Assembly: GCF_029760895.1 (NCBI RefSeq)
Contig: NZ_CP121679.1
Span: forward strand, 4,446,001 to 4,510,000
Direction of reading: 5' to 3'
Length of the DNA stretch: 64,000 nt
From: Ancylobacter sp. WKF20
Lineage (GTDB): Bacteria; Pseudomonadota; Alphaproteobacteria; Rhizobiales; Xanthobacteraceae
Shown here: in pieces, positions 1 to 64,000 of the stretch
Numbering within the stretch: position 1 is the first letter of the stretch
Layout: each line of letters begins with the position of its first letter
Program-made: the position numbers and the translations under genes
The notes under the pieces: model-generated
Databases searched by the model: none
The model's input: the letters and a program-made list of their open reading frames with translations, nothing else
What the model was told of the DNA's origin: nothing

Positions 1-51
1 TGGTTCGTGCGCAACCACATCGCCAAGGGCTTCGCCCTCGGGCGGGTGTGA
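1..51 (+). CDS. ABC transporter permease, C-terminal tail only (probable GlpQ)
   Basis: The window opens inside a gene; only the last 16 codons are present, ending WFVRNHIAKGFALGRV and TGA. A permease tail that ends in a short motif with ...KGFALGRV is typical of MalG-type sugar ABC permeases. The two following genes (DUF2160 protein, GlpV-like binding protein) are the usual downstream partners of the second permease of the GlpSTPQV glycerol transporter, so GlpQ is the likely identity. This rests mostly on context. Confidence 0.6.
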   Translation, partial: WFVRNHIAKGFALGRV

Positions 52-62
52 GGGAGGCCATC

Positions 63-368
63 ATGCAGGCAATCCTCGATTCCATCGCCGAGAACACGCA
101 GTGGATGGCGTGGACCTGGCCCACCGGCCTGTTCTTCATCGCCCTTGCCATGACGCTCGCCGGGATGACCTGGCTGGCGGCCGCCCGGCCGGAAGTCGGC
201 CGCGTCGGCGTGCTACGCTTTGCCACCACGCGCGGTGATCGCCTGTTCGTCGCGCTGCTGGGCGCGGCCTTCATCCATCTCGGCTGGATCGCGCTTGTCG
301 GGCCCGATCTCGGCTGGGCCACCGGCCTGTCGTTTCTCTGGGCGCTGGCCGTCTTCCGCTGGGTCTGA
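63..368 (+). CDS. DUF2160 small membrane protein of a glycerol-type ABC transporter
   Basis: About 101 residues with three hydrophobic stretches (near residues 18-40, 58-76 and 80-98), so a small integral membrane protein. The family (DUF2160) is found between the permease and binding-protein genes of GlpSTPQV-type glycerol ABC transporters. Its exact role is unknown, probably an accessory membrane subunit. I chose ATG 63 because GGAGG lies 7-8 bases upstream; an in-frame GTG at 48 overlaps the preceding stop and has no better ribosome site. It is followed after 100 bp by the binding-protein gene, in the same direction. Confidence 0.75.
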   Translation: MQAILDSIAENTQWMAWTWPTGLFFIALAMTLAGMTWLAAARPEVGRVGVLRFATTRGDRLFVALLGAAFIHLGWIALVGPDLGWATGLSFLWALAVFRWV

Positions 369-468
369 CACCCCGACGGCCCGAGCCTTCCAAGGACTGG
401 CGGATGCGCTGACCGCCAGCCCGATACAAGAGCGGCGCCCCCCCCCCCGGAACCCAAGGAAACGGCCA

Positions 469-2241
469 ATGAAGACCATGTCACGCCGAACGAGACTGAT
501 GGTGGCGGCCAGCGCGCTGGCGCTGCTGGCCTTTGCCGCGCCGGTGCTTGTGTCATCCGCGCGCGCGGATGAGGCGGCGGCGAAGAAGTGGATCGACGCG
601 GAGTTCCAGCCCTCGACGCTGTCCAAGGACGAGCAGCTGAAGGAACTCCAGTGGTTCATCAAGGCCGCCGAGCCCTTCAAGGGCATGGAGATCAACGTCG
701 TCTCCGAGACCATCACGACGCATGAATACGAGGCCAAGGTCCTCGCCAAGGCGTTCTCCGAGATCACCGGGATCAAGCTCACCCACGACCTCATCCAGGA
801 AGGTGACGTCGTCGAGAAGATCCAGACGCAGATGCAGTCGGGCAAGAACATCTACGATGCGTGGGTGAACGATTCCGACCTCATCGGCACGCATTTCCGC
901 TACAAGCAGGCGGTGCCGCTGACCGACTGGATGGCCGGCGAGGGCAAGGACGTCACCTCCCCGACGCTCGACCTCAAGGACTTCATCGGCCTCAGCTTCA
1001 CCACGGCGCCGGACGGCAAGCTCTACCAGCTGCCCGACCAGCAGTTCGCCAACCTTTACTGGTTCCGCTACGACTGGTTCACCAACCCGGACTACAAGGC
1101 CCGCTTCAAGGCCAAGTACGGCTATGAGCTCGGCGTGCCGGTGAACTGGTCGGCCTATGAGGACATCGCCGACTTCTTCACCAATGATGTGAAGGAGATC
1201 GACGGCGTCAAGGTCTATGGCAACATGGACTACGGCAAGAAGGACCCCTCGCTCGGCTGGCGCTTCACCGATGCGTGGCTGTCCATGGCCGGCAATGGCG
1301 ATCGCGGCCTGCCGAACGGCAAGCCAGTCGATGAATGGGGCATCCGCATGGAAGGCTGCCGCCCGACCGGCTCCTCGGTGGAGCGCGGTGGCGACACCAA
1401 CGGCCCGGCGGCGGTCTATTCGATCGTCAAGTATATCGAGTGGCTGAAGAAGTACACGCCGCCGCAGGCGCTCGGCATGACCTTCTCCGAGGCTGGCCCG
1501 GTGCCGGCGCAGGGCACCATCGCCCAGCAGATGTTCTGGTACACCGCCTTCACCGCCGACATGGTGAAGCCCGGCCTGCCGGTGATGAACGCCGACGGCA
1601 CGCCGAAGTGGCGCATGGCCCCCTCGCCGAAGGGCGCCTACTGGAAGGACGGCATGAAGCTCGGCTACCAGGATGTGGGTTCCTGGACGCTCTTGAAGTC
1701 CACCCCGGTGGACCGGCGCAAGGCGGCCTGGCTCTATGCGCAGTTCGTGACGTCGAAGACCGTGTCGCTGAAGAAGAGCATGGTGGGCCTGACCTTCATC
1801 CGCGAGAGCGATATCTGGTCGCCGGCGATGACCGAGCGGGCGCCCAAGCTCGGCGGCCTCGTCGAGTTCTACCGCTCGCCGGCCCGCGTGCAGTGGTCGC
1901 CGACCGGCTCGAACGTGCCGGACTACCCCAAGCTCGCGCAGCTGTGGTGGCAGAACATCGGTGACGCGTCCTCGGGCGCCAAGACCCCGCAGGCGGCGAT
2001 GGACGCGCTGGCGGCGGCGCAGGACTCGGTGATGGAGCGCCTGGAGCGTTCCGGCGTGCAGGGCGAGTGCGGCCCGAAGCTGAACGCCAAGAAGCCGATG
2101 GAGTACTGGGTCGAGCTCGCCAAGAAGGAAGGCAACCTCGCCCCGCAGCCCAAGCTCGCCAACGAAAAGCCCAAGGGCGAGACCATCGACTACGACGCCC
2201 TCATCAAGTCCTGGCCCGCAACACCCCCGACCAAGAACTGA
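469..2241 (+). CDS. glpV: Periplasmic substrate-binding protein, glycerol ABC transporter (GlpV-like)
   Basis: About 590 residues, long for an extracellular binding protein, as is usual for the GlpV subgroup of family-1 solute-binding proteins. The N-terminus is a Sec signal peptide: MKTMSRRTR, a hydrophobic core, then cleavage near SSARADEAA. The mature protein would capture glycerol (or a related polyol) in the periplasm and deliver it to the membrane permeases. ATG 469 is preceded by AAGGAAAC; the reading frame is open further upstream but that extension is proline/arginine-rich and lies before the signal peptide. It closes the operon whose permease ends at the window edge. Glycerol as substrate is inferred from family and neighbours. 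Confidence 0.8.
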   Translation: MKTMSRRTRLMVAASALALLAFAAPVLVSSARADEAAAKKWIDAEFQPSTLSKDEQLKELQWFIKAAEPFKGMEINVVSETITTHEYEAKVLAKAFSEITGIKLTHDLIQEGDVVEKIQTQMQSGKNIYDAWVNDSDLIGTHFRYKQAVPLTDWMAGEGKDVTSPTLDLKDFIGLSFTTAPDGKLYQLPDQQFANLYWFRYDWFTNPDYKARFKAKYGYELGVPVNWSAYEDIADFFTNDVKEIDGVKVYGNMDYGKKDPSLGWRFTDAWLSMAGNGDRGLPNGKPVDEWGIRMEGCRPTGSSVERGGDTNGPAAVYSIVKYIEWLKKYTPPQALGMTFSEAGPVPAQGTIAQQMFWYTAFTADMVKPGLPVMNADGTPKWRMAPSPKGAYWKDGMKLGYQDVGSWTLLKSTPVDRRKAAWLYAQFVTSKTVSLKKSMVGLTFIRESDIWSPAMTERAPKLGGLVEFYRSPARVQWSPTGSNVPDYPKLAQLWWQNIGDASSGAKTPQAAMDALAAAQDSVMERLERSGVQGECGPKLNAKKPMEYWVELAKKEGNLAPQPKLANEKPKGETIDYDALIKSWPATPPTKN

Positions 2242-2260
2242 GCTTCCTGACGTGACGCAC

Positions 2261-2287
2261 GCCCTCTCCCCGCATGGGGGGAGGGCG
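2261..2287. terminator. GC-rich hairpin between convergent glpV and dhaL
   Basis: An 11-bp stem (GCCCTCTCCCC against GGGGGGAGGGC, one G-T pair) with a GCAT loop lies 19 bases after the glpV stop and 36 bases past the dhaL stop. There is no T-tract on either side, so it may be a Rho-assisted or mRNA-stabilising structure rather than a classical intrinsic terminator. Confidence 0.45.
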
Positions 2288-2323
2288 CTGCCTTCTGGGG
2301 CAGGCTTCCCCGGTGAGCGCCGT

Positions 2324-2968
2324 TCAGGTGCCGACGAAGACGCTCATCTGCCGCACCAGCATCATGCCGACGGTCGCGCCGGCATCCTGCAGGCCGACCG
2401 TCTTCTGCTGGAAGGCGGCGGCCTTGCCGTGCTGGGCGACCATGGCCTTGGTGCGCTCCAGCGCCGCCGCCGCCTCGTCCGCCGCCGCCTTCAGCGCCGG
2501 GCCGAGCGCGGCGCCGCTTGCGGCCTGCGCTTCCAGCACCCCGGCGACGGGATCGAGCACGTCGAGAATGGTCTTGTCGCCGAGCTTGGCCTTGCCGCGC
2601 TCGGCGATGCCGGTGGCATAGGCGCGCCAGAAGGCGGCGGCCTCGGCGGTGCCGATAGCGTCCTTGCCTTCCAGCACCTTGGAGCCGCGCAGGAAGCCGG
2701 TGGCGGTGAGCGTGCCCATGGTGGAGGGCGCGGTCTTCGCCATGATCGCCCCGGCCGAGCGCAGCAGCTTGGAGAGGCCGGCGCCGGCGCCTTCCACGCT
2801 CACCGTCTCGGCGGCGGCGGCGAAGGACTTGGACATGGTGATGCCGAGATCGCTGTCGCCCACCTTGCCGTCGAGCGCGATGAGGAAGTCGCGCTCGGCC
2901 GCGAACAGGTCGCGCCAGCTCTGAAACAGGCCGATCAGCTCCTCGGCGCGCAGGGTCTCGTGAGCCAT
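2324..2968 (-). CDS. dhaL: Dihydroxyacetone kinase subunit DhaL (ADP-binding)
   Basis: 214 residues, the normal size of free-standing DhaL. It is the nucleotide-binding half of dihydroxyacetone kinase: ADP/ATP with two Mg ions sits in DhaL and the phosphate is passed to substrate held by DhaK. The metal-binding aspartates are visible in ALDGKVGDSDLG (D33, D38, D40). It starts 4 bases after dhaK, so the two are translated as a pair. No DhaM (PTS-type phosphodonor) gene is present nearby, so the phosphate source cannot be read from the window. A tetrulose kinase is possible, since DhaKL-like enzymes also serve erythrulose-type ketoses. Confidence 0.85.
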   Translation of the reverse strand: MAHETLRAEELIGLFQSWRDLFAAERDFLIALDGKVGDSDLGITMSKSFAAAAETVSVEGAGAGLSKLLRSAGAIMAKTAPSTMGTLTATGFLRGSKVLEGKDAIGTAEAAAFWRAYATGIAERGKAKLGDKTILDVLDPVAGVLEAQAASGAALGPALKAAADEAAAALERTKAMVAQHGKAAAFQQKTVGLQDAGATVGMMLVRQMSVFVGT

Positions 2969-2972
2969 CGTC

Positions 2973-3974
2973 TCAGCCCTTGTAATGCGCGAAGAACGGG
3001 GTGTTCACCGGGGCGGCGATCAGCGGGTCGAGCTCGGCGTCGAGCTTGAGCACGGAGATCGAGGCGCCGGCCATTTCCATGGCCGTGGCGAACTCGCCGA
3101 TCCAGACATATTTCACCTTGGAGCCCTTCGCCTCAAACAGCTGCGAGACGCGGCGGAACAGAATGTAGAGTTCTTCCTTCGGCGTGCCGCCGAGGCCGTT
3201 GACCAGCACGGCGAACTCGTCGCCGGCGCCCGCTTCCACTTCCGCGAAGACGCGGGCCATCATCTGGTCCACCACTTCGTCGGCGGGCGCCAGTTTGGAG
3301 CGGCTGATGCCGGGCTCGCCATGGATGCCCATGCCGATCTCCATCTCGTCCTCGCCGACGGAGAAGGTGGCGTGGCCGACTTCCGGCACGACGCAGCTCG
3401 ACAGCGCGACGCCGATGGTGCGCACATTGGCGCGGGCCTTGTCGGCGATGCGGTGAACCTCGTCGAGCGACAGGCCATTGGCCGCCGCCGCGCCCGCCGC
3501 CTTGTAGACGAAGAAGATGCCGGCGACGCCGCGCCGCTTGTGCTCCTCGCCCACCACCGAGGAGGCGATGTCGTCATTGCCGACGACCTGCATCACGCGG
3601 ATGCCGTCGAGATCCGCCAGTTCGGCGGCCATGTCGAAATTGATGATGTCGCCGGTGTAGTTGCCATAGATGTAGAGAACGCCGGCGCCCTGGTCGATGT
3701 ACTTGGTCACCTCGTGCATCTGGTCGGCGCTGGGCGACTGGAACACGCCGCCGACGGCACAGCCATCCAGCATGTTCTCGCCGACATAGCCGAGGAACAG
3801 CGGCAGATGGCCCGAGCCGCCGCCGGTGGCGATGCCGACCTTGCCGGCCTTGGGCTTGGCGACAACAAGGCAACGCCGGTCGTCATTCACATAGGTGACT
3901 TGCGGGTGAGCCCGGTAGATGCCGTCGAGCATCTCGTCGACGAAGTGCGCCGGATCGTTGAGAAACTTCTTCAT
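2973..3974 (-). CDS. dhaK: Dihydroxyacetone kinase subunit DhaK (substrate-binding)
   Basis: 333 residues. It binds dihydroxyacetone (or a related short ketose) covalently as a hemiaminal on a histidine. Key positions match the E. coli numbering: GGGSGH with H56, NYTGD with D109, and GMGIHGEPG with H218, the covalent histidine. The usual GGGSGHEP reads GGGSGHLP here, a substitution next to the substrate site that fits a subfamily with a different ketose. AGAGGA precedes the ATG. It follows the RbsC-like permease by 40 bases at the end of an ABC-transporter operon, so the transported compound is probably its substrate or a precursor. Confidence 0.87.
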   Translation of the reverse strand: MKKFLNDPAHFVDEMLDGIYRAHPQVTYVNDDRRCLVVAKPKAGKVGIATGGGSGHLPLFLGYVGENMLDGCAVGGVFQSPSADQMHEVTKYIDQGAGVLYIYGNYTGDIINFDMAAELADLDGIRVMQVVGNDDIASSVVGEEHKRRGVAGIFFVYKAAGAAAANGLSLDEVHRIADKARANVRTIGVALSSCVVPEVGHATFSVGEDEMEIGMGIHGEPGISRSKLAPADEVVDQMMARVFAEVEAGAGDEFAVLVNGLGGTPKEELYILFRRVSQLFEAKGSKVKYVWIGEFATAMEMAGASISVLKLDAELDPLIAAPVNTPFFAHYKG

Positions 3975-4014
3975 GGGATCCTCTTCAGAGCTCGAATGGG
4001 GGCGCGGGGACGGG

Positions 4015-5043
4015 TCAGGACTTCTTCTGGCAGAACATGAAGAAAGCGGCGGCGAGCAGGATGAAGGCGCCGACCACCACGCGCTGCCAGGTGGAGGGAA
4101 TGCCCACCATCACCAGCACGCTGTTGACGACGACCACCAGCAGCACGCCCAGCAGCGTGCCGATCACCGAGCCGGTGCCACCGGTGATGCGCGCGCCGCC
4201 CAGCACCACGGCGGCGATGACGTTGATCTCGCTGCCGACGAGATCGAACGGGTTGGACTGCCGGTTGGCGCAGGTGTGGATGATGCCGGCGAGCCCCGCG
4301 AGGCCGCCCGCATAGGCGAACAGGAAGATATGGATGGTCTTCAGGCTGTAGCCGAGCCGCTCGGCCACGCTCGCATTGCCGCCTAGCGCGAAGATGGCGC
4401 GGCCCATCAGCGTGCGGTTCAGCATCCACCAGGTCAGCAGCGCCGCCGCCGGCAGGACGAGGAAGTAGAACGGCATGGTGATGGTGCGCCCATCGCCGGA
4501 TTCGAACTGGAACAGCGGCATGCGGCCGAAGGCGCCCATCTGCGGCGGCAGCGACATGATCCAGACCGTACCGATGAAGGCGAGCAGGATGCCGCGAAAC
4601 AGATATTGCGTGCCGATGGTGACGATCAGCGAGGGCACTTTGAGGTGATGCACCAGCAGCCCGTTCACCACGCCGAGCAGCGCCCCGCCGAGCACCGAGA
4701 GCGGCAGGATGACCGCGATCGGCAGGTCCGGCAGGTGGTTCTTCACCAGGAGCGTCATCGAATACATGGTGAAGGCGGCGATGGCGGTGAAGGACACGTC
4801 GATGCCGCCGGCCGCCAGGATGATGAACACGCCGAGCGCGAACAGCCCCATCACCACGCTGGCGCGGCCGATATCCACCAGCGAGGAGGGCTGGAGGAAG
4901 GCGGGATTGAGCAGGGAGACAGTGACGCAGATCGCCACCAGAAGGATGAAGGTGATGATCTCCGGCCGGCGGCGCACCAGCTCGATCAGCGGGTTGATGC
5001 GCGGGGCGGTGGCGCCGCCCTCCTGAAGGTCGATCGCGCTCAT
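4015..5043 (-). CDS. Sugar ABC transporter permease, RbsC family
   Basis: 342 residues with about eight to ten hydrophobic segments after a short cytoplasmic N-terminus (MSAIDLQEGG...). Family signs are the AAGGIDVSFTAIAAF and GGNASVAERLGYS stretches of the ribose/xylose/AI-2 type permease (BPD_transp_2). It is one of two permeases in this operon and would pair with the permease at 7804-8799 as a heterodimer. Its ATG overlaps the stop of the upstream ATPase gene by four bases (ATGA), indicating translational coupling. The substrate is not identifiable from sequence; dhaK-dhaL downstream suggests a triose/tetrose or polyol. Confidence 0.85.
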   Translation of the reverse strand: MSAIDLQEGGATAPRINPLIELVRRRPEIITFILLVAICVTVSLLNPAFLQPSSLVDIGRASVVMGLFALGVFIILAAGGIDVSFTAIAAFTMYSMTLLVKNHLPDLPIAVILPLSVLGGALLGVVNGLLVHHLKVPSLIVTIGTQYLFRGILLAFIGTVWIMSLPPQMGAFGRMPLFQFESGDGRTITMPFYFLVLPAAALLTWWMLNRTLMGRAIFALGGNASVAERLGYSLKTIHIFLFAYAGGLAGLAGIIHTCANRQSNPFDLVGSEINVIAAVVLGGARITGGTGSVIGTLLGVLLVVVVNSVLVMVGIPSTWQRVVVGAFILLAAAFFMFCQKKS

Positions 5044-6620
5044 CGGGCGGCCTCTGTCGCAAGGCCGGGCTTCGACGCCAGCATGGCCTGGTAAATCTGG
5101 TCCTCGTCGGTCGCGGTCGCATCGAAATCGGCGACGATGCTGCCGGCATTCATGACGAGGATGCGGTCGCAGTTCTGCAGCAGCTCGGGCAGGTCGTCGC
5201 TGATGATGACGAGGCCCATGCCGGCCTCCGCGAGCTGCTGGATTACGCGGTAGATCGTGTCCTTCGAGCCGACATCGACGCCCACCGTGGGCCCGTGCAG
5301 CACGAGCAGCTTCGGTTTGATCGACAGCCAGCGGCCGATGAGTACGCGCTGCTGGTTGCCGCCCGAGAGGGAGCTGACCGGCAGGTCGATATTGCGGGTG
5401 TTGAGGCGCATGTCCTGCGCGATCTGGTCGGCCAGCGCCCGGCCCTTGGCCTTATCGACGATGCCAAGCCCGTTGGCGAGGTCCCGCACCACGAGGGCGA
5501 TCTCGTTCTCGAAGATCGACTTGTCGAGGAACAGCCCTTCCGCGAGGCGGTCCTCCGGCACATAGCCGATGCCGAGCCGGATGGCGTGGGCGGGGTGGCC
5601 GATGGTCTCGGCCCTGCCGTCGATGCGGATGCGCCCCTCGCTCGCGGGGGTGACGCCGGCCATGGCGGTGGCGAGCTCGTTGCGGCCGGAATCGGCGAGG
5701 CCGGTGATGCCGAGGATCTCGCCCTTGCGGACGGTGAAGCTCACCCGGCCGAGATTGGGCGGCTGCGCCAGTCCTTCGGCGGCGAAGAGTTCCTCGCTGC
5801 CCGGCGCTCCGGTGCGGTAGCGCGCGGCGTCGATCTGCCGACCGGTCATCAGCTCGGCGAGGTCGTGCTTGCTGTAATCGGCGAGCGGGCCCTGCGCGAC
5901 GCATTGCCCGTCGCGGAACACGATGGCATGGCCGCCGATGCGGTAGCACTCCTCGAGCTTGTGGGTGACGAACAGCACCGCCACGCCCTCCGCGCGCAGG
6001 CGCTCGACCACGAGGATGAGATTGTCCACCTCGCGGCGTGTCAGCGAGGTCGTCGGCTCGTCCATGATGACCATCTTCGCCTTCGTGGCGATGGCGCGGG
6101 CGATGGCGACGAGCTGGCGCTGGGCGAGCGGCAGGTCGGAGACGATGGTGGAGAGATAGGTCCGCGCGGTCGGCAGGCCGACGCGGGCCAGCGCCGCCTC
6201 GGCGGTCTGGCGCAGGCGCGTGCGGTCGAAAAGCCGCGCGAGGCGCCCGCCGCTGGCGACGAGCTGCTCGTTCAGCGCGACATTCTCGGCGACGGTGAGG
6301 TTGGGCAGCAGCGACAGGTCCTGATAGACGGTCTCGATGCCGGCGGCGAGCGACTGGATCGGATTCAGCGCGCGGTAGCTGCGCCCGTCGAGGATGATCT
6401 CGCCCTCATCGGGGGCATGCGCCCCGGACATGATCTTGATGACGGTGCTCTTGCCGCAGCCATTCTCGCCGAGCAGGTGATAGGCCTCGCCGGGCCGGAT
6501 GGTGAAGCCGACGCCGCGCAGCGCGTGGACGCCGCCGAAACGCTTGTGGATGCCACGCAGCTCCAGAAAGGGGCGCGCGGGATCGGCAGACCGGACGGGG
6601 GCGGTGGAAGCGTGGGACAC
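5040..6620 (-). CDS. Sugar ABC transporter ATPase with two nucleotide-binding domains, RbsA family
   Basis: About 526 residues with tandem ABC domains. Domain 1 has a normal Walker A (GENGCGKST), Q-loop and Walker B (KMVIMDEPTT). Domain 2 has the degenerate Walker A usual in this family (GLADSGRNE), a good signature (SSLSGGNQQR), but also a broken Walker B: LLVLHGPTVGVDVG where relatives have LDEPTRGIDVG, so both the Asp and catalytic Glu are lost. ATP hydrolysis should depend on domain 1. I place the start at GTG 6620, with AGGGAAAG eight bases upstream; ATG 6656 and a start at 6704 are in frame but lack a ribosome site. Confidence 0.83.
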   Translation of the reverse strand: MSHASTAPVRSADPARPFLELRGIHKRFGGVHALRGVGFTIRPGEAYHLLGENGCGKSTVIKIMSGAHAPDEGEIILDGRSYRALNPIQSLAAGIETVYQDLSLLPNLTVAENVALNEQLVASGGRLARLFDRTRLRQTAEAALARVGLPTARTYLSTIVSDLPLAQRQLVAIARAIATKAKMVIMDEPTTSLTRREVDNLILVVERLRAEGVAVLFVTHKLEECYRIGGHAIVFRDGQCVAQGPLADYSKHDLAELMTGRQIDAARYRTGAPGSEELFAAEGLAQPPNLGRVSFTVRKGEILGITGLADSGRNELATAMAGVTPASEGRIRIDGRAETIGHPAHAIRLGIGYVPEDRLAEGLFLDKSIFENEIALVVRDLANGLGIVDKAKGRALADQIAQDMRLNTRNIDLPVSSLSGGNQQRVLIGRWLSIKPKLLVLHGPTVGVDVGSKDTIYRVIQQLAEAGMGLVIISDDLPELLQNCDRILVMNAGSIVADFDATATDEDQIYQAMLASKPGLATEAAR

Positions 6621-6730
6621 GGGGCTTTCCCTGACACCGGGTGCGGCGCGCGCCATGGGCGCGGGCGGAGAGCACGGGAGATGGCGCGGGGAGCGCGCGA
6701 TCACGCTCCCCGGCCGGTCGGTCTCGGCGA

Positions 6731-7744
6731 TCAGAAGAGGTATTCCTTGTAGTTCGCCTTGTCGGCCAGGACCATGCCGTTGCCGATGATCAGCACGCCG
6801 ACGCCCGGACCCTTGGTGACCTTCACCTTCTCATAGCCGGGCACGCCGAGATTGGCGCCGTCCTCGATCTTCTTGCCGGCGATCAGGCTCTTGGCGACCG
6901 AGTTCATCGCCATGCCGGCCTTCTGCGGATCCCAGAAGCCGATGGCGGTGATGGCCCCGGACTCCAGCAGGTCCGCCGAGGGGTTGGGCAGGCCGGTGCC
7001 GACCAGGCACACCTTGCCGGAGAGGCCGGCCTCGTCGATGGCACGGCCGACGCCGAGCACGTCATTGCCGGCCGAGGTCTGGAAGCCCTTGATGTCCGGA
7101 TGCTTGCGCAGGATTTCCTTGGCCTTCTCATAGGTGGCGTTGGCGTCGTCGAAGGACTCGTTATTGGCGTCCACCAGAACCATGTCCGGGTGCTTGGACT
7201 TGGCATTGGCCTCGCCCGCGCCGACCCACTGCATGTGGGTGCGGCTGCCGACCGAGCCGACGAAGGTGGTCCACTTGCCCTTGCCGCCCATGCAGGTGGC
7301 GAGGCGCTCGTTCAGCGCGCGGCCGTAATCGGCATTGTCGAAGGCCTCGACATCGGCGTGGGTGTTCTTCTGGTTGTCGGCCTCATGGGTCACGACGATG
7401 ATCCCGCGGTCCATGGCGCGCTTCAGCGTGCCTTCCAGCACGGACGGGTCCATCGGCACCACGGCGAGACCGTTCACGCCCTTGGCGACGAGATCGTTGA
7501 CGATCTGGAGCTGCTGGGCCGCGTCGGCGGTGGCCGGGCCATACTGGGTGGCGACGACGTCCGGGTTGTCCTTCTGGAACTGCTTGACGCCGGTTTCCAT
7601 GCGGTCAAACCACGGAATGCCGCTGATCTTCACCACGGTGGCAATGACCGGCTTGTTCTGCGCCATCAGCGCGCCGGCCGAGCCGGCGACGAGGGCGAGC
7701 GCCACGGCGGAGCCGAGCAGCACCTTCTTCGAGAGAGCTCCCAT
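6731..7744 (-). CDS. Periplasmic sugar-binding protein, RbsB/RhaS-like
   Basis: 337 residues. A Sec signal peptide (MGALSKKVLLGSAVALALVAG..., cleavage near LMAQNK) is followed by a type-I periplasmic-binding fold with KISGIPWFDRMETGVKQF at the start and repeated ADVEAFDN, TSAGNDVLGVG and GFWDPQKAGMAM segments typical of the COG1879 sugar/AI-2/rhamnose binding proteins. ATG 7744 has GGAGGA six bases upstream. The gene sits between the two permease/ATPase blocks of the dhaK-dhaL operon and would be its most abundant product. Ligand unknown; a tetrose, triose or polyol would fit the downstream kinase. Confidence 0.83.
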   Translation of the reverse strand: MGALSKKVLLGSAVALALVAGSAGALMAQNKPVIATVVKISGIPWFDRMETGVKQFQKDNPDVVATQYGPATADAAQQLQIVNDLVAKGVNGLAVVPMDPSVLEGTLKRAMDRGIIVVTHEADNQKNTHADVEAFDNADYGRALNERLATCMGGKGKWTTFVGSVGSRTHMQWVGAGEANAKSKHPDMVLVDANNESFDDANATYEKAKEILRKHPDIKGFQTSAGNDVLGVGRAIDEAGLSGKVCLVGTGLPNPSADLLESGAITAIGFWDPQKAGMAMNSVAKSLIAGKKIEDGANLGVPGYEKVKVTKGPGVGVLIIGNGMVLADKANYKEYLF

Positions 7745-7803
7745 AGATTCCTCCATTATTGTTGTCACCCTCATGATCCGTTTCGATGCGTGAGGGGTTC
7801 GCA

Positions 7804-8799
7804 TCACACGAGCTTCTTGCTCTTGTTGGGGGTCAGCAGGCCGACCACGTTGTAGCGGCCGACCGCCAGGAAGGTCAGAAGCAGCGCGCCCCAGGCGAAG
7901 TCGCGGACGAAGTTCGACAGACCGCCGAAATTCAGCATGCTCGACATGAGCTGGAGCGCGATGGTCGCCATGACCACGCAGATCACCCGGCCATAGCCGC
8001 CCTCGGGGCGCACGCCGGCCATGACCGCGATGAGGATGGCGATCAGCAGATAGGACGTGCCGTAGTCCCACTTCACATTGACGTTGCGGGCCGCGATCAT
8101 GATGCCGGCGAGGCCCGAGAGCAGGCCGCTGGTGGCATAGGTCGCGATCAGCACGCCGGTCTTGGGAAAGCCGGCATAGGCCGCCGCCTTCGGGTTGGTG
8201 CCCATCAGCATCAGCCACAGGCCGAACGGCGTGAATTTGAGCGCGGCGGCGATCAGCCCGGCGACGCCGACGAAGATCAGGAAGCTGTAGGGCACGCCGA
8301 AGACGAGGCCGTTGCCGATCTCGGACAGCAGCTCCGGGCTGCCGACCGCCACCGCCCGGCCATCCGACACCACCACGGCGATGCCGGTGAACAGCATCTG
8401 CGTGCCGAGCGTGCAGAGGATCGGCGTGATGTTCATCCGGCTGATCAGCAGGCCGTTGATCGTCCCGCCGATGAGGCCGATCGCCAGCGCCCCGGCGATG
8501 AAGGCGAGCGAGAAGGCGGTCTCGCTGTCGGTGCTCGACAGGACCGAGCCAACCAGCACGGCGGAGGCGACGCCGGAGAGATTGGCGAGCGCGATGCCGG
8601 AGAGGTCGATGCCGCCATTGCCCGCGCACATGGCCAGCATCACGCCGATGGCGAGCAGGCCAATCTCCGGCAATTGCCCGGCCATGGACTGCAGATTGAA
8701 CGGGGAGAGGAAGGTGCCGCCGGAAATGGCCGCGCCGAGGGCAAGCAGCGCCGCATTGATGACGACGAGCATGACCAACTGGCCGCTGGTTGTCCTCAT
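7804..8799 (-). CDS. Sugar ABC transporter permease, RbsC family (second permease)
   Basis: 331 residues, eight to ten hydrophobic segments, with the family markers CAGNGGIDLSGIALANLSG and LMGTNPKAAAYAGFPK. It is the first gene of the minus-strand unit permease-binding protein-ATPase-permease-dhaK-dhaL. GGAGGAGG precedes the ATG. It pairs with the permease at 4015-5043; two unlike permeases with one fused ATPase is the AI-2 (LsrCD) type arrangement rather than the ribose (single RbsC) type. The long spacer upstream carries the operator-like repeats shared with the divergent LacI gene. Confidence 0.85.
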   Translation of the reverse strand: MRTTSGQLVMLVVINAALLALGAAISGGTFLSPFNLQSMAGQLPEIGLLAIGVMLAMCAGNGGIDLSGIALANLSGVASAVLVGSVLSSTDSETAFSLAFIAGALAIGLIGGTINGLLISRMNITPILCTLGTQMLFTGIAVVVSDGRAVAVGSPELLSEIGNGLVFGVPYSFLIFVGVAGLIAAALKFTPFGLWLMLMGTNPKAAAYAGFPKTGVLIATYATSGLLSGLAGIMIAARNVNVKWDYGTSYLLIAILIAVMAGVRPEGGYGRVICVVMATIALQLMSSMLNFGGLSNFVRDFAWGALLLTFLAVGRYNVVGLLTPNKSKKLV

Positions 8800-8842
8800 G
8801 GCCTCCTCCCGGGGAGTTGTCTCACTGGTTCGGTGCGGGATC

Positions 8843-8875
8843 GATTTAGTAAAATATGTCCCGCTTCACTAAATC
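8843..8875. promoter_or_regulatory. Operator-like inverted repeat upstream of the ABC-dhaKL operon
   Basis: GATTTAGT (8843-8850) and ACTAAATC (8868-8875) form a perfect inverted repeat with a 17-base spacer in an unusually AT-rich patch, 44-76 bases before the first permease ATG. The core TTTAGTAAA (8845-8853) recurs as its reverse complement at 9236-9244 in front of the divergent LacI gene. This is the expected layout for a LacI-family repressor that controls both arms. The rest of the 8800-9292 spacer shows no convincing gene. Confidence 0.55.
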
Positions 8876-9234
8876 CGTAGCAAAGGCTTTCGAGCCGCGC
8901 AAGCCGCCTTCTGGGGGCGGTCGTTCACGTTCGCGGCGAGCGTGTCAGGGCTCCGCCGGTCCGGATGTCTGAGGCCTGCCTGTTGCCCGATTGAGAGGCG
9001 TGCCCATCCTTCGAGCGTCCTTTCATGGCTAAAAACGCTTGATAGGTCAGCCTTTCTCACCGATTCTGGCTGGCGCGGCGGTTGCAGGGTGTCAAAGTGG
9101 GTTGTGGTCGCCCGGCGGGCGCCTCGTCCTCGGGGGTATCAGAGGGCAGTGTCGCCGGCGGCGCCTCGCCTCGGGCGTGGAAGGCTGTTGCGCCACCGGA
9201 TTTTTTGGCTTACCCCTCGTAAAAGGGCTTCAAT

Positions 9235-9245
9235 GTTTACTAAAC
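9235..9245. promoter_or_regulatory. Operator-like palindrome upstream of the LacI gene
   Basis: GTTTACTAAAC is an 11-base dyad 47 bases before the LacI ATG. Its core TTTACTAAA is the reverse complement of the TTTAGTAAA motif in front of the ABC-dhaKL operon, so both arms of the divergent locus carry the same element. Autoregulation by the LacI protein is the simplest reading. Confidence 0.55.
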
Positions 9246-9292
9246 AAAATGCGCGTTCCGTCGCGTAGGGCCCAGAGGACAGACGCCCGACC

Positions 9293-10405
9293 ATGACCCG
9301 CAAGTCCTTCACCATCCGGGACATCGCCACGGCCGCGGGGGTTTCGCCGGCCACGGTGTCGCTCGTGCTCAACGGCAAGGGCGAGATCTCGGCGGATACG
9401 CGCACCCGCGTGCTGGAGGCCGCCGCGCGGCTGAACTATGTGCCGCGCCTCGTGCGGTCCGGTCCGGCCAAGCCACGCACGGACGGCGCCGGGACGATCC
9501 GCTTCCTCAAGATCGCCCGCCACGGCCACACGGTGAACCGCGACCACAACGTCTTCATCTCCGACTATATCGACGGCATGTCGGCCGAGGCGACGCGGCG
9601 GGGCTACACGCTGGAAGTCGTCACTCATGAGGGCCAGAGCGCCAGCGCCATCGCCGAAAGCCTCGCCTCCGCCCCGGCCAGCGGGGTGATCGCGCTCGGC
9701 ACCGAAATGTCGGAGACCGATATTCGCGTGCTGCAGGGCGTGGGCCGGCCCATCGTGTTCATCGACACGTTCTTCGACGTGATCGAGGCCAATTTCGTCA
9801 ACATGAACAATGAGGATGCCGTCCATCAGGTGCTGGCGCGGCTGCGCCAGCAGGGCTTCCGGCGCCTCGGCTTCGTCGCCAGCCCGGTCGACACGACGAA
9901 TTTCCGGCTGCGGCAGGAGGCGTTCCACCGCAACATGGCGCGCCTCGGCGTGCCCGTGGACCCCGCCCATATCCTCGCCGTCGAATCCACGCTCGACGGC
10001 GCCTACGCCGATGCGGTGGCGGCGCTGACGCGGGGCATCGCGCTGGCGGACGCCTATTTCTGCACGAATGACGTGATCGCCTATGGCTTCATCAAGGCGC
10101 TGCGCGAGTTCGGCGTCCGTATCCCCGAGGATGTCGGCGTGGTCGGCTTCGACAATCTGCCGGTCGGCGCGACCATGGACCCGGCGCTCACCACCATCGA
10201 CGTGTCGAAGCGCAAGATCGGCAATCTCGCCGTCACCGTGCTGGACGATCTCATCCACGCCGCCGAGCCGCCCCCGCCGGTGAAGATCATGGTCGGTGCC
10301 CGCCTGGTGGCGCGGCTGAGCGACCGTGGCCCCGCCGATCCGCGCCCGGTGCCGACCGCCGTGCGCCGGCGCGGCATCACCGAAACGGCATCAGGTTCCC
10401 GATGA
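9293..10405 (+). CDS. LacI-family transcriptional regulator of the ABC-dhaKL locus
   Basis: 370 residues. An N-terminal LacI helix-turn-helix (TIRDIATAAGVSPATVSLVL, about residues 5-24, plus hinge helix) is followed by a periplasmic-binding-protein-like effector domain ending near residue 345. It is divergent from the ABC-dhaKL operon, and overlaps the next gene by four bases (ATGA), so it is co-transcribed with the racemase-like and aldo/keto reductase genes. It probably represses both arms through the TTTAGTAAA elements, with a sugar or phosphorylated ketose as inducer. The C-terminal 25 residues are Pro/Arg-rich and look like an unstructured tail. Confidence 0.85.
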   Translation: MTRKSFTIRDIATAAGVSPATVSLVLNGKGEISADTRTRVLEAAARLNYVPRLVRSGPAKPRTDGAGTIRFLKIARHGHTVNRDHNVFISDYIDGMSAEATRRGYTLEVVTHEGQSASAIAESLASAPASGVIALGTEMSETDIRVLQGVGRPIVFIDTFFDVIEANFVNMNNEDAVHQVLARLRQQGFRRLGFVASPVDTTNFRLRQEAFHRNMARLGVPVDPAHILAVESTLDGAYADAVAALTRGIALADAYFCTNDVIAYGFIKALREFGVRIPEDVGVVGFDNLPVGATMDPALTTIDVSKRKIGNLAVTVLDDLIHAAEPPPPVKIMVGARLVARLSDRGPADPRPVPTAVRRRGITETASGSR

Positions 10406-11061
10406 GCAGCCCCACCACCCACCGTCTTGCCCTTCTCCACACTGTCCCGGCGCTGGCGCCGGCGCTGCGCCCCCGCCTCGAGGCGGCGCTGCCGGGCTGG
10501 AGCTTCACCGACATCGTCGATGAAAGCCTGCTGGCCGAAACCATTCGCGAGGGGCGCCTGACCGAGGCGACGAGGGCGCGGCTGGGGCAGCATCTGTCCG
10601 CCGCGAGCGGGCAGGCCGACGCCATCCTCGTCACCTGCTCGACGCTAGGCGAGGCGGTGGACGCGCTGGCGCCGCGCATCAGCGTGCCGGTGTTCCGCAT
10701 CGACCGCGGAATGGCCGAGGCTGCCGTGCAGCGCGCGCGGCGCATCGGCGTGCTCGCCACGCTGCCGACGACGCTCGGCCCGACCGGCCGGCTCATCCGT
10801 GACGCCGGCCGCTCCGTCGAGGTGACCGAGCATCTGTGCGAAGGCGCCTTTGCGCGCCTCGCCGCCGGTGACCGCGCCGGCCATGACGCGATGGTGCAGG
10901 CCGGTTTCGCCGCGCTCGCCCCGCAGGTCGATCTCGTCGTGCTGGCGCAGGCCTCGATGGCCAACGCGCTGGCGGGGCACGAGGGTGATGTCCCCGTGCT
11001 CACCAGCCCGGCGCCCGGCATCGCCGCCGTCGCCGCCGCGCTGACCTCGCTTTCGGCCTGA
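10402..11061 (+). CDS. Asp/Glu/hydantoin racemase-family protein, one catalytic Cys missing
   Basis: 219 residues. It shows the Asp/Glu racemase fold signature around VTCSTLGEAVDAL (first catalytic cysteine, near residue 75) and the VLAQASMANAL stretch, where the second cysteine of two-Cys racemases is replaced by alanine. A one-cysteine active site argues against a simple amino-acid racemase; decarboxylases and isomerases of this superfamily also use one Cys. It overlaps the LacI gene by ATGA and precedes an aldo/keto reductase by 35 bp, so it likely acts on the same polyol or sugar. Precise reaction unknown. Confidence 0.65.
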   Translation: MSSPTTHRLALLHTVPALAPALRPRLEAALPGWSFTDIVDESLLAETIREGRLTEATRARLGQHLSAASGQADAILVTCSTLGEAVDALAPRISVPVFRIDRGMAEAAVQRARRIGVLATLPTTLGPTGRLIRDAGRSVEVTEHLCEGAFARLAAGDRAGHDAMVQAGFAALAPQVDLVVLAQASMANALAGHEGDVPVLTSPAPGIAAVAAALTSLSA

Positions 11062-11096
11062 ACGGCCGCACCGACAAAAACACCGGGAGACGCCAG

Positions 11097-12158
11097 ATGA
11101 AGTACCGCACGCTCGGCCGCTCCGGCCTCAAGGTTTCCGCGCTCTCCATGGGCACCTTCTCCTTCGGCGGGGTCGGCGCCTTCGCCAAGGTGGCCAATCA
11201 CGGCGTGCCGGAAGCGCGCCGGCTGGTCGATACCTGTATTGATGGCGGCATCAACGTCATCGACACCGCCAACATGTACTCGCTCGGCCGCTCGGAGGAG
11301 ATCGTCGGCGAGGTGCTGGAAGGGCGGCGCGACCGGGTGCTGATTTCGTCCAAGGCGCGGATGCGCATCGGCGACGGGCCGAATGACGAGGGCGTCTCGC
11401 GCTATCACCTGATCCGCGAATGCGAGCGCAGTCTCAAGCGCCTGCGCACCGACCATATCGACATCTATTTCCTGCACGAATGGGACGGCATCACTCCGCT
11501 GGAGGAGATGCTCTCGGCGCTCGACGCGCTGATGCGCGCCGGCAAGATCCGCTATATCGGCTGCTCCAACTATTCCGGCTGGCATGTGATGAAGGCGCTC
11601 GGCATTGCCGAGGCGAAAAACCTGCCGCGCTTCGTCACCCAGCAGATCCACTACACGCTGGAAGCCCGCGAGGCGGAGTATGAGCTGCTGCCGATCGCCG
11701 TCGATCAGGGCGTCGGCGTGATGGTGTGGAGCCCGCTGGCGGCCGGCCTGCTCTCCGGCGCCTTCGCCCGCGACAAGTTCCCCGCCGATTCCCGTCAGGC
11801 CGCCGGCTGGACCGAGCCGCCGATCCGCGATGCCGAGCGGTTGTGGTCCATCGTCGACGTGCTGAACGAGATCGCGGCGGCGCGCGGCGTCACCGCGGCG
11901 CAGGTCTCCATCGCCTGGACGCTGTCGCGGCCCGGCATCGCCTCGCTGGTGGTCGGCGGGACGCAGGAGAGCCATTTCCGCGACAACATCGCCGCCGTCG
12001 ATCTGGAACTGACGGGCGACGAGCTGGAGCGGCTGAACCAGGTCAGCCGGCCGCCCTATCTCTACCCCTATTGGCACCAGCACAATTTCGCCCGCGACCG
12101 CTTCAGCCCGGCCGACTGGGCGCTGCACGCCAGCTATGAGGATCTCGGTCAGGTCTGA
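11097..12158 (+). CDS. Aldo/keto reductase
   Basis: 353 residues, a complete AKR (Kv-beta/AKR11-14-like) TIM barrel. The N-terminal KYRTLGRSGLKVSALSMGT, the catalytic Asp/Tyr in DTANMYSLGRSEE, the Lys in LISSKA and the His in FLHEWDG are all present. The NADPH-binding end reads SIAWTLSRPGIASLVVGGT. It would reduce or oxidise a small aldehyde/ketose in the cytoplasm. It is third in the LacI-racemase-AKR unit, with GGGAGA upstream of the ATG. A role in interconverting a polyol and ketose before the DhaKL kinase is plausible but inferred. Confidence 0.82.
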   Translation: MKYRTLGRSGLKVSALSMGTFSFGGVGAFAKVANHGVPEARRLVDTCIDGGINVIDTANMYSLGRSEEIVGEVLEGRRDRVLISSKARMRIGDGPNDEGVSRYHLIRECERSLKRLRTDHIDIYFLHEWDGITPLEEMLSALDALMRAGKIRYIGCSNYSGWHVMKALGIAEAKNLPRFVTQQIHYTLEAREAEYELLPIAVDQGVGVMVWSPLAAGLLSGAFARDKFPADSRQAAGWTEPPIRDAERLWSIVDVLNEIAAARGVTAAQVSIAWTLSRPGIASLVVGGTQESHFRDNIAAVDLELTGDELERLNQVSRPPYLYPYWHQHNFARDRFSPADWALHASYEDLGQV

Positions 12159-12179
12159 CCGAAACGCGCGAGGCTCCGC

Positions 12180-13166
12180 TCAGGGGAGGGCGTGGGTCGA
12201 GCCACGCTCGATCAGCGTGCCGGCGAGCAGGATGGTGCGCGTCGGCGCGGTGGGCGCCTTCAGGCGTTGGAACAGCAGCGCCATCGCCTCGCGCCCGAAG
12301 GTCTCGACCGGCTGCTCGATCACGGTGAGGCCGGGCTCGACGAGCTCGGTCCACGCCTCATTGTCGAAGCCGGCAATGGCGAGGTCGCGCGGGATGGAGA
12401 GGCCGAGCCGGCGTGCGGCGCGGCACAGGCCGAGCAGGAACAGCCCGTTGCTGACGATGATGGCGTCCGGCCGCTCGGCCTCGCCGAGCCACGCGACGGC
12501 GGCGTCCTCGGCCGACTGCGCCAGCGGTGTGATCATCCGCGCCTGTGGGGCAAGCCCGCGCGCGCTCATCGCCGCGACATAGCCCGCCTCGCGCTCAAGG
12601 CCCGTCGTGCTGGTCGAGCCGAACAGCCCGCCAATGCGCCGGTAGCCGCGCTCGGCGAGGTGATCCACCAGCCGGGCGCTGGCGCCGCGATTGTCCAGCA
12701 CCACCGTGTCGAACTCGCCGGAGGCGGCGGCGCGGTCGATCAGCACCACCGGATAGTCGAAATTCTGCGCCCGCAGCCCGCCAATGGTCGCGCGGGTGGG
12801 GGCGAAGATCAGCCCGGTCACCCGCTCTTCCTGCATCAGCCGCAGATAAAGCGCCTCGCGCTCGGGATCCTCGCCGGTATTGCACAGGATGACCCGCATC
12901 CCCGCGCCATAGGCGGCGTCCTCCACCGCGCGGCTGACCGCCGTGAAGAACGGGTTGCGGATGTCGGCGACGATCAGGCCGATGGTCTGGCTGCGCTGCG
13001 AACGCAGGCGTCGGGCGGAAAGGTTGGGGCGATAGCCGGTGGCCTTCACCGCCGCCTCGACCTGCCGGCGCACTTCCGCGCTCACCGGCCCCTTGCCCAG
13101 AGCGCGCGAGACGGTGGACACCGAGACGCCCGCCAGCCGGGCTACGTCCTTGATATTGGCGGTCAT
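12180..13166 (-). CDS. fruR: LacI-family regulator of the fructose PTS operon (FruR-like)
   Basis: 328 residues with a LacI helix-turn-helix (NIKDVARLAGVSVSTVSRAL) and an effector-binding domain. It is divergent from fruB-fruK-fruA, the usual place of the alphaproteobacterial fructose repressor whose inducer is fructose-1-phosphate or fructose-1,6-bisphosphate. ATG 13166 and a GTG one codon upstream (13169) are both possible starts; neither has a good ribosome site. An operator-like sequence lies only a few bases before the start, suggesting autorepression or a near-leaderless message. Gene symbol is by position and family. Confidence 0.78.
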   Translation of the reverse strand: MTANIKDVARLAGVSVSTVSRALGKGPVSAEVRRQVEAAVKATGYRPNLSARRLRSQRSQTIGLIVADIRNPFFTAVSRAVEDAAYGAGMRVILCNTGEDPEREALYLRLMQEERVTGLIFAPTRATIGGLRAQNFDYPVVLIDRAAASGEFDTVVLDNRGASARLVDHLAERGYRRIGGLFGSTSTTGLEREAGYVAAMSARGLAPQARMITPLAQSAEDAAVAWLGEAERPDAIIVSNGLFLLGLCRAARRLGLSIPRDLAIAGFDNEAWTELVEPGLTVIEQPVETFGREAMALLFQRLKAPTAPTRTILLAGTLIERGSTHALP

Positions 13167-13171
13167 CACTT

Positions 13172-13185
13172 GAGAACGATTTCAC
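13172..13185. promoter_or_regulatory. Possible FruR operator at the fruR start
   Basis: GAGAACGATTTCAC, read on the minus strand as GTGAAATCGTTCTC, resembles the stronger site before fruB (GTGG-A-CG-T-CCAC pattern with a central CG, as LacI-family operators have). It abuts the fruR start codon. Confidence 0.4.
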
Positions 13186-13280
13186 TGAAGGCCCATTATC
13201 CTAGGCCGATTGGGCCGGCGATCAAGCGATCAGACTCCTGTGAATCCGACTTATGACAGCGAAAATTGCCCAGAATCCTT

Positions 13281-13308
13281 TTGACAAGCGTTGTGGAAAC
13301 GATACCAC
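13281..13308 (+). promoter_or_regulatory. fruB promoter with overlapping FruR operator
   Basis: TTGACA at 13281-13286 is a perfect -35 hexamer. The 16-base dyad GTGGAAACGATACCAC (13293-13308, pattern GTGGnAnCGnTnCCAC, central CG) covers the expected -10 region and ends 32 bases before the fruB ATG. This is the geometry for repression by the divergent LacI protein. Confidence 0.6.
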
Positions 13309-13340
13309 TTCACGCAAAGAAAATTCTGGGAGGATGACAA

Positions 13341-15878
13341 ATGTCCATCGCCGCCGCCCGAATGATGTCGCCCGCCGGCAGTGAGCTGCTGCCGATCACC
13401 ATGATTCGTCTGGCCGCTCATCCGGCCGACAAGGACGCCGCCATCGCCGAGGCCGCGCAGATGCTGGTCGCCGCCGGCTATGTCGAGGCCGGCTATGCCC
13501 AGAGCATGGCGCGCCGCGAGGCGGTGGCGAACACCTTCCTCGGCCATGGCGTCGCCATCCCGCACGGGCTCGGCGAGGACCGCCACCTCGTCCGCAAGAA
13601 CGGCCTCGCCATCCTTCAGGTGCCCGCGGGCGTGACGTGGAATGACGGGCAGACCGCCCATCTCGTCGTCGCCATCGCCGCGCAGTCCGACACGCACATC
13701 ACCGTGCTGCGCCGCCTGACCCGGCTGTTGCAGGACAGCGAGTTGCTGGCCCGCCTCGCCACCACGGACGATGCCGCGCTGATCGCGAATGCGCTCGGCT
13801 CGGACGAGCCCGCGCAGGCCGCGCCGGCGCAGGCGGCCACCGATCTCGCGATCTCCTTCGACTGGACGGTGGATTACCCCACCGGCCTGCATGCCCGCCC
13901 CGCGAGCGCCTGGGTGGAGACCGCCCGACGCTTCGGCGCGCAGCTGCGCGTGCGCAATGGCGCGGTTGCTGCCGACCCGAAGAACCTTATCGCGCTGCTC
14001 CAGCTCGGCCTGCGTGCGGGCGAAGCTGTGACCATTTCCGCCGAGGGCACGGACGACGAGGCGGCGCTCGCCGCGCTGCGTGCCACCATCACCAGCCTCA
14101 GCGCGCAGGAAAAGGCCGATGCGGCTGTTGCCGCCAGCCGTGCCAAGCAGTCCGCGCGCGCCGGCTGGACACCGCCGGCGGGGCTTTCCGCCCTTAGCGG
14201 CGCCCCCGCCGCGCCGGGCCTCGCCATCGCTCCCCTCCATGTCATCGCCGCCAGCGCGACCGAGATCCCTGATCGCCCGGTCGCCCTGACCGAGGGCGCG
14301 GCGCTGCTTCAGGAAGCGCTGACCCACACCCGCCAGCAGCTTCAGGCGCTTGCCGATGACACCGCCCGCCGCCTCGGCGCGACGGATGCCGGCATCTTCA
14401 AGGCGCAGGCCGAACTGTTGGGGGATTCCGACCTCATCACCCGCACCTGCCAGCTCATGGTCGATGGCCATGGCGTCGCCTTCGCCTGGCACGCCGTCAT
14501 CGAGCAGGTGGCGGAAGAACTCGCCGGTGTCGGCAATCCCGTGCTTGCCGCGCGCGCGGCCGATCTGCGCGATGTCGGCCAGCGCGTGCTCGGCCATATC
14601 GACCCGGCGCTGAAGGCGGGCTCGCTGCGCGACCTGCCGGACGAGCCTTGCATTCTCGTCGCCGCCGATCTCTCGCCCTCCGACACGGCCGGGCTCGACC
14701 CGGCGCGCGTCGTCGGCATCGCCACCGCGCAGGGCGGGCCGACCTCGCACACCGCCATCCTCGCCCGCACGCTCGGCGTGCCCGCGCTGGTCGGCGGCGG
14801 GGCGGCGCTGCTCGATCTGCCCTCCGGCACGCCGGCCATTCTCGATGGCGGCGCCGGCCGGCTCTATCTCCAGCCGGACGCGGACGCCCTTGCCTCGGCC
14901 CGCGCTTTCGATGCCGCCCGCGCCGCCGAGCGCGCCCGCGAGGAAGAAGCCCGCGCGCTGCCGGCCCGCACCACCGATGGCACCGAGATCAGCATCGGCG
15001 CCAATATCAACCTGCCGGATCAGGCGGCCTTCGCGCTCGCGCAGGGCGCGGAAGGCGTCGGGCTGATGCGCACCGAGTTCCTGTTCCTCGAGCGCAGCGC
15101 CACGCCGAGCGAGGACGAGCAGTACGCGATCTACCGCGCCATGTCGCAGGCGCTGGGCGGGCGCCAGCTCATCGTCCGCACGCTCGATATTGGCGGCGAC
15201 AAGCAGGTGGCCCATCTCAATCTGCCGCATGAGGAAAACCCGTTCCTCGGCGTGCGCGGCGCCCGCCTGCTGCTGCGCCGGCCGGATTTGCTGGAGCCGC
15301 AGCTCCGCGCCCTCTACCGCGCGGCGAAGGACGGCGCCGAGATCCTCATCATGTTCCCGATGATCACCTCGCTCGGCGAACTTCTCGCTTTGCGCCAGAT
15401 CAGCGAGCGCATCCGCGAGGAACTCGATGCCCCGACCGTGCCGCTCGGCATCATGATCGAGGTGCCGGCCGCCGCCATCCAGGCGGAATCGCTGGCGGCG
15501 CATGCCGACTTCTTCTCCATCGGCACCAACGACCTCACCCAGTACACCCTCGCCATCGACCGGCAGAACCCGCAGCTCGCGCAGGAGGTCGACAGTCTCC
15601 ATCCGGCGGTGCTGCGCCTCATCAAGGCGACGGTGGATGGCGCCCGCGTGCATGGCCGCTGGGTCGGCGTGTGCGGCGGCATTGCCGGCGAACCCTTCGG
15701 GGCGGCGCTGCTGGCAGGGCTGGGCTGTAGCGAGCTTTCCATGACCCCGCGCGAGGTGCCCGGCGTCAAGGCGCGGCTGCGCGCCGCCTCCATGACCGAC
15801 CTTGCCGCGCTGGCGGAAAAGGCGCTGGCCTGCGAGAGCGGCGAGGAGGTGCGCGCGCTGGACGGGGGGCACGCATGA
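13341..15878 (+). CDS. fruB: Multiphosphoryl transfer protein EIIA(Fru)-HPr-EI
   Basis: 845 residues carrying three PTS modules in one chain. EIIA of the fructose/mannitol class is at about 20-155 with the phospho-His in VAIPHG (H75). HPr is at about 170-260 with H184 in GLHARPAS. Enzyme I follows at about 280-840 with H470 in GGPTSHTAILART and the C-terminal VCGGIAGEP containing C778. It would take phosphate from PEP and pass it to FruA as fructose enters. Its own HPr and EI make it independent of the nitrogen-type PTS. GGGAGGA precedes the ATG, and the stop overlaps fruK by four bases. Confidence 0.93.
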   Translation: MSIAAARMMSPAGSELLPITMIRLAAHPADKDAAIAEAAQMLVAAGYVEAGYAQSMARREAVANTFLGHGVAIPHGLGEDRHLVRKNGLAILQVPAGVTWNDGQTAHLVVAIAAQSDTHITVLRRLTRLLQDSELLARLATTDDAALIANALGSDEPAQAAPAQAATDLAISFDWTVDYPTGLHARPASAWVETARRFGAQLRVRNGAVAADPKNLIALLQLGLRAGEAVTISAEGTDDEAALAALRATITSLSAQEKADAAVAASRAKQSARAGWTPPAGLSALSGAPAAPGLAIAPLHVIAASATEIPDRPVALTEGAALLQEALTHTRQQLQALADDTARRLGATDAGIFKAQAELLGDSDLITRTCQLMVDGHGVAFAWHAVIEQVAEELAGVGNPVLAARAADLRDVGQRVLGHIDPALKAGSLRDLPDEPCILVAADLSPSDTAGLDPARVVGIATAQGGPTSHTAILARTLGVPALVGGGAALLDLPSGTPAILDGGAGRLYLQPDADALASARAFDAARAAERAREEEARALPARTTDGTEISIGANINLPDQAAFALAQGAEGVGLMRTEFLFLERSATPSEDEQYAIYRAMSQALGGRQLIVRTLDIGGDKQVAHLNLPHEENPFLGVRGARLLLRRPDLLEPQLRALYRAAKDGAEILIMFPMITSLGELLALRQISERIREELDAPTVPLGIMIEVPAAAIQAESLAAHADFFSIGTNDLTQYTLAIDRQNPQLAQEVDSLHPAVLRLIKATVDGARVHGRWVGVCGGIAGEPFGAALLAGLGCSELSMTPREVPGVKARLRAASMTDLAALAEKALACESGEEVRALDGGHA

Positions 15879-16861
15879 GCCCCGCCGCTGCGCCCGATAT
15901 CGTCACCCTCACGCTCAACCCGGCCATCGACCAGACGGTGACGGTGGAGCATCTGGCCCCCGGCCATGTCCACCGCGCCGTCGCCGTGCGCTATGACGCG
16001 GGTGGCAAGGGCGTGAACGTCGCCGCCTGTCTCGCCGATTGGGGGCTGAAGGTCGCCGCCGCCGGCCTGCTCGGCGCCGCCAATGCCGCCCCCTTCGAGG
16101 CGCTGTTCGCCGCCAAGTCCATCGCCGACCGCTTCCGCCGCGTGCCGGGCGAGACCCGCACCAATATCAAGCTGCTCGACCGCAGCAGCGGCGAGACCAC
16201 GGATGTGAACCTGCCGGGCTTCCCGGCCGAGACCAGCGCGCTCGCCGAGGTCGAGGCCGATCTCGCCCGTCTCGCCCGGCCGTACGGGCTGGTCGTGCTC
16301 TCCGGCAGCCTGCCGGAAGGGGCGCCGCCGGACATCTATGCCCGCCTTGTCGCGCGCCTGCGCGGGGAGGGCGCCCGCGTGGTGCTCGACACCAGCGGCC
16401 TGCCGCTCACCCATGCGCTGGCCGGTACGCCGCCGACCCTCGTCAAGCCGAACCGGCGCGAGCTGGAAGTGTGGGCCGGCCGCCCGCTCGATGACCGGGC
16501 GGACCTGCTCGCCGTGGCGCAGCGCCTTTGCGCCGCCGGCATCACCTATGTCGTGGTCTCGCTCGGCGCCGATGGGGCGCTGTTCGTCAGCGCCGACGAG
16601 GCGTTGCACGCCCGCGCGCCGGAAGTCACCGGCGGCAGCTCGGTCGGTGCCGGGGACGCCATGGTCGCCGGTCTCGTCGCGGGTCTGCATGAGGGGCGCG
16701 GCCTTGAGGGTCTCGCCCGGCTCGGTACCGCCTTCGCGGTGGGCAAGCTCGGCCTGCCCGGCGCCAACCTGCCCGCCGCCACGGTGATCGAGAGCATCGC
16801 CGCCGCCGTCGCCATCCAGCCGGCCGCCATCTGGGCGGCCGCGCACGCCGCCATCGCCTGA
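15875..16861 (+). CDS. fruK: 1-phosphofructokinase
   Basis: 328 residues of the PfkB/ribokinase family. It phosphorylates fructose-1-phosphate, the product of the fructose PTS, to fructose-1,6-bisphosphate with ATP. The N-terminal [13 protein letters not shown] and GGKGVNVA motifs and the C-terminal anion-hole/catalytic motif [12 protein letters not shown] are intact. The ATG overlaps the fruB stop (ATGA), so translation is coupled. The gene is the middle member of fruB-fruK-fruA. Confidence 0.93.
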
Positions 16862-16934
16862 ACCCGCATCCATCATCGCCGCACCGGGCACAGACCCGAC
16901 GGAACACGGGCAAAAGCCCGCAGGGGAGGACATC

Positions 16935-18680
16935 ATGACAGCCTTGATCGCCGTGATCGGCGCGCAGGAGACGACCGTTCACGCCACCCTCGCCGCCGAG
17001 GCGCTGCGCAAGGCCGCGCGCAGCCTCGGCCAGGCGCTGGTGGTCGAGCTGCGCGGCACGCCCGCCCGGCTCTCGGCCAATGAGATCGCCGCGGCGAGCG
17101 CGGTGCTGCTGGTCGGCAATGGCGATCTCGATGAGAGCCGCTTCGGCGCGCTGCCGCGCCTCACCGACAGCGTCGCGAACGTGCTGGCCGATGCCGGCGG
17201 CGTTCTCGCCCGTCTGGCGGCGAGCGCCGCGAGCAACCCGGCCGTCCCCGCCCCGGCGGCCGCTCCCGCCGCCTCGCCGGCGGCGAGCGGCCCGAAGAAG
17301 ATCGTCGCCATCACCTCCTGCCCGACCGGCATCGCCCACACCTTCATGGCGGCCGAGGGCCTGCAGAACGCCGCCAAGGCGCTCGGCCATTCCATCCGCG
17401 TGGAGACGCAGGGCTCGGTCGGCGCGCAGGACGCGCTGACGGCGGAGGAAATCGCCGCCGCCGATCTCGTCATCATCGCCGCCGACAAGGTGGTGGAGCT
17501 CTCCCGCTTCGGCGGCAAGCGCGTCTTCCAAACGCCGACCAAGCCGGCCATCACCGACGGGCAGAACCTCGTGCGCCGCGCCTTCGAGGAAGCGCGCCTG
17601 CAGGCCGCCCCCGGCGCGGGCCTCGCCGATGCCGCTGCCGCCGCCAAGGCCGAGCGTGCGGTGAAGACCGGCCCCTACAAGCACCTGATGACCGGCGTGT
17701 CCTTCATGCTGCCCTTCGTGGTGGCGGGCGGCCTGCTGATCGCGGTCGCCTTCGCGCTCGGCGGCATCTACGCCTATGACGACGCGCATAAGGGCACGCT
17801 GGCCTACGACCTGTTCCAGATCGGCGCCAAGGGCGCCTTCGCGCTGATGGTGCCGGTACTGGCCGGTTATATCGCCTTCTCCATCGCCGACCGGCCGGGT
17901 CTCGCGCCGGGCATGATCGGCGGCATGGTGGCGGCCAATCTCGGCGCCGGCTTCCTCGGCGGCATCGTCGCCGGCTTCATCGCCGGCTATGGCACCGAGT
18001 TCCTCAACCGCTCCATCAAGCTGCCGCGCAACCTTGCGGGGCTGAAGCCGGTGCTGATCCTGCCGATCCTCGGCACGCTGCTGACCGGCCTACTGATGAT
18101 CTACGTGGTCGGTGGTCCCACCGCCCAGCTGCTGACGGCCGTCACCGAATGGCTGCGCAGCATGCAGGGCACCAGCGCCATCATTCTCGGCATCATCATC
18201 GGCGGCATGATGGCCTTCGACATGGGCGGGCCGATCAACAAGGCGGCCTACACCTTCGCCACCGGCCTCATCGCCAGCCAGGTCTACACGCCGATGGCCG
18301 CCGCCATGGTCGCCGGCATGACGCCCCCGCTCGCCCTCGCCCTCGCCGCCCAGCTCTTCCCCAACCGCTTCACGGCGGAAGAGCGCGAGGCGCGCAGCGC
18401 TGCCTCGGTGCTTGGCCTCGCCTTCGTGACGGAGGGGGCCATTCCCTTCGCCGCCCGCGACCCGCTGCGCGTCATCCCTTCTCTGGTGGTCGGCTCTGCC
18501 GTGGCCGGGGCGATCTCCATGGCCATCGGCGCCGAGCTGCGCGTGCCCCATGGCGGCATCTTCGTGCTGCCGATCCCCAATGCGGTGAGCCATCTCGGCG
18601 GCTACATCGTCGCGCTCGTCGCCGGTACGCTGGTCACCACGGCCCTGCTGCGCGTGCTGAAGAAGCCGATCGCCGCCTGA
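16935..18680 (+). CDS. fruA: PTS fructose-specific EIIB'BC component
   Basis: 581 residues. An N-terminal degenerate EIIB' copy (about 1-100, no phospho-Cys) is followed by an Ala/Pro linker, an active EIIB (about 118-215) with the phosphorylated cysteine C129 in [16 protein letters not shown], and a membrane EIIC domain (about 235-580) with the [12 protein letters not shown] and [14 protein letters not shown] motifs. It imports fructose as fructose-1-phosphate using phosphate from FruB. It lies 73 bases after fruK behind AGGGGAGGA and ends the operon. Confidence 0.93.
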
Positions 18681-18695
18681 GCGCGGTGCCTCTTA

Positions 18696-19397
18696 TTACC
18701 CGCCGGATTCCAGCGTCCGGCGGGTGACCTGCCAGCCCTTGAGATGATGGGTACGCAGGATTTCCCGCAGCAGCGCGCCCTCGCGCTGCTGCAGCGCGTC
18801 GAGGATCTGCGCATGTTCCGCCACCGCCCGCGCCCAGCGCTCGGGTGAGCGGTTGCCGGCGAAGCGGTAACGGCGGATGCGGGCGCTCTCGGTGCGGTAC
18901 ACCCGCGACAGAGCCGCATTGTGCGCGCCATCGACGATGCGCTGGTGAATGTCCTGATTGAGGTGGAAATAACCCATCAGGTCGCCCGCTCTCTGGCACG
19001 CAAGCATGCGGGCGTGCAGCCCGGCGATGGCCTCGATCTCCTCCGGCGTCGCCCGCGCGCAGGCAAGTTCCGCCGCCACGCTCTCCAGTCCGATCAGCAC
19101 CTCGATCGCCGCCTCGACCTCGGCGAGCGACAGCGCCACCACCTCCGCGCCCCGATTGGGCACGATGCGCACCAGCCCTTCCGCCTCCAGGATCTTGAAC
19201 GCCTCGCGCAGCGGCGTGCGGGTGACGCCGAGTCGCTCGGTCAGCATGCGCTCGGAGATGCGCGCCCCGGCCGCCAGCTCGCCGGCGATGATCATGTCGC
19301 GGATGCGCTCGACCACCCGCATCGCCGCCCGGCCGCGCGGCAAGGCGGAGGTGGCGACGTCGTCGGCGGTGTCCGGGGCTTCATCGTCAAGTTGCAT
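18696..19397 (-). CDS. GntR-family regulator, FadR/FCD subfamily
   Basis: 233 residues: a winged helix (about 25-90, with ISERMLTERLGVTRTPLREAF) and an all-helical FCD effector domain (about 100-220). FCD proteins usually sense small carboxylic acids. It is convergent with fruA (15 bp apart) and divergent from the COG4091 protein gene, which it probably controls. ATTGCATNCAA repeats lie at its start codon and about 60 bases further on. The effector is unknown. Confidence 0.82.
   Translation of the reverse strand: MQLDDEAPDTADDVATSALPRGRAAMRVVERIRDMIIAGELAAGARISERMLTERLGVTRTPLREAFKILEAEGLVRIVPNRGAEVVALSLAEVEAAIEVLIGLESVAAELACARATPEEIEAIAGLHARMLACQRAGDLMGYFHLNQDIHQRIVDGAHNAALSRVYRTESARIRRYRFAGNRSPERWARAVAEHAQILDALQQREGALLREILRTHHLKGWQVTRRTLESGG
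18699..18724. terminator. Hairpin at the convergent fruA/GntR ends
   Basis: A perfect 9-bp stem, CCCGCCGGA (18699-18707) against TCCGGCGGG (18716-18724), with an 8-base loop. It sits just after the fruA stop and overlaps the last codons of the GntR gene. There is no T-run, so an intrinsic terminator is uncertain. Confidence 0.4.
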
Positions 19398-19465
19398 GCA
19401 ATAGGTCTCTCATATCTGCCTTTTGACGTCCACCGACTTGACGCATCGGTACAATTGCATTCAAT
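19392..19465. promoter_or_regulatory. Repeated ATTGCATNCAA motif between GntR gene and COG4091 gene
   Basis: TTGCATGCAA (19392-19401, a perfect palindrome, on the GntR start codon) and ATTGCATTCAAT (19454-19465) are near-identical sites in the divergent promoter region. Two matching sites between a GntR gene and its neighbour suggest operators for that regulator. Confidence 0.45.
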
Positions 19466-19656
19466 ATGACGGAAAGAAGCGATGAATAAGGCTCCTGCCC
19501 TGCCTTTGGCGGGCTGATTGCCGACAAAAATCGCTGGGAGAGGGCAGGGGACCGGTTTCCATCAGGCCGGACGTCGCCTGCTGCATGCAACGCCAACGCC
19601 GCGCGGGATTCGCCTCACGCCTCAGTCCGGCGCGCGCGGGTGACAAAGGGACGGCC

Positions 19657-21081
19657 ATGAACTTCCACCGCTACTTCGCCACTGAGCGCCCGCCGGTCGA
19701 GACCTGCATCGTCGGCACGGGCGGCTTTGGCCGCAGCTTCCTGGCGCAGGGCCTCCGCGTGCCGATGATGCGGGCGCGCGTGGCGGTGGACCGCGAGGCG
19801 GACATTGCCGCCGCCTCGCTCAAGGCGGTGGGCATCGCGCCGCGCCGCATCCATATCTGCCGCAGCGCCGCCGAGGCCAAAGCCGCCTATGAGGCCGGCG
19901 ATTTCATCGCGGCGGATGATCTCGCTTTGGTGCTCGATCTGCCCATCGAGGTCGTCGTCGAGGCGACCGGCCACCCGGAGGCGGGCGCCCGCCATTCCCG
20001 CCTCGCCATCGAGGCCGGGCGCCATCTCGCCCTTGTCTCCAAGGAGGTGGACAGCGTCATCGGCCCGGTGCTGGCGCATCTGGCGGCCGAGCGCGGGCGC
20101 GTCGCGACGCCGGTGGATGGCGACCAGCCGAGCCTGCTGATCGGCCTCATCACCTGGGCGCAGACGCTGGGGCTGGAGATTATCGCCGCCGGCAAGTCGA
20201 GCGAATATGACTTCACCTTCGATGCCGCCAGCGGCCTCGTCACCAGCAATGGCCGCACGCTGGCCGCGCCGGGCTTCCGCGACGCCTGGGCGCTGGGCGA
20301 GCGCCCGGTGGCGGACATCGTCGCGGCCCGTGCCGCCGCTGCTGCCGCCTTGCCGCAGCGGGCGGTGCCGGATCTGTGCGAGCTTCTTGTCGTCGCCAAC
20401 GCCACCGGCTTCACGCCCGACCGCCCGGACCTGCACGCCCCCATCGCCCGCATCCCGGAAGTGCCCACCGTGCTCTCACTGGCGGAGGAGGGCGGTCTGC
20501 TCGCCGGCGAGCGGCGGCTCGACGTGTTCCATTGCCTGCGCGCGCCGGATGAGGCGAGCTTCGCCGGCGGGGTGTTCGTGCTGGTGCGCTGCACCGATGC
20601 GGACAGCTGGGCCATGCTGGCGGAGAAGGGGCATCCGGTGAGCCGCAGTGGCCGCACGGCGATGATCTACATTCCCCGCCATCTGCTGGGCGTCGAGGCG
20701 GCGACCAGCGTGCTGGAGGCGGCGCTGCGCGGGGCTTCCAGCGGCGGTCTCGCGCCACGCCCGCATCTCGATCTCGTGGCGCGGGCAACGCGCGATCTTG
20801 CCGCCGGCAGCGTGCTGGAGATGGGCGGCCATCATCACACGATCGAGGGCACGCAGGCCGAGCTGGTGCCCGGCGCGCCGCTTGAGGAGGATACGCCCGC
20901 GCCCTTCTACCTCGCGGCCAATTGCCGTCTGGCCCGGCCGGTGGCGCGTGGGCAGGCCATCACCTTTGGCGACATCGAGGTGCCCGAGGGGTCCGAACTT
21001 CTGGCGCTGCGTCGCCGGCAGGATGCGCTGTTCTTCGGCGCACCGGCACCGGCACCGGCGCGCGTCGCGGAGGCGGTGTGA
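19657..21081 (+). CDS. COG4091 oxidoreductase (homoserine-dehydrogenase-like, C-terminal SAF domain)
   Basis: 474 residues. An N-terminal Rossmann NAD(P) domain opens with TCIVGTGGFGRSFLAQG (near residue 14), followed by VVVEATGHPEAGARHS and SKEVDSVIGP. The C-terminal ~80 residues (LAANCRLARPVARGQAITFGD) form a SAF-like domain. The family is annotated as predicted homoserine dehydrogenase, but its studied member is DRL of Brucella abortus, which makes methylerythritol phosphate from deoxyxylulose phosphate. Between two GntR regulators and next to sugar-acid genes, a catabolic role on a branched or phosphorylated sugar acid is more likely here. AAAGGGA precedes the chosen ATG. Confidence 0.75.
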   Translation: MNFHRYFATERPPVETCIVGTGGFGRSFLAQGLRVPMMRARVAVDREADIAAASLKAVGIAPRRIHICRSAAEAKAAYEAGDFIAADDLALVLDLPIEVVVEATGHPEAGARHSRLAIEAGRHLALVSKEVDSVIGPVLAHLAAERGRVATPVDGDQPSLLIGLITWAQTLGLEIIAAGKSSEYDFTFDAASGLVTSNGRTLAAPGFRDAWALGERPVADIVAARAAAAAALPQRAVPDLCELLVVANATGFTPDRPDLHAPIARIPEVPTVLSLAEEGGLLAGERRLDVFHCLRAPDEASFAGGVFVLVRCTDADSWAMLAEKGHPVSRSGRTAMIYIPRHLLGVEAATSVLEAALRGASSGGLAPRPHLDLVARATRDLAAGSVLEMGGHHHTIEGTQAELVPGAPLEEDTPAPFYLAANCRLARPVARGQAITFGDIEVPEGSELLALRRRQDALFFGAPAPAPARVAEAV

Positions 21082-21110
21082 TGGCGAGCGCGGCCCGGCG
21101 GGTCGTCGCC

Positions 21111-21848
21111 TCAGAGCGCGGCGCGGGTCTCCGGGCGCAGCTTCATCGCCTGCAGCGTGGTCTCGTGCACGCGGGTGATGTGCCGGTTCATCGCCGCTGC
21201 CGCCGCATCCGCGTCATGCGCGGTCAACGCCGCGAGGATGAGGCGGTGATCGTCGATCGAGACGCGCACCGCGCCCGGCACCAGCAGCGCCACGCGGCGA
21301 TAGGCCAGCGCGTAGCCATAGGCATCGACCAGGAAATGCGCGAGCAGCTCATTGCCGCCGGCACGGTAGATGAGCTGGTGAAACTCGGCGTCGGAGATCT
21401 GGAAGCGGACGGGATCCTCGCTCATCGCGTCCTGCGCCTCGACGAGGCCGGCGAGGCGCTGCAGCGTATCGGCATCGATGCGCGTCGCCGCCTCGCGCAC
21501 CACGAAGCCTTCGACCAACTGGCGGGCGCGGTAGACATCTTCCGCGCCATAGCGCGACAGCTCGGTCGCGTCGGCGAATTGCGAGTGGCCGAAGCCTTCC
21601 GTGCCGATGATGCGGGTGCGCGCGCCCTGCGAAATCTCCACCATGCCGATGGCGGCGAGCATCTGCACCGCGCCGCGTACCGTCTCGCGGCTGACATCGA
21701 GCATCTGCGCCAGCTCGCGCTCGCTGGGCAGCTCGTCGCCCACCCGCAGCAGGCCGGACTGGATCATATGCGCGATGCGCTCGGCGATCTGCTCGCGCAT
21801 GGTGCGTTTGGACAGTTGCTGCTTGAGAGCCGGCAAATCCTGCAACAT
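21111..21848 (-). CDS. GntR-family regulator, FadR/FCD subfamily, of the sugar-acid operon
   Basis: 245 residues: winged helix with LPSERELAQMLDVSRETVRGAV (about 40-62) and an FCD domain (about 95-230) whose acidic/His residues (DAEFHQ, NRHITRVHE) would bind metal and a carboxylate ligand. It is convergent with the COG4091 gene and divergent from the tctC-led operon. A 23-base palindrome overlaps that operon's promoter, so this protein is the probable repressor of the whole sugar-acid operon. Effector likely the imported acid or a 2-keto-3-deoxy intermediate (inference). Confidence 0.83.
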   Translation of the reverse strand: MLQDLPALKQQLSKRTMREQIAERIAHMIQSGLLRVGDELPSERELAQMLDVSRETVRGAVQMLAAIGMVEISQGARTRIIGTEGFGHSQFADATELSRYGAEDVYRARQLVEGFVVREAATRIDADTLQRLAGLVEAQDAMSEDPVRFQISDAEFHQLIYRAGGNELLAHFLVDAYGYALAYRRVALLVPGAVRVSIDDHRLILAALTAHDADAAAAAMNRHITRVHETTLQAMKLRPETRAAL

Positions 21849-21973
21849 GCGCGTGTACGTCCCCCCGGTCGTGTCTCGGCCTGTTTCGTGGCGCGCCTTG
21901 GCGGGCGACGCTCGCGAATAGTAGCCCGGCGCGGGCTCCTGTCATTATTCTAAACATTTTTTGCGATTGGTCT

Positions 21974-22001
21974 ACTGGACTGGTGACCGGTCCAGTTGAC
22001 A
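21974..22001. promoter_or_regulatory. GntR operator-like palindrome and -35 box of the sugar-acid operon
   Basis: ACTGGACTGGTG and CACCGGTCCAGT-like halves make a 23-base near-perfect dyad at 21974-21996 (arms ACTGGAC and GTCCAGT, core GGT-ACC). Its last base is the first of TTGACA (21996-22001), a perfect -35 box, with CAGATT 17 bases later as a possible -10. FadR-subfamily operators often contain a GGT-N-ACC core. The site is midway between the GntR gene and tctC. Confidence 0.6.
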
Positions 22002-22082
22002 AGTTGGACGACCCTAGCCAGATTGGCGCTCACAACGGCGCCCAAGACCGTTTCGGATGGAAACCACCCAAGGAGATCTGCG

Positions 22083-23108
22083 ATGCGCCTCACCATCGCG
22101 ACGGCCCCCATGGCCGCGTGCCTCGCTGCCGCCAGCCTTGTCGCCACCAGTCTCGTAGCCGGCTCAGTTCCTGCCGCCGCCGACTGGCAGCCGAACCGCC
22201 CGGTGGAGTTCATCGTCGCCTCCGGCCCCGGCGGCGGCACCGACCAGTTCGCCCGCCTGATCCAGTCGATCATCCAGAAGCACGAGCTGATGAGCGTGCC
22301 GGTGGTCGTCTCCAACAAGGGCGGCGGCGCCGGCTCGGAAGCCTTCGTCTATGGCAAGGGCGCGGCTGGCGACGCCACCAAGGTAGTCTTCGGCACCAAT
22401 AATGAGTGGCTGCTGCCGCTGGTGACCAAGGTCGGCTACCAGAGCAGCGACCTGCGCCCCGTCGCCTCCATGGCGGTGGACGAGTTCATCCTGTGGACCA
22501 ACACCGAGACGCCCTACAAGACCGCGGCCGAGTTCATCGCCGCCGCCCGCACGCAGGAAGGCGGCCTCAAGGTCGCCGGCAGCCAGTCCAAGGACACCGA
22601 CCAGATCCTGGTGCGGCGCCTGGAGAAAGCGGCGGGCGTGAAGTTCACCTATGTGCCCTTCAAGTCCGGCGGCGAGGCGGCGGTGCAGCTCGCCGGCGCG
22701 CATGTGCAGGCCAACACCAACAATCCGCAGGAGAATGTCGGCCAGTGGAAGGCTGGCAAGGTGCGCCCGCTCTGCGTCTTCGCCCCGCAGCGGCTCACCT
22801 ATAAGGAAGTTGTCGCCGACAACATGTCCTGGGCCGACATCCCGACCTGCGTCGAGGCGGGCATTCCGCTCGAAAGCTACCAGATGCCGCGCACCGTGTG
22901 GCTGCCCAAGGACACCACCGACGAGCAGGTCGCCTATTACGCGGGCGTGCTCGACAAGGTGCGCCAGGCGCCCGAGTGGAAGGACTGGCTCGCCCGCACC
23001 TCGCAGAGCGAATCCTTCGTCACCGGCGCCGCGCTCGCCGACACCATCAAGCAGGACGAGGCGAAGAACCGCGTCCAGTTCGCCGAGGATGGCTGGCTCG
23101 TCAACTGA
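22083..23108 (+). CDS. tctC: Tripartite tricarboxylate transporter (TTT) binding protein, TctC family
   Basis: 341 residues. A signal peptide ends near PAAADWQP; the mature part has the TctC/Bug signatures PVEFIVASGPGGGTDQFAR and the NKGGGAGSEA loop. It would bind a carboxylated compound in the periplasm and feed the TctA/TctB membrane pair encoded just downstream. AAGGAGAT lies 6-7 bases before ATG 22083. First gene of a 12-gene plus-strand operon; 152 bases separate it from tctB. Confidence 0.87.
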   Translation: MRLTIATAPMAACLAAASLVATSLVAGSVPAAADWQPNRPVEFIVASGPGGGTDQFARLIQSIIQKHELMSVPVVVSNKGGGAGSEAFVYGKGAAGDATKVVFGTNNEWLLPLVTKVGYQSSDLRPVASMAVDEFILWTNTETPYKTAAEFIAAARTQEGGLKVAGSQSKDTDQILVRRLEKAAGVKFTYVPFKSGGEAAVQLAGAHVQANTNNPQENVGQWKAGKVRPLCVFAPQRLTYKEVVADNMSWADIPTCVEAGIPLESYQMPRTVWLPKDTTDEQVAYYAGVLDKVRQAPEWKDWLARTSQSESFVTGAALADTIKQDEAKNRVQFAEDGWLVN

Positions 23109-23260
23109 GCCCGCCGGCCGCTCCTCCCGCGGAGTCTTCTCGGCACAGCCCCCTCGTGTCGAGCCAGTCGCGTCTGGAGCCCTTGGGTGCCGGCCCGTCC
23201 GGCACCTCCTTTATCCCGCGCGGGACACCGCGCCCCCTGTCATGACCCGGACCCTGAGCG

Positions 23261-23737
23261 ATGCTGGCACGACGGCGATCGATGGAACTCGGCACCGCGG
23301 TGGCGGTCGCCATCTTTGGCGGCATCGTCGCCACGGAGAGCCTCGGCCATGACACGGGCTGGGGCGAGACCGGGCCGGGCGCCGGCTATTTCCCCTTCCG
23401 CATCGGCCTCCTCCTGATCGCGGTCAGCGTCGGCATCTTCCTGCAGGCGCTGAAGTCGGACCGCGAGGAGAGCTTTGTCTCCCGCGAGGAGCTGGCCTCC
23501 AGCCTCGCCGTCTTCGTCCCGACGGCGGTGCTGGTCGCCGTCATGCCGTGGCTCGGCTGCTACGTGCCGTCTTTCGCCTATCTGGTCTTCATGATGCGGC
23601 GCCATGGCGGCTATCCGTGGCTGCGCTCGCTCGCCACCTCCGCCACCGTCATCGCCGTGTTCTTCGCCGTCTTCGAGCTCTGGTTCCGCGTGCCGCTGGC
23701 CAAGGGACCGCTCGAAAACGCCCTCGGCATCTACTGA
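23261..23737 (+). CDS. tctB: TTT transporter small membrane subunit, TctB family
   Basis: 158 residues with four hydrophobic segments (about 8-25, 45-62, 85-105, 120-142), the TctB/DUF1468 topology. The family stretch GAGYFPFRIGLLLIAVSVGIF is present. It would form the membrane part of the TTT importer with TctA, which starts 12 bases downstream. No strong ribosome site precedes ATG 23261; an internal ATG at MELGTAV (residue 8) is an alternative start. Confidence 0.83.
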   Translation: MLARRRSMELGTAVAVAIFGGIVATESLGHDTGWGETGPGAGYFPFRIGLLLIAVSVGIFLQALKSDREESFVSREELASSLAVFVPTAVLVAVMPWLGCYVPSFAYLVFMMRRHGGYPWLRSLATSATVIAVFFAVFELWFRVPLAKGPLENALGIY

Positions 23738-23749
23738 GGACGCTGGCCT

Positions 23750-25255
23750 ATGTCCGATTTCGCCTCGCTCCTCGTCGGTTTCCAGACCGCCTTCACCACC
23801 TATCATATCGCCATCATGGTGGGTGGCGTGCTGCTCGGCATCCTGGTTGGCGTGCTCCCCGGCCTCGGCGCGCCGAACGGCGTGTCGCTGCTGCTGCCGC
23901 TGACCTTCTCGATGGATCCGGTCAGCGCCATCATCCTGCTCTCCTCCATGTATTGGGGCGCGCTGTTCGGCGGCTCGACCACGTCGATCCTGTTCAACAT
24001 CCCCGGCGAGCCGTCCTCCGTCGCCACGACCTTCGACGGCTACCCGATGGCCCGCGCCGGCAAGCCGACCGAGGCGCTGGCCACCGCCTTCAGCGCCGCC
24101 GGCTTCGGCGCGCTGGTCGGCGTGATTCTGGTGACGCTGCTCGCCAACTCCATCGCCGGCATCGCGCTGCGCTTCTCCTCGCCGGAATACTTCGCCGTCT
24201 ATCTTCTCGCCTTCTGCAGCTTCATCGGCATGGGCGGCGGCAACCCGCTGAAGACCGCCGCCTCGCTGCTGATCGGCCTGTCGCTGGCGGCGGTGGGCAT
24301 GGACACGGTGTCCGGCGAGATGCGCCTCACCTTCGGCAGCGACCAGCTGATCAAGGGCGTCACCTTCCTCGTGGCGGTGATCGGCCTGTTCGGCATCGGC
24401 GAGATCCTCATCACCGTCGAGCAGGGCCTGAAATTCGACGGCATCCGCACCAAGGTCGATCTCGCGACCGTGTTCCGCACCATGGCCTCCATGCCGCGCC
24501 ACTGGCTGGCGCTGATCCGCTCGACCATTATCGGCTGCTGGATGGGCATCACGCCGGGCGGGCCGACGGCGGCCTCCTTCATGTCCTATGGCGTCGCCCG
24601 CCGCTTCTCGCGCCGGCGCGATCATTTCGGCACTGGCGAGCCCGAGGGCATCGTCTCGCCCGAGGCGGCCGATCACTCGGCCGGCGTCTCGGCGCTGCTG
24701 CCCATGCTGGCGCTCGGCGTGCCCGGCTCGGCCACGGCGGCGGTGATGATGGGCGGGCTGATGATCTGGGGTCTCCAGCCCGGCCCGATGCTCTTCGTCG
24801 AGCAGCATGATTTCGTCTGGGGCCTCATCGCCTCCATGTACCTCGCCAATATCGTGGCGGTGGTGCTGGTGCTGGCGACCGTGCCGCTGTTCTCCTCGAT
24901 CCTGCGCATCCCCTTCGCCATCATCGGGCCGCTGATCATCGTGGTCTGCCTCACCGGCGCCTACACGGTCTCGAACAGCATGTTCGACGTGGTGCTGGCC
25001 ATGGTGTTCGGCGTCATCGGCTACGTCTTCAAGAAGCTCGACTACCCCATCGCCCCGCTCGTGCTCGCCATGGTGCTCGGCGACAAAGCGGAGGATGCGT
25101 TCCGCCAGTCGATGATCCTCTCGGACGGCTCGCTCGGCGTGTTCTGGAGCACCTCGATCGCCGGCACGCTGACCACGCTCGCCTTCGCCCTCGTTCTCTG
25201 GCCGCTCGCCGCGCGCTGTGTCGCCTGGCTGGCCGCCCGCCGCTCCCTTGCCTGA
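23750..25255 (+). CDS. tctA: TTT transporter large membrane subunit, TctA family
   Basis: 501 residues, about ten to twelve membrane segments. TctA hallmarks are GVLPGLGAPNGVSLLLPLTF near residue 35, the NIPGEPSSVATTFDGYPMA loop and TPGGPTAASFMSYGVA in the second half, which form the two inverted substrate motifs of this family. Uptake would be driven by the ion gradient with TctC delivering substrate. It ends 11 bases before the PdxA2 gene, in tight operon spacing. Confidence 0.88.
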   Translation: MSDFASLLVGFQTAFTTYHIAIMVGGVLLGILVGVLPGLGAPNGVSLLLPLTFSMDPVSAIILLSSMYWGALFGGSTTSILFNIPGEPSSVATTFDGYPMARAGKPTEALATAFSAAGFGALVGVILVTLLANSIAGIALRFSSPEYFAVYLLAFCSFIGMGGGNPLKTAASLLIGLSLAAVGMDTVSGEMRLTFGSDQLIKGVTFLVAVIGLFGIGEILITVEQGLKFDGIRTKVDLATVFRTMASMPRHWLALIRSTIIGCWMGITPGGPTAASFMSYGVARRFSRRRDHFGTGEPEGIVSPEAADHSAGVSALLPMLALGVPGSATAAVMMGGLMIWGLQPGPMLFVEQHDFVWGLIASMYLANIVAVVLVLATVPLFSSILRIPFAIIGPLIIVVCLTGAYTVSNSMFDVVLAMVFGVIGYVFKKLDYPIAPLVLAMVLGDKAEDAFRQSMILSDGSLGVFWSTSIAGTLTTLAFALVLWPLAARCVAWLAARRSLA

Positions 25256-25266
25256 AGGAGATCCTG

Positions 25267-26286
25267 ATGAAGCCCCGCATTGCCGTCGTTCTCGGCGACC
25301 CCGCCGGCATCGGTCCCGAGCTGGTCGCCCGCCTCATCAGCGACCCCGCCAACCGCGAGCGCGCCGACTTCCTCATCATCGCCGACCGGGCGGAGCTGGA
25401 GGAGGGGATGCGCATCGCCGGGGTGCGTTTCGACTACACGCTGACCACCGATCCGCGCGCCCATGACCGCGCGCCCGAGACCGCGCCCGGCACGCCGGTG
25501 CTGTGGGACTTCCGCGGCGCGGCCAACGCCCCGTTCGAGCGCGCCGTCGCCACCGCCAATGGCGGACGCTATGCGCTCGACACGCTGCAACAGGCCATCG
25601 ACCTCACCGTCGACGGCGTCACCGATGCGGTGTGTTTCGCCCCGCTCAACAAGCATTCCATGCATCTGGCCGGCCTCGCCCATGCCGACGAGACCCACTG
25701 GTTCGCCGAACTGCTCCAGCCCAACGGCCCGTTTGGCGAGCTCAACACGCTGGACGGGCTGTGGACCAGCCGCGTCACCAGCCATGTGGCGCTGAAGGAG
25801 GTGTCGGACCTCATCACCGAGGAGAAGATCCTCGGCGCCATCCGCCTCGCCAGCACGACGCTGCAAAAGGCGGGCGTGGCCGAGCCGCGCATCGCGGTGT
25901 GCGGGCTCAACCCGCATAATGGCGACAATGGCAGCTTCGGCCGCGAGGAAATCGACGTCATCGGCCCCGCCGTCGAGGCCGCAAAGGCGCAGGGTTTCCC
26001 GGTCATCGGCATGTACCCGGCCGACACGATCTTCCTGCGCGCCAAGGAGGTCGACGCTATCGTCACCATGTATCACGACCAGGGCCAGATCGCGATGAAG
26101 CTCATGGGCTTCTCGCGCGGCGTCACCGTGCATGGCGGCCTGCCCATTCCCATCGCCACGCCCGCCCATGGCACCGCCTTCGACATTTATGGCGAGGGCA
26201 AAGCCAATGTCGGCGCCACCCAGGCCGCCTTCGACATCCTCTGCGCCATGGCGCAGACCCGCCGCGCCACCCCGCGCGCGGCCTGA
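25267..26286 (+). CDS. PdxA-family NAD-dependent dehydrogenase (PdxA2-like, catabolic)
   Basis: 339 residues. It has the PdxA hallmarks GDPAGIGPE (residues 10-18) and three metal-binding histidines: H173 in TSHVALKEV, H217 in LNPHNGDNG, H270 in MYHDQGQ. PdxA oxidises 4-phosphohydroxythreonate and the keto acid decarboxylates; catabolic paralogues act on 4-phosphoerythronate/threonate or cyclic diols (TphB). The substrate loop differs from vitamin B6 PdxA (PLNKHSMHLAG) and the gene lies inside a sugar-acid operon. The OtnK kinase (DUF1537) normally paired with PdxA2 is absent, so its substrate may be unphosphorylated. AAGGAGAT precedes the ATG. Confidence 0.78.
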   Translation: MKPRIAVVLGDPAGIGPELVARLISDPANRERADFLIIADRAELEEGMRIAGVRFDYTLTTDPRAHDRAPETAPGTPVLWDFRGAANAPFERAVATANGGRYALDTLQQAIDLTVDGVTDAVCFAPLNKHSMHLAGLAHADETHWFAELLQPNGPFGELNTLDGLWTSRVTSHVALKEVSDLITEEKILGAIRLASTTLQKAGVAEPRIAVCGLNPHNGDNGSFGREEIDVIGPAVEAAKAQGFPVIGMYPADTIFLRAKEVDAIVTMYHDQGQIAMKLMGFSRGVTVHGGLPIPIATPAHGTAFDIYGEGKANVGATQAAFDILCAMAQTRRATPRAA

Positions 26287-26322
26287 ACCCTTCCCGCTCC
26301 GCCAACGCTCCCCGTGTGTCCC

Positions 26323-27495
26323 ATGAAGATCAAGAACGTCCGCACCCGCGTCTTTGAATGGAAGGGCAAGGTCGTCCCTCCGGCCCGCAACTTCTGCACC
26401 AACGCCGCCGACCAGCTTTTCGAGCGCGGCGACAATATGGGCAGCTTCCGCTTCCATGGCTGGCTGGTCTGCGAGATCGAGACCGAGGACGGCACGGTCG
26501 GCATCGGCAATGCCGCGCTCTCCCCGCGCGTCACCAAGGCGGCGATCGACGAGTATTACGCCCCGCTGCTCATCGGCGAGGATCCGTTCGACAACGAGTA
26601 TATCTGGCAGAAGATGTACCGCCGCTCGCATGCCTGGGGCCGCAAGGGCGTCGGCATGACCGCGATGAGCGCCATCGACATCGCCATCTGGGACCTGATG
26701 GGCAAGGAGGTCGGCAAGCCGGTCTTCAAGCTGCTGGGCGGGCGCACCAAGGAGAAGATCCGCTGCTACGCCTCCAAGCTCTACGGCCAGCCGCTGGATG
26801 ACCTCGCCCGCGAGGCGCAGTCCTATGTCGATCAGGGCTTCGACTCGGTGAAGATGCGCTTCGGCTGGGGCCCGCAGGACGGCCCGGCCGGCATGAAGAA
26901 GAACATCGACCTGGTGCGCACCGTGCGCGAGGTGATCGGCCCCGACCGTGACCTCATGTGCGAATGCTACATGGGCTGGACCTTCGAATACGCCAAGCGG
27001 ATGCTGCGCCTGCTCGAGCCCTTCAACATCCGCTGGCTGGAAGAGCCGGTGATCGCCGACGACATCGAGGGCTACAAGGAGCTGCGCAAGCTCGGCGTGC
27101 TGCCGATCTCGGGCGGCGAGCATGAGTTCACGCTGGCCGGCTTCCAGCAGCTCGTCGACCAGCGCGCGGTGGACGTGATCCAGTATGACACCAACCGCGT
27201 CGGCGGCATCACCGCCGCCCGCAAGATCAACGCGCTGGCCGAGGCCTATTCGATCCCGGTCATCCCCCATGCCGGCCAGATGCACAATTATCACCTGACC
27301 ATGTCGACGCTCGCCTCGCCCATGGCCGAGTTCTTCCCGGTGCATGACGTCGAGGTCGGCAACGAGCTGTTCTATTACATCTTCAAGGGCGACCCGCAGC
27401 CCGAGAACGGCTTCCTCCAGCTCGACGACAACCTGCCGGGCCTCGGCATCGAGCTGTCCGACGAGCACCTCAAGGACTTCAACATCATCGAGTGA
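26323..27495 (+). CDS. Enolase-superfamily sugar-acid dehydratase, rhamnonate-dehydratase-like
   Basis: 390 residues. The barrel carries the acid/base Lys in [12 protein letters not shown] (K177), metal ligands E214 (MCECYMGW), E240/E241 (WLEEP) and E266 (GGEHEFT), and the catalytic His of a His-Asp pair in IPHAGQ (H316, D289). The [13 protein letters not shown] segment and GGEHE site match the L-rhamnonate dehydratase group of the mandelate-racemase subgroup. It should remove water from an aldonic acid to give a 2-keto-3-deoxy acid. With the downstream dehydratase and semialdehyde dehydrogenase, a pentonate is the best guess. ATG 26323 is used; a GTG nine bases upstream is possible. Confidence 0.82.
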
Positions 27496-27566
27496 CGCGC
27501 GCCAACGCGGCACGATCTCGGGCGCGCCCTCGACGGCGCGCCCCCATCCATAAAGGGGAAACGCCA

Positions 27567-28568
27567 ATGCTCCGTCTCGATCGCCGTACCTTCCTCGCCA
27601 CCGGCGCCGCCGCGCTTGCCGCCGCCGGTGCCGGCTCCCGCGCGCTGGCGCAGGCGCCCATCAAGCTGCGCTTCGGCCATCCGCACCCGGAGGTCGATTC
27701 CTGGCACCGCGCCGGACTGCGCTTCGCCGAACTGGTCAAGGAGAAGACCGGCGGCGCGGTCATCGTCGAGGTCTACGCCAATGGCGCGCTCGGCAACGAC
27801 CAGACCATGATCGCCGGCACGCGCGGCGGCACGCTCGATCTGTGTCTCACCGGCAACCCGTTCTTCACCGGCCTCGCCCCGCAGCTCAACGTGCTGGACC
27901 TGCCCTATCTGTTCCACGACCGCGCCCATGTCGCGCGCGTGCTGGACGGGCCGATCGGCAACGAACTGCGCGCCCAGCTTGAACCGTCGGGCCTCAAGGC
28001 GCTCGCCACCTGGGAGGTGGGCTGGCGCAACGTCACCAATAACCGCCGCGCCGTCACCGTGCCCGCCGACATGAAGGGCCTGAAGATCCGCACCACGCCG
28101 AACCCCGCCCATATCGAGGCGTTCAAGCTGCTCGGCGCGGTGCCGACCCCGATGGCCTTCACCGAGCTGTTCACCGCGCTGGAGATGGGCTCCATCGACG
28201 GGCAGGAAAACCCGGTCACGCTCATCCTCAACGCCAAGTTCTACGAGGTGCAGAAGAACCTCTCGCTGACCAGGCACGCCTTCACCACGGCGCCGCTGGT
28301 GATGAACAAGGCGAAGTTCGACGGCCTCACCGAAGCGCAGCGCGGCGCCATTCTCGCGGCGGCTGCCGAGGCGGCGACGATCCAGCGGCAGATGAACGTC
28401 GATGCCGAGGGCACCAGCCTTGCCGCGCTCAAGGAGCACGGCATGAAGGTGGTCGAGACCGTCGACATCCCCGCCTTCCGCGCCATCGTCGCCGACAAGG
28501 TGAAGGCGGACTTCATCGCCAAGTTCGGGCCCACCCTGCCCGAGCAGATCGCCGCCGCGGCGAGCTGA
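27567..28568 (+). CDS. dctP: TRAP transporter binding protein, DctP family
   Basis: 333 residues. A twin-arginine signal (LDRRTFLATGAAALAAAG, cleavage near RALAQAP) is followed by a DctP fold: LRFGHPHPEVDSWH at the start and the conserved Arg region GLKIRTTPNPAHIEAFKLLGA (near residues 170-190) that ligates a carboxylate, then MGSIDGQENP. It would bind an acid sugar for the TRAP permease encoded two genes on. AAAGGGGAAAC precedes ATG 27567. The cyclase-family gene is inserted between this gene and dctQ. Confidence 0.86.
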   Translation: MLRLDRRTFLATGAAALAAAGAGSRALAQAPIKLRFGHPHPEVDSWHRAGLRFAELVKEKTGGAVIVEVYANGALGNDQTMIAGTRGGTLDLCLTGNPFFTGLAPQLNVLDLPYLFHDRAHVARVLDGPIGNELRAQLEPSGLKALATWEVGWRNVTNNRRAVTVPADMKGLKIRTTPNPAHIEAFKLLGAVPTPMAFTELFTALEMGSIDGQENPVTLILNAKFYEVQKNLSLTRHAFTTAPLVMNKAKFDGLTEAQRGAILAAAAEAATIQRQMNVDAEGTSLAALKEHGMKVVETVDIPAFRAIVADKVKADFIAKFGPTLPEQIAAAAS

Positions 28569-28583
28569 CGGAAGGCCGGTCCG

Positions 28584-29255
28584 ATGCGCATCGTCGATCT
28601 CAGCATGCCCGTGGAAAGCCATTTCCGCTGGGCGCCGGAAGTCCTGGTAAAGGGCGACATCGCGGCGGGCGACCAGTTCCGGGTCACCCGCCTCGCCACC
28701 ACCTGCCACGGCTTCTCCCATGTCGATGCGCCCGCGCATTTCGTCGCCCATGCCCCGACCATCGAGGCCACCCCGCTGGACCGGGTGGTCGGGGCCTGCC
28801 GGGTGCTCGACCTCTCGGCCTGTGCCGACGACGCGCCCATCGGACCGGAGGCGCTGGCGAGCGCCGATCCCGGCGGGGCGGAGGGCGAGATCCTGCTGCT
28901 CGCCACCCGCTGGAGCGCCCGGCGCGACTACAAGACGCCGGAGTTCTGGACTGAGGCGCCGTGGCTGACGCGCGAGGCGGCGGAATGGCTGCTCGCCCGC
29001 CGCCCGAGCGCGGTCGCCTTCGATTTCCCGCAGGACTACCCGATCCGCCTGCTGCTCAAGGGCGAGAGCGTGCCCTCGGCCGAGCATGTCACGCATGACG
29101 TGCTGCTGCGCGCCGGTGTCACCTTGATCGAGTACGTCATCAACACCGCCGAGCTGCGCACCCCGCGCGTTCTGTTCAGCGCCGCGCCGCTGCTCATTCC
29201 CAATGCCGACGGCGCCCCCGCGCGCATCTACGCCATTGAGGGCCTCGATGTCTGA
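28584..29255 (+). CDS. Cyclase-family metal-dependent hydrolase (kynurenine-formamidase-like)
   Basis: 223 residues. The metal-binding motif of the cyclase/KynB family (HxGTHxDAPxH) appears as HGFSHVDAPAHF near residues 48-59, with one change (GT to FS). Members hydrolyse formyl-kynurenine, isatin or other small amides/esters. Inside a TRAP/sugar-acid operon it might open a sugar lactone, but that is inference. It sits between dctP and dctQ and its stop overlaps the dctQ start by eight bases, so it is expressed with the transporter. Confidence 0.72.
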   Translation: MRIVDLSMPVESHFRWAPEVLVKGDIAAGDQFRVTRLATTCHGFSHVDAPAHFVAHAPTIEATPLDRVVGACRVLDLSACADDAPIGPEALASADPGGAEGEILLLATRWSARRDYKTPEFWTEAPWLTREAAEWLLARRPSAVAFDFPQDYPIRLLLKGESVPSAEHVTHDVLLRAGVTLIEYVINTAELRTPRVLFSAAPLLIPNADGAPARIYAIEGLDV

Positions 29256-29790
29256 GCCCCGCTCCCCTCAGACCCGCCAGCTGCGGCGCGCGGTCGATCT
29301 CGGCTTTCGCGGCATCGAACTGCTGCTGGTTGGCCTGCTCGGCGTCATGGTCGTGCTGGTCTTCGGCAATGTCGTCATGCGCTATGTCTTCGACAGCGGC
29401 ATCACCATCGCCGACGAGATGTCGCGCCTGCTTTTCGTCTGGATCACCTTCCTCGGCGCCATCACGGTGATGCGGCAGAAGGGCCATCTCGGCGTCGACA
29501 TGTTCGTCGTCGCCCTGCCGCGCGCCGGGCGCTGGCTCTGCCGCATCGTCGCGGACCTTCTCTCACTCGCCTGCGCCGTGCTGCTGGCGGTCGGCGCCTA
29601 TGACCAGACGCTGCTCAATCTCGGCAATCTGCTGCCGGTGTCCGAACTGTCCACCGCCTATGTCTACGCGGCGGCGATGGTTTCCGGCGTGGGGCTGACG
29701 CTGCTCATTCTCGGTGATCTCATCGAGGTCATCCTCGGCGGGCCCGGTGGTCCGGCGATGGATCCCAATGTGGCGGAGGGCGTGTCGTGA
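29248..29790 (+). CDS. dctQ: TRAP transporter small permease, DctQ family
   Basis: 180 residues with four membrane segments (about 20-45, 58-78, 95-118, 135-160). The DctQ mark is VVMRYVFDSGITIADEMSRL followed by LLFVWITFLGAITVMRQKGHLGVD. ATG 29248 overlaps the end of the cyclase gene; an upstream in-frame start (29203) would place a proline-rich extension inside that gene and is less likely. It overlaps dctM by four bases. Confidence 0.86.
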   Translation: MSEPRSPQTRQLRRAVDLGFRGIELLLVGLLGVMVVLVFGNVVMRYVFDSGITIADEMSRLLFVWITFLGAITVMRQKGHLGVDMFVVALPRAGRWLCRIVADLLSLACAVLLAVGAYDQTLLNLGNLLPVSELSTAYVYAAAMVSGVGLTLLILGDLIEVILGGPGGPAMDPNVAEGVS

Positions 29791-31064
29791 CCGTCGCGAT
29801 CTTCTCCCTCGTCCTACTGGGCTCGATCTTCCTCGGCATGCCCATCGCCTTTGCGCTGATCATCACCGCCGGCGCGCTGATGTGGCATCTCGGCGCCTTC
29901 GACTGGCAGCTCATCGCGCTGCAGATGGTCAATGGCGCGGACAGCTTCCCGCTGCTCGCCATCCCCTTCTTCCTTCTGGCGGGCGAAGCGATGAATGCCG
30001 GCGGCCTGTCGCGGCGGCTGGTCAATCTCGGCCTGGCGCTGGTCGGCCATCTGCGCGGCGGGCTCGGCTATGTCGCCATCATCACCGCCATCCTGCTCGC
30101 CTCCATGTCCGGCTCGGCCATCGCCGACACGGCGGCGCTGGCCTCCATGCTGCTGCCGGTGATGCGGCAGGCGGGCTATGATGTCGGGCGTTCCTCCGGC
30201 CTCATCGCCTCCGGCGGCATCATCGCCCCGGTGCTCTCGCCCTCCATCGGCTACATCGTGTTCGGCGTGATCGGCGGCGTGTCGATCACCCGGCTGTTCC
30301 TCACCGGCATCGTGCCCGGCCTGCTGCTCGGCCTCGCGCTGGCCGTCGCCTGGTGGATCGTCTCGCAGCGCGACAAGGTCGCCATCCTGCCGCGCCAAAG
30401 CTGGGGCGAGGCGGGCCGCGCCTTCCTCGACGCGCTGCTGGCGCTCGGCCTGCCCATCATCATCATCGGCGGCCTCAAGGGCGGCATCTTCACCCCGACC
30501 GAGGCGGCGGTGGTGGCGGCGGTCTATGCCGTGGTGGTCGGCAGCTTCATCTATCGCGAGCTGACCCCGGCCAAGCTCGTCCACGCCATGCTGATGGCGG
30601 TGCGCACCACGGCGGCGGTGATGTTCCTCGTCGCGGCGGCCTCGGTCTCGGCCTATCTCATCGCCATCGCCAACATCCCGGCCGAGGTGACGGCGCTGCT
30701 GGAGCCGTTCCGCGACAACCCGATCGAGCTGATGATCGTCATCATGCTGCTGGTGGTGATCATCGGCACGGCGCTGGATTTCATCCCCACCATCCTCATC
30801 CTCACCCCGGTGCTGATGCCGCTCGTCAAATCGTCGGGGATTGACCCGGTCTATTTCGGGGTATTGTTCGTGATGAACAACGCCATCGGCCTCATCACCC
30901 CGCCGGTCGGCACGGTGCTGAACGTCGTCTCGGCGGTGGGCAAGGTGGATCTGGCGCTCGCCATCAAGGGCGTGTGGCCGTTCCTCATCGCCCAGCTCAT
31001 CGTGCTGGCGCTGCTCACTCTGTTCCCCGCGCTGGTGCTGGTGCCCGCGCGCTTCCTCTACTGA
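29787..31064 (+). CDS. dctM: TRAP transporter large permease, DctM family
   Basis: 425 residues, about twelve membrane segments. DctM signs are FPLLAIPFFLLAGEAMNAGG near residue 52, ASMSGSAIADTAALASMLLP near 110 and the repeated PTEAAVVAAVYAV region. It forms the sodium-coupled channel of the TRAP importer with DctQ and DctP. The start overlaps dctQ (GTGA), so it is translationally coupled. It precedes the aldehyde dehydrogenase gene by 26 bases. Confidence 0.9.
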   Translation: MTVAIFSLVLLGSIFLGMPIAFALIITAGALMWHLGAFDWQLIALQMVNGADSFPLLAIPFFLLAGEAMNAGGLSRRLVNLGLALVGHLRGGLGYVAIITAILLASMSGSAIADTAALASMLLPVMRQAGYDVGRSSGLIASGGIIAPVLSPSIGYIVFGVIGGVSITRLFLTGIVPGLLLGLALAVAWWIVSQRDKVAILPRQSWGEAGRAFLDALLALGLPIIIIGGLKGGIFTPTEAAVVAAVYAVVVGSFIYRELTPAKLVHAMLMAVRTTAAVMFLVAAASVSAYLIAIANIPAEVTALLEPFRDNPIELMIVIMLLVVIIGTALDFIPTILILTPVLMPLVKSSGIDPVYFGVLFVMNNAIGLITPPVGTVLNVVSAVGKVDLALAIKGVWPFLIAQLIVLALLTLFPALVLVPARFLY

Positions 31065-31090
31065 CCGCGCCGCGCGGCGAAGGACTGACC

Positions 31091-32530
31091 ATGAGCGCTG
31101 TGTTCCGCAATTTCATCGGCGGTGAATGGGTCGAGGGCTTTGAAGCCGTCGCGAACATCAACCCGTCCGACACCGGCGACGTGATCGGCCATTACGCCCG
31201 CACCGACGCCGCCGGCCTCAACGCGGCGGTGGAGGCGGCGAAGGCGGCCTTCCCCGGCTGGTCGCGCAGCGTGCCCTATGCCCGGCACGAGATCCTCAAG
31301 AAGATCGCCGACGAGATTTTCGCCCGCAAGGACGAGCTCGGCCGGCTGCTGTCGCGCGAGGAAGGCAAGACGCTGGCCGAGGGCATCGGCGAAGTCACGC
31401 GCGCCGGGCAGATCTTCTCCTTCTTCGCCGGCGAGTGCCTGCGCCTTGCCGGCGAGACGCTGGCCTCCGTCCGGCCCGGCGTCGGGGTGGAGGTGACGCG
31501 CGAGCCGCTCGGCATCATCGGCCTCATCACGCCGTGGAACTTCCCCATCGCCATTCCCGCCTGGAAGATCGCCCCGGCGCTGGCCTATGGAAACTGCGTC
31601 GTCTTCAAGCCGGCCGAGCTGGTGCCGGGCTCGGCCTGGGCGCTTGCCGACATCATTTCCCGCGCCGGCGTGCCGGCGGGCGTGTTCAACCTCGTCATGG
31701 GCTCGGGCTCCAAGGTCGGGCAGGCCATGCTCGACCACCCCGACATTGCCGGCATCTCCTTCACCGGGTCGGTCGGCACGGGCCGGCGCGTGGCGGCGGC
31801 GGGGGCGGCGCGCTTTGCCCGCGTCCAGCTCGAAATGGGCGGCAAGAACCCGCTGGTGGTGCTCGACGATGCCGAGCTCAGCGTCGCCGTCGATTGCGCG
31901 GTGAATGGCGCTTTCTTCTCCACCGGCCAGCGCTGCACGGCGTCGAGCCGGTTCATCGTCACCGACGCCATCCATGACCGCTTCATCGCCGCGCTCACCG
32001 AGCGCCTTGCCGCGCTGAAGGTGGACGACGCGCTCGACGCCACCACGCAGATCGGCCCGGTGGTGGATGAGAGCCAGCTCGCGCAGGATCTCGACTACAT
32101 CGCCCTTGCCGCTAAGGAAGGCGGCCGCCTTGCCTTTGGCGGTGCCCGGCTCGAGCGCGCCAAGCCCGGCTTCTACCTCCAGCCGGCGCTGTTCACCGAG
32201 ACGACCCCCGCCATGCGCATCAACCGCGAGGAAGTGTTCGGCCCGGTCGCTTCCGTCATCCGCGTTGGGGATTACGAGGAGGCGCTGGCGGTGGCCAATG
32301 GCAGCGAGTTCGGCCTCTCGGCCGGCATCTGCACGACGAGCCTCAAGCACGCCACCCATTTCAAGCGCAACGTCGAGGCCGGCATGGTGATGGTGAACCT
32401 GCCCACCGCCGGCGTCGATTTCCACGTCCCGTTCGGCGGCCGCAAGGGCTCGTCCTATGGGCCGCGCGAGCAGGGCAGCTATGCCCGCGAATTCTACACC
32501 GTGGTGAAGACCGCCTATACGCTCGCCTGA
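31091..32530 (+). CDS. Aldehyde dehydrogenase, probable 2-oxoglutarate semialdehyde dehydrogenase
   Basis: 479 residues. The catalytic Glu (E248 in LEMGGKNPL) and Cys (C282 in GQRCTASSRF), the cofactor motif FTGSVGTG and the TPWNFP signature are all present. Overall sequence pattern fits the KGSADH group (AraE of the Azospirillum L-arabinose route), which oxidises 2-oxoglutarate semialdehyde to 2-oxoglutarate. This is the last step of a Weimberg-type pathway and fits the dehydratases on either side. Cytoplasmic. ATG 31091 is chosen because the ALDH N-terminus (FRNFIGGEWVEG) begins there. Confidence 0.83.
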   Translation: MSAVFRNFIGGEWVEGFEAVANINPSDTGDVIGHYARTDAAGLNAAVEAAKAAFPGWSRSVPYARHEILKKIADEIFARKDELGRLLSREEGKTLAEGIGEVTRAGQIFSFFAGECLRLAGETLASVRPGVGVEVTREPLGIIGLITPWNFPIAIPAWKIAPALAYGNCVVFKPAELVPGSAWALADIISRAGVPAGVFNLVMGSGSKVGQAMLDHPDIAGISFTGSVGTGRRVAAAGAARFARVQLEMGGKNPLVVLDDAELSVAVDCAVNGAFFSTGQRCTASSRFIVTDAIHDRFIAALTERLAALKVDDALDATTQIGPVVDESQLAQDLDYIALAAKEGGRLAFGGARLERAKPGFYLQPALFTETTPAMRINREEVFGPVASVIRVGDYEEALAVANGSEFGLSAGICTTSLKHATHFKRNVEAGMVMVNLPTAGVDFHVPFGGRKGSSYGPREQGSYAREFYTVVKTAYTLA

Positions 32531-32544
32531 CCGGAGCCCGCCTC

Positions 32545-33519
32545 ATGAAGATCCTCATCCTCGGCGCCGCCGGCATGATCGGCCGCAAGCTGCTCGACCG
32601 CCTTGCCGCCCAGCCCGTGCTGGGCGGCACCGCGATCACCGGCGCGGTGCTGCATGATGTGGTGGAGGCGGTGCCGCCCGCCGGCCTGCCCTTCGCCACC
32701 GAAGTGCTGACCGGCGATTATGCGGCGCCCGGCGTCGCCGAAAAGCTGATCGCCGGCCGCCCGAGGGTGATCTTCCATCTCGCCTCCATCGTTTCGGGCG
32801 AGGCGGAGGCGCGCTTCGAGGAAGGCTACCGCATCAATCTCGACGGCACGCGGGCGCTGTTCGAGGCGATCCGCGCGGTCGAGGGTTACACGCCGCGCCT
32901 GATCTACACCTCCTCGCTCGCCGTGTTCGGCACGCCCTTCCCGGCGGTGGTGGACGATGATTTCCTCACCGCGCCGGCCTCCTCCTATGGCGTGCAAAAG
33001 GTCATCGGTGAGCTCCTGCTGGCGGATTATTCCCGCAAGGGCTTCCTTGACGGCGTGGCGCTGCGCCTGCCGACCATCTGCGTGCGGCCGGGCAAGCCCA
33101 ATGCGGCGCTGTCCGGCTTCATCTCCGGCATCATCCGCGAGCCGCTGAACGGCGTGGAGGCCGTGCTGCCGGTGGAGGAGAGCTTGCGCGTCTGGATCGC
33201 CTCGCCGCGCGCGGCGGTGGGCTATCTGCTGCATGCCGCAACGCTCGACACCGCCCCGCTCGGCGCCCGCCGCAGCCTCAACATGCCCGGCGTCTCCGTC
33301 ACCCTTGGCGAGCAGATCGAGGCGCTGCGCGCCCATGCCGGCGAGGCGGCGGTGCGGCTCATCCGCCGCCAGCCCGACCCGGTGGTGGCGCGCGTGGTCG
33401 GCGGCTGGCCGCAGGCCTTCACGGCGGCGCGGGCTCTGGCGCTCGGCTTCACCGGGGATGACGGTTTTGCCGGCATTCTCGACGCCTATCTCACCGAGGA
33501 TTTCCGGTCGGCCGCCTGA
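32545..33519 (+). CDS. SDR-family dehydrogenase, DenD-like (D-erythronate dehydrogenase family)
   Basis: 324 residues of the extended short-chain dehydrogenase family: Rossmann ILGAAGMIGRKLL at the N-terminus, IFHLASIVSGEAEARFE, and the catalytic Tyr-Lys in SSYGVQKVIGE. These stretches match DenD, which oxidises D-erythronate at C2. In DenD loci the partners are OtnK, OtnC and OtnI; none is here. An aldonic acid dehydrogenase acting on the operon's substrate is the safest description. It is 14 bases after the aldehyde dehydrogenase. Confidence 0.75.
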   Translation: MKILILGAAGMIGRKLLDRLAAQPVLGGTAITGAVLHDVVEAVPPAGLPFATEVLTGDYAAPGVAEKLIAGRPRVIFHLASIVSGEAEARFEEGYRINLDGTRALFEAIRAVEGYTPRLIYTSSLAVFGTPFPAVVDDDFLTAPASSYGVQKVIGELLLADYSRKGFLDGVALRLPTICVRPGKPNAALSGFISGIIREPLNGVEAVLPVEESLRVWIASPRAAVGYLLHAATLDTAPLGARRSLNMPGVSVTLGEQIEALRAHAGEAAVRLIRRQPDPVVARVVGGWPQAFTAARALALGFTGDDGFAGILDAYLTEDFRSAA

Positions 33520-33575
33520 GGCCCGCCTTCCTCGTCCTCATCCTTTGATCCCGTCCCGTGTCCAAGGTGCCCATC

Positions 33576-34499
33576 ATGCCCGCGTCTCCTCGCTACTCCG
33601 GTGTCTTCCCGGTCGCGCCCACGGTGTTCGATGCCGCGGGGCGGCTTGATCTGGAGGGCCAGAAGCGCGCCGTCGATTTCATGATCGACGCCGGCTCGCA
33701 CGGGCTGTGCATCCTCGCCAATTTCTCCGAGCAGTTCGTGCTCACCGATGACGAGCGCGATCAGGTGATGAGGACCGTGCTGGAGCATGTCGCCGGCCGC
33801 GTGCCGGTGATCGTCACCACCACCCACTTCTCCACCTTCGTCTGCGCCGAGCGTTCGAAGCGCGCGCAGGAGATGGGCGCGGCCATGGTCATGGTCATGC
33901 CGCCCTATCACGGCGCCACCTTCCGGGTGCCCGAGGCGCAGGTCTATGAGTTCTATCGCGGGGTCTCCGACGCGATCCGCATCCCGATCATGGTGCAGGA
34001 CGCCCCGGTCGCCGGCACGCCGCTCTCCGTGCCGTTCCTGGCGAAGATGGCGGCCGAGATCGAGAACCTCGCTTATTTCAAGATCGAGGTGCCCGGTGCC
34101 GCGAACAAGCTGCGGGCGCTGATCGAGGCGGGCGGGGCGGCGATCGAGGGTCCGTGGGACGGCGAGGAGGCGATCACGCTGATGGCCGATCTCGACGCCG
34201 GCGCCACCGGCGCCATGACCGGCGGCGGCTACCCCGACGGCATCCGCGCGATTATCGACCCGTATGTCGCGGGCGACCGGGAGGCGGCGGTCGACGCCTA
34301 TATGCGCTGGCTGCCGCTGATCAATTACGAGAACCGGCAGGCGGGGCTGGCGGCGGCCAAGATCCTCATGCAGGCGGGCGGGGTGATCCAGCACGACACG
34401 CTGCGCGCCCCGCTGCCGCCGGTGCACCCGGCGACCCGCGCCGGCCTCCTGGAGATCGCCCGCCGCCTCGACCCGCTCGTGCTGCGCTGGGGGAAGTGA
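33576..34499 (+). CDS. DHDPS/NAL-family 2-keto-3-deoxy-L-arabonate dehydratase-like
   Basis: 307 residues, a class I aldolase-type barrel. The Schiff-base lysine is K169 in AYFKIEVPG. The family's aldolase YN-P motif is replaced by VQDAP, and ILANFSEQFVLTDDERD and IEGPWDGEEAITL match L-2-keto-3-deoxyarabonate dehydratases (AraD of Azospirillum type). The enzyme would convert a 2-keto-3-deoxy pentonate to 2-oxoglutarate semialdehyde, the substrate of the upstream aldehyde dehydrogenase. ATG 33576 has AAGGTG upstream; a GTG at 33558 is in frame. Last gene of the operon. Confidence 0.83.
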   Translation: MPASPRYSGVFPVAPTVFDAAGRLDLEGQKRAVDFMIDAGSHGLCILANFSEQFVLTDDERDQVMRTVLEHVAGRVPVIVTTTHFSTFVCAERSKRAQEMGAAMVMVMPPYHGATFRVPEAQVYEFYRGVSDAIRIPIMVQDAPVAGTPLSVPFLAKMAAEIENLAYFKIEVPGAANKLRALIEAGGAAIEGPWDGEEAITLMADLDAGATGAMTGGGYPDGIRAIIDPYVAGDREAAVDAYMRWLPLINYENRQAGLAAAKILMQAGGVIQHDTLRAPLPPVHPATRAGLLEIARRLDPLVLRWGK

Positions 34500-34573
34500 T
34501 GGGCGAGATCAGACCGCACAGACTGGCCTCATCGGCCTGATCGTCCACCTCACTGCACTGACCAGTCACGCTC

Positions 34574-34963
34574 TCAATAGAAGGGCGGGCCCCACGGGGC
34601 GTAGTCAAAGGCGGCCTGCTGGTTCAGCATCGCCGCCATTTCCTGCTCGCTGGCCAGCCGCTGCTGAAGAGCAAGCTGCTGGTAGGCCGAGTAATTGTCC
34701 ATGGTTCCATAATACAGGCAACCGCAGATCGTTGGATCGGGATAGACGAAGACCGGCTGGCCGTTCTTGTTCAGCACGGAAAACTTGTTCGGCGGCAGCT
34801 TCTTCAGCGAGGCGATGCGGGCCGGAGTGTCGGCCGGGCGCAGCTGGAAACCGGCTGCCGCGAGCAGGTTGTCCTTGTTCTGGACCTCCGCCTTCTGCGT
34901 CGACGCACACCCGGCCACCGCGAGGCCGAGCAGGGCGATGGCGGCAAGTGATTGACGTTTCAC
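34574..34963 (-). CDS. Small lipoprotein of unknown function
   Basis: 129 residues. An N-terminal KRQSLAAIALLGLAVAGC is a textbook lipoprotein signal with lipobox AVAGC, so the mature protein is lipidated and outer- or inner-membrane anchored. The middle (PDPTICGCLYYGTMDNYSAYQQLAL) contains two more cysteines and a Gln-rich helix. I place the start at GTG 34963 because GGAGGA lies seven bases upstream; an upstream ATG at 34999 would put 12 polar residues before the signal. Convergent with the sugar-acid operon. Function not recognised. Confidence 0.72.
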   Translation of the reverse strand: MKRQSLAAIALLGLAVAGCASTQKAEVQNKDNLLAAAGFQLRPADTPARIASLKKLPPNKFSVLNKNGQPVFVYPDPTICGCLYYGTMDNYSAYQQLALQQRLASEQEMAAMLNQQAAFDYAPWGPPFY

Positions 34964-35143
34964 GCGATTATCCTCCGGCGGCGGTTGGCTGTCGGCCATG
35001 CTAGGCGCGGGCAGGTGCCGTGTCGATCCATGGATGAGGTGTCATGATACGGATTTGCCGATTATGGTTACGGTCGTCGCCGCACACAATCGCGCGACAA
35101 GCAGGGCAAGTGTTCACTAGCCGACATTCGCCGTGGGCCGCTC

Positions 35144-35368
35144 ATGTTAGCTTTCATCATGACACAAAATACGGAGCTACGCGCCCGCGCACTCTGCGCC
35201 GTCGACCTTCTGGCGGCGGAGCGGCGGCCGGCCGATCTGGTGGCGGCGGTGGAGCGCTACTGGCCTGTGGTTGCTCGCGAAATCGAGGCGGGCATCTGCG
35301 ACGCCGGCCTCCCGCCGCCGGAGGATATGGAGCGGCGCGCGGAAGAATATCGCCGCTTGATCGGCTGA
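35144..35368 (+). CDS. Small hypothetical protein (about 70-74 residues)
   Basis: A charged helical protein (RRPADLVAAVERYWPVVAREI, ending EERRAEEYRRLIG-like) with alphaproteobacterial codon use. The true start may be the second ATG (35159, MTQNTELR). No family recognised. It stands alone between the lipoprotein and the aminotransferase; the region 34964-35143 holds nothing I can identify. Confidence 0.5.
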   Translation: MLAFIMTQNTELRARALCAVDLLAAERRPADLVAAVERYWPVVAREIEAGICDAGLPPPEDMERRAEEYRRLIG

Positions 35369-35631
35369 CGCGGCGCCCCTGTCGGCCGGCGTCCTGTACC
35401 TCTCACCCGGCATTTAGCCGTCTGTAGACCTCTCTCCTGCAGCAAGACTTGCCTGAAGCTTGCGGTGCCGACGACAGGGGCCTTGTTCTGCCCACAATGA
35501 CGCACTACATCATGCAGGTCGACTGATCGACACGCGCGGCTCCTTTCGGTGATGCCGCTGCTTTTTCTGACAATTCCGAGAGAGACGCCGAGCACGCGCC
35601 CGATGGGCTTCGCGCCGGCATTAGGATTCAC

Positions 35632-35775
35632 GTGACCACGACCACTCTGCGCGGCGCCCTGCGTCGCCCCACGTTTGCCGCTTCCCAGCCCCGCTCGCCG
35701 GAAGACTGGAAGCCCGAGCCCTGCCTGCTCACGCGTGAGCAGCTCCGGGCCATCATCATCGAACAGCTCGGCTGA
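35632..35775 (+). CDS. Very short hypothetical protein (47 residues)
   Basis: Starts at GTG 35632 (MTTTTLRGAL...) and ends with LTREQLRAIIIEQLG and TGA. A short basic/proline start with a C-terminal amphipathic helix of this kind occurs in many small conserved proteins of rhizobia, so it may be real, but there is no clear ribosome site. Function unknown. Confidence 0.4.
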   Translation: MTTTTLRGALRRPTFAASQPRSPEDWKPEPCLLTREQLRAIIIEQLG

Positions 35776-35939
35776 CGCGACGGGCGGCGGGCGCTGTCGC
35801 GCCCCCGCCCCACGCTCACTGATCGCGCGCAGGAATGCGCGCATCACGCCTTTTCATGGCCCAAGGCGGGCCTCTCCATGGGCGCGGCCCGGCGGATACG
35901 CTATCCTGCCTCCCCCGCTTCGCGTTCCATGAGCCTCCC

Positions 35940-37142
35940 ATGCCGGCCTCCGCCTCGCCCTTCCGTCCCGCTCCCTCCCTGCTCGACCATATCCGCCCGC
36001 AGGCCCTTGCCTTGCCGGAGAGCGGCATCGTCGAGGTGATGAACTATGGGCGTCGCCGCGAGGGTCTCATCCCGCTCTGGGCGGGCGAGGGCGATTTGCC
36101 GACCCCCTCCTTCATCAGCGAAGCCGCGACGCGCGCGCTTGCGGCGGGCGAGACCTTCTACACCTGGCAGCGCGGCATCCCCGAGCTGCGCGCCGCCATC
36201 GCCGCCTATATGACGCGCATCTATGGCGTGCCGGAGGATCTTGAGCGCTATCATGTGACCGGTTCGGGCATGCAGGCGATCCAGATCGCGCTGGCGCTAA
36301 CCCTTTCGGCCGGCGAGGAAATCCTCATTCCCTCGCCCTCCTGGCCGAATGCCGCCGCCGCCGCCGAAGTGATCGGCGCCCGGCCCATTCCCGTGCCGCT
36401 GTCCTTCGATCCCGCGCGCGGTTTCTGGCTTGACCTCGACCAGCTTGAGGACGCGATCACCCCGCGCACGCGCGTCATCTTCATCAATTCCCCGGCCAAC
36501 CCGACCGGCTTCGTCGCGCCCACGCAGACGCTGCGCGGCGTGCTCGACATCGCCCGTCGCCACGGGTTGTGGATCATCGCCGACGAGATTTATGGCCGCT
36601 TCTATTTCGAGGAGGGCGGGCTGGCTCCGTCCTTCCACGAGGTGATGGAGCCCGAGGACCGTATTCTGTTCGTGCAGACCTTCTCGAAGAACTGGGCGAT
36701 GACCGGCTGGCGGCTCGGCTGGATCGAGGCGCATCCCTCGCTCGGCCAGGTGCTGGAGAACCTCATCCAGTACTCCACCTCAGGCGTTGCTGCCTTCATG
36801 CAGCGCGCCGGCGTAACCGCGCTGGAGCGCGGCGAGAGCTTCCTGACCCATCAGATCGAGCGGGCGCGGCGCGGGCGCGATATCGTCGCGCAGGGCCTCG
36901 CGACCTCCAACCGCGTGCGCTTCGCCAGCCCGCCCGGTGCCTTCTACATGTTCTTCGCCGTGGAGGGCGAGGACGACACCCGCAAGCTGGCGCTGCGGCT
37001 GGTGGACGAGGCCGGCATCGGCCTTGCGCCGGGCACCGCCTTCGGCCCGGGCGGCGAGGCCTATCTGCGCATGTGCTTCGCGCGCGGCGAGACTCAGATC
37101 ACCGAGGCGACCGACCGGCTGGTGACGTGGCTCAAGAAGTAA
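35940..37142 (+). CDS. Fold-type I PLP-dependent aminotransferase
   Basis: 400 residues of the class I/II aminotransferase family. Visible are the NSPANPTGF motif, the PLP-contacting DEIYGRFYF, the Schiff-base lysine in FSKNWAMTGWRLGW and the C-terminal carboxylate-binding Arg in YLRMCFARG. It transfers amino groups between an amino acid and a keto acid in the cytoplasm; specificity (aspartate/aromatic/branched) cannot be set from sequence. ATG 35940 follows GAGCCTCCC with a weak ribosome site; upstream in-frame codons look non-coding. Confidence 0.85.
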   Translation: MPASASPFRPAPSLLDHIRPQALALPESGIVEVMNYGRRREGLIPLWAGEGDLPTPSFISEAATRALAAGETFYTWQRGIPELRAAIAAYMTRIYGVPEDLERYHVTGSGMQAIQIALALTLSAGEEILIPSPSWPNAAAAAEVIGARPIPVPLSFDPARGFWLDLDQLEDAITPRTRVIFINSPANPTGFVAPTQTLRGVLDIARRHGLWIIADEIYGRFYFEEGGLAPSFHEVMEPEDRILFVQTFSKNWAMTGWRLGWIEAHPSLGQVLENLIQYSTSGVAAFMQRAGVTALERGESFLTHQIERARRGRDIVAQGLATSNRVRFASPPGAFYMFFAVEGEDDTRKLALRLVDEAGIGLAPGTAFGPGGEAYLRMCFARGETQITEATDRLVTWLKK

Positions 37143-37226
37143 CACCGCACCGGAAACGCGACCTTGCGTTGTAGGAAGCCGAAAGAACAGGTTGCCCCCG
37201 GCTGGCGGCGATAGCAGACTGACCCC

Positions 37227-38384
37227 ATGCGTGATTTCAGTTCGTCGCCCGCCCAGCGCGATCTGCCGACGGTTTCCGATGCGCGTCTGGCGTCCGTGCT
37301 CGACACGGCGGCCGACGGCATCATCGTGATTGATGATCGCGCGCGCATCCTCGTCTTCAACAAGGCGTGCGAGCAGATGTTCGGCATCTGCGCCGCCGAT
37401 GCGGTCGGGCAGAACGTCAAGCTGGTGATGCCGACCGAATATGCGGCCGATCACGACCAGTATGTCGCCAGCTACATCAGCACCGGCGTGAAGAAGATCA
37501 TTGGCATCGGCCGTGAGGTGCGCGGCCGGCATGCCGACGGCACGGTGTTCCCGCTGGAGCTTTCCGTCGGCGAGGCGGCAACGCCGGACGGGCGGCAGTT
37601 TATCGGCATCCTGCGCGATCTGCGCCCGCGCAAGGAAAGCGAGCAGCGTCTCGCCGATCTGCAGAGCGAGCTGGTGCATCTTGCCCGCGTCTCCGCCATT
37701 GACGAGATGGGCGCGGCCATCGCCCATGAGCTCAACCAGCCGCTGACGGCGCTGATGCTCTATCTGCAGGCCATCCGCCGGGCCCATTCCAAGGGCGTCG
37801 ACATCAACAGGATGGTCGGCGACATCCTCGACAAGGCGACGGGCGAGGCCGAGCGCGCCGGCCACATCATCCAGCGCATGCGGCAATTCGTCGAGAAGCG
37901 CGATCCCGAGCGGCATCTGCGCAATCTCGATCCGCTGGTCGACGAGGCGATCGACCTCACCTTGCTCGGCCAGACCCACCGCGTGCGCATCATCCGCGAG
38001 ACGTCGGGCAACCTGCCGGATGTGTCGGTGGATCCGGTTCAGATCCAGCAGATCGTGGTCAATCTCGTGCGCAACGGCATCGAGGCGGCCGCCCAGACGA
38101 GCGAGCCGGCGCTGCGCGTCAGCACGCGCGTGGCGGACGGGGCGGTGCGGATCGAGGTGCAGGACAACGGCTCCGGTATCGCGCCGGAGGCATTGCCGAA
38201 GCTGTTCGAGGCCTTTGCCAGTTCAAAACGTCGCGGCATGGGGCTCGGGCTTGCGATTTCACGGACGATCGCCCAGAACCACGGCGGAGACCTGATGGTC
38301 GACCCCGGTGGCAACGGCAAGGGGGCATGCTTCGCCCTGGTGCTGCCGGTAGCCCGGCCCGCGGCGCCAGCCGAGGTCGGATAA
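37227..38384 (+). CDS. fixL: Oxygen-sensing histidine kinase FixL
   Basis: 385 residues with no membrane segment, so a soluble sensor as in Bradyrhizobium. One PAS domain (about 20-132) carries the heme-pocket pattern of FixL: H76 in ADHDQYVASY is the expected proximal heme ligand and R96 in IIGIGREVRG matches the ligand-sensing Arg. The position equal to Bradyrhizobium Arg206 is Ser. HisKA/HATPase follow, with phospho-H167 in AHELNQP and the N/G boxes QQIVVNLVRNGIEA and GMGLGLAIS. Without oxygen it would phosphorylate FixJ, encoded 11 bases downstream. Confidence 0.9.
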   Translation: MRDFSSSPAQRDLPTVSDARLASVLDTAADGIIVIDDRARILVFNKACEQMFGICAADAVGQNVKLVMPTEYAADHDQYVASYISTGVKKIIGIGREVRGRHADGTVFPLELSVGEAATPDGRQFIGILRDLRPRKESEQRLADLQSELVHLARVSAIDEMGAAIAHELNQPLTALMLYLQAIRRAHSKGVDINRMVGDILDKATGEAERAGHIIQRMRQFVEKRDPERHLRNLDPLVDEAIDLTLLGQTHRVRIIRETSGNLPDVSVDPVQIQQIVVNLVRNGIEAAAQTSEPALRVSTRVADGAVRIEVQDNGSGIAPEALPKLFEAFASSKRRGMGLGLAISRTIAQNHGGDLMVDPGGNGKGACFALVLPVARPAAPAEVG

Positions 38385-38395
38385 AGGGGAACGAG

Positions 38396-39013
38396 ATGGC
38401 ACAGATGGGTGAAGTCTTCATCGTGGACGATGATTCGGCCGTCCGCGATGCGCTGTCGCTCGTGCTCAGCCTTGAGGGCTATCACGTGCGCGGCTTCTCC
38501 GATGGCGCGGCGTTCCTCTCCGTCGCCCGCACCCATGTTCCCTCCTGCGTCGTGCTCGACGTCCACATGCCCGGCCGTTCCGGCCTCGACATTCTGAAGG
38601 AGCTGGAGGCGGACCGTTACCCCGCCCCGATCTTCATCATTTCCGGCCAGGGCGATATTCCGATGGCGGTGGACGCCATCCGCCATGGGGCGCTCGATTT
38701 CATCGAGAAGCCGTTCGACGCGGATACCGTGGTCGAGCGCGTGCGCGACGCCATTGACGCGCATCAGCGCCGCACCTCCGCCGAGCCCGCGGACCTGCTC
38801 TCCGCGCATTTCCCCGGCCATGACCTGCTGACCCCGCGCGAGCGCGAGGTGCTCGTGCAGATCGCCTCCGGCGCGTCGAACAAGGAAGCCGGCCGCGTCC
38901 TCGGCATCTCGCCGCGCACCATCGAGGTGCACCGCGCGCGCATCATGGAGAAGCTCGGCGCCAAGAATGCGGCCGATCTCGTGCGCATCGTGCTGAAGGA
39001 CATGCGTGCCTAG
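38396..39013 (+). CDS. fixJ: Two-component response regulator FixJ
   Basis: 205 residues: receiver domain (1-125) with acidic DDD at 11-13 and phospho-D55 in VVLDVHMPG, and a LuxR-type helix-turn-helix (LTPREREVLVQIASGASNKEAG, about 145-200). Phosphorylated by FixL under low oxygen, it activates fixK-type genes. AAGGGGAACGAG precedes the ATG, 11 bases after fixL. Confidence 0.92.
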   Translation: MAQMGEVFIVDDDSAVRDALSLVLSLEGYHVRGFSDGAAFLSVARTHVPSCVVLDVHMPGRSGLDILKELEADRYPAPIFIISGQGDIPMAVDAIRHGALDFIEKPFDADTVVERVRDAIDAHQRRTSAEPADLLSAHFPGHDLLTPREREVLVQIASGASNKEAGRVLGISPRTIEVHRARIMEKLGAKNAADLVRIVLKDMRA

Positions 39014-39107
39014 CATCAGGTAATATACGGCCATCTACGCATCCCTACGAATGGCTAAACGGGAAGGACTTCCGCACCTTCAGGGGCAAATTGCGGGAGA
39101 ACGCCCT

Positions 39108-39455
39108 GTGCGAGTTCATGTTGTTGAGGATGATGCGGGCGTGAGCGATTCGCTCGGCCTGATCCTCGCCAACCTCGGCTACGAGGTGGTCTCATACCCC
39201 GACGCGGAAAGCCTGTTCCGGGCCTCGCCACCGGCGGGAAGCGACACGGTGATCGTCGATCTCAGCCTGCCCGGCATCTCCGGCGGACAGGCCGTGCGCT
39301 GGTTGCAGAAGCTGGCCGAGCCGCCGAGCGTGGTGGTCATCAGCGGCCAGTCGCAAAGCGCCATCGACCACCAGTTGCGTGGGCTGAAGCCCGTCGGCGT
39401 GGTCCGCAAGCCGCTCAATGTCGAAAGCCTCGCGCGCGCCATTCCCACCCACTGA
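39108..39455 (+). CDS. Single-domain response regulator (FixJ-like receiver)
   Basis: About 115 residues, a lone receiver: VHVVEDDAGVSDSLG acidic cluster at the start, phospho-Asp in VIVDLSLPG (D51 from this start), Ser/Thr and Lys in VVISGQS and VVRKPLN. There is no output domain, so it may act as a phosphate sink or as a partner of FixL/FixJ. I chose GTG 39108 because GGGAGA lies 8 bases upstream and the receiver fold begins there; ATG 39051 is in frame but adds a non-conserved leader. It lies between fixJ and fixK. Confidence 0.75.
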   Translation: MRVHVVEDDAGVSDSLGLILANLGYEVVSYPDAESLFRASPPAGSDTVIVDLSLPGISGGQAVRWLQKLAEPPSVVVISGQSQSAIDHQLRGLKPVGVVRKPLNVESLARAIPTH

Positions 39456-39470
39456 GCCTTCAAGCCGTCA

Positions 39471-39482
39471 GTGAGCGCTCAC
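39471..39482. promoter_or_regulatory. Perfect 12-base palindrome upstream of fixK
   Basis: GTGAGCGCTCAC is its own reverse complement. It starts 16 bases after the receiver-gene stop and about 145 bases before fixK. It could be a regulator site in the fixK promoter region; no terminator T-run follows. Confidence 0.3.
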
Positions 39483-39597
39483 GTCCGGCCGCCGGATCGC
39501 GGGCCCGTGCCTGTGCTTTTGCCCGGTGAGCGCCGCCCTTTAGGGAATGTCCTTACGCAGCCCACCGAACTGTGTGACGCCCCGGTGCTCTCTAAGG

Positions 39598-39611
39598 TTG
39601 ATCCAGATCAG
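39598..39611 (+). promoter_or_regulatory. FNR/FixK-type box immediately before fixK
   Basis: TTGATCCAGATCAG matches the FNR/FixK consensus TTGAT-N4-ATCAA in 9 of 10 fixed positions. It ends 14 bases before the fixK ATG, next to the ribosome site GCGGAGG. At that distance it cannot serve as a class I/II activation site for fixK, so negative autoregulation is the natural reading. Confidence 0.6.
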
Positions 39612-39625
39612 CTGCGGAGGGCCAG

Positions 39626-40267
39626 ATGCGCCAGATCATCGAAGAACGCACCGGTAGCTATTCGCGCCACGCCGCCGCGCCGGAGACGCATACCGGGCAT
39701 CTGCGCGTGGCCCCGCATGTCACCGTGCTGCATGAGGGCGATACCGCCCGCCGCATCATGGAAGTGGTGGAAGGCGCGGTGATGCTCACCAAGCTGCTGC
39801 CGGACGGGCGCCGCCAGGTGGTCGAACTGCTCGGCCCCGGCGACGTGTTCGGCCTCGCGGCCTGCGATGTCTATGCCTGCTCGGCGGAGACGCTGACCGC
39901 CGCCGTCATCACCACCCATGACCGGGGTGCGCTGGAGCGTGACCCCATGCTCGCCGCCCGCCTGCTGCGACGCTTCGAGGCGCAGCTCTGCGCGATGCAC
40001 TCCCACGCGCTGGTGCTCGGCCGCATGTCGGCGCTGGAGCGCGTCGCCTTCTTTCTGCTGCGGCTGATGCCGGAGGGTGTCGTCGGCGGCACGCTGCACC
40101 TGTCCATGACCCGGCAGGAGATCGCCGACTTCCTCGGGCTGACGCTGGAAACCGTCAGCCGCGCCTTCTCCGAGCTGAAGCGCCGGGGTCTGGTCGCGCT
40201 GCTGCGCGCGGACGAGGTGCAGATCAATGATCGCGGCAGCATGCGCCGCCTTGCCGGCGCCGCCTGA
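39626..40267 (+). CDS. fixK: Crp/Fnr-family regulator FixK
   Basis: 213 residues: cyclic-nucleotide-binding-type beta-roll (about 20-135) and a Crp helix-turn-helix near residue 165-190 (MTRQEIADFLGLTLETVSRAFSELKRRG), whose E-xxSR recognition helix reads the TTGAT half site. The N-terminal cysteine cluster of FNR is absent, as in FixK. It relays FixLJ oxygen signalling to microaerobic genes such as hemN. GGAGG precedes the ATG. A bidirectional terminator follows. Confidence 0.87.
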   Translation: MRQIIEERTGSYSRHAAAPETHTGHLRVAPHVTVLHEGDTARRIMEVVEGAVMLTKLLPDGRRQVVELLGPGDVFGLAACDVYACSAETLTAAVITTHDRGALERDPMLAARLLRRFEAQLCAMHSHALVLGRMSALERVAFFLLRLMPEGVVGGTLHLSMTRQEIADFLGLTLETVSRAFSELKRRGLVALLRADEVQINDRGSMRRLAGAA

Positions 40268-40310
40268 GACCGGCGCCGCGCCTTCCTCCTCAAGCGGCCC
40301 TTCAGAACCA

Positions 40311-40343
40311 AAAGGCCCCGCCAGATCGGCGGGGCCTTTTTTG
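40311..40343. terminator. Bidirectional intrinsic terminator between fixK and hemN
   Basis: AAAGGCCCCGCC (40311-40322), loop AGATC, GGCGGGGCCTTTT (40328-40340) then more T. The stem is 12 bp, with a T-run on the plus strand and an equivalent run on the minus strand, so it can end both the fixK and hemN transcripts. Confidence 0.9.
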
Positions 40344-40368
40344 CTGGCTAGATGAGCGTGCGGCGTGT

Positions 40369-41685
40369 TCAGACCGCGACCGAGTGCCGGGCGCCGGCCT
40401 GCAGCCGCGCGTCGAGGGCGGCGGCGGCGAGACGGACGAAAGGCCGGCCGAACGACGTCATGGCGATGCGCTTTCCCTCGATCTCCAGCAGCCCGTCCGC
40501 CACCAGCGGGGCAAGGCGCGGGGCGGCCTCGGCCAGCGTATAGGCGTCGAGATCGACCGCGAGGTCGCACATCAGCCGCTCGATCAGCGCGCCGCGCTTC
40601 ACATCATCCGGTGTGAAGGCGATGCCGCGCACGGTGGAGAATCTTCCGGCGTCAATCGCGCGGATGTAGGAGGCGGAATCCGGGGCGTTCTGGGTGAATC
40701 CCTGCGGCAGCCGGCTGATCGCCGACGCGCCGAGGCCGATGAGCGCATCGGCCGCGTCGACCGTGTAGCCCTGGAAGTTGCGATGCAGCCGCCCCGCCGC
40801 CGCCGCGACCGCCATCGGATCGTGCGGACGCGCAAAATGGTCAAGCCCCACAGGTACATAGCTGGCCGCCACCAGAACCTCCCGCGCGGCTTCCGCCTGG
40901 TCGAGGCGGGTGGCGGCGCCGGGGAGGGCGGTCTGGTCGATGAGTTTCTGATTCGGTCGCACCCACGGCACATGGGCGTAGCCGAACAAAGCGAGCCGCT
41001 CGGGCGCGAGCAGCGTGGCGAGTTGCGCGGTGCGGCGCACATCGCGCTCGGTCTGGTGCGGCAGGCCGTACATCAGATCGAGATTGACCGCGCTAACCCC
41101 CGCTTCCCGCACGAGTTTCACCGCCCGCTCGACCGTGCCGAAGGGCTGCACGCGGCCAATGGCGGACTGCACATGGACGCTGAAATCCTGCACGCCGAAG
41201 CTCACCCGGTCGACCCCGATGGCGCCCAGCGCATCGGCGAGGGCCTCGTCGGTCTCGCGCGGATCGAGTTCGATGGCGTGTTCGATCAGGCCAGTGAGAT
41301 CAAACTCGTCATTGATCCGGTCGAACAGGCGCTTCAGCGCTTCCGGCCCGATCAGGCTCGGCGTGCCCCCGCCCCAGGCGATGTGCGTGACCGTCCTCCC
41401 GCCGGCCGCGGCGGCGACGAGGCCGATCTCGCGCTCCAGCCGCGCGGCATAGGCGGCGACCGGCGCGGGCCGGCGCGTCGCCTTGGTGGTGCAGCCGCAA
41501 TAGTAGCAGAGCGAGGGGCAGAACGGGACGTGGAGGTAAAGCGACAGCGTCGCGTCTTCCGGCAGCGCGGCGAGCCATTGCGCGTGCTCGCTCGCCCCTA
41601 TGGCACCGGAGAAATGCGGCGCCGTGGGGTAGGAGGTGTAGCGCGGAACCGCGCGCTCGGCATGGAAGAGAGCTGAACTATGCAT
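40369..41685 (-). CDS. hemN: Oxygen-independent coproporphyrinogen III dehydrogenase
   Basis: 438 residues, a radical-SAM enzyme. The 4Fe-4S cysteines are C56, C60 and C63 in FCPSLCYYC, followed by the HemN-specific GCTTKATR and the SAM-binding WGGGTPSLI. It converts coproporphyrinogen III to protoporphyrinogen IX without oxygen, so it is needed in microaerobic growth. ATG 41685 (MHSSALFHAERAVPRYTSYPTA) is the conserved start. An FNR/FixK-like box lies 35 bases upstream, fitting control by the adjacent fixK. The order fixLJ-K-hemN places heme synthesis under oxygen control. Confidence 0.92.
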   Translation of the reverse strand: MHSSALFHAERAVPRYTSYPTAPHFSGAIGASEHAQWLAALPEDATLSLYLHVPFCPSLCYYCGCTTKATRRPAPVAAYAARLEREIGLVAAAAGGRTVTHIAWGGGTPSLIGPEALKRLFDRINDEFDLTGLIEHAIELDPRETDEALADALGAIGVDRVSFGVQDFSVHVQSAIGRVQPFGTVERAVKLVREAGVSAVNLDLMYGLPHQTERDVRRTAQLATLLAPERLALFGYAHVPWVRPNQKLIDQTALPGAATRLDQAEAAREVLVAASYVPVGLDHFARPHDPMAVAAAAGRLHRNFQGYTVDAADALIGLGASAISRLPQGFTQNAPDSASYIRAIDAGRFSTVRGIAFTPDDVKRGALIERLMCDLAVDLDAYTLAEAAPRLAPLVADGLLEIEGKRIAMTSFGRPFVRLAAAALDARLQAGARHSVAV

Positions 41686-41719
41686 GATCGAGATTTGACC
41701 CCGCCGCCGGTTGGGCGCA

Positions 41720-41733
41720 TTGATCCGGCGCAA
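41720..41733. promoter_or_regulatory. FNR/FixK-like box between hemN and the AbrB-family gene
   Basis: TTGATCCGGCGCAA fits TTGAT-N4-ATCAA with a perfect left half and the CAA of the right half. It is 35 bases before the hemN ATG and 58 bases before the divergent gene at 41792. Control of hemN by FixK is the likely use. Confidence 0.55.
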
Positions 41734-41791
41734 ATCCCCCGCCCGCTACGCATTCGCGCGTAGTCCTCCCGCGCGCCGTTCTCCTCGTTCC

Positions 41792-42919
41792 ATGCCGCTG
41801 ATTCCAAAGCTCTCGCGTCCCGGCTATTCCCCTCGCGACTTCCTGTGGTGGGCCCTCACCCTCGCCCTCGCCTTTGCCGGCGGCGCGCTGTTCGCTGGCG
41901 TCGGCATGCCCGCCGGCTGGCTGTCGGGCGCGCTGGTGGCAACGGCGGTGGCGGCGCTGTTCGGCGCGCCGGTGGGCGTGGAAAGCAATGTGCGCGTGGT
42001 CACCTATGTGCTGCTTGGCACCTCCATGGGCTCGGCCATCACGCCCGAGACGCTGCACGGCCTGTCCACCTGGCCGGTGACGATGGTGGTGCTGCTCGTC
42101 TCCGTGCCGGTGATGATGCTGGCGGTGACGCTCTATCTTGAGAAGGTCGCCGGCTGGGACCGGCGCAGCGCCTTTTTCGGCGCCGCGCCCGGCGCGCTCT
42201 CCACCGTGCTGATCATGGCGGAAAGCTCGGGGGCGGATACGCGCCGCGTGGTGTTCAGCCAGTCCTTGCGGCTCTTCGTGCTGGTGGCGCTGCTGCCGGC
42301 GGCGCTGGGCGGGCTTGGCCATCAGCCGGCCGGCACGCTGCCGATCAACCCGGTGGTGCCGGACTGGACCAGCTTCTTTCTTTCCATCGGCGTCGGCGTG
42401 CTCGGCGCCTTCCTCGCGGAGAAGGCGCGTTTTCCCGGCGGCACCATGGTCGGGGCGATGCTGGCGAGCGGCGTCGTTCACGGCGCCGGGCTGATTGAAG
42501 GCCGGCTGCCGGATCTCCTGCTGATCGTCAGCTTCGTCATTCTCGGCGCCAATTCCGGCAGCCGCTTCGCCGGCACCAAGGCGCAGACGCTGCGCCGTTT
42601 CTTCATCGACGCGCTGGGCGCGCTGGTGGTCGCCATCGCCATTTCGGTCGCCTTTTCGGCACTGGGGGCGTGGCTCTCGGGCGAGCCGCTGGCGAAGGTA
42701 CTGGTGGCCTATGTGCCCGGCGCGCTGGAGGCGATGACCATCATGGCCTTCGTGCTCGGGCTCGATCCGGCCTTCGTCGCCGCGCACCACCTTGCGCGCT
42801 TCGTCGGGCTGGCGCTGCTGATCCCGGTGATCGCCCGGCTGTTCTTCGGCCCGCCGGTGGCGCCGGTCGTCTCCGAGGATGAGGCGCCGCCGCTCGACGA
42901 GAGCGAGCCGAAGGACTGA
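41792..42919 (+). CDS. AbrB-family integral membrane protein (putative transporter)
   Basis: 375 residues, ten or so hydrophobic segments arranged as two similar halves, with the family motifs GMPAGWLSGALVATA and FFGAAPGALSTVLIMAE and FPGGTMVGAMLASGVVHG. The AbrB/COG3180 family is often mislabelled ammonia monooxygenase; its real function is unclear (regulator-like or small-molecule exporter). Divergent from hemN and convergent with hemA. ATG 41792 is the conserved start; the upstream in-frame stretch is Arg-rich and non-conserved in character. Confidence 0.78.
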   Translation: MPLIPKLSRPGYSPRDFLWWALTLALAFAGGALFAGVGMPAGWLSGALVATAVAALFGAPVGVESNVRVVTYVLLGTSMGSAITPETLHGLSTWPVTMVVLLVSVPVMMLAVTLYLEKVAGWDRRSAFFGAAPGALSTVLIMAESSGADTRRVVFSQSLRLFVLVALLPAALGGLGHQPAGTLPINPVVPDWTSFFLSIGVGVLGAFLAEKARFPGGTMVGAMLASGVVHGAGLIEGRLPDLLLIVSFVILGANSGSRFAGTKAQTLRRFFIDALGALVVAIAISVAFSALGAWLSGEPLAKVLVAYVPGALEAMTIMAFVLGLDPAFVAAHHLARFVGLALLIPVIARLFFGPPVAPVVSEDEAPPLDESEPKD

Positions 42920-42941
42920 GGGCGGCCGCCCTCCTAAGAAC

Positions 42942-42964
42942 GCGGCCTATTCGGCCGGGTTTTA
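42942..42964 (+). terminator. Possible terminator after the AbrB-family gene
   Basis: GCGGCCTATTCGGCCG forms a short GC stem and is followed by GGTTTTAA. The same 16-base block occurs again at 42979-42994 across the hemA stop codon, giving a duplicated hairpin between the two convergent genes. Confidence 0.45.
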
Positions 42965-42983
42965 ATCGTTAAGGGAAAGCGGC

Positions 42984-44225
42984 CTATTCGGCCGCTTGCG
43001 CCTGCGCGACGAAGGGCAGGCCGAGCCGGGTCCACACATCCACCAGCGCGCTCGCCAGATGCGCCACCAAGGCATCGTCATGGAACGGGCCAGGGGTGAT
43101 GCGCAGCCGCTCCGTGCCGCGCGGCACGGTGGGGTAGTTGATCGGCTGGATATAGATGCCGTGGTCTTCCAGCAGCATGTCGCTGGCGGCCTTGCAGGCG
43201 GTGGCATCGCCCACCATCACCGGCACGATATGGGTTTCGGTCACGACCTGCGGCAGGCCAGCGCGGTCGAGCGCACGCTTGACCTTGGCGACCTGCGCCT
43301 GCTGGCGAGCGCGTTCAGTGCCGGAATTCTTGAGGTGACGCACCGAGGCCGCCGCCGCGGCGGCGACCGCCGGGGGCAGGGCGGTTGTGAAGATGAAGCC
43401 CGGCGCGTAGGAGCGCACGGCATCGACCACCGCGCCGCTCGCGGCGATATAGCCGCCGACCACGCCAAACGCCTTGCCCAGCGTGCCCTCGATCACATCG
43501 ACGCGGTGCATCACCCCGTCGCGCTCGGCAAGGCCGGCGCCGCGCGGGCCATACATGCCGACGGCATGGACCTCGTCGAGATAAGTCATCGCGCCATAGC
43601 GCTCGGCGAGGTCGCAGATCGCGCCGATGGGGGCGACATCGCCATCCATCGAATAGACGCTCTCGAACACGATGAGCTTGGGCCGATCGCCGGCGGCGCG
43701 CAGCAGCTCTTCGAGATGGGCGAGGTCGTTATGGCGAAAAACCTGCTTGTCGCGGCCCGCCTGGCGCACGCCCTCGATCATCGAGTTATGGTTCAGCGCA
43801 TCCGACAGGATGAGGCAGTCGGGGATCAGCTTGGCGAGGGTGGAAATGCCGGTCTGGTTCGACACATAGCCGGAGGTGAAGACCAGCGCGCCGTCCTTGC
43901 CGTGCAGGTCGGCAAGTTCGGATTCCAGCTCGACGATGGCGTGGCTGTTGCCGGAAATGTTGCGCGTGCCGCCCGCGCCCGCGCCGGCCTGCCGGGCGGT
44001 GGCGCACATGGCCTCGACCACGCTCTCATGGCAGCCCATGCCGAGATAGTCGTTCGAGCACCAGATGACGATGTCGCGGGCGCCTTCCGGCGTGTGCCAC
44101 ACCGCATGGGGGAAGCGGGCGGTGTCGCGCTCGATCTCGGCGAAGGTGCGGTAGCGCCGCTCGGTCTTGAGCGTCTCGACGGCGGTCTCGAACAAGCGGG
44201 CGTAGTCGGAAGGTGCGTAAACCAT
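42984..44225 (-). CDS. hemA: 5-aminolevulinate synthase
   Basis: 413 residues, the alphaproteobacterial ALAS (Shemin pathway): condenses glycine and succinyl-CoA to 5-aminolevulinate, the first step of tetrapyrrole synthesis. Visible are the [10 protein letters not shown] start motif, the glycine-binding [12 protein letters not shown], the [14 protein letters not shown] site and the Schiff-base lysine K251 in [13 protein letters not shown] 44225 has GGAG nine bases upstream; an in-frame ATG six bases earlier is too close to that site. Together with hemN and fixLJK it makes a heme/oxygen block. Confidence 0.93.
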
Positions 44226-44358
44226 GGGCATCCACTCCGGCGCTCGCGCTCTGATCGCGAGCACCTGTCGAGGGCACCATGAACTTTGGAGGCGTTCCGA
44301 TCAACCCGCGAAACCACGGACGCGGCGATCGGGCGCGCTTAACCGAAAGGCCGCCGCC

Positions 44359-44865
44359 TCACGTCTCCGCGAGCGCGCGCACCTGCGCCAGCGTCAGCGG
44401 CAGGGAAGTGCGGCCGTCGAAATAGACGAAACGCAAGGTTTTCCGGCGGGAGGTCATGGCCGCCGGCAGCGGGTCATAGCGGAAGGTTCCCCCGCCCAGA
44501 TGCGGCATGACCGCGCCGACATCGGTGGTCTCGCTGGTCTCGACGCGCAGCAGGCTCACCCGCACGCCCTCCGTCGTCACCGCGTCGAACGGCACGCGGG
44601 CAAGGCGCAGGAAGCTCGTCGGATCGCTCGCGCTGGCGAAGCTTTCGACGAACGCTTTCTCCACCAGATCGAGATCGGGCTCGACATGGACATGGTCGTC
44701 CGCCTCGGGCGGCTCCGGCAGATGCGGCGTCTGCCACTGCGCCGTGCGGCGCGGGCCATGGCCGTGATTATGGCCGGCGCTGTGGGCATGGGCGTGCGAC
44801 TCGGCGTGCGCGTGGGAGCGGCCTCCCGCGCCATGGTCGTGATGATGGTCGTGCCCGCGATGCAT
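44359..44865 (-). CDS. Histidine-rich protein downstream of the guanidine hydrolase gene
   Basis: 168 residues. The first 37 contain 15 histidines in HD/HA/HG repeats (HRGHDHHHDHG, SHAHAESHAHAHS, HNHGHG), a typical Ni/Zn-binding tail. The rest (EPDLDLVEKAFVESFASASDPTSFLRLARV... to VRALAET) is a compact alpha/beta domain I do not recognise. GAGGAG precedes the ATG. It lies after the guanidinase gene on the same strand, with a 120-bp palindromic repeat between. Since guanidinase needs nickel, a nickel-storage or delivery role is attractive, but only context and composition support it. Confidence 0.65.
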   Translation of the reverse strand: MHRGHDHHHDHGAGGRSHAHAESHAHAHSAGHNHGHGPRRTAQWQTPHLPEPPEADDHVHVEPDLDLVEKAFVESFASASDPTSFLRLARVPFDAVTTEGVRVSLLRVETSETTDVGAVMPHLGGGTFRYDPLPAAMTSRRKTLRFVYFDGRTSLPLTLAQVRALAET

Positions 44866-44884
44866 GGCGGTGCTCCTCAAGAGT

Positions 44885-45004
44885 GTCGTCATCCCGGATG
44901 CAGCGCCCATCGGGCGCGGAAATCCGGGATCGCGCGCCGAAAGCGGCGCCCTTTGTCCTGGCCGCGATCCCGGATCGGCCCGGTGGGCCGTCCGGGATGA
45001 CGAC
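44885..45004. repeat. Extragenic palindromic repeat, type A
   Basis: Starts GTCGTCATCCCGGA and ends TCCGGGATGACGAC, with internal inverted AATCCGGGATCG / CGATCCCGGATCGG arms. About 120 bp, no ORF of its own. The same element recurs at 49555, 51058 and 55966. Related in form to alphaproteobacterial RIME/RPE elements; here it separates the guanidinase and His-rich genes. Confidence 0.8.
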
Positions 45005-45013
45005 AATGGCGCT

Positions 45014-46234
45014 CTAGAAACTCACCGGCTTGTCGATGATGTGCTTGTGGCTGCCGAGCTTGCCATGGGCGAGCATGGAGCCGAGCGCTTCCACCACCAC
45101 GCGGGTGCCGAACAGGGCGGTGATGTCCGAGGTGTCGTAGGGCGGGGACACTTCCACCACTTCAAGGCCGCACAGCCCCTCGGCGGCGACCAGGCCAAGA
45201 ATCTTCAGCGCCTCGCGCGGCAGGAAGCCGCCCGGCTCCGGCCAGCCGGTGCCCGGCACGAAGCCGCAGTCGATGCTGTCCACGTCGAAGGAGATATAGA
45301 CCGCGTCGGCGTCCTTCCAAGCGAGTTCGAGGGCGATCTCGGCCGCCTTCTCAAGACCTATCTTCTCGATGTCGTCGATAGTCAGCACGTTGGTGCCGCG
45401 CTTGCGGGCCTCCTGCACGCCGTAGCGCGGAACCTGCCAGCCGCCAATGCCGAGCTGGACCAGGTTCTTCGGCGAGACGTTGGGCAGGTTCGTCGCCCAG
45501 TACCAGGGCGTGGTGTGCATGCGCTCATCGAGATCCTTTTCCTGGATGTCGATGTGGCGGTCGAAATGGATGATGCCGATGCGCTTGGAGGTGCATTCGG
45601 CGATGCCGCGCACGCAGGGGAAGCCGATCGAATGGTCGCCGCCGAGCATGATCGGCAGCGCGCCCGACGAGAAGACGTGGCTGACGCCCTTGGAGATCTG
45701 GTCGAAGCTCTTTTCCAGATTCGCCGGAATGGTGAACACGTCGCCGACATCGCACAGCGTCATCTGCTCGCGCAGGTCGACGCCGAGTTCGTAATTATAG
45801 GGCGTGTAGAGCGCGGAGATGCGGCGGATGCCCTGCGGCCCGAAGCGCGTGCCCGGCCGGTAGGTGGTGCCTGAATCGAAGGGAATGCCCATGACGGCGG
45901 CGTCGTATTTGCCGACATCGCGGACATTCTCGACGTAAGGGGCCTTCATGAAGGTGTTGATGCCGGCGAAATGCGGCAGCTCGCCGCGCGCGAAGGTCGG
46001 GATCGACTTGTCGTTGATCGATTCCGCGCCGGGCAGGCCCATGTCGAGGGCCCATTGCTGCTCGCGGCGCCAGCCATCCTCGGAGAGCTTCTCCTCGGAT
46101 TCCAGCGCCTTCCAGCCCTGCGTTCCCTTGATCTCGAAATTGGGGTGGTGGCGGCGGGCGCGGTCCGGCGTGCCGGCAAGGCCGGCGATGCGGTGGGCGC
46201 GGGTGGGATGGGCGCGGCTGGAATGGGAACGCAT
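45014..46234 (-). CDS. gdmH: Nickel-dependent guanidine hydrolase (ureohydrolase superfamily)
   Basis: 406 residues of the arginase/agmatinase fold with an N-terminal extension of about 85 residues (to HFAGINTFMKAPYVEN). Metal ligands are H201 (GGDHSIG), D225/H227/D229 (HFDRHIDIQ) and D317/D319 (FDVDSIDCGF). Agmatinases have DAHTD; the DRHIDIQ form and GWPEPGGFLPREA are marks of the guanidinase group shown in cyanobacteria to split guanidine to urea and ammonia with Ni. A guanidine-I riboswitch in the leader supports this over agmatinase. AAGGAGAG precedes ATG 46234. Cytoplasmic. Confidence 0.88.
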   Translation of the reverse strand: MRSHSSRAHPTRAHRIAGLAGTPDRARRHHPNFEIKGTQGWKALESEEKLSEDGWRREQQWALDMGLPGAESINDKSIPTFARGELPHFAGINTFMKAPYVENVRDVGKYDAAVMGIPFDSGTTYRPGTRFGPQGIRRISALYTPYNYELGVDLREQMTLCDVGDVFTIPANLEKSFDQISKGVSHVFSSGALPIMLGGDHSIGFPCVRGIAECTSKRIGIIHFDRHIDIQEKDLDERMHTTPWYWATNLPNVSPKNLVQLGIGGWQVPRYGVQEARKRGTNVLTIDDIEKIGLEKAAEIALELAWKDADAVYISFDVDSIDCGFVPGTGWPEPGGFLPREALKILGLVAAEGLCGLEVVEVSPPYDTSDITALFGTRVVVEALGSMLAHGKLGSHKHIIDKPVSF

Positions 46235-46268
46235 CCGGCGTCTCTCCTTGCGATCAGTCCTTCGGCAC

Positions 46269-46341
46269 GACCGCACCCTGTGGCGGCGCGGTCCATTCTG
46301 CGAGGAAGTCTCGGAGGAGGCCTGAACTGCGAAAGGCCTCC
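46269..46341 (-). promoter_or_regulatory. Hairpins between riboswitch aptamer and gdmH start
   Basis: Two inverted repeats follow the aptamer: GGAGGCCT/AGGCCTCC (46334-46341 with 46316-46323, perfect 8-bp stem, 10-base loop) and GACCGC/GCGGTC (46288-46293 with 46269-46274). No T-run follows either, so control by transcript folding near the ribosome site or by Rho is more likely than a classical intrinsic terminator. Confidence 0.5.
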
Positions 46342-46361
46342 GCCGCGATCCCGTCGCGCGA

Positions 46362-46490
46362 GCCTCCCGGGCTTTTGTCCCGCCGTGGACCCGGCGCATG
46401 TGGTGGGACGCATCCCGCCGCCGGGCTGTCCCTCTCGGACCAGCCGCGCCAAAGATGCATGATCTTGCGGCGCCGGAACCCTAGGGACAT
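46362..46490 (-). ncRNA. Guanidine-I (ykkC) riboswitch aptamer
   Basis: Read on the minus strand, the leader contains, in order, CCCTAGGGTTCCGG (46486-46473), GGTCCGAGAG (46441-46432) and GGGACAAAAGCCCGGGAG (46381-46364). These are the three most conserved blocks of the guanidine-I riboswitch (CUAGGGUUCCG, GGUCCGAGAG, and GGGA-AAAAGCCCGGGAGA-type end) with the usual spacing and a variable stem between. It ends about 130 bases before the guanidinase ATG, so guanidine should switch that gene on. Confidence 0.93.
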
Positions 46491-46563
46491 TTTTCAGGAT
46501 AGAGGGGCTCCCGGCGGACCGGAAGCCCGGATTCTGGTCAGCGACCGCTGAAAGTTTCGGCGC

Positions 46564-47181
46564 TCAGATCACGCCGGTCAGCAGGCCGACGCCAATCAGC
46601 GCGACGCCCGCGCCGAGCGCCTGGGTGAGGCGCGGCGCGCGGGCCGAGCCGATCAGCGTGCCGAGGCCGATGCCGGCCATGTGCAGGAGAGCCGTGGCCA
46701 GCATGAAGCCGGCGGCATAGGCGAGGCTAGATGCATCCGCCGGCATTTCCGCGCCATGGGCGTGGCCGTGGAAGATGGCGAACACGCCGACCACCGCCAT
46801 GGCGGCGCCGAGCGGCCAGTTCTTCCAGCCGAGCGCTACCGCCCCGCCGAGCACGACGATGGAGAGGGTGATGCCGAGCTCGACGAAGGGCACGTCGATG
46901 CCCGCCATGCCGAGGAAGCCGCCCAGCGCCATCAGCGCGACGAAGGTGGCCGGTACCGCCCAGATCGCGCGCCCGCCGAGCTGCGCGGCGAAGATGCCGA
47001 CGGCGACCATGGCGAGCACATGGTCGAGCCCGCCGACCGGGTGCATGAAGCCGTGCACCAGCCCGTCGGCCTCGCCATGGCCGGTGTGGGCGAAGGCGAG
47101 CGAGGGGACGAGGGCGAGCGCGCCGGCAAACGTGGCGCGGACCAGAGCGAGCCGGGAGAATTTCGGGGCGAGGTTGGACAT
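46564..47181 (-). CDS. hupE: HupE/UreJ-family nickel permease
   Basis: 205 residues. A cleaved signal peptide (to LAFAHTGHG) precedes six membrane segments. The family metal motif HPVGGLDHVLAMVAVG (residues near 48-63) and a second FHGHAHGAEMP are present. HupE/UreJ proteins bring Ni into the cell for hydrogenase or urease; here no such genes are visible, but the Ni-dependent guanidinase follows on the same strand. The gene lies upstream of the riboswitch, so it is either expressed separately or reads through into it. ATG 47181 has AGGGAAC upstream. Confidence 0.85.
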   Translation of the reverse strand: MSNLAPKFSRLALVRATFAGALALVPSLAFAHTGHGEADGLVHGFMHPVGGLDHVLAMVAVGIFAAQLGGRAIWAVPATFVALMALGGFLGMAGIDVPFVELGITLSIVVLGGAVALGWKNWPLGAAMAVVGVFAIFHGHAHGAEMPADASSLAYAAGFMLATALLHMAGIGLGTLIGSARAPRLTQALGAGVALIGVGLLTGVI

Positions 47182-47355
47182 GACGTTCCCTGTTGCAAGG
47201 GCAGGCCGCCTTCGGGTCATCCCGGTGCGTACGTCTGCAAAGGCCGAATGAACACGCGGCAGGTTACGCGGTCGCGGCGCGCGTTCAACCCGCCGCGACC
47301 TGTCCTGCCGCCTTGTCCCATACAAGCTTCGTGCCGTGTGGGTGGTCCGGGCTAC

Positions 47356-48033
47356 CTACTTCGTGCCGAAGATGCGGTCGCCGGCATCGCCGATGCCCGG
47401 CACGATATAGCCGTGGTCGTTGAGGTGGCTGTCCACGGCGGCGGTGTAGACGGTAACGTCCGGGTGCGCGTCGTGCAGCGTCTTCAGGCCCTCGGGCGCG
47501 GCGATCAGGCAGACGAACTTGATCGACTGGCAGCCCGCCGCCTTCACCTCGGATACCGCCGCCGCCGCCGAATTGCCGGTCGCCAGCATCGGGTCGAGCA
47601 CGATGGCGGTGCGCTCGGAAATGTCGCGCGGGAGCTTGAGATAATACTCGACCGCCGCCAGCGAGACCGGGTCGCGGTAGAGCCCGACATGGCCGACGCG
47701 CGCCGCCGGCAGGATTTCCAGCATCCCTTCGAGAATGCCGCCGCCGGCGCGCAGCACCGAGACGAGGCAGAGCTTCTTGCCCGCCACCACCGGCGCCATC
47801 ATCGTTTCCAGCGGGGTCTCGATCTCCACCAGCTCCAGCGGCATGTCGCGCGTCACCTCATAGGCGAGCAGCATGCTGATCTCCCGCAGCAGCAGGCGGA
47901 ACTCGTTCGCCGGCGTGCGCGAGCGGCGCATCAGGGTGAGCTTGTGCTGGATGAGCGGGTGATCGACCACCACGGTGGTCGGCGGCAGCTCGCGGGTGGC
48001 GGAGGAGGGCGTAACCGGTGTGGGCGCGTTCAT
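47356..48033 (-). CDS. upp: Uracil phosphoribosyltransferase
   Basis: 225 residues. The PRPP-binding loop [16 protein letters not shown] and the uracil-binding C-terminus [16 protein letters not shown] are intact; the [13 protein letters not shown] stretch matches UPRTs. It makes UMP from uracil and PRPP. In yeast, UPRT (URC6) with URC1 and URC4 is required for the URC route of uracil breakdown; the divergent genes here are URC1 and URC4 homologues, so this enzyme likely works in catabolism as well as salvage. The 232-bp divergent spacer to URC1 must hold both promoters. Confidence 0.92.
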
Positions 48034-48265
48034 GGGCGGCGAACTCGTGTGCAAGGGGCGTGGCGGGTTCGGCGGACGCCGACAGGCCAGCCGCCAGCTT
48101 CCCACAGCGTAGCGGAAAGCGCGACGGTCGATACAAGAATCGGACCAGTTCGTCTGAAATTTTTTGCGCCGACCCCCATCACCCCCTTGCGGAGCGGCGC
48201 GAATGGCGCTCACATTCAGTGCTTCCCGAGAGCCGGCGCCCGGCCGGACGAGAAGCGAGCTGCCC

Positions 48266-49534
48266 ATGTCCGTCAATGCCAATGCAGGCGGTCGTCCCCG
48301 CAACCACATCGTTCTCACCTCGCATGGCGCGCCCACCGGCGTTGCCGCCGGCGGCCCCGTCCTGAACTGGGGCGCCCCGACGCCGGCCGAGCGCGGTCCC
48401 GTCGTCGCCACCCTCACCGATCCCAAGCACCGCAACGCCATCGGCGCCCATGCCGGCGGCTATTCGGTGTACCGTGCGCTGGCCATTGCGGCGGGCGCGC
48501 TGCCGGCGGATTTCCGCGCCGACCTGACAAACACCGCGCCGTCCGACGCCATCGGCCCGCACCCGCAATGGGGCGATGCCGGCAAGATCGTCTCGCTCGA
48601 TCCGTGGGGGCACCTCACCGGCGAAGTCTTTGGCGCCGAGCTGACGGCGGGCATGGATGTGCGCCCGAGCATCGCCATCACCCGCGCGCATATCGACATG
48701 CCGGAAATCCGCGACGCGCTGCGCGCCGGCCGTCTGCAGGTCGATGGCGACATTATCGGGCCGAAGGGCGATGTGCGCGTCACCAAGGCGGCGATCGAGC
48801 CGGTCTGGTATCTGCCGGGCATCGCCGAGCGTTTCGGCGTCGCGGAGGGCGCGCTGCGCCGCGCTTTGTTCGAGCACACGGGCGGCATGTTCCCGGAACT
48901 GGTCACGCGCGGCGACCTCAAGGTGTTCCTGCCGCCTATCGGCGGCATGACGCTCTATATGTTCGGCGAGCCCTCGCGCATCGGCGACGGCGTCACTCCG
49001 CTCGCCTGCCGCGTGCATGACGAGTGCAACGGCTCGGACGTGTTCTCCTCCGACATCTGCACCTGCCGGCCCTATCTCGCCCATGGCATCGAGATGTGCG
49101 TGGAGATGGCGCAGAAGGGCGGCGTCGGCCTCGTGGTCTATAACCGCAAGGAAGGCCGGGCGCTCGGCGAGGTGACGAAGTTCCTCGTCTACAATGCCCG
49201 CAAGCGGCAGGAGGGCGGCGACCTGCCCGACACCTATTTCAAGCGCACCGAATGCGTCGCCGGCGTGCAGGACATGCGCTTCCAGGAACTGATGCCGGAC
49301 GTGTTCCACTGGCTCGGCATCACCCGCATCGACCGCTTCGCCTCGATGAGCGACATGAAGTTCAACGCCCTGCAGCGCGCGGGCATCGAGGTGATCGAGC
49401 GCGTGCCGATCCCCGCCGAGCTGATCCCGCCCGATGCCCGCGTCGAGATGGAGGCCAAGGTCTCCGCCGGCTATTACGGCGTCGGCTTCGAGAGCCAGTA
49501 CGACGCCACGCAGGGCCGGGCGCTGGAGGAGTGA
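48266..49534 (+). CDS. GTP cyclohydrolase II-like protein of uracil catabolism (URC1 family)
   Basis: 422 residues. The C-terminal half is a GTP-cyclohydrolase II fold: zinc ligands in [20 protein letters not shown] (Cys-x10-Cys-x-Cys) and the [18 protein letters not shown] catalytic stretch (RibA: EGRGIGL-NK). The N-terminal ~170 residues ([30 protein letters not shown]) are specific to the URC1 type and absent from RibA. In the yeast URC pathway this protein acts on the UPRT product, giving ribosylurea-type intermediates. It is followed by URC4 (DUF1688) after a repeat, so a riboflavin role is unlikely. Confidence 0.85.
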
Positions 49535-49554
49535 GGGGCTGGCTTCCCGCGGCT

Positions 49555-49647
49555 CGTCATCCCGGACATGGCGCAGCCATGAGCCGGGATCGCTCCCGAG
49601 CTTTCCTGCGATCCCGGATCGGGCCGCTGGCCCGTCCGGGATGACGG
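49555..49647. repeat. Extragenic palindromic repeat, type A
   Basis: CGTCATCCCGGAC at the left and GTCCGGGATGACG at the right, with inner GAGCCGGGATCGC / GCGATCCCGGATCG. About 93 bp, between the URC1 and URC4 genes. A fragment of the second repeat type (CTTGACCCGGGGATCC) follows at about 49689-49722. Confidence 0.8.
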
Positions 49648-49800
49648 TTTCTTTCCCACCTGCGCGTCGCCGCTGATCGCGTGTTTCCCTCATCCCCAGG
49701 CTTGACCCGGGGATCCATGGCCGGGAGCGCCCGGTCGTTTCGTCCCCTGGATGGCCGGGTCCCGCTCGCCCATGAGGGATTGCCAGAAGAGACTGACAGC

Positions 49801-51030
49801 ATGACCCCGCCCGAACTTCTCGCCCTGCGCTCCCCGGCCGCCGTGCGGGCGCGCTGCCATAGCGTGCTCGACCATGTGCTGGCCGGGCACTCGCCGCATT
49901 TCACCGTCGACGAGGGCGCGCTCGCGGAGGTCGCGGACTATGTGGCCGAGGTGACGCGCGCGGATTATCCGACGCTCGACATCCCCTATCACAGCCGCTG
50001 GCGGCATTTCGCGGCGGGCGGGGTCGACCGCTGGGCGGCGCTGGAGGCGGAGCTGGGCGCCATTGAGCCGGCCGAGCGCGCCCGCATCATGATCGACCTC
50101 GCCATGGTCAGCGTGCTGCTCGACGCCGGCGCCGGGGATGCCTGGCGCTACCGCGAGGCGGAGACCGGGCTCACCGTCACGCGCTCGGAAGGGCTGGCGG
50201 TGGCGAGCCTGCGCATGTTCGAGGCGGGCGGCTTTTCCTCCGATCCCGCGCAGAAGCTGCGGGTCGACGCGCCCGCTCTCATCGCGCTCGCTGCCGGCAC
50301 GCTCGGCGTCTATTTCCAAGTGACGGCCGACAACCCGCTGGTGGGGCTGGAAGGGCGCGCCTTGCTGCTGAACCGGCTTGGCCGGGCGCTGGCGGCGCGG
50401 CCGGACCTGTTCCGCGACGGCGCGCTGCGGCCCGGCGGGCTTTATGACGCGCTGGCGCCCACCGCCAAGGTCGGCCGGCTGCCCGCCGCCGCCATCCTCG
50501 AAGCGCTGCTCGACGCCTTTTCGGTGATCTGGCCGGCCGGGCTTGAGGTGGACGGGCTGGCGCTCGGCGATGTCGGCCGGCACACGGCGATCACCGTGCC
50601 CGACCGTTCAGTCGGGCTGGTGCCGTTCCACAAGCTCTCGCAATGGCTGACCTATTCGCTCTTGGAGCCGTTCGAGGCGGCGGGCCTCGCCATCACCGAT
50701 CTCGACGCGCTGACCGGCCTGCCGGAATACCGCAATGGCGGGCTGCTGGTCGATCTCGGCGCCATCGTGCCGCGCCATCCCGTCGACCCCGCGCAGAAGC
50801 ACGCGGTCTCCTCCGAGATGATCGTGGAGTGGCGGGCGCTCACTGTGGCGCTGCTCGACCGGCTGGCTGACCCGGTGCGCGAGCGGCTGGGGCTGGAGGC
50901 GGCGGATTTCCCACTCGCCAAGATGCTGCAGGGCGGCACCTGGACAGCGGGGCGCCGCATCGCCGCGACGCGCCGCCCCCCGGCCGGCCCGCCGCCCATC
51001 GCGATTGATGCGGACGGGACGGTGTTCTAA
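49801..51030 (+). CDS. URC4/urg3 family protein (DUF1688)
   Basis: 409 residues, mostly alpha-helical, cytoplasmic, no signal. The DUF1688 pattern is clear (YHSRWRHFAAGGVDRW, LRMFEAGGFSSDP, LTYSLLEPFEAAG, LDALTGLPEYRNGGLLVD). The fungal member, URC4/urg3, is essential for uracil degradation through UMP, but its chemistry is not settled. ATG 49801 has GAAGAGA upstream; the longer open frame from 49681 runs through a repeat and is not used. It completes a bacterial URC set with upp and the URC1 homologue. Confidence 0.88.
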   Translation: MTPPELLALRSPAAVRARCHSVLDHVLAGHSPHFTVDEGALAEVADYVAEVTRADYPTLDIPYHSRWRHFAAGGVDRWAALEAELGAIEPAERARIMIDLAMVSVLLDAGAGDAWRYREAETGLTVTRSEGLAVASLRMFEAGGFSSDPAQKLRVDAPALIALAAGTLGVYFQVTADNPLVGLEGRALLLNRLGRALAARPDLFRDGALRPGGLYDALAPTAKVGRLPAAAILEALLDAFSVIWPAGLEVDGLALGDVGRHTAITVPDRSVGLVPFHKLSQWLTYSLLEPFEAAGLAITDLDALTGLPEYRNGGLLVDLGAIVPRHPVDPAQKHAVSSEMIVEWRALTVALLDRLADPVRERLGLEAADFPLAKMLQGGTWTAGRRIAATRRPPAGPPPIAIDADGTVF

Positions 51031-51057
51031 ATCCCGGTCTCGCGCTGATAAGCGAAG

Positions 51058-51147
51058 CGTCATCCCGGACGGCCAACGGCCGATCCGGGATCGCGCGCAA
51101 GGTGGTTGGCGATCCCGGCTCTGCGCTGCGCTTCGGCCGGGATGACG
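51058..51147. repeat. Extragenic palindromic repeat, type A
   Basis: CGTCATCCCGGACGG to CCGGGATGACGG, with inner CGATCCGGGATCG / GCGATCCCGG. About 90 bp, between the convergent URC4 and tctC genes, where it could act as a terminator hairpin. Confidence 0.78.
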
Positions 51148-51166
51148 GCCTTGGTTCAACCGCCCC

Positions 51167-52138
51167 TCAGTCGATCTGCGCGCCCGACGCCTTCACGATC
51201 GGTGCCCATTTGGCGATTTCCTTCTTCACATGCTCGCCGAGCTGCTCGGGCGTGGAGCCAACCGGCTTGGCGCTGAAATCGGCGAGGCGCGCCTGCACCT
51301 TCGGGTCGGCCAGCGCCTTGTTGGCGGCGGCGTTCAGCGTGGCGATCACCTCCGGCGGCGTGCCGGCGGGGGCGAAGAGGGCGTTCCACGTATAGGTCTC
51401 ATAGCCCGGCACCGCCTCGGCGATGGTCGGCACGTCCGGGAAGGACGAGGCCTTCTCCGTCGTCGTCACGCCCAGGGCGCGCAGCTTGCCGCTCTTGATG
51501 TGCGAGGAGGAGGAGGGGAGGTTGTCGAACATGATCGGCACCTGGCCGGAGAGCACGTCGACCAGCGCCGGGCCGGCGCCCTGATAGGGGATGTGCTGCA
51601 TGTCGACGCCGGCCATGCTCTTGAACAGCTCGCCCGACAGGTGCAGCGGCGTGCCATTGCCCGAGGAGGCGTAGCTGTACTTGCCCGGCTCCTTCTTGAG
51701 CAGGACGATGAGTTCTTCCGTCGTCTTGGCCGGGAAGTTCGGATTCACCACCAGCACGTTCGGCACCACGGCGAGCAGCGAGATCGGGGCGAAGCTCGTT
51801 ACCGGGTCATAGGGCATCTTCTTGTAGATGGCCGGGTTCAGCGCATGGGTGGCGACCGTGCCCATGAGGATGGTGTAGCCATCGGGCGCGGCCTTGGCGA
51901 CCTGCGCGGCGCCGAGATTGCCGCCCGCACCGCCCTTGTTCTCGACGACCACGGTTTGGCCGAGCTCGGCGCTCATGCGCTCGGCGATGAGGCGGCCGAC
52001 AAGGTCGGTCGAGCCGCCCGCGGCGAAGGGCACGACGAGCGTGACGGGCCGGGTGGGGAAGGTCTGCGCGGTCGCGGGGCCGAGCGCGAGGAGGCCGGCA
52101 AGAGCGGTGGCCGCGGCGGCGGCGAGGGTGCGGATCAT
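51167..52138 (-). CDS. Orphan TctC/Bug-family periplasmic binding protein
   Basis: 323 residues. A signal peptide (cleavage near TAQTFPT) precedes the Bug signatures PVTLVVPFAAGGSTDLVGR and VENKGGAGGNLG, ending with TPEQLGEHVKKEIAKWAP. TTT binding proteins carry carboxylates or small amides; no TctA/TctB is encoded here, so it would use a TTT membrane pair elsewhere (for instance 23.2-25.3 kb) or act as a sensor ligand-binder. GGGAGA lies upstream of ATG 52138. Convergent with the URC4 gene. Confidence 0.85.
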   Translation of the reverse strand: MIRTLAAAAATALAGLLALGPATAQTFPTRPVTLVVPFAAGGSTDLVGRLIAERMSAELGQTVVVENKGGAGGNLGAAQVAKAAPDGYTILMGTVATHALNPAIYKKMPYDPVTSFAPISLLAVVPNVLVVNPNFPAKTTEELIVLLKKEPGKYSYASSGNGTPLHLSGELFKSMAGVDMQHIPYQGAGPALVDVLSGQVPIMFDNLPSSSSHIKSGKLRALGVTTTEKASSFPDVPTIAEAVPGYETYTWNALFAPAGTPPEVIATLNAAANKALADPKVQARLADFSAKPVGSTPEQLGEHVKKEIAKWAPIVKASGAQID

Positions 52139-52473
52139 GGGCGTGTCTCCCTTCATGACGAGGATTGTCGGCGGCGAGCCGGGCGCGCATCTTGATGTGG
52201 CGTTGACGTAAGGGTGCGCCATTTGCCCCGCTCGCTCAATGCCGGGGCCGTCCGACAAAAGGCTAGGGCGGATTGGATACGATTCAATGCCGACTTGTAT
52301 CCCGTTTAGGCACTGGCAGAATGCTCTGCCCAATTGCTGGGCGACGCGGGCGGTGCCTTTCCGTTTGAAGATGGCTCGCGCCGCGACTTCCCGTGCCCGC
52401 GCCCGCCGGGCGTGCGTTGGCACACGGCTTGCGAGACGGGTGGCCTCATGATCGCGGAGGGCGTGTCGAGGGC
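52139..52473. other. Divergent promoter region (orphan tctC / polyamine-type ABC operon)
   Basis: 335 bases without a gene. GGATAC (52275-52280) and GTATCC (52297-52302) form a 6-base inverted repeat, the only operator-like structure I see. An upstream extension of the ABC ATPase frame (from 52393) exists but is Arg/Gly-rich and not used. Confidence 0.4.
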
Positions 52474-53568
52474 ATGACCAAGGGCGCCGATATCGAACTC
52501 ATCAGCGTTACCAAGCGCTATGGTGCCGCGCTCGCGGTCGACCGCGTGTCGCTGAAAATCCCCGCCGGCACTTATTGCTGCCTGCTCGGCCCCTCCGGCT
52601 GCGGCAAGACCACGACGCTGCGCATGGTCGCCGGCCATGAGAGCATCAGCGAGGGCGATGTCCGGCTCGGCGAGACGGTCGTCACCGACCTGCCGCCGGC
52701 CAAGCGCGGCACGGCGATGATGTTCCAGAGCTACGCGCTCTTCCCCCATCTCGACATCGTCGACAACGTCGCCTTCTCGCTGAAGATGAAGGGCGTCAAC
52801 AAGGCTGTCCGCCGCGCCAAGGCGATGGAGATGCTCAAGCTGGTGCAGATGGACCATCTGGCCGAGCGGCGCCCGGCGCAGCTCTCCGGCGGCCAGCAGC
52901 AGCGCGTCGCGCTCGCCCGCGCGCTCATTACCGACCCGCAGGCGCTGCTGCTCGACGAGCCGCTCTCCGCGCTCGATCCCTTCCTGAAGATCAAGGTGCG
53001 GCAGGAGCTGAAGAAGCTCCAGCTCCAGCTCGGCATCTCCTTCATCCATGTCACCCACAGTCAGGAGGAGGCGATGGCGCTCTCCGATCTCGTGGTGGTG
53101 ATGAATGGCGGGCGCATCGAGCAGGCGGCAACGCCGCGCGAAGTCTTCAACCGGCCGGCCACCGCCTTCGTCGCCCGCTTCATGGGCGACCATAATGTGC
53201 TCGCCGGCCGGGTGAGCCGCGTGGCCGAGGGCTCCGCGACCTTCGAGGTGCCCGGCGGGGCGTCCTTCACCGTGCCGGACACGGACGGGCTGGAGGCGGG
53301 CGCGCCGGTGGAGATCGCCGTGCGCACCGACCGCATCCGCCTCGGCGAGGGCGCTGCACCGGGCTGCGGCCTCACCGGCCTCGTGCAGAACATCGAATAT
53401 CACGGGCAGAAGGTGCAGGTGGCGCTCGCCGCCCCCGGCGTCGACGAGTTCGCCGTTCAGGTACCCGAGACCGCCTTTTTCGCCGCGCCCCTGTCCATCG
53501 GGGATGCGGTGCCGCTCGCCTGGACCGCGCAGGACGTCCACCTGCTCAAGCCCTCGCCCTCCGCCTGA
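52474..53568 (+). CDS. ABC transporter ATPase, PotA-like (polyamine/opine family)
   Basis: 364 residues. Walker A GPSGCGKTT, Q-loop MMFQSYALFPHLD, signature LSGGQQQR, Walker B ALLLDEPLSALD and the His switch (VTHSQEE) are complete, followed by a C-terminal TOBE domain (about 285-355). It energises the binding protein and two permeases downstream. ATG 52474 has GAGGGC upstream. The family covers putrescine, spermidine, opines and iron-like ligands; no residue here settles the choice. Confidence 0.87.
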   Translation: MTKGADIELISVTKRYGAALAVDRVSLKIPAGTYCCLLGPSGCGKTTTLRMVAGHESISEGDVRLGETVVTDLPPAKRGTAMMFQSYALFPHLDIVDNVAFSLKMKGVNKAVRRAKAMEMLKLVQMDHLAERRPAQLSGGQQQRVALARALITDPQALLLDEPLSALDPFLKIKVRQELKKLQLQLGISFIHVTHSQEEAMALSDLVVVMNGGRIEQAATPREVFNRPATAFVARFMGDHNVLAGRVSRVAEGSATFEVPGGASFTVPDTDGLEAGAPVEIAVRTDRIRLGEGAAPGCGLTGLVQNIEYHGQKVQVALAAPGVDEFAVQVPETAFFAAPLSIGDAVPLAWTAQDVHLLKPSPSA

Positions 53569-53647
53569 CGCCTGAACCCTGCTTTCGCCTTCGCCTGACA
53601 TCGGACCATTGACGGCGCACCCGCCGAACAACGCTCGGGAGACTTGA

Positions 53648-54952
53648 ATGAGCAAGAAGACCACGGATCGTACCGGCGCGGGCAAGGGCCTCAGCCGCCG
53701 TCAGCTTCTCAAGGGCGCGGCGGCCGCCGCGGGCGGTGTCGCCCTCGGCAGCGGCGCCGTCACCGGCTTCCCCACCATCTGGGCGCAGAACCCGATCACG
53801 CTGCGCCAGTTCGGCACCGGCGTGTCGAACCTCAACGCTATCGCCGAGAAGTGCAAGGCAGACCTCGGCATCACCCTGCAGATGACCGCGCTCGATTCCG
53901 ACGCCGTGTCGCAGCGCGTGGTGACGCAGGCCAACAGCTTCGACATCGCCGATATCGAGTACTGGATCTGCAAGAAGGTCTTCGCCGCCGGCACGCTGCA
54001 GCCGATGGATGTGAAGAAGATCAAGTATTACGACCAGATCGTGCCGATCTTCACCACCGGCAAGCTCACCCCGACCTCGAAGATCGCGCAGGGCACCGCG
54101 CCCAGCACCGTCGGCTTCGTCGAGGGCCCGGAGTCCAAGACCTTCGCCAAGGCGCCGACCGAGTGGATGACCCTCATCCCCACCATCTACAACGCCGACA
54201 CGCTGGGCATCCGCCCCGATCTCGTCGGCCGGCCGATCAAGAACTGGAAGGACATTCTCGACCCCGCCTTCAAGGGCAAGACCTCGATCCTGAACATCCC
54301 GTCCATCGGCATCATGGACGCGGCGATGATCTGCGAGAGCGCCGGCATCATCAAGTATGGCGACAAGGGCAACATGACCAAGGCGGAGATCGACACCACG
54401 ATCGATTTCCTCATCAAGACCAAGAAGGCCGGCCAGTTCCGCGCCTTCTGGAAGACCTTCGACGAGAGCGTGAACCTCATGGCCTCGGGCGAGGTGGTCA
54501 TCCAGTCCATGTGGTCGCCGGCGGTGGCGGCGGTGCGCTCGAAGGGCATTCCCTGCGTCTACCAGCCGCTGGAAGAAGGCTACCGCGCCTGGGGCGGCGG
54601 CCTCGGCATCGCCAAGCACCTCAAGGGCGCGCAGCTCGACGCCGCCTATGAGTACATCAACTGGTATCTGTCCGGCTGGGTCGGCGCCTATCTCAACCGG
54701 CAGGGCTACTACTCCGCCGTGCTCTCCACCGCCGAGAAGAACATGACGCCGGACGAATGGGCGTTCTGGATGCTCGGCCAGCCGGCCAAGACCGACATCC
54801 TCTCGCCGGAAGGCAAGGTGATGTACACGGCCGGCGCGGTGCGCGACGGCGGCTCCTTCGAGCAGCGCATGGGCGCGGTCGCCTGCTGGAACTCGGTGAT
54901 GGACGAAGATCGCTACATGGTCCGCCGCTGGAACGAGTTCATCGCGGCGTGA
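53648..54952 (+). CDS. Periplasmic binding protein, PotD-like, Tat-exported
   Basis: 434 residues. A twin-arginine signal (LSRRQLLKGAAAAAGGVALG) shows folded export by Tat; the mature protein begins near IWAQNPITLRQF. The body has the PotD/opine family shape (VIQSMWSPAVAAVRSKGIP, PLEEGYRAWGGGLGIAKH). It delivers substrate to the two permeases that follow. Spaced 79 bases after the ATPase, with GGGAGA upstream. A palindromic repeat separates it from the first permease. Confidence 0.85.
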   Translation: MSKKTTDRTGAGKGLSRRQLLKGAAAAAGGVALGSGAVTGFPTIWAQNPITLRQFGTGVSNLNAIAEKCKADLGITLQMTALDSDAVSQRVVTQANSFDIADIEYWICKKVFAAGTLQPMDVKKIKYYDQIVPIFTTGKLTPTSKIAQGTAPSTVGFVEGPESKTFAKAPTEWMTLIPTIYNADTLGIRPDLVGRPIKNWKDILDPAFKGKTSILNIPSIGIMDAAMICESAGIIKYGDKGNMTKAEIDTTIDFLIKTKKAGQFRAFWKTFDESVNLMASGEVVIQSMWSPAVAAVRSKGIPCVYQPLEEGYRAWGGGLGIAKHLKGAQLDAAYEYINWYLSGWVGAYLNRQGYYSAVLSTAEKNMTPDEWAFWMLGQPAKTDILSPEGKVMYTAGAVRDGGSFEQRMGAVACWNSVMDEDRYMVRRWNEFIAA

Positions 54953-54964
54953 GGACCGGTACGC

Positions 54965-55054
54965 CGTCATGGCCGGGCTTGGCCCGGCCATCCACGCCTT
55001 CCGGGGCGGACGGCGACCAAGACGTGGATCCCCGGGCCAAGCCCGGGGATGACG
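54965..55054. repeat. Extragenic palindromic repeat, type B
   Basis: Left arm CGTCATGGCCGGGCTTGG, right arm CCAAGCCCGGGGATGACG, with inner CATCCACG / CGTGGATC. About 90 bp, inside the ABC operon between binding protein and permease. The same element lies in the opposite orientation at 62671-62763. Confidence 0.8.
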
Positions 55055-55088
55055 TTCCCGAGGACTGAAGCCGCCACCGGAAGCCCCC

Positions 55089-55940
55089 ATGACTCTCTCC
55101 CGGATCGCCCCCTATCTCCAGGCGACGCCGCTCACGGCGATCCTTGCGGCGTTTCTCGTGCTGCCCATCGCCACCATCGTGATGGTGAGCTTCTGGGACT
55201 ACGACTCGATCCAGATCTTCCCGGCCTTCGTCTTCACCAATTACGAGGAATCGCTCACCTCGCCGGTGACGTGGAGTACCTATCTCAACACGCTGAAATA
55301 CACCGTCATCGTCTGGGCGGTGACGCTGGTGATCGGCTTCTGGGTCGCCTACTACCTCGCCTTCCACATCCGCTCGGCGACGATGCAGATGGTGCTGTTC
55401 CTGGTCTGCACCATCCCGTTCCTGACCTCGAACATCATCCGCATGATCTCGTGGATTCCGTTCCTCGGCCGCAACGGGCTGCTCAACCAGACGCTGATGC
55501 ATCTCGGGATCATCGACCAGCCGCTGGAGTTCCTGCTGTTCTCGGACTTCGCGGTGGTGCTCGCCATGGTGCACCTCTACACGCTGTTCATGGTGACGCC
55601 GATCTTCAACACGCTGATGCGCATCGACCGCGCGCTGATCGAGGCGGCGCGGGACGCGGGCGCCAATGGCCTGCAGATCCTTACCAATGTCATCATTCCG
55701 CTGGCCAAGCCCGGCATCGCCATCGGCTCGATCTTCGTGGTGACGCTGGTGATGGGCGACTTCATCACCGTGCGCTTCATGTCCGGCGGGCAATCGGCCT
55801 CGGTTGGGCTGATGATGGCGAACCAGATCGCGCTGCTGCAATACCCGGCGGCGGCGGCGAATGCCGTGATCCTGCTGGTGCTCGTGCTGCTGATGGTCGG
55901 CGCCATCCTGCGCATCGTCAACATCCGCAAGGAGCTGTGA
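55089..55940 (+). CDS. ABC transporter permease, PotB-like
   Basis: 283 residues with six membrane segments and the EAA loop (IEAARDAGANGLQILTNVIIPLAKPGI, about residues 178-204) that docks the ATPase. First permease of the polyamine/opine-type transporter. It follows the binding-protein gene after a type-B repeat; translation must restart independently. Confidence 0.87.
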   Translation: MTLSRIAPYLQATPLTAILAAFLVLPIATIVMVSFWDYDSIQIFPAFVFTNYEESLTSPVTWSTYLNTLKYTVIVWAVTLVIGFWVAYYLAFHIRSATMQMVLFLVCTIPFLTSNIIRMISWIPFLGRNGLLNQTLMHLGIIDQPLEFLLFSDFAVVLAMVHLYTLFMVTPIFNTLMRIDRALIEAARDAGANGLQILTNVIIPLAKPGIAIGSIFVVTLVMGDFITVRFMSGGQSASVGLMMANQIALLQYPAAAANAVILLVLVLLMVGAILRIVNIRKEL

Positions 55941-55965
55941 GATGGCCGGCATCTGTATTGACCGC

Positions 55966-56062
55966 CGTCATCCCGGCCGCAGGCGAAGCCGCAGAGCCGG
56001 GATCGCTCCCGTGATCGGGCGCGCGATCCCGGATACGGCCTGTCGGCCGTTCCGGGATGACG
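55966..56062. repeat. Extragenic palindromic repeat, type A
   Basis: CGTCATCCCGGCCG to TTCCGGGATGACG with inner AGCCGGGATCGC / GCGATCCCGGATACG. About 97 bp between the two permease genes, so both intergenic gaps of this operon contain a repeat of a different type. Confidence 0.8.
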
Positions 56063-56102
56063 ATGATGGGGTGGCGGGCCTGTCGAGCGGGAGAGGGCGA
56101 TC

Positions 56103-56933
56103 ATGAACTCCGAGCGTCGCGGCCCCGGCTTCTATGTGCTCACCGCCTTCTTCGTGCTGTTCGTGCTGTTCCTCTACGGCCCGATGACGACGATCTTCAT
56201 CCTGTCCTTCCAGGGGCCGAATGGCGGGCTCACCTTCCCGATGAATGGCGTCTCGCTGCGCTGGTTCGAGAATCTGCTGTTCGAGCAGCAGGCGGTGGGC
56301 GATTTCGGCGGGGCCTTCGCGCGCTCGCTGATGCTGGGCGTGATGACCATGCTGACCACGGTGGTGGTCTCGCTGCTTGCGGGCCTCGCCTTCCGCCGGC
56401 GCTTCCTCGGCTCCGGCCCGCTGTTCTACCTGACCATCGCCAGCCTGATCGTGCCCTCGATCCTGATCTCGCTCGGCATCGGCCTCGCCTTCAATGTGTT
56501 CGGGCTGGAGACCGCCTGGTACTCGTCCGGCTTCGGCGCGCACCTCACCTGGACGCTGCCCTTCGGCCTGCTGATCATGTTCGCGGTCTTCAACCGCTTC
56601 AACCCGGCCTATGAGGAGGCCGCGCGCGATCTGGGCGCCACGCCCTGGCAGACCTTCGCCCATGTGGTGCTGCCGATCATCCTGCCGAGCCTCGTCGGCG
56701 TCGGCCTGTTCGGCTTCACCCTGTCCTATGACGAGTTCGCCCGCTCGCTGATGACGGCCGGCACCTTCAACACGCTGCCGCTCGAAATCTACGGCATGAC
56801 CACCAATGTCACGACGCCCGTGCTCTACGCGCTCGGCACGGTGACGACGGTCTTCTCCATGGCGGTGATCCTGATCGCGCTCGCCGTCATCGCCGTGCTG
56901 CGCAAGCGCCGGGCCCGCCGCCTCGCCGGCTGA
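56103..56933 (+). CDS. ABC transporter permease, PotC-like
   Basis: 276 residues, six membrane segments, EAA loop EEAARDLGATPWQTFAHVVLPIILPS (about 178-202). Second permease of the transporter; heterodimer with the PotB-like protein. GGGAGAGGG precedes the ATG. Last gene of the operon; a hairpin follows. Confidence 0.87.
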   Translation: MNSERRGPGFYVLTAFFVLFVLFLYGPMTTIFILSFQGPNGGLTFPMNGVSLRWFENLLFEQQAVGDFGGAFARSLMLGVMTMLTTVVVSLLAGLAFRRRFLGSGPLFYLTIASLIVPSILISLGIGLAFNVFGLETAWYSSGFGAHLTWTLPFGLLIMFAVFNRFNPAYEEAARDLGATPWQTFAHVVLPIILPSLVGVGLFGFTLSYDEFARSLMTAGTFNTLPLEIYGMTTNVTTPVLYALGTVTTVFSMAVILIALAVIAVLRKRRARRLAG

Positions 56934-56962
56934 ACCGTACGCGCGCCTGCTGTGTGTCGGTA

Positions 56963-56980
56963 GGGAACCGGATGGTTCCC
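56963..56980 (+). terminator. Hairpin after the ABC operon
   Basis: GGGAACC GGAT GGTTCCC, a perfect 7-bp stem with a 4-base loop, 30 bases after the PotC-like stop. It is followed by TCTCC, not a clear T-run. Confidence 0.45.
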
Positions 56981-57053
56981 TCTCCGGTTGGTGTCCAAAA
57001 TAGCCCCGGACGGTGAGAGCCGATCCGAAGGGCGGACCCCTGGGAGGACCACC

Positions 57054-57275
57054 ATGAACATCTGCACCAGCGACCGGAGCATCTGCGACCTCTTGAAGGA
57101 AGTGGCCAAGGACGACCGCAAGCACGCGCTGACCATCAAGCTGCGCAGCGGCGAGCTGATCACCGCCTACGGCCCCATCGAGGTCGCCGACCGCTTCATG
57201 CTCTGCCGGCTGCATGACGGCAATTATCAGGGCAGCCAGCTCATCTCGCTCGACACGGTCGAATTCATCCGCTGA
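57054..57275 (+). CDS. Small conserved-looking hypothetical protein (73 residues)
   Basis: A good GGGAGGACCACC ribosome site precedes ATG 57054. The protein (MNICTSDRSICDLLKEV... to ISLDTVEFIR) looks like a compact beta-rich domain, with TIKLRSGELITAYGPIEV and DRFMLCRLHDGNYQGSQLI resembling an Sm/Hfq-like or small SH3-like barrel; this is only an impression. No family recognised. It sits between the ABC operon and the chemoreceptor. Confidence 0.65.
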   Translation: MNICTSDRSICDLLKEVAKDDRKHALTIKLRSGELITAYGPIEVADRFMLCRLHDGNYQGSQLISLDTVEFIR

Positions 57276-57303
57276 AGGCGCGCTCGCCTGGCCTCGGCCG
57301 TGC

Positions 57304-58779
57304 TCAGGCGATGCTGCGCGCCGCCTTGCGAAGCTCATGCGTCGCGCTCTCGACCTGCTGCGTCGAGTTGGCGATGGCGCTCATATTGCGGGTGATGGTG
57401 GCGACGCCCTCGGCGGCGATCTGCATGCTGTGCGACATGTCGCGTGCCACCGCCGACTGCTCTTCCACCGCGCCGGCAATGCCGGTCGAGATTTCGTTGA
57501 TGTCGCCGATGCGCCGGGCGATGGCCGCGAGCGCGGTCACCGTCTCCTGCGTGCAGCGCTGCACCGCCGCGATCTGGGTGGTGATCTCGCCGGTCGCCTG
57601 CGCGGTCTGGCTGGCGAGGTCCTTCACCTCGGTCGCGACCACGCTGAAGCCGCGCCCCGCCTCGCCCGCGCGCGCGGCCTCGATGGTGGCGTTGAGCGCG
57701 AGAAGGTTGGTCTGGGCGGCGATCCGGTTGATCAGGTCGATGATATGGCCGATGCGCTGGGCGGCGTCGGCAAGGCCGGCCACCACCGCATTGGTGCGCT
57801 CGCCTTCGGTCACCGCGTCGCGGGAGATGTCGAGCGCGATGTTCACCTGACGGCTGATTTCCTCCACCGACGCGGAAAGCTCCTCGGCGCCCGAGGCAAC
57901 CGCATTGACGCTGGTGGAGGTCTGGCTGGTCGCGTCCACCGCGCTCGCGGCCTGCCGTGTGGTGTCGCTGATCTCGCGCGAAATGCTCTCGATATCGGCG
58001 CTGATCGTGGTTTGCGCGCTCTCGCGCCGGCGCCGCTCCAGCACCTGGGTGGTGGTGTCGGTGGCGAACTTCACCACCTTGGTGAGCCGGCAGGCCGGAT
58101 CATAGACCGGGTTGTAGGAGGCCTGGATCCAGACCTCGCGCCCGCCCTTGCCCATGCGGCGGAACTCGCCCGCCTGGAACTCGCCGCGGCCGAGCTTCGC
58201 CCAGAACTGGCGGTAGGCTTGGCTCTCCCGCTCCTCGGGCGCGACAAACATGGCGTGGTGGCGCCCGCGGATCTCGTCCAGCGTATAACCGACGGCGGCG
58301 AGGAAATTGGCGTTCGCCGTCAGCACATGGCCATCCGGCGTGAATTCGATGATCGCCTGCGACTTGCCGACCGCCTGAAGCAGGCTGCCATATTCGGCCT
58401 GGATGAGCTTCTGCTGCGTCACATCGGTGGCGAACTTCACCACCTTGACCACCTTGCCACCGACGACGATCGGGTTGTAGGTCGCCTGGATGAAAATCGG
58501 CCGTCCGTCCTTGGCCACGCGCTGGAACTCGGCCGATTTGTGGTGGCCGGCCCGCAATTCGTCCCAGAACTGCCGGTACTCCGCGCTCGCGGCCTCATGG
58601 GGCTGGACGAACCGCGCATGCGGCTGATCCACGATCTCGTCGAGCGCGTAGCCCATCACCGAGAGAAAATTGGCATTGGCGTGGAGGACGCGGCCGTCCG
58701 GCGTGAATTCGATGATGGCGAGCGAGCGGTCGAGAGCATCGAGCGTATGCTGGGCGTCGCGACGGGAAAACAGGCGCAT
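57304..58779 (-). CDS. Soluble PAS-PAS methyl-accepting chemotaxis protein
   Basis: 491 residues, no membrane segment. Two PAS/PAC units of nearly the same sequence (about 12-125 and 134-247; both contain AIIEFTPDG and [13 protein letters not shown] ends) are followed by a coiled linker and an MCP signalling domain (about 270-480) with the hairpin tip [22 protein letters not shown]. It would sense a cytoplasmic cue, such as redox or oxygen, and signal to CheA. Of the Aer-like cytoplasmic type. No che genes are nearby. Confidence 0.9.
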
Positions 58780-59144
58780 GCAGGAATCTCCACCCGCCGT
58801 CTACGCGCGGCAGATGGTGATGGCGTAGGAAGGCAGGCTTGCGTCGGGATGGTGTGTCGAACGCGACAGGTCCTTGCTGCGTCATCCCGGTTCGAGCCCG
58901 GCGGCCGACTGTCTGGGCCTCGACGCGTTGGCCGGGTTTCGAGGTGCGCACGGTCGAGCCGGGGTGGAACGGAAATGGCGAGATGCCGACATCGACCGGC
59001 CGACATGCGACGCAGGCGGCACGCGCGACATCGATCTTCCGCTACGCCACTTGTGATTGTTCTCCGTCGCCCGGCAAGGGCAGAGTTCTACCGCTGCGGG
59101 TCTTCCAGCAAGGCCGGGCGATCTTGTTGCTGATGAGGTGCACG
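58780..59144. other. Gene-free spacer between chemoreceptor and small secreted protein
   Basis: 365 bases. It contains a fragment of the type-A repeat (CGTCATCCCGGTTCGAGCC at about 58880) and GC-rich sequence. Open frames here lack start sites and family signs; the divergent promoters must lie here, but I see no clear boxes. Confidence 0.4.
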
Positions 59145-59456
59145 ATGCGCGCGATTCCCCTCCTGTCCACCGCGGCCGGTCTGGCTCTTGCGGCGAGCCT
59201 TGTCCCGCTGGCCCCCGCCGCCGCGCAGTCCCGCCCGGATTCGCTGCGCCTCACCTGCGCCGCCACGAGCGCGCTGGTGCGCCAGCAGGGCGCCGTGGTC
59301 ATCGGCACCGGCCCCAACATCTATGACCGCTATGTGAGCAACCAGAGCTACTGCGCGGCCGACCAGACCACCGCCCCCGCCTGGCTGCAGACCGCCGACC
59401 AGAACCAGTGCTTCATCGGCTACCACTGCCGCGAGCGCCTGCTCCGCGAGCGGTGA
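59145..59456 (+). CDS. Small secreted cysteine-containing protein
   Basis: 103 residues from ATG 59145 (AGGTG nine bases upstream; ATG 59133 also in frame). A Sec signal peptide (RAIPLLSTAAGLALAASLVPLAPAAAQS) leaves a mature peptide of about 75 residues with four cysteines (LTCAATS, SYCAAD, NQCFIGYHC), likely two disulfides in the periplasm. The pattern RLTCAATSALVRQQGAVVIGTGPNIYDRYV recurs in alphaproteobacterial hypothetical proteins. Function unknown. Confidence 0.7.
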   Translation: MRAIPLLSTAAGLALAASLVPLAPAAAQSRPDSLRLTCAATSALVRQQGAVVIGTGPNIYDRYVSNQSYCAADQTTAPAWLQTADQNQCFIGYHCRERLLRER

Positions 59457-59493
59457 GGGTGCGCGGCTCAGCGAGGCGCGCCCGGTTCGGAAC

Positions 59494-59742
59494 CTAGGCG
59501 GGCTCCAGCACCCCGTCGGGTACCTGACCAAAGGAGGCGATCAGCACCGGCGGATCGGCATCGCCGCTCTCGGGCTCGACATCGGTCGAGAACGCAATGG
59601 CGCCAAGCTTCACGAGGCTCATGCGCTCGGCGATGCGCGCCGCATCGGCGGCATTGCGCACCTCCATCGGCAGGCCCGCCTTTATCGCCCCGCGCTTGCC
59701 GGCCACGAAGGGCTGGACGACATAGAAGGTCTTCTTGGGCAT
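59494..59742 (-). CDS. Small hypothetical protein (82 residues)
   Basis: MPKKTFYVVQPFVAGKRGAI... begins with a beta-strand typical of small conserved proteins in rhizobia, and AADAARIAERMSLVKLGAIAFS reads as helix-strand. GGAGTC upstream of the ATG is a weak ribosome site. Not assigned to a family; convergent with the secreted protein. Confidence 0.55.
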   Translation of the reverse strand: MPKKTFYVVQPFVAGKRGAIKAGLPMEVRNAADAARIAERMSLVKLGAIAFSTDVEPESGDADPPVLIASFGQVPDGVLEPA

Positions 59743-60010
59743 GGCCGACTCCTGAGTTGCGGCACTCTGGCGTCAGTCGAGTGAACAAAGCAAGAACCAT
59801 CGACGTCGCATCGCGGGAATTCGCGCTCGCGGCGACGGGGGAAGGGCCATCGGCACAGGAAGGCCAACGCCCCGCGGCACCCGCGCCCAATGTATGTTGC
59901 CATGGATCTCAGCGTGCCCGTCGATCAAACGCCGGGTCGCGGCATGCCCATCACCGTGGCGATCAACGTCATCACGCCATGGTGGCCGGGCCGTGCCGTG
60001 GAGATGGGAG

Positions 60011-60031
60011 TCGGTCGACCGAATTCGGTCG
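60011..60031. repeat. Overlapping palindromes near tRNA-Thr
   Basis: TCGGTCGACCGA (60011-60022) and CGACCGAATTCGGTCG (60016-60031) are both perfect palindromes that share a half. They give three CGGTCG/CGACCG half sites in 21 bases. CTGTCAC-TGAAA-CTGTCAC follows as a short direct repeat. The surrounding gap (59743-60091) has no convincing gene. Confidence 0.6.
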
Positions 60032-60091
60032 CTGCTGTCACTGAAACTGTCACAGGGACCAACGCCTGCCGCCGCAACCCCTTGGGGCGGC

Positions 60092-60166
<75 letters not shown>

Positions 60167-60652
60167 ATCGGTGCGTGGCGGGTGTGCCGCCGAAGCGCGG
60201 GGACGTTTGCCACAGTGTGCCGGCCGGCGCAAGCGTCGCGGCGGGGATTCCCCAAGCTTGACACAAGGCCGGACGCGCCGCCCCGGTCCGCGCGCTCGTC
60301 GACGCGACCCGCAGGGGCCGGCGCAGGGGCCGGCGCCGGGGCGGGCAGGGTGCGACAGGCGCGGTCCTGCTGCCGCCCGACAACATCCCTCGCCAAGCCC
60401 CACACCGCGCCCGCTGTCACGCCCCGTGCCAAGCGCCCGCCAAACTCCGGCCCAGCCGCGCGCCGTCGGGTCATGGCCGATTCGGTGGGAGAGGCGTCGC
60501 GAGGCGAGGGGGCCCTTGGCCGCCTCCGCTCCCCATCGCCACTGGCCCGCCCGGCCGTGCCGGCGCGGCGGGCGGAGGAAAGCCTTTTCTCCCGCAGCGG
60601 GCGGCGCTAAGGCAGAAGCCCCGACTGCGACGCGATGAGGGACGCGACCACG
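60167..60652. other. GC-rich gene-free stretch
   Basis: 486 bases. Contains low-complexity runs (repeated GCAGGGGCCGGCGC) and several long open frames in all directions caused by high GC. None has a believable start or family signature, so I call no gene. Confidence 0.5.
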
Positions 60653-60865
60653 ATGAGCCCGCCGGATGATGCCGAGCGCGCGGCGCGCCTTGCGGCGGCG
60701 CTGCGGGAAAATCTCAAGCGCCGCAAGGCGCAGTCGAAAGGGCGGGCAGCCTCGCCCGGCGCCGACGCCGCGCCGGGCGAGGGGGCGGCGGAGCCGGTCC
60801 TCGCGGGTGAGGGCGAGGCGCCGCCCTCGGCTACCGCTGTTTCTCCCGCCAAGATCGGCGGCTGA
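60653..60865 (+). CDS. Small hypothetical protein upstream of murA
   Basis: 70 residues from ATG 60653 (GAGGGA nine bases upstream; ATG 60635 also possible). The first part (DDAERAARLAAALRENLKRRKAQSKG) is a basic amphipathic helix, the rest an Ala/Gly/Pro-rich tail. Short helix-plus-tail proteins like this are common next to murA in rhizobia and are unstudied. Confidence 0.5.
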   Translation: MSPPDDAERAARLAAALRENLKRRKAQSKGRAASPGADAAPGEGAAEPVLAGEGEAPPSATAVSPAKIGG

Positions 60866-61047
60866 AACCGGCGGCTGATGCCGCGCGTTGTGTGGCCTCG
60901 CCACTCGCGCTAGACCCTTTGGGAAATGTAGCCGGCGTCGGCGTCACGAATCGGCCTCATCGGCCGGCCATGTCGCCCGGACCGTCGCCAACGCGGCCCG
61001 CAGGACGGGCGCGCCGTCCTTCCGGGCGCTAAGGAGAACTGACCTTC

Positions 61048-62337
61048 ATGGACCGCATCCGCATCGTCGGCGGCAACCCGCTCAACGGCACCATCCCGAT
61101 CTCCGGCGCCAAGAACGCCGCTTTGCCGCTGATGATCGCCGGCCTGCTCACCGACGAGAAGCTGGTGCTGGAGAATGTGCCGCGCCTCGCCGATGTCGCG
61201 CTGCTCCAGCGCATCCTCGGCAATCACGGCATCGACATCACGGTGAACGGCAAGCGGCGCGGCGATGATGCCTATGCCGGCCAGACCATGGAGATCGACG
61301 CCCGCGTCATCGTCGACACCACCGCGCCCTATGAGCTGGTCTCGAAAATGCGCGCGAGCTTCTGGGTCATCGGCCCGCTGCTGGCGCGCATGGGCCAGGC
61401 CAAGGTCTCGCTGCCCGGCGGCTGCGCCATCGGCACGCGCCCGGTCGATTTCCACCTCGACGCGCTGCGCGCGCTGGGCGCCGAGATTGAGATCGACGCG
61501 GGCTATGTGCTCGCCCGCGCCCCCAAGGGGCTGAAGGGCGCGCGCATCGACTTCCCGAAGGTCTCGGTCGGCGCCACCCATACGGCGCTCATGGCGGCGA
61601 GCCTCGCCGATGGCGAGACCATTATCGAGAACGCCGCGCGCGAGCCGGAAATCGTCGATGTCGCCGACTGCATCAACGCCATGGGCGGGCGCATCGAGGG
61701 GCAGGGCACCTCGACCATCCGCATTATCGGCGTGCCGCGCCTCAAGGGCGCGCGCCATTCCGTGCTGCCGGACCGCATCGAGACCGGCACCTATGCCATG
61801 GCGGTGGCGATGACCGGCGGCGACGTGCTGCTCGCCGGCGCCCGCGCGGACCTTCTGGAATCGGCGCTCGACACGCTGCGCCAGGCCGGTGCCGAGGTGA
61901 CGGTGTCGAATGAGGGGCTGCGGGTGAAGCGCAACGGCGCGGGGATTTCCCCGGTCGAGGTGTCGACCGCGCCCTATCCGGGCTTCCCGACCGACCTTCA
62001 GGCGCAGCTCATGGCGCTGACGACGCGGGCGCGCGGCACCTCGAAGATCACCGAGACGATCTTCGAGAACCGCTTCATGCATGTGCAGGAGCTCGCCCGC
62101 CTCGGCGCGCGCATCCATCTCGACGGCGAGACCGCCACCATCGAGGGCGTGGAGAAGCTCACCGGCGCGCCGGTGATGGCGACGGATCTGCGCGCCTCGG
62201 TGTCGCTGGTCATCGGCGCGCTGGCGGCCGAGGGCGAGAGCATGATCCACCGCGTCTACCACCTCGACCGCGGTTTCGAGCGGCTGGAGGAAAAGCTCTC
62301 CACCTGCGGCGCGCAGATCGAGCGCATCGCCGGCTGA
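61048..62337 (+). CDS. murA: UDP-N-acetylglucosamine 1-carboxyvinyltransferase
   Basis: 429 residues. The first committed enzyme of peptidoglycan synthesis: transfers enolpyruvate from PEP to UDP-GlcNAc. K22 in SGAKNAAL and the active-site C126 in [16 protein letters not shown] are present, so it should be sensitive to fosfomycin. AAGGAGAA precedes the ATG. Followed, after repeats, by DUF2948 and hisD, the usual order in Hyphomicrobiales. Confidence 0.95.
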
Positions 62338-62392
62338 GGCCGGTGGGGGGCCCGGCGCCCCGCTTGTGCCGGAAGGCTCCCAACACGAGCAC

Positions 62393-62763
62393 GGTCATCC
62401 CCGGACCTGACCCGGGGATCCACGACGTAGCTGGGCGGATAGGTCGGCTGAGCGTATGGCGCTTCGCGAGTCTCTCCTGGGCCCCGGATCATCATTGCGC
62501 TGCGCGCAACTCGTCCGGGGAACGGATGAGGGCGGTGGCACGAGGTAGGCCCTCGTCGCGCGCGCCCGCCCGCTCGTGTCCCGGCCCAGCGACGGCGAAG
62601 CCGGAGCGCCGAGCCGGGACCCAGCGCCGGACTCTTTGGCAACCCCCGATACCCTTCCCAACCCATAGACCGTCATCCCCGGGCCTGACCCGGGGATCCA
62701 CGCCTTCCCTCCCGCCCTCGTGTCCAAAAGTCGTGGATGGCCGGGCCAAGCCCGGCCATGACG
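62393..62763. repeat. Cluster of palindromic repeats (types A/B and fragments)
   Basis: In the 629-base gap after murA: a half type-B element at about 62393-62430, a CCCCGGA...TCCGGGG inverted pair (62482-62520), GTCCCGGC...GCCGGGAC (62578-62620), and a full type-B element (62671-62763: CGTCATCCCCGGGCC to GGCCGGGCCAAGCCCGGCC). Nothing else is seen in the gap. Confidence 0.75.
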
Positions 62764-62966
62764 GCGTGACACTGGCGGACTCCCCACTCCCGCACTCCTC
62801 ACTCCCTCCGCCCCAAGCCCTCCGCCCCAACACACCCTCCCACCCCTTGCCAGCCGGCGCTTCCAACGCCATCTGCCGCTCACAGGTTGCGGCGCGGGAC
62901 GCCGCGTGTGATGGCGGGGACGCGGCTTGCGGGCGCGCTCCGACCGACGTGGCGGAGACGAAGATC

Positions 62967-63446
62967 ATGGCCGGACTGAAACTGATCGCGCTGGACGCGG
63001 AAGACCTTGCCGTTCTCTCGGTGCATATGCAGGACGCGGTGGTGAGCATCGGCGAGATGACCTATCTGCCGAAGGAGCGCCGCTTCGTCATGCTCGCCAA
63101 TCGCTTCGACTGGGAGAAGGCCATCCAGGCCGAGGCGATGGCCGATCCCGAGGCGCCCCTCGGCGTCGCGGCGCGGGCGGCGCCCTGCGTGCGGCGCCGC
63201 TCCGGGCTGCGCGTCGAACGGGTGCTGGCGGCGCGGCTGCGCGGCATCGACCTGAAGAACAAGCAGGCCGTGCTCAACCTTCTCGCCATGAAGTTCGAGG
63301 AAAACGCGGCGCCCTCCGGCACGGTGAGCTTCCTGTTCTCCGGCGGCGGCGAGGTGCAGCTCGATGTCGAGTGCATGGAAGCCGGCCTTGAGGATCTCGG
63401 GCCCGCCTGGGACGCCGCCGGCACCCCCTGCCACGACGTCGAGTGA
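62967..63446 (+). CDS. DUF2948 family protein
   Basis: 159 residues. The conserved start KLIALDAEDLAVLSVHMQDAV, the PKERRFVMLANRFDWE strand and FLFSGGGEVQLDVEC near the end are DUF2948 hallmarks. The family is almost confined to Alphaproteobacteria, always near murA/hisD, and has no known function. ATG 62967 starts at the conserved N-terminus; the frame runs open upstream through the repeat region. Cytoplasmic. Confidence 0.85.
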   Translation: MAGLKLIALDAEDLAVLSVHMQDAVVSIGEMTYLPKERRFVMLANRFDWEKAIQAEAMADPEAPLGVAARAAPCVRRRSGLRVERVLAARLRGIDLKNKQAVLNLLAMKFEENAAPSGTVSFLFSGGGEVQLDVECMEAGLEDLGPAWDAAGTPCHDVE

Positions 63447-63675
63447 GGGGACGTGGAATGAGGCCCGCGCCCGGCGGGTCGGGACGCCCTCCCCGGGGCC
63501 TTGGCGCGACGCCGCGCGAACCCGCTGAGGCGTCTGCGCGCAATCGTCCCTCGCAGGCCCCTTGTCTTATGACGGCGCGGTTGCGATAGGACGGGCTGGC
63601 CCGCATGCGTGCCCGCCTCATGGCAGGTGCCGCGCCGGGTCGCGCTTCCGTTGATCGCGTCCCGCAGGTGCCGTC

Positions 63676-64000
63676 ATGCCGCTTCGCCTCTCCACCGCCG
63701 CCCCGGATTTCGCCGAGCGCTTCCAGGCCTTTCTCGGCACCAAGCGGGAGGTGTCGCAGGATGTCGCCGACGCGGTGGCCCGCATCATCAACGAGGTGCG
63801 CGCGCGCGGCGACGCGGCGCTGATCGATTTTTCCCGCCAGTTCGACCGGGTGGACCTCGCCACAATCGGCATCCGCGTGACGGAAGCCGAGATCGACGCG
63901 GCGGTGGCGGCGGCCGATCCGGCGACGCGCGAGGCGCTGGCTTTCGCCCATGAGCGCATCCGCTCCCACCATGCCCGCCAGTTGCCCGCCAGCGGGCGCT
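63676..64000 (+). CDS. hisD: Histidinol dehydrogenase, 5' part (runs off the window)
   Basis: First 108 codons. LRLSTAAPDFAERFQAFL, the VSQDVADAVARIINEVRARGDAAL helix and the FDRVDL segment are typical of HisD N-termini. It would catalyse the last two steps of histidine synthesis (histidinol to histidine, NAD, Zn). The Zn/active-site region lies beyond the window. It follows DUF2948 as in other Hyphomicrobiales. Confidence 0.88.
   Translation, partial: MPLRLSTAAPDFAERFQAFLGTKREVSQDVADAVARIINEVRARGDAALIDFSRQFDRVDLATIGIRVTEAEIDAAVAAADPATREALAFAHERIRSHHARQLPASGR

Follow-up and report, generated by a model that had tools for sequence, protein, structure and literature searches.

The window analysed here, a stretch of 64,000 nucleotides from Ancylobacter sp. 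WKF20 (NZ_CP121679.1, positions 4,446,001 to 4,510,000), carries on its minus strand a gene for a ureohydrolase of the GdmH type, with the signature residues of a guanidinase. The gene lies behind a guanidine-I riboswitch and directly before a gene for a small histidine-rich protein, called here the partner. Across the genomes compared, the family of this partner is locked, nearly strictly, to the guanidinase gene. The genome of Ancylobacter sp. WKF20 has no match to HypA, and no match to HypB above the family cut-off. On balance, this is probably a guanidine-utilisation unit, in which a riboswitch drives a guanidinase and the partner passes nickel to that enzyme in place of HypA and HypB. The enzyme and the riboswitch are, of course, of kinds already known, whereas the family of the partner is conserved, unannotated, and apparently undescribed.

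In the mechanism proposed, binding of guanidine to the leader RNA would lead to expression of the guanidinase and the partner. The guanidinase would then split guanidine to give urea and ammonia, and the urea would pass to a urease whose alpha subunit is encoded elsewhere in the genome. The tail of the partner would capture Ni(II). Its core would dock on the guanidinase through a surface of its own and hand the nickel over, a job that HypA/HypB-type proteins do in cyanobacteria.

The locus and its enzyme

Read 5' to 3' on the minus strand, the locus begins with a nickel permease of the HupE/UreJ type (46564..47181), followed by the riboswitch aptamer (46362..46495), a leader defined from the sequence that runs from aptamer to start codon and includes the ribosome binding site (46235..46361), the ureohydrolase of 406 amino acids (45014..46234), and the partner of 168 amino acids (44359..44865). 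The original prediction had named a permease, a riboswitch, a guanidinase, and a histidine-rich protein, and these parts stand. The permease matches PF04955 with 195 bits against a cut-off of 23. The riboswitch is borne out by covariance search, where RF00442 scores 88.6 bits (gathering score 63) and matches over model positions 1-107. No other guanidine-I match occurs in the 4.63-Mb genome.

Shuffled versions of the leader fold as well as the leader itself (z -0.33). By one mode of control or another, guanidine is predicted to turn expression on. As the permease gene lies 5' of the riboswitch, it falls outside riboswitch control. The permease may raise the supply of nickel, yet it would do so from outside the switched unit.

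The ureohydrolase matches Pfam Arginase (PF00491) with 256.5 bits. Among solved structures it is closest to 7esr/7oi1 (550 bits) and then 9fek (525 bits); the next, at 180 bits, is a guanidinobutyrase. It contains the motif FDRHIDIQ and all six expected metal ligands, whose role in binding metal we take to be that known from the ureohydrolase family. The motif had been read as the metal site of nickel-dependent guanidinases. The motif is indeed present, but DxHxD is general to ureohydrolases and alone is no mark of nickel. As described in passages of PMC11410670, where 7OI1 is the Synechocystis guanidinase and 9fek that of Nitrospira inopinata, a guanidinase must carry Thr at position 105, His at 222, and Trp at 313 (N. 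inopinata numbering). Mapped through the alignment to solved relatives, with an inferred offset of two in the N. inopinata chain numbering, the corresponding residues of the window enzyme are T124, H240, and W331. Judged by these likenesses, the window enzyme is likely a GdmH-type guanidinase, as first predicted, which would use nickel to hydrolyse guanidine.

Databases give such enzymes another name. The top NCBIfam scores are those of agmatinase models, below their cut-offs, and plasmid records label relatives “agmatinase family protein.” It is nevertheless highly improbable that the enzyme serves as an agmatinase or uses some other guanidino compound as substrate, in a unit not intended for guanidine. 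The Thr/His/Trp signature is present and both nearest solved relatives are guanidinases. Further, whole-genome searches found a guanidine-I riboswitch in 30 of the 31 partner-bearing genomes of the order, all but G031.

Pairing of the partner with the guanidinase

The sample of the order comprised 297 genomes, searched with the core of the partner and with the enzyme (enzyme cut-off E <= 1e-60). The partner core matches in 31 and the enzyme in 35, which include all 31. In every one of the 31, the partner gene comes immediately after the guanidinase gene and is read in the same direction. The gap between the two genes is -8 to 477 nt, and below 20 nt in 22 genomes, these lengths resting on start codons picked by the analyst. 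Four genomes have a guanidinase-like enzyme without a partner, and these four also have no riboswitch and no signature Trp. Here, the Trp position holds T (L092-L094) or S (L095), from which it follows that these four are probably not guanidinases. In an alignment of 37 enzymes (the window's, two references, and 34 loci), the Trp is found in 33, namely the window enzyme, the two references, and every one of the 30 loci with a partner. The Thr is found in 36, the truncated L091 having a gap at that position.

A scan of a named collection with the 31-row partner alignment gave 137 relatives, of which 80 were kept. In 79 of these 80 loci, the gene just upstream of the partner, and on its strand, is that of a guanidinase, and the Trp is kept in 79/79 of the guanidinases that adjoin a partner. 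Seven of 398 genomes sampled from the phylum have the enzyme; four of the seven were new, and all four have both partner and riboswitch. The class sample (385 genomes) gave enzyme matches in 14 genomes and partner matches in 13. Here, all 11 enzymes of at least 72 percent identity adjoin a partner, and three at 56-60 percent (G661, G710, G722) are without one. The G722 enzyme has T at the Trp position, and the stretch available for G710 stops short of the motif. The genome samples overlap (G000, G077, G229, and G543 recur). Partner-bearing genera include Bradyrhizobium, Mesorhizobium, and Sinorhizobium/Ensifer.

Plasmids were also searched. The enzyme is found in 11 records, and seven of these were looked at for the partner, which is present in the three alphaproteobacterial records and in none of the four actinobacterial records. 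Three of the four actinobacterial guanidinases keep the signature Trp. This is evidence against the view that every guanidinase needs a partner.

Some loci are arranged differently. In Jiella endophytica (L164), the partner lies about 7 kb from a guanidinase on the opposite strand. Two of the 13 partner matches of the class sample are remnants: that of G981 is in a frame which follows a piece of the gene for the importer's binding protein, and that of G763 is a fragment interrupted by a stop codon; no guanidinase was found in either. All three have the look of units that were rearranged or have decayed.

In a tree of 45 enzymes, which left out the truncated L077, L086, and L091 and was rooted for drawing, the 35 enzymes with a partner fall on one side of a single branch (support 99/98). 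This fits a single acquisition of the partner. The Synechocystis enzyme adjoins this clade weakly (support 82/47). A mirror-tree comparison of enzyme and partner gives an r of 0.82, reached in 0 of 5000 permutations; shared ancestry alone, of course, raises r, and the comparison is not counted as proof. Within subfamilies, r is 0.70 in the first and only 0.22 in the second.

The riboswitch was also placed relative to the gene pair. By coordinates, 26 of the 30 riboswitches in the order sample lie on the guanidinase contig, at most 5 kb upstream. In G215, G232, G214, and G072 the riboswitch is on another contig and the enzyme near a contig end, and the link is assumed. In the named collection, the riboswitch is found in 12/12 of the Ancylobacter-type loci scanned and in 12/12 others selected from the 80. 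An earlier short scan, covering mostly 1.5 kb on each side of the enzyme, had found it in only one (L033) of 31 loci, the partner-less L094 included. Absence of the riboswitch from other genera was considered and rejected on the strength of the whole-genome search. In L134, an Ancylobacter, the riboswitch stands before ABC genes, which means that a 1.5-kb flank was too short.

Upstream of the guanidinase and on its strand, 57 of the 80 named loci encode an ABC permease and 56 a binding protein. Outside the Ancylobacter group, the permease is found in 56 of 63 loci, and within it in 1 of 17. In annotated plasmids, the order is binding protein, permease, ATPase, guanidinase, partner. HupE is found at 39 of the 80 loci, downstream of the partner in 32 of the 39. 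The original prediction, which called the module complete and credited it with a metal supply of its own, is not supported on these points. The window's own unit has no ABC importer genes, and its HupE gene, of a kind present at only these 39 loci, is outside the switch. A related binding protein (49 percent) is encoded at 3.14 Mb of the same genome, adjoining what the analyst reads as ABC-type permease and ATPase frames; the whole-genome search found no guanidine-I riboswitch at that locus.

The partner and the loading of nickel

The partner has, as first noted, an N-terminal tail rich in histidine, with 15 His within the first 50 residues, 18 in total, and no Cys. The tail (residues 1-48; 44722..44865, minus strand) holds the 15 His, has low pLDDT, and is predicted to be disordered. 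The core (residues 67-165; 44371..44667, minus strand) is confidently folded in the predicted structure, with block means of pLDDT of 81-96. All 31 partner genomes of the order encode 8-23 His among the first 45 residues of the protein. In the alignment of the partner family, the tail varies in length and sequence and the core domain is better conserved. In being small and having a dense run of His, the partner resembles, by analogy, His-rich nickel-binding proteins such as CooJ and Hpn. Zn, Co, and Cu, too, are bound by histidine-rich tails.

The partner has no family match in Pfam or NCBIfam, where the scans also returned no match to HypA (PF01155) or HypB (TIGR00073). Fold comparison with the core, taken from the whole-protein model, found no credible solved relative. 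This does not, of course, make the fold a new one. Neither sequence nor fold gave a link to any known nickel chaperone. One database gives the name DUF2470 to the A. radicis protein; a Pfam scan of that protein was empty, and this family was rejected. No description of a His-rich guanidinase partner was found in the titles, abstracts, and passages searched, a scope that did not take in the 2022 discovery paper (Funck 2022) or Nelson 2017 (PMC5360189), where an earlier remark is possible.

In cyanobacteria, hypA and hypB lie within the riboswitch operon alongside the enzyme (passages of PMC8390497 and PMC10119275), and GdmH is described as dependent on accessory proteins for nickel (passages of PMC12186494 and PMC11271267). 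The original prediction saw no such helpers here, and this is confirmed at the locus and genome-wide. Among the 35 enzyme genomes of the order, HypA is found in nine, seven of them with the partner, and HypB over the cut-off in eight, six of them with the partner. Neither is found in 24 of the 31 partner genomes, the window's included, in a count that includes a few incomplete genomes (G204, 74 percent; G232, 82 percent). Nowhere do HypA or HypB lie near a guanidinase; the closest on a shared contig, in G010, is some 255 kb off. The absence of both from 24 genomes rules them out as loaders there, and shows no more than that. Comparative evidence of this kind, together with the strict pairing, favours the further prediction that the partner replaces them, and the presence of HypA in seven of the 31 partner genomes counts against a role as nickel loader.

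The window's genome does have a HypB match below the cut-off (67.9 bits), about 3 kb from its urease alpha gene. Lower-scoring HypB matches are probably UreG-type. A urease alpha match of at least 60 bits is found in 30 of the 31 partner genomes, which makes it likely that other nickel chaperones are present. These observations would suit a partner that acts, like Hpn, as a nickel buffer or store, holding the metal ready or harmless while the guanidinase loads from the cell pool or from urease chaperones. So, too, would a tail that is rich in His yet variable in length and sequence. A general store, however, needs no tie to one enzyme gene, and the pairing is nearly strict. Nor would a store lead one to expect a core domain more conserved than the tail. 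This role is possible but unlikely.

The fixed gene pairing, with its short gaps, and the confidently predicted core also recall a subunit. Here, the partner would be a structural or regulatory part of the guanidinase, like the second subunit of metformin hydrolase, an enzyme that requires two (passages of PMC11399263), and metal binding would be secondary. The homologous solved enzymes from Synechocystis and N. inopinata, however, have no such subunit (homohexamer; passages of PMC11410670), and the His-rich tail found in 31/31 genomes would be left unexplained. A subunit is thus quite improbable.

Loading may, of course, not demand a dedicated protein in every case. N. inopinata expresses active guanidinase with no chaperone found, and the loading mechanism of this enzyme is called unclear (passages of PMC11410670). 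This and the Trp-bearing actinobacterial enzymes suggest that some guanidinases may do without a loader. In vitro, metformin hydrolase works even when its chaperones are absent, and the knock-out is unable to grow on metformin (passages of PMC11271267).

The preferred reading is still that the partner passes nickel to the guanidinase. Chances are about even for a broader proposal, that the partner represents a new family of nickel metallochaperones, dedicated to one enzyme, which displaced HypA and HypB for the guanidinase across Alphaproteobacteria. Such a chaperone would be a single small protein that matches no NTPase family and joins a disordered His tail to a core with no recognised solved relative.

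Known systems and the meaning of the partner

The Synechocystis operon consists of GdmH (sll1077), the HypA/HypB-type proteins GhaA and GhaB, and an ABC importer, and shares guanidine-I control with the window's unit. Its GdmH is 66 percent identical to the window enzyme over the aligned part. The importer is found in most alphaproteobacterial relatives as well, but not in the window's unit, and it stands before the enzyme in alphaproteobacterial units and after it in Synechocystis. The position of hypA and hypB in Synechocystis is taken in alphaproteobacterial units by one His-rich gene.

The N. inopinata unit has, as here, a guanidine-I riboswitch, a guanidinase (61 percent), and no HypA or HypB. 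It differs in having an APC permease and, according to passages of PMC11410670, no known dedicated nickel-loading protein. Operons for metformin or dimethylguanidine hydrolase also encode a nickel-dependent ureohydrolase, with HupE nearby in Hyphomicrobiales (passages of PMC11399263). Their enzyme, however, has two subunits and comes with hypA and hypB, and scores only about 130 bits against the window enzyme.

A further likeness is that to CooJ, of carbon monoxide dehydrogenase, which is small, has a His-rich end (16 His), and is encoded with one nickel enzyme; CooJ mutants need added nickel for growth on CO (passages of PMC6006190). The tail of CooJ is C-terminal and that of the partner N-terminal, the enzyme served is another, and the two proteins are likened by description, not by sequence.

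For the loading of guanidinases with nickel outside cyanobacteria, the partner is a candidate conserved in many Alphaproteobacteria. Its tie to the guanidinase gene makes this loading testable by co-expression and by deletion of single genes. The riboswitch, the signature Trp, and the His-rich partner together give a genomic marker that picks out guanidinases among genes named agmatinase. If the proposed role is true, the partner would be a new kind of nickel-delivery protein, and guanidinases would be loaded with nickel without hydrogenase-type chaperones. This, in turn, could permit the full activation of guanidinases for the removal of guanidine.

Guanidinase-like enzymes outside the partner-bearing units

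The enzymes encoded at the related loci L092-L095 are guanidinase-like, at 54-58 percent identity, with the signature Trp replaced by T or S. The gene for the histidine-rich partner is absent at these loci, and a genome search found no guanidine-I riboswitch in the genomes that hold them. A HupE-like gene (for a nickel permease) lies directly 3' of the L095 enzyme gene. These enzymes may have another guanidino compound as their substrate.

The guanidinase on a plasmid of Rubrobacter indicoceani (L224) keeps the signature Trp. In the stretch at 4980-11128, its neighbors are genes for a sodium:solute symporter, a formamidase, and urease. No partner gene is found in this stretch, nor is any hyp gene (for a HypA/HypB nickel chaperone) annotated there. 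This locus represents a putative different route for import and metal loading.

Partner remnants and the importer of A. gelatini

Two genomes carry pieces of the partner. In one (L268 in G981, about 9658-9894), the partner core is preceded, in a different frame, by a fragment of an ABC binding protein; in the other (L269 in G763, about 7103-7348), the remnant has an internal stop. A guanidinase was sought for both remnants, and none was found. These are either decayed units or assembly faults.

Within Ancylobacter, A. gelatini (L134, 1543-5762) has the ABC importer between the riboswitch and the guanidinase, an arrangement that differs from that of the other 16 Ancylobacter-type loci. The importer was either lost within the genus or gained.

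Surroundings of the guanidine unit

Downstream of the unit, the same (minus) strand carries the gene for a 5-aminolevulinate synthase (42984-44225) and, farther on, that for a radical-SAM HemN-like protein (40369-41685). The plus strand of this region encodes an AbrB-family membrane protein (41786-42919) and a Crp/Fnr-type regulator (39626-40267).

A 13-base palindrome-like element, CGATCCGGGATCG, has exact copies at 44965, 49609, and 51081. Less perfect copies occur close to these sites (stretches 44920-44977, 49580-49621, and 51081-51122), the first of which falls between the guanidinase and partner genes. Allowing two mismatches, 14 matches were found against 9.7 expected; by that test, therefore, the element does not exceed chance.

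Adjoining the unit at 47356-51030 are genes for a uracil phosphoribosyltransferase, a GTP cyclohydrolase II (PRK07198 type), and a DUF1688 protein, which we take to be the URC genes of uracil catabolism. Urea is also a product of the URC pathway. Thus, two urea-producing nitrogen routes may lie side by side in the window.
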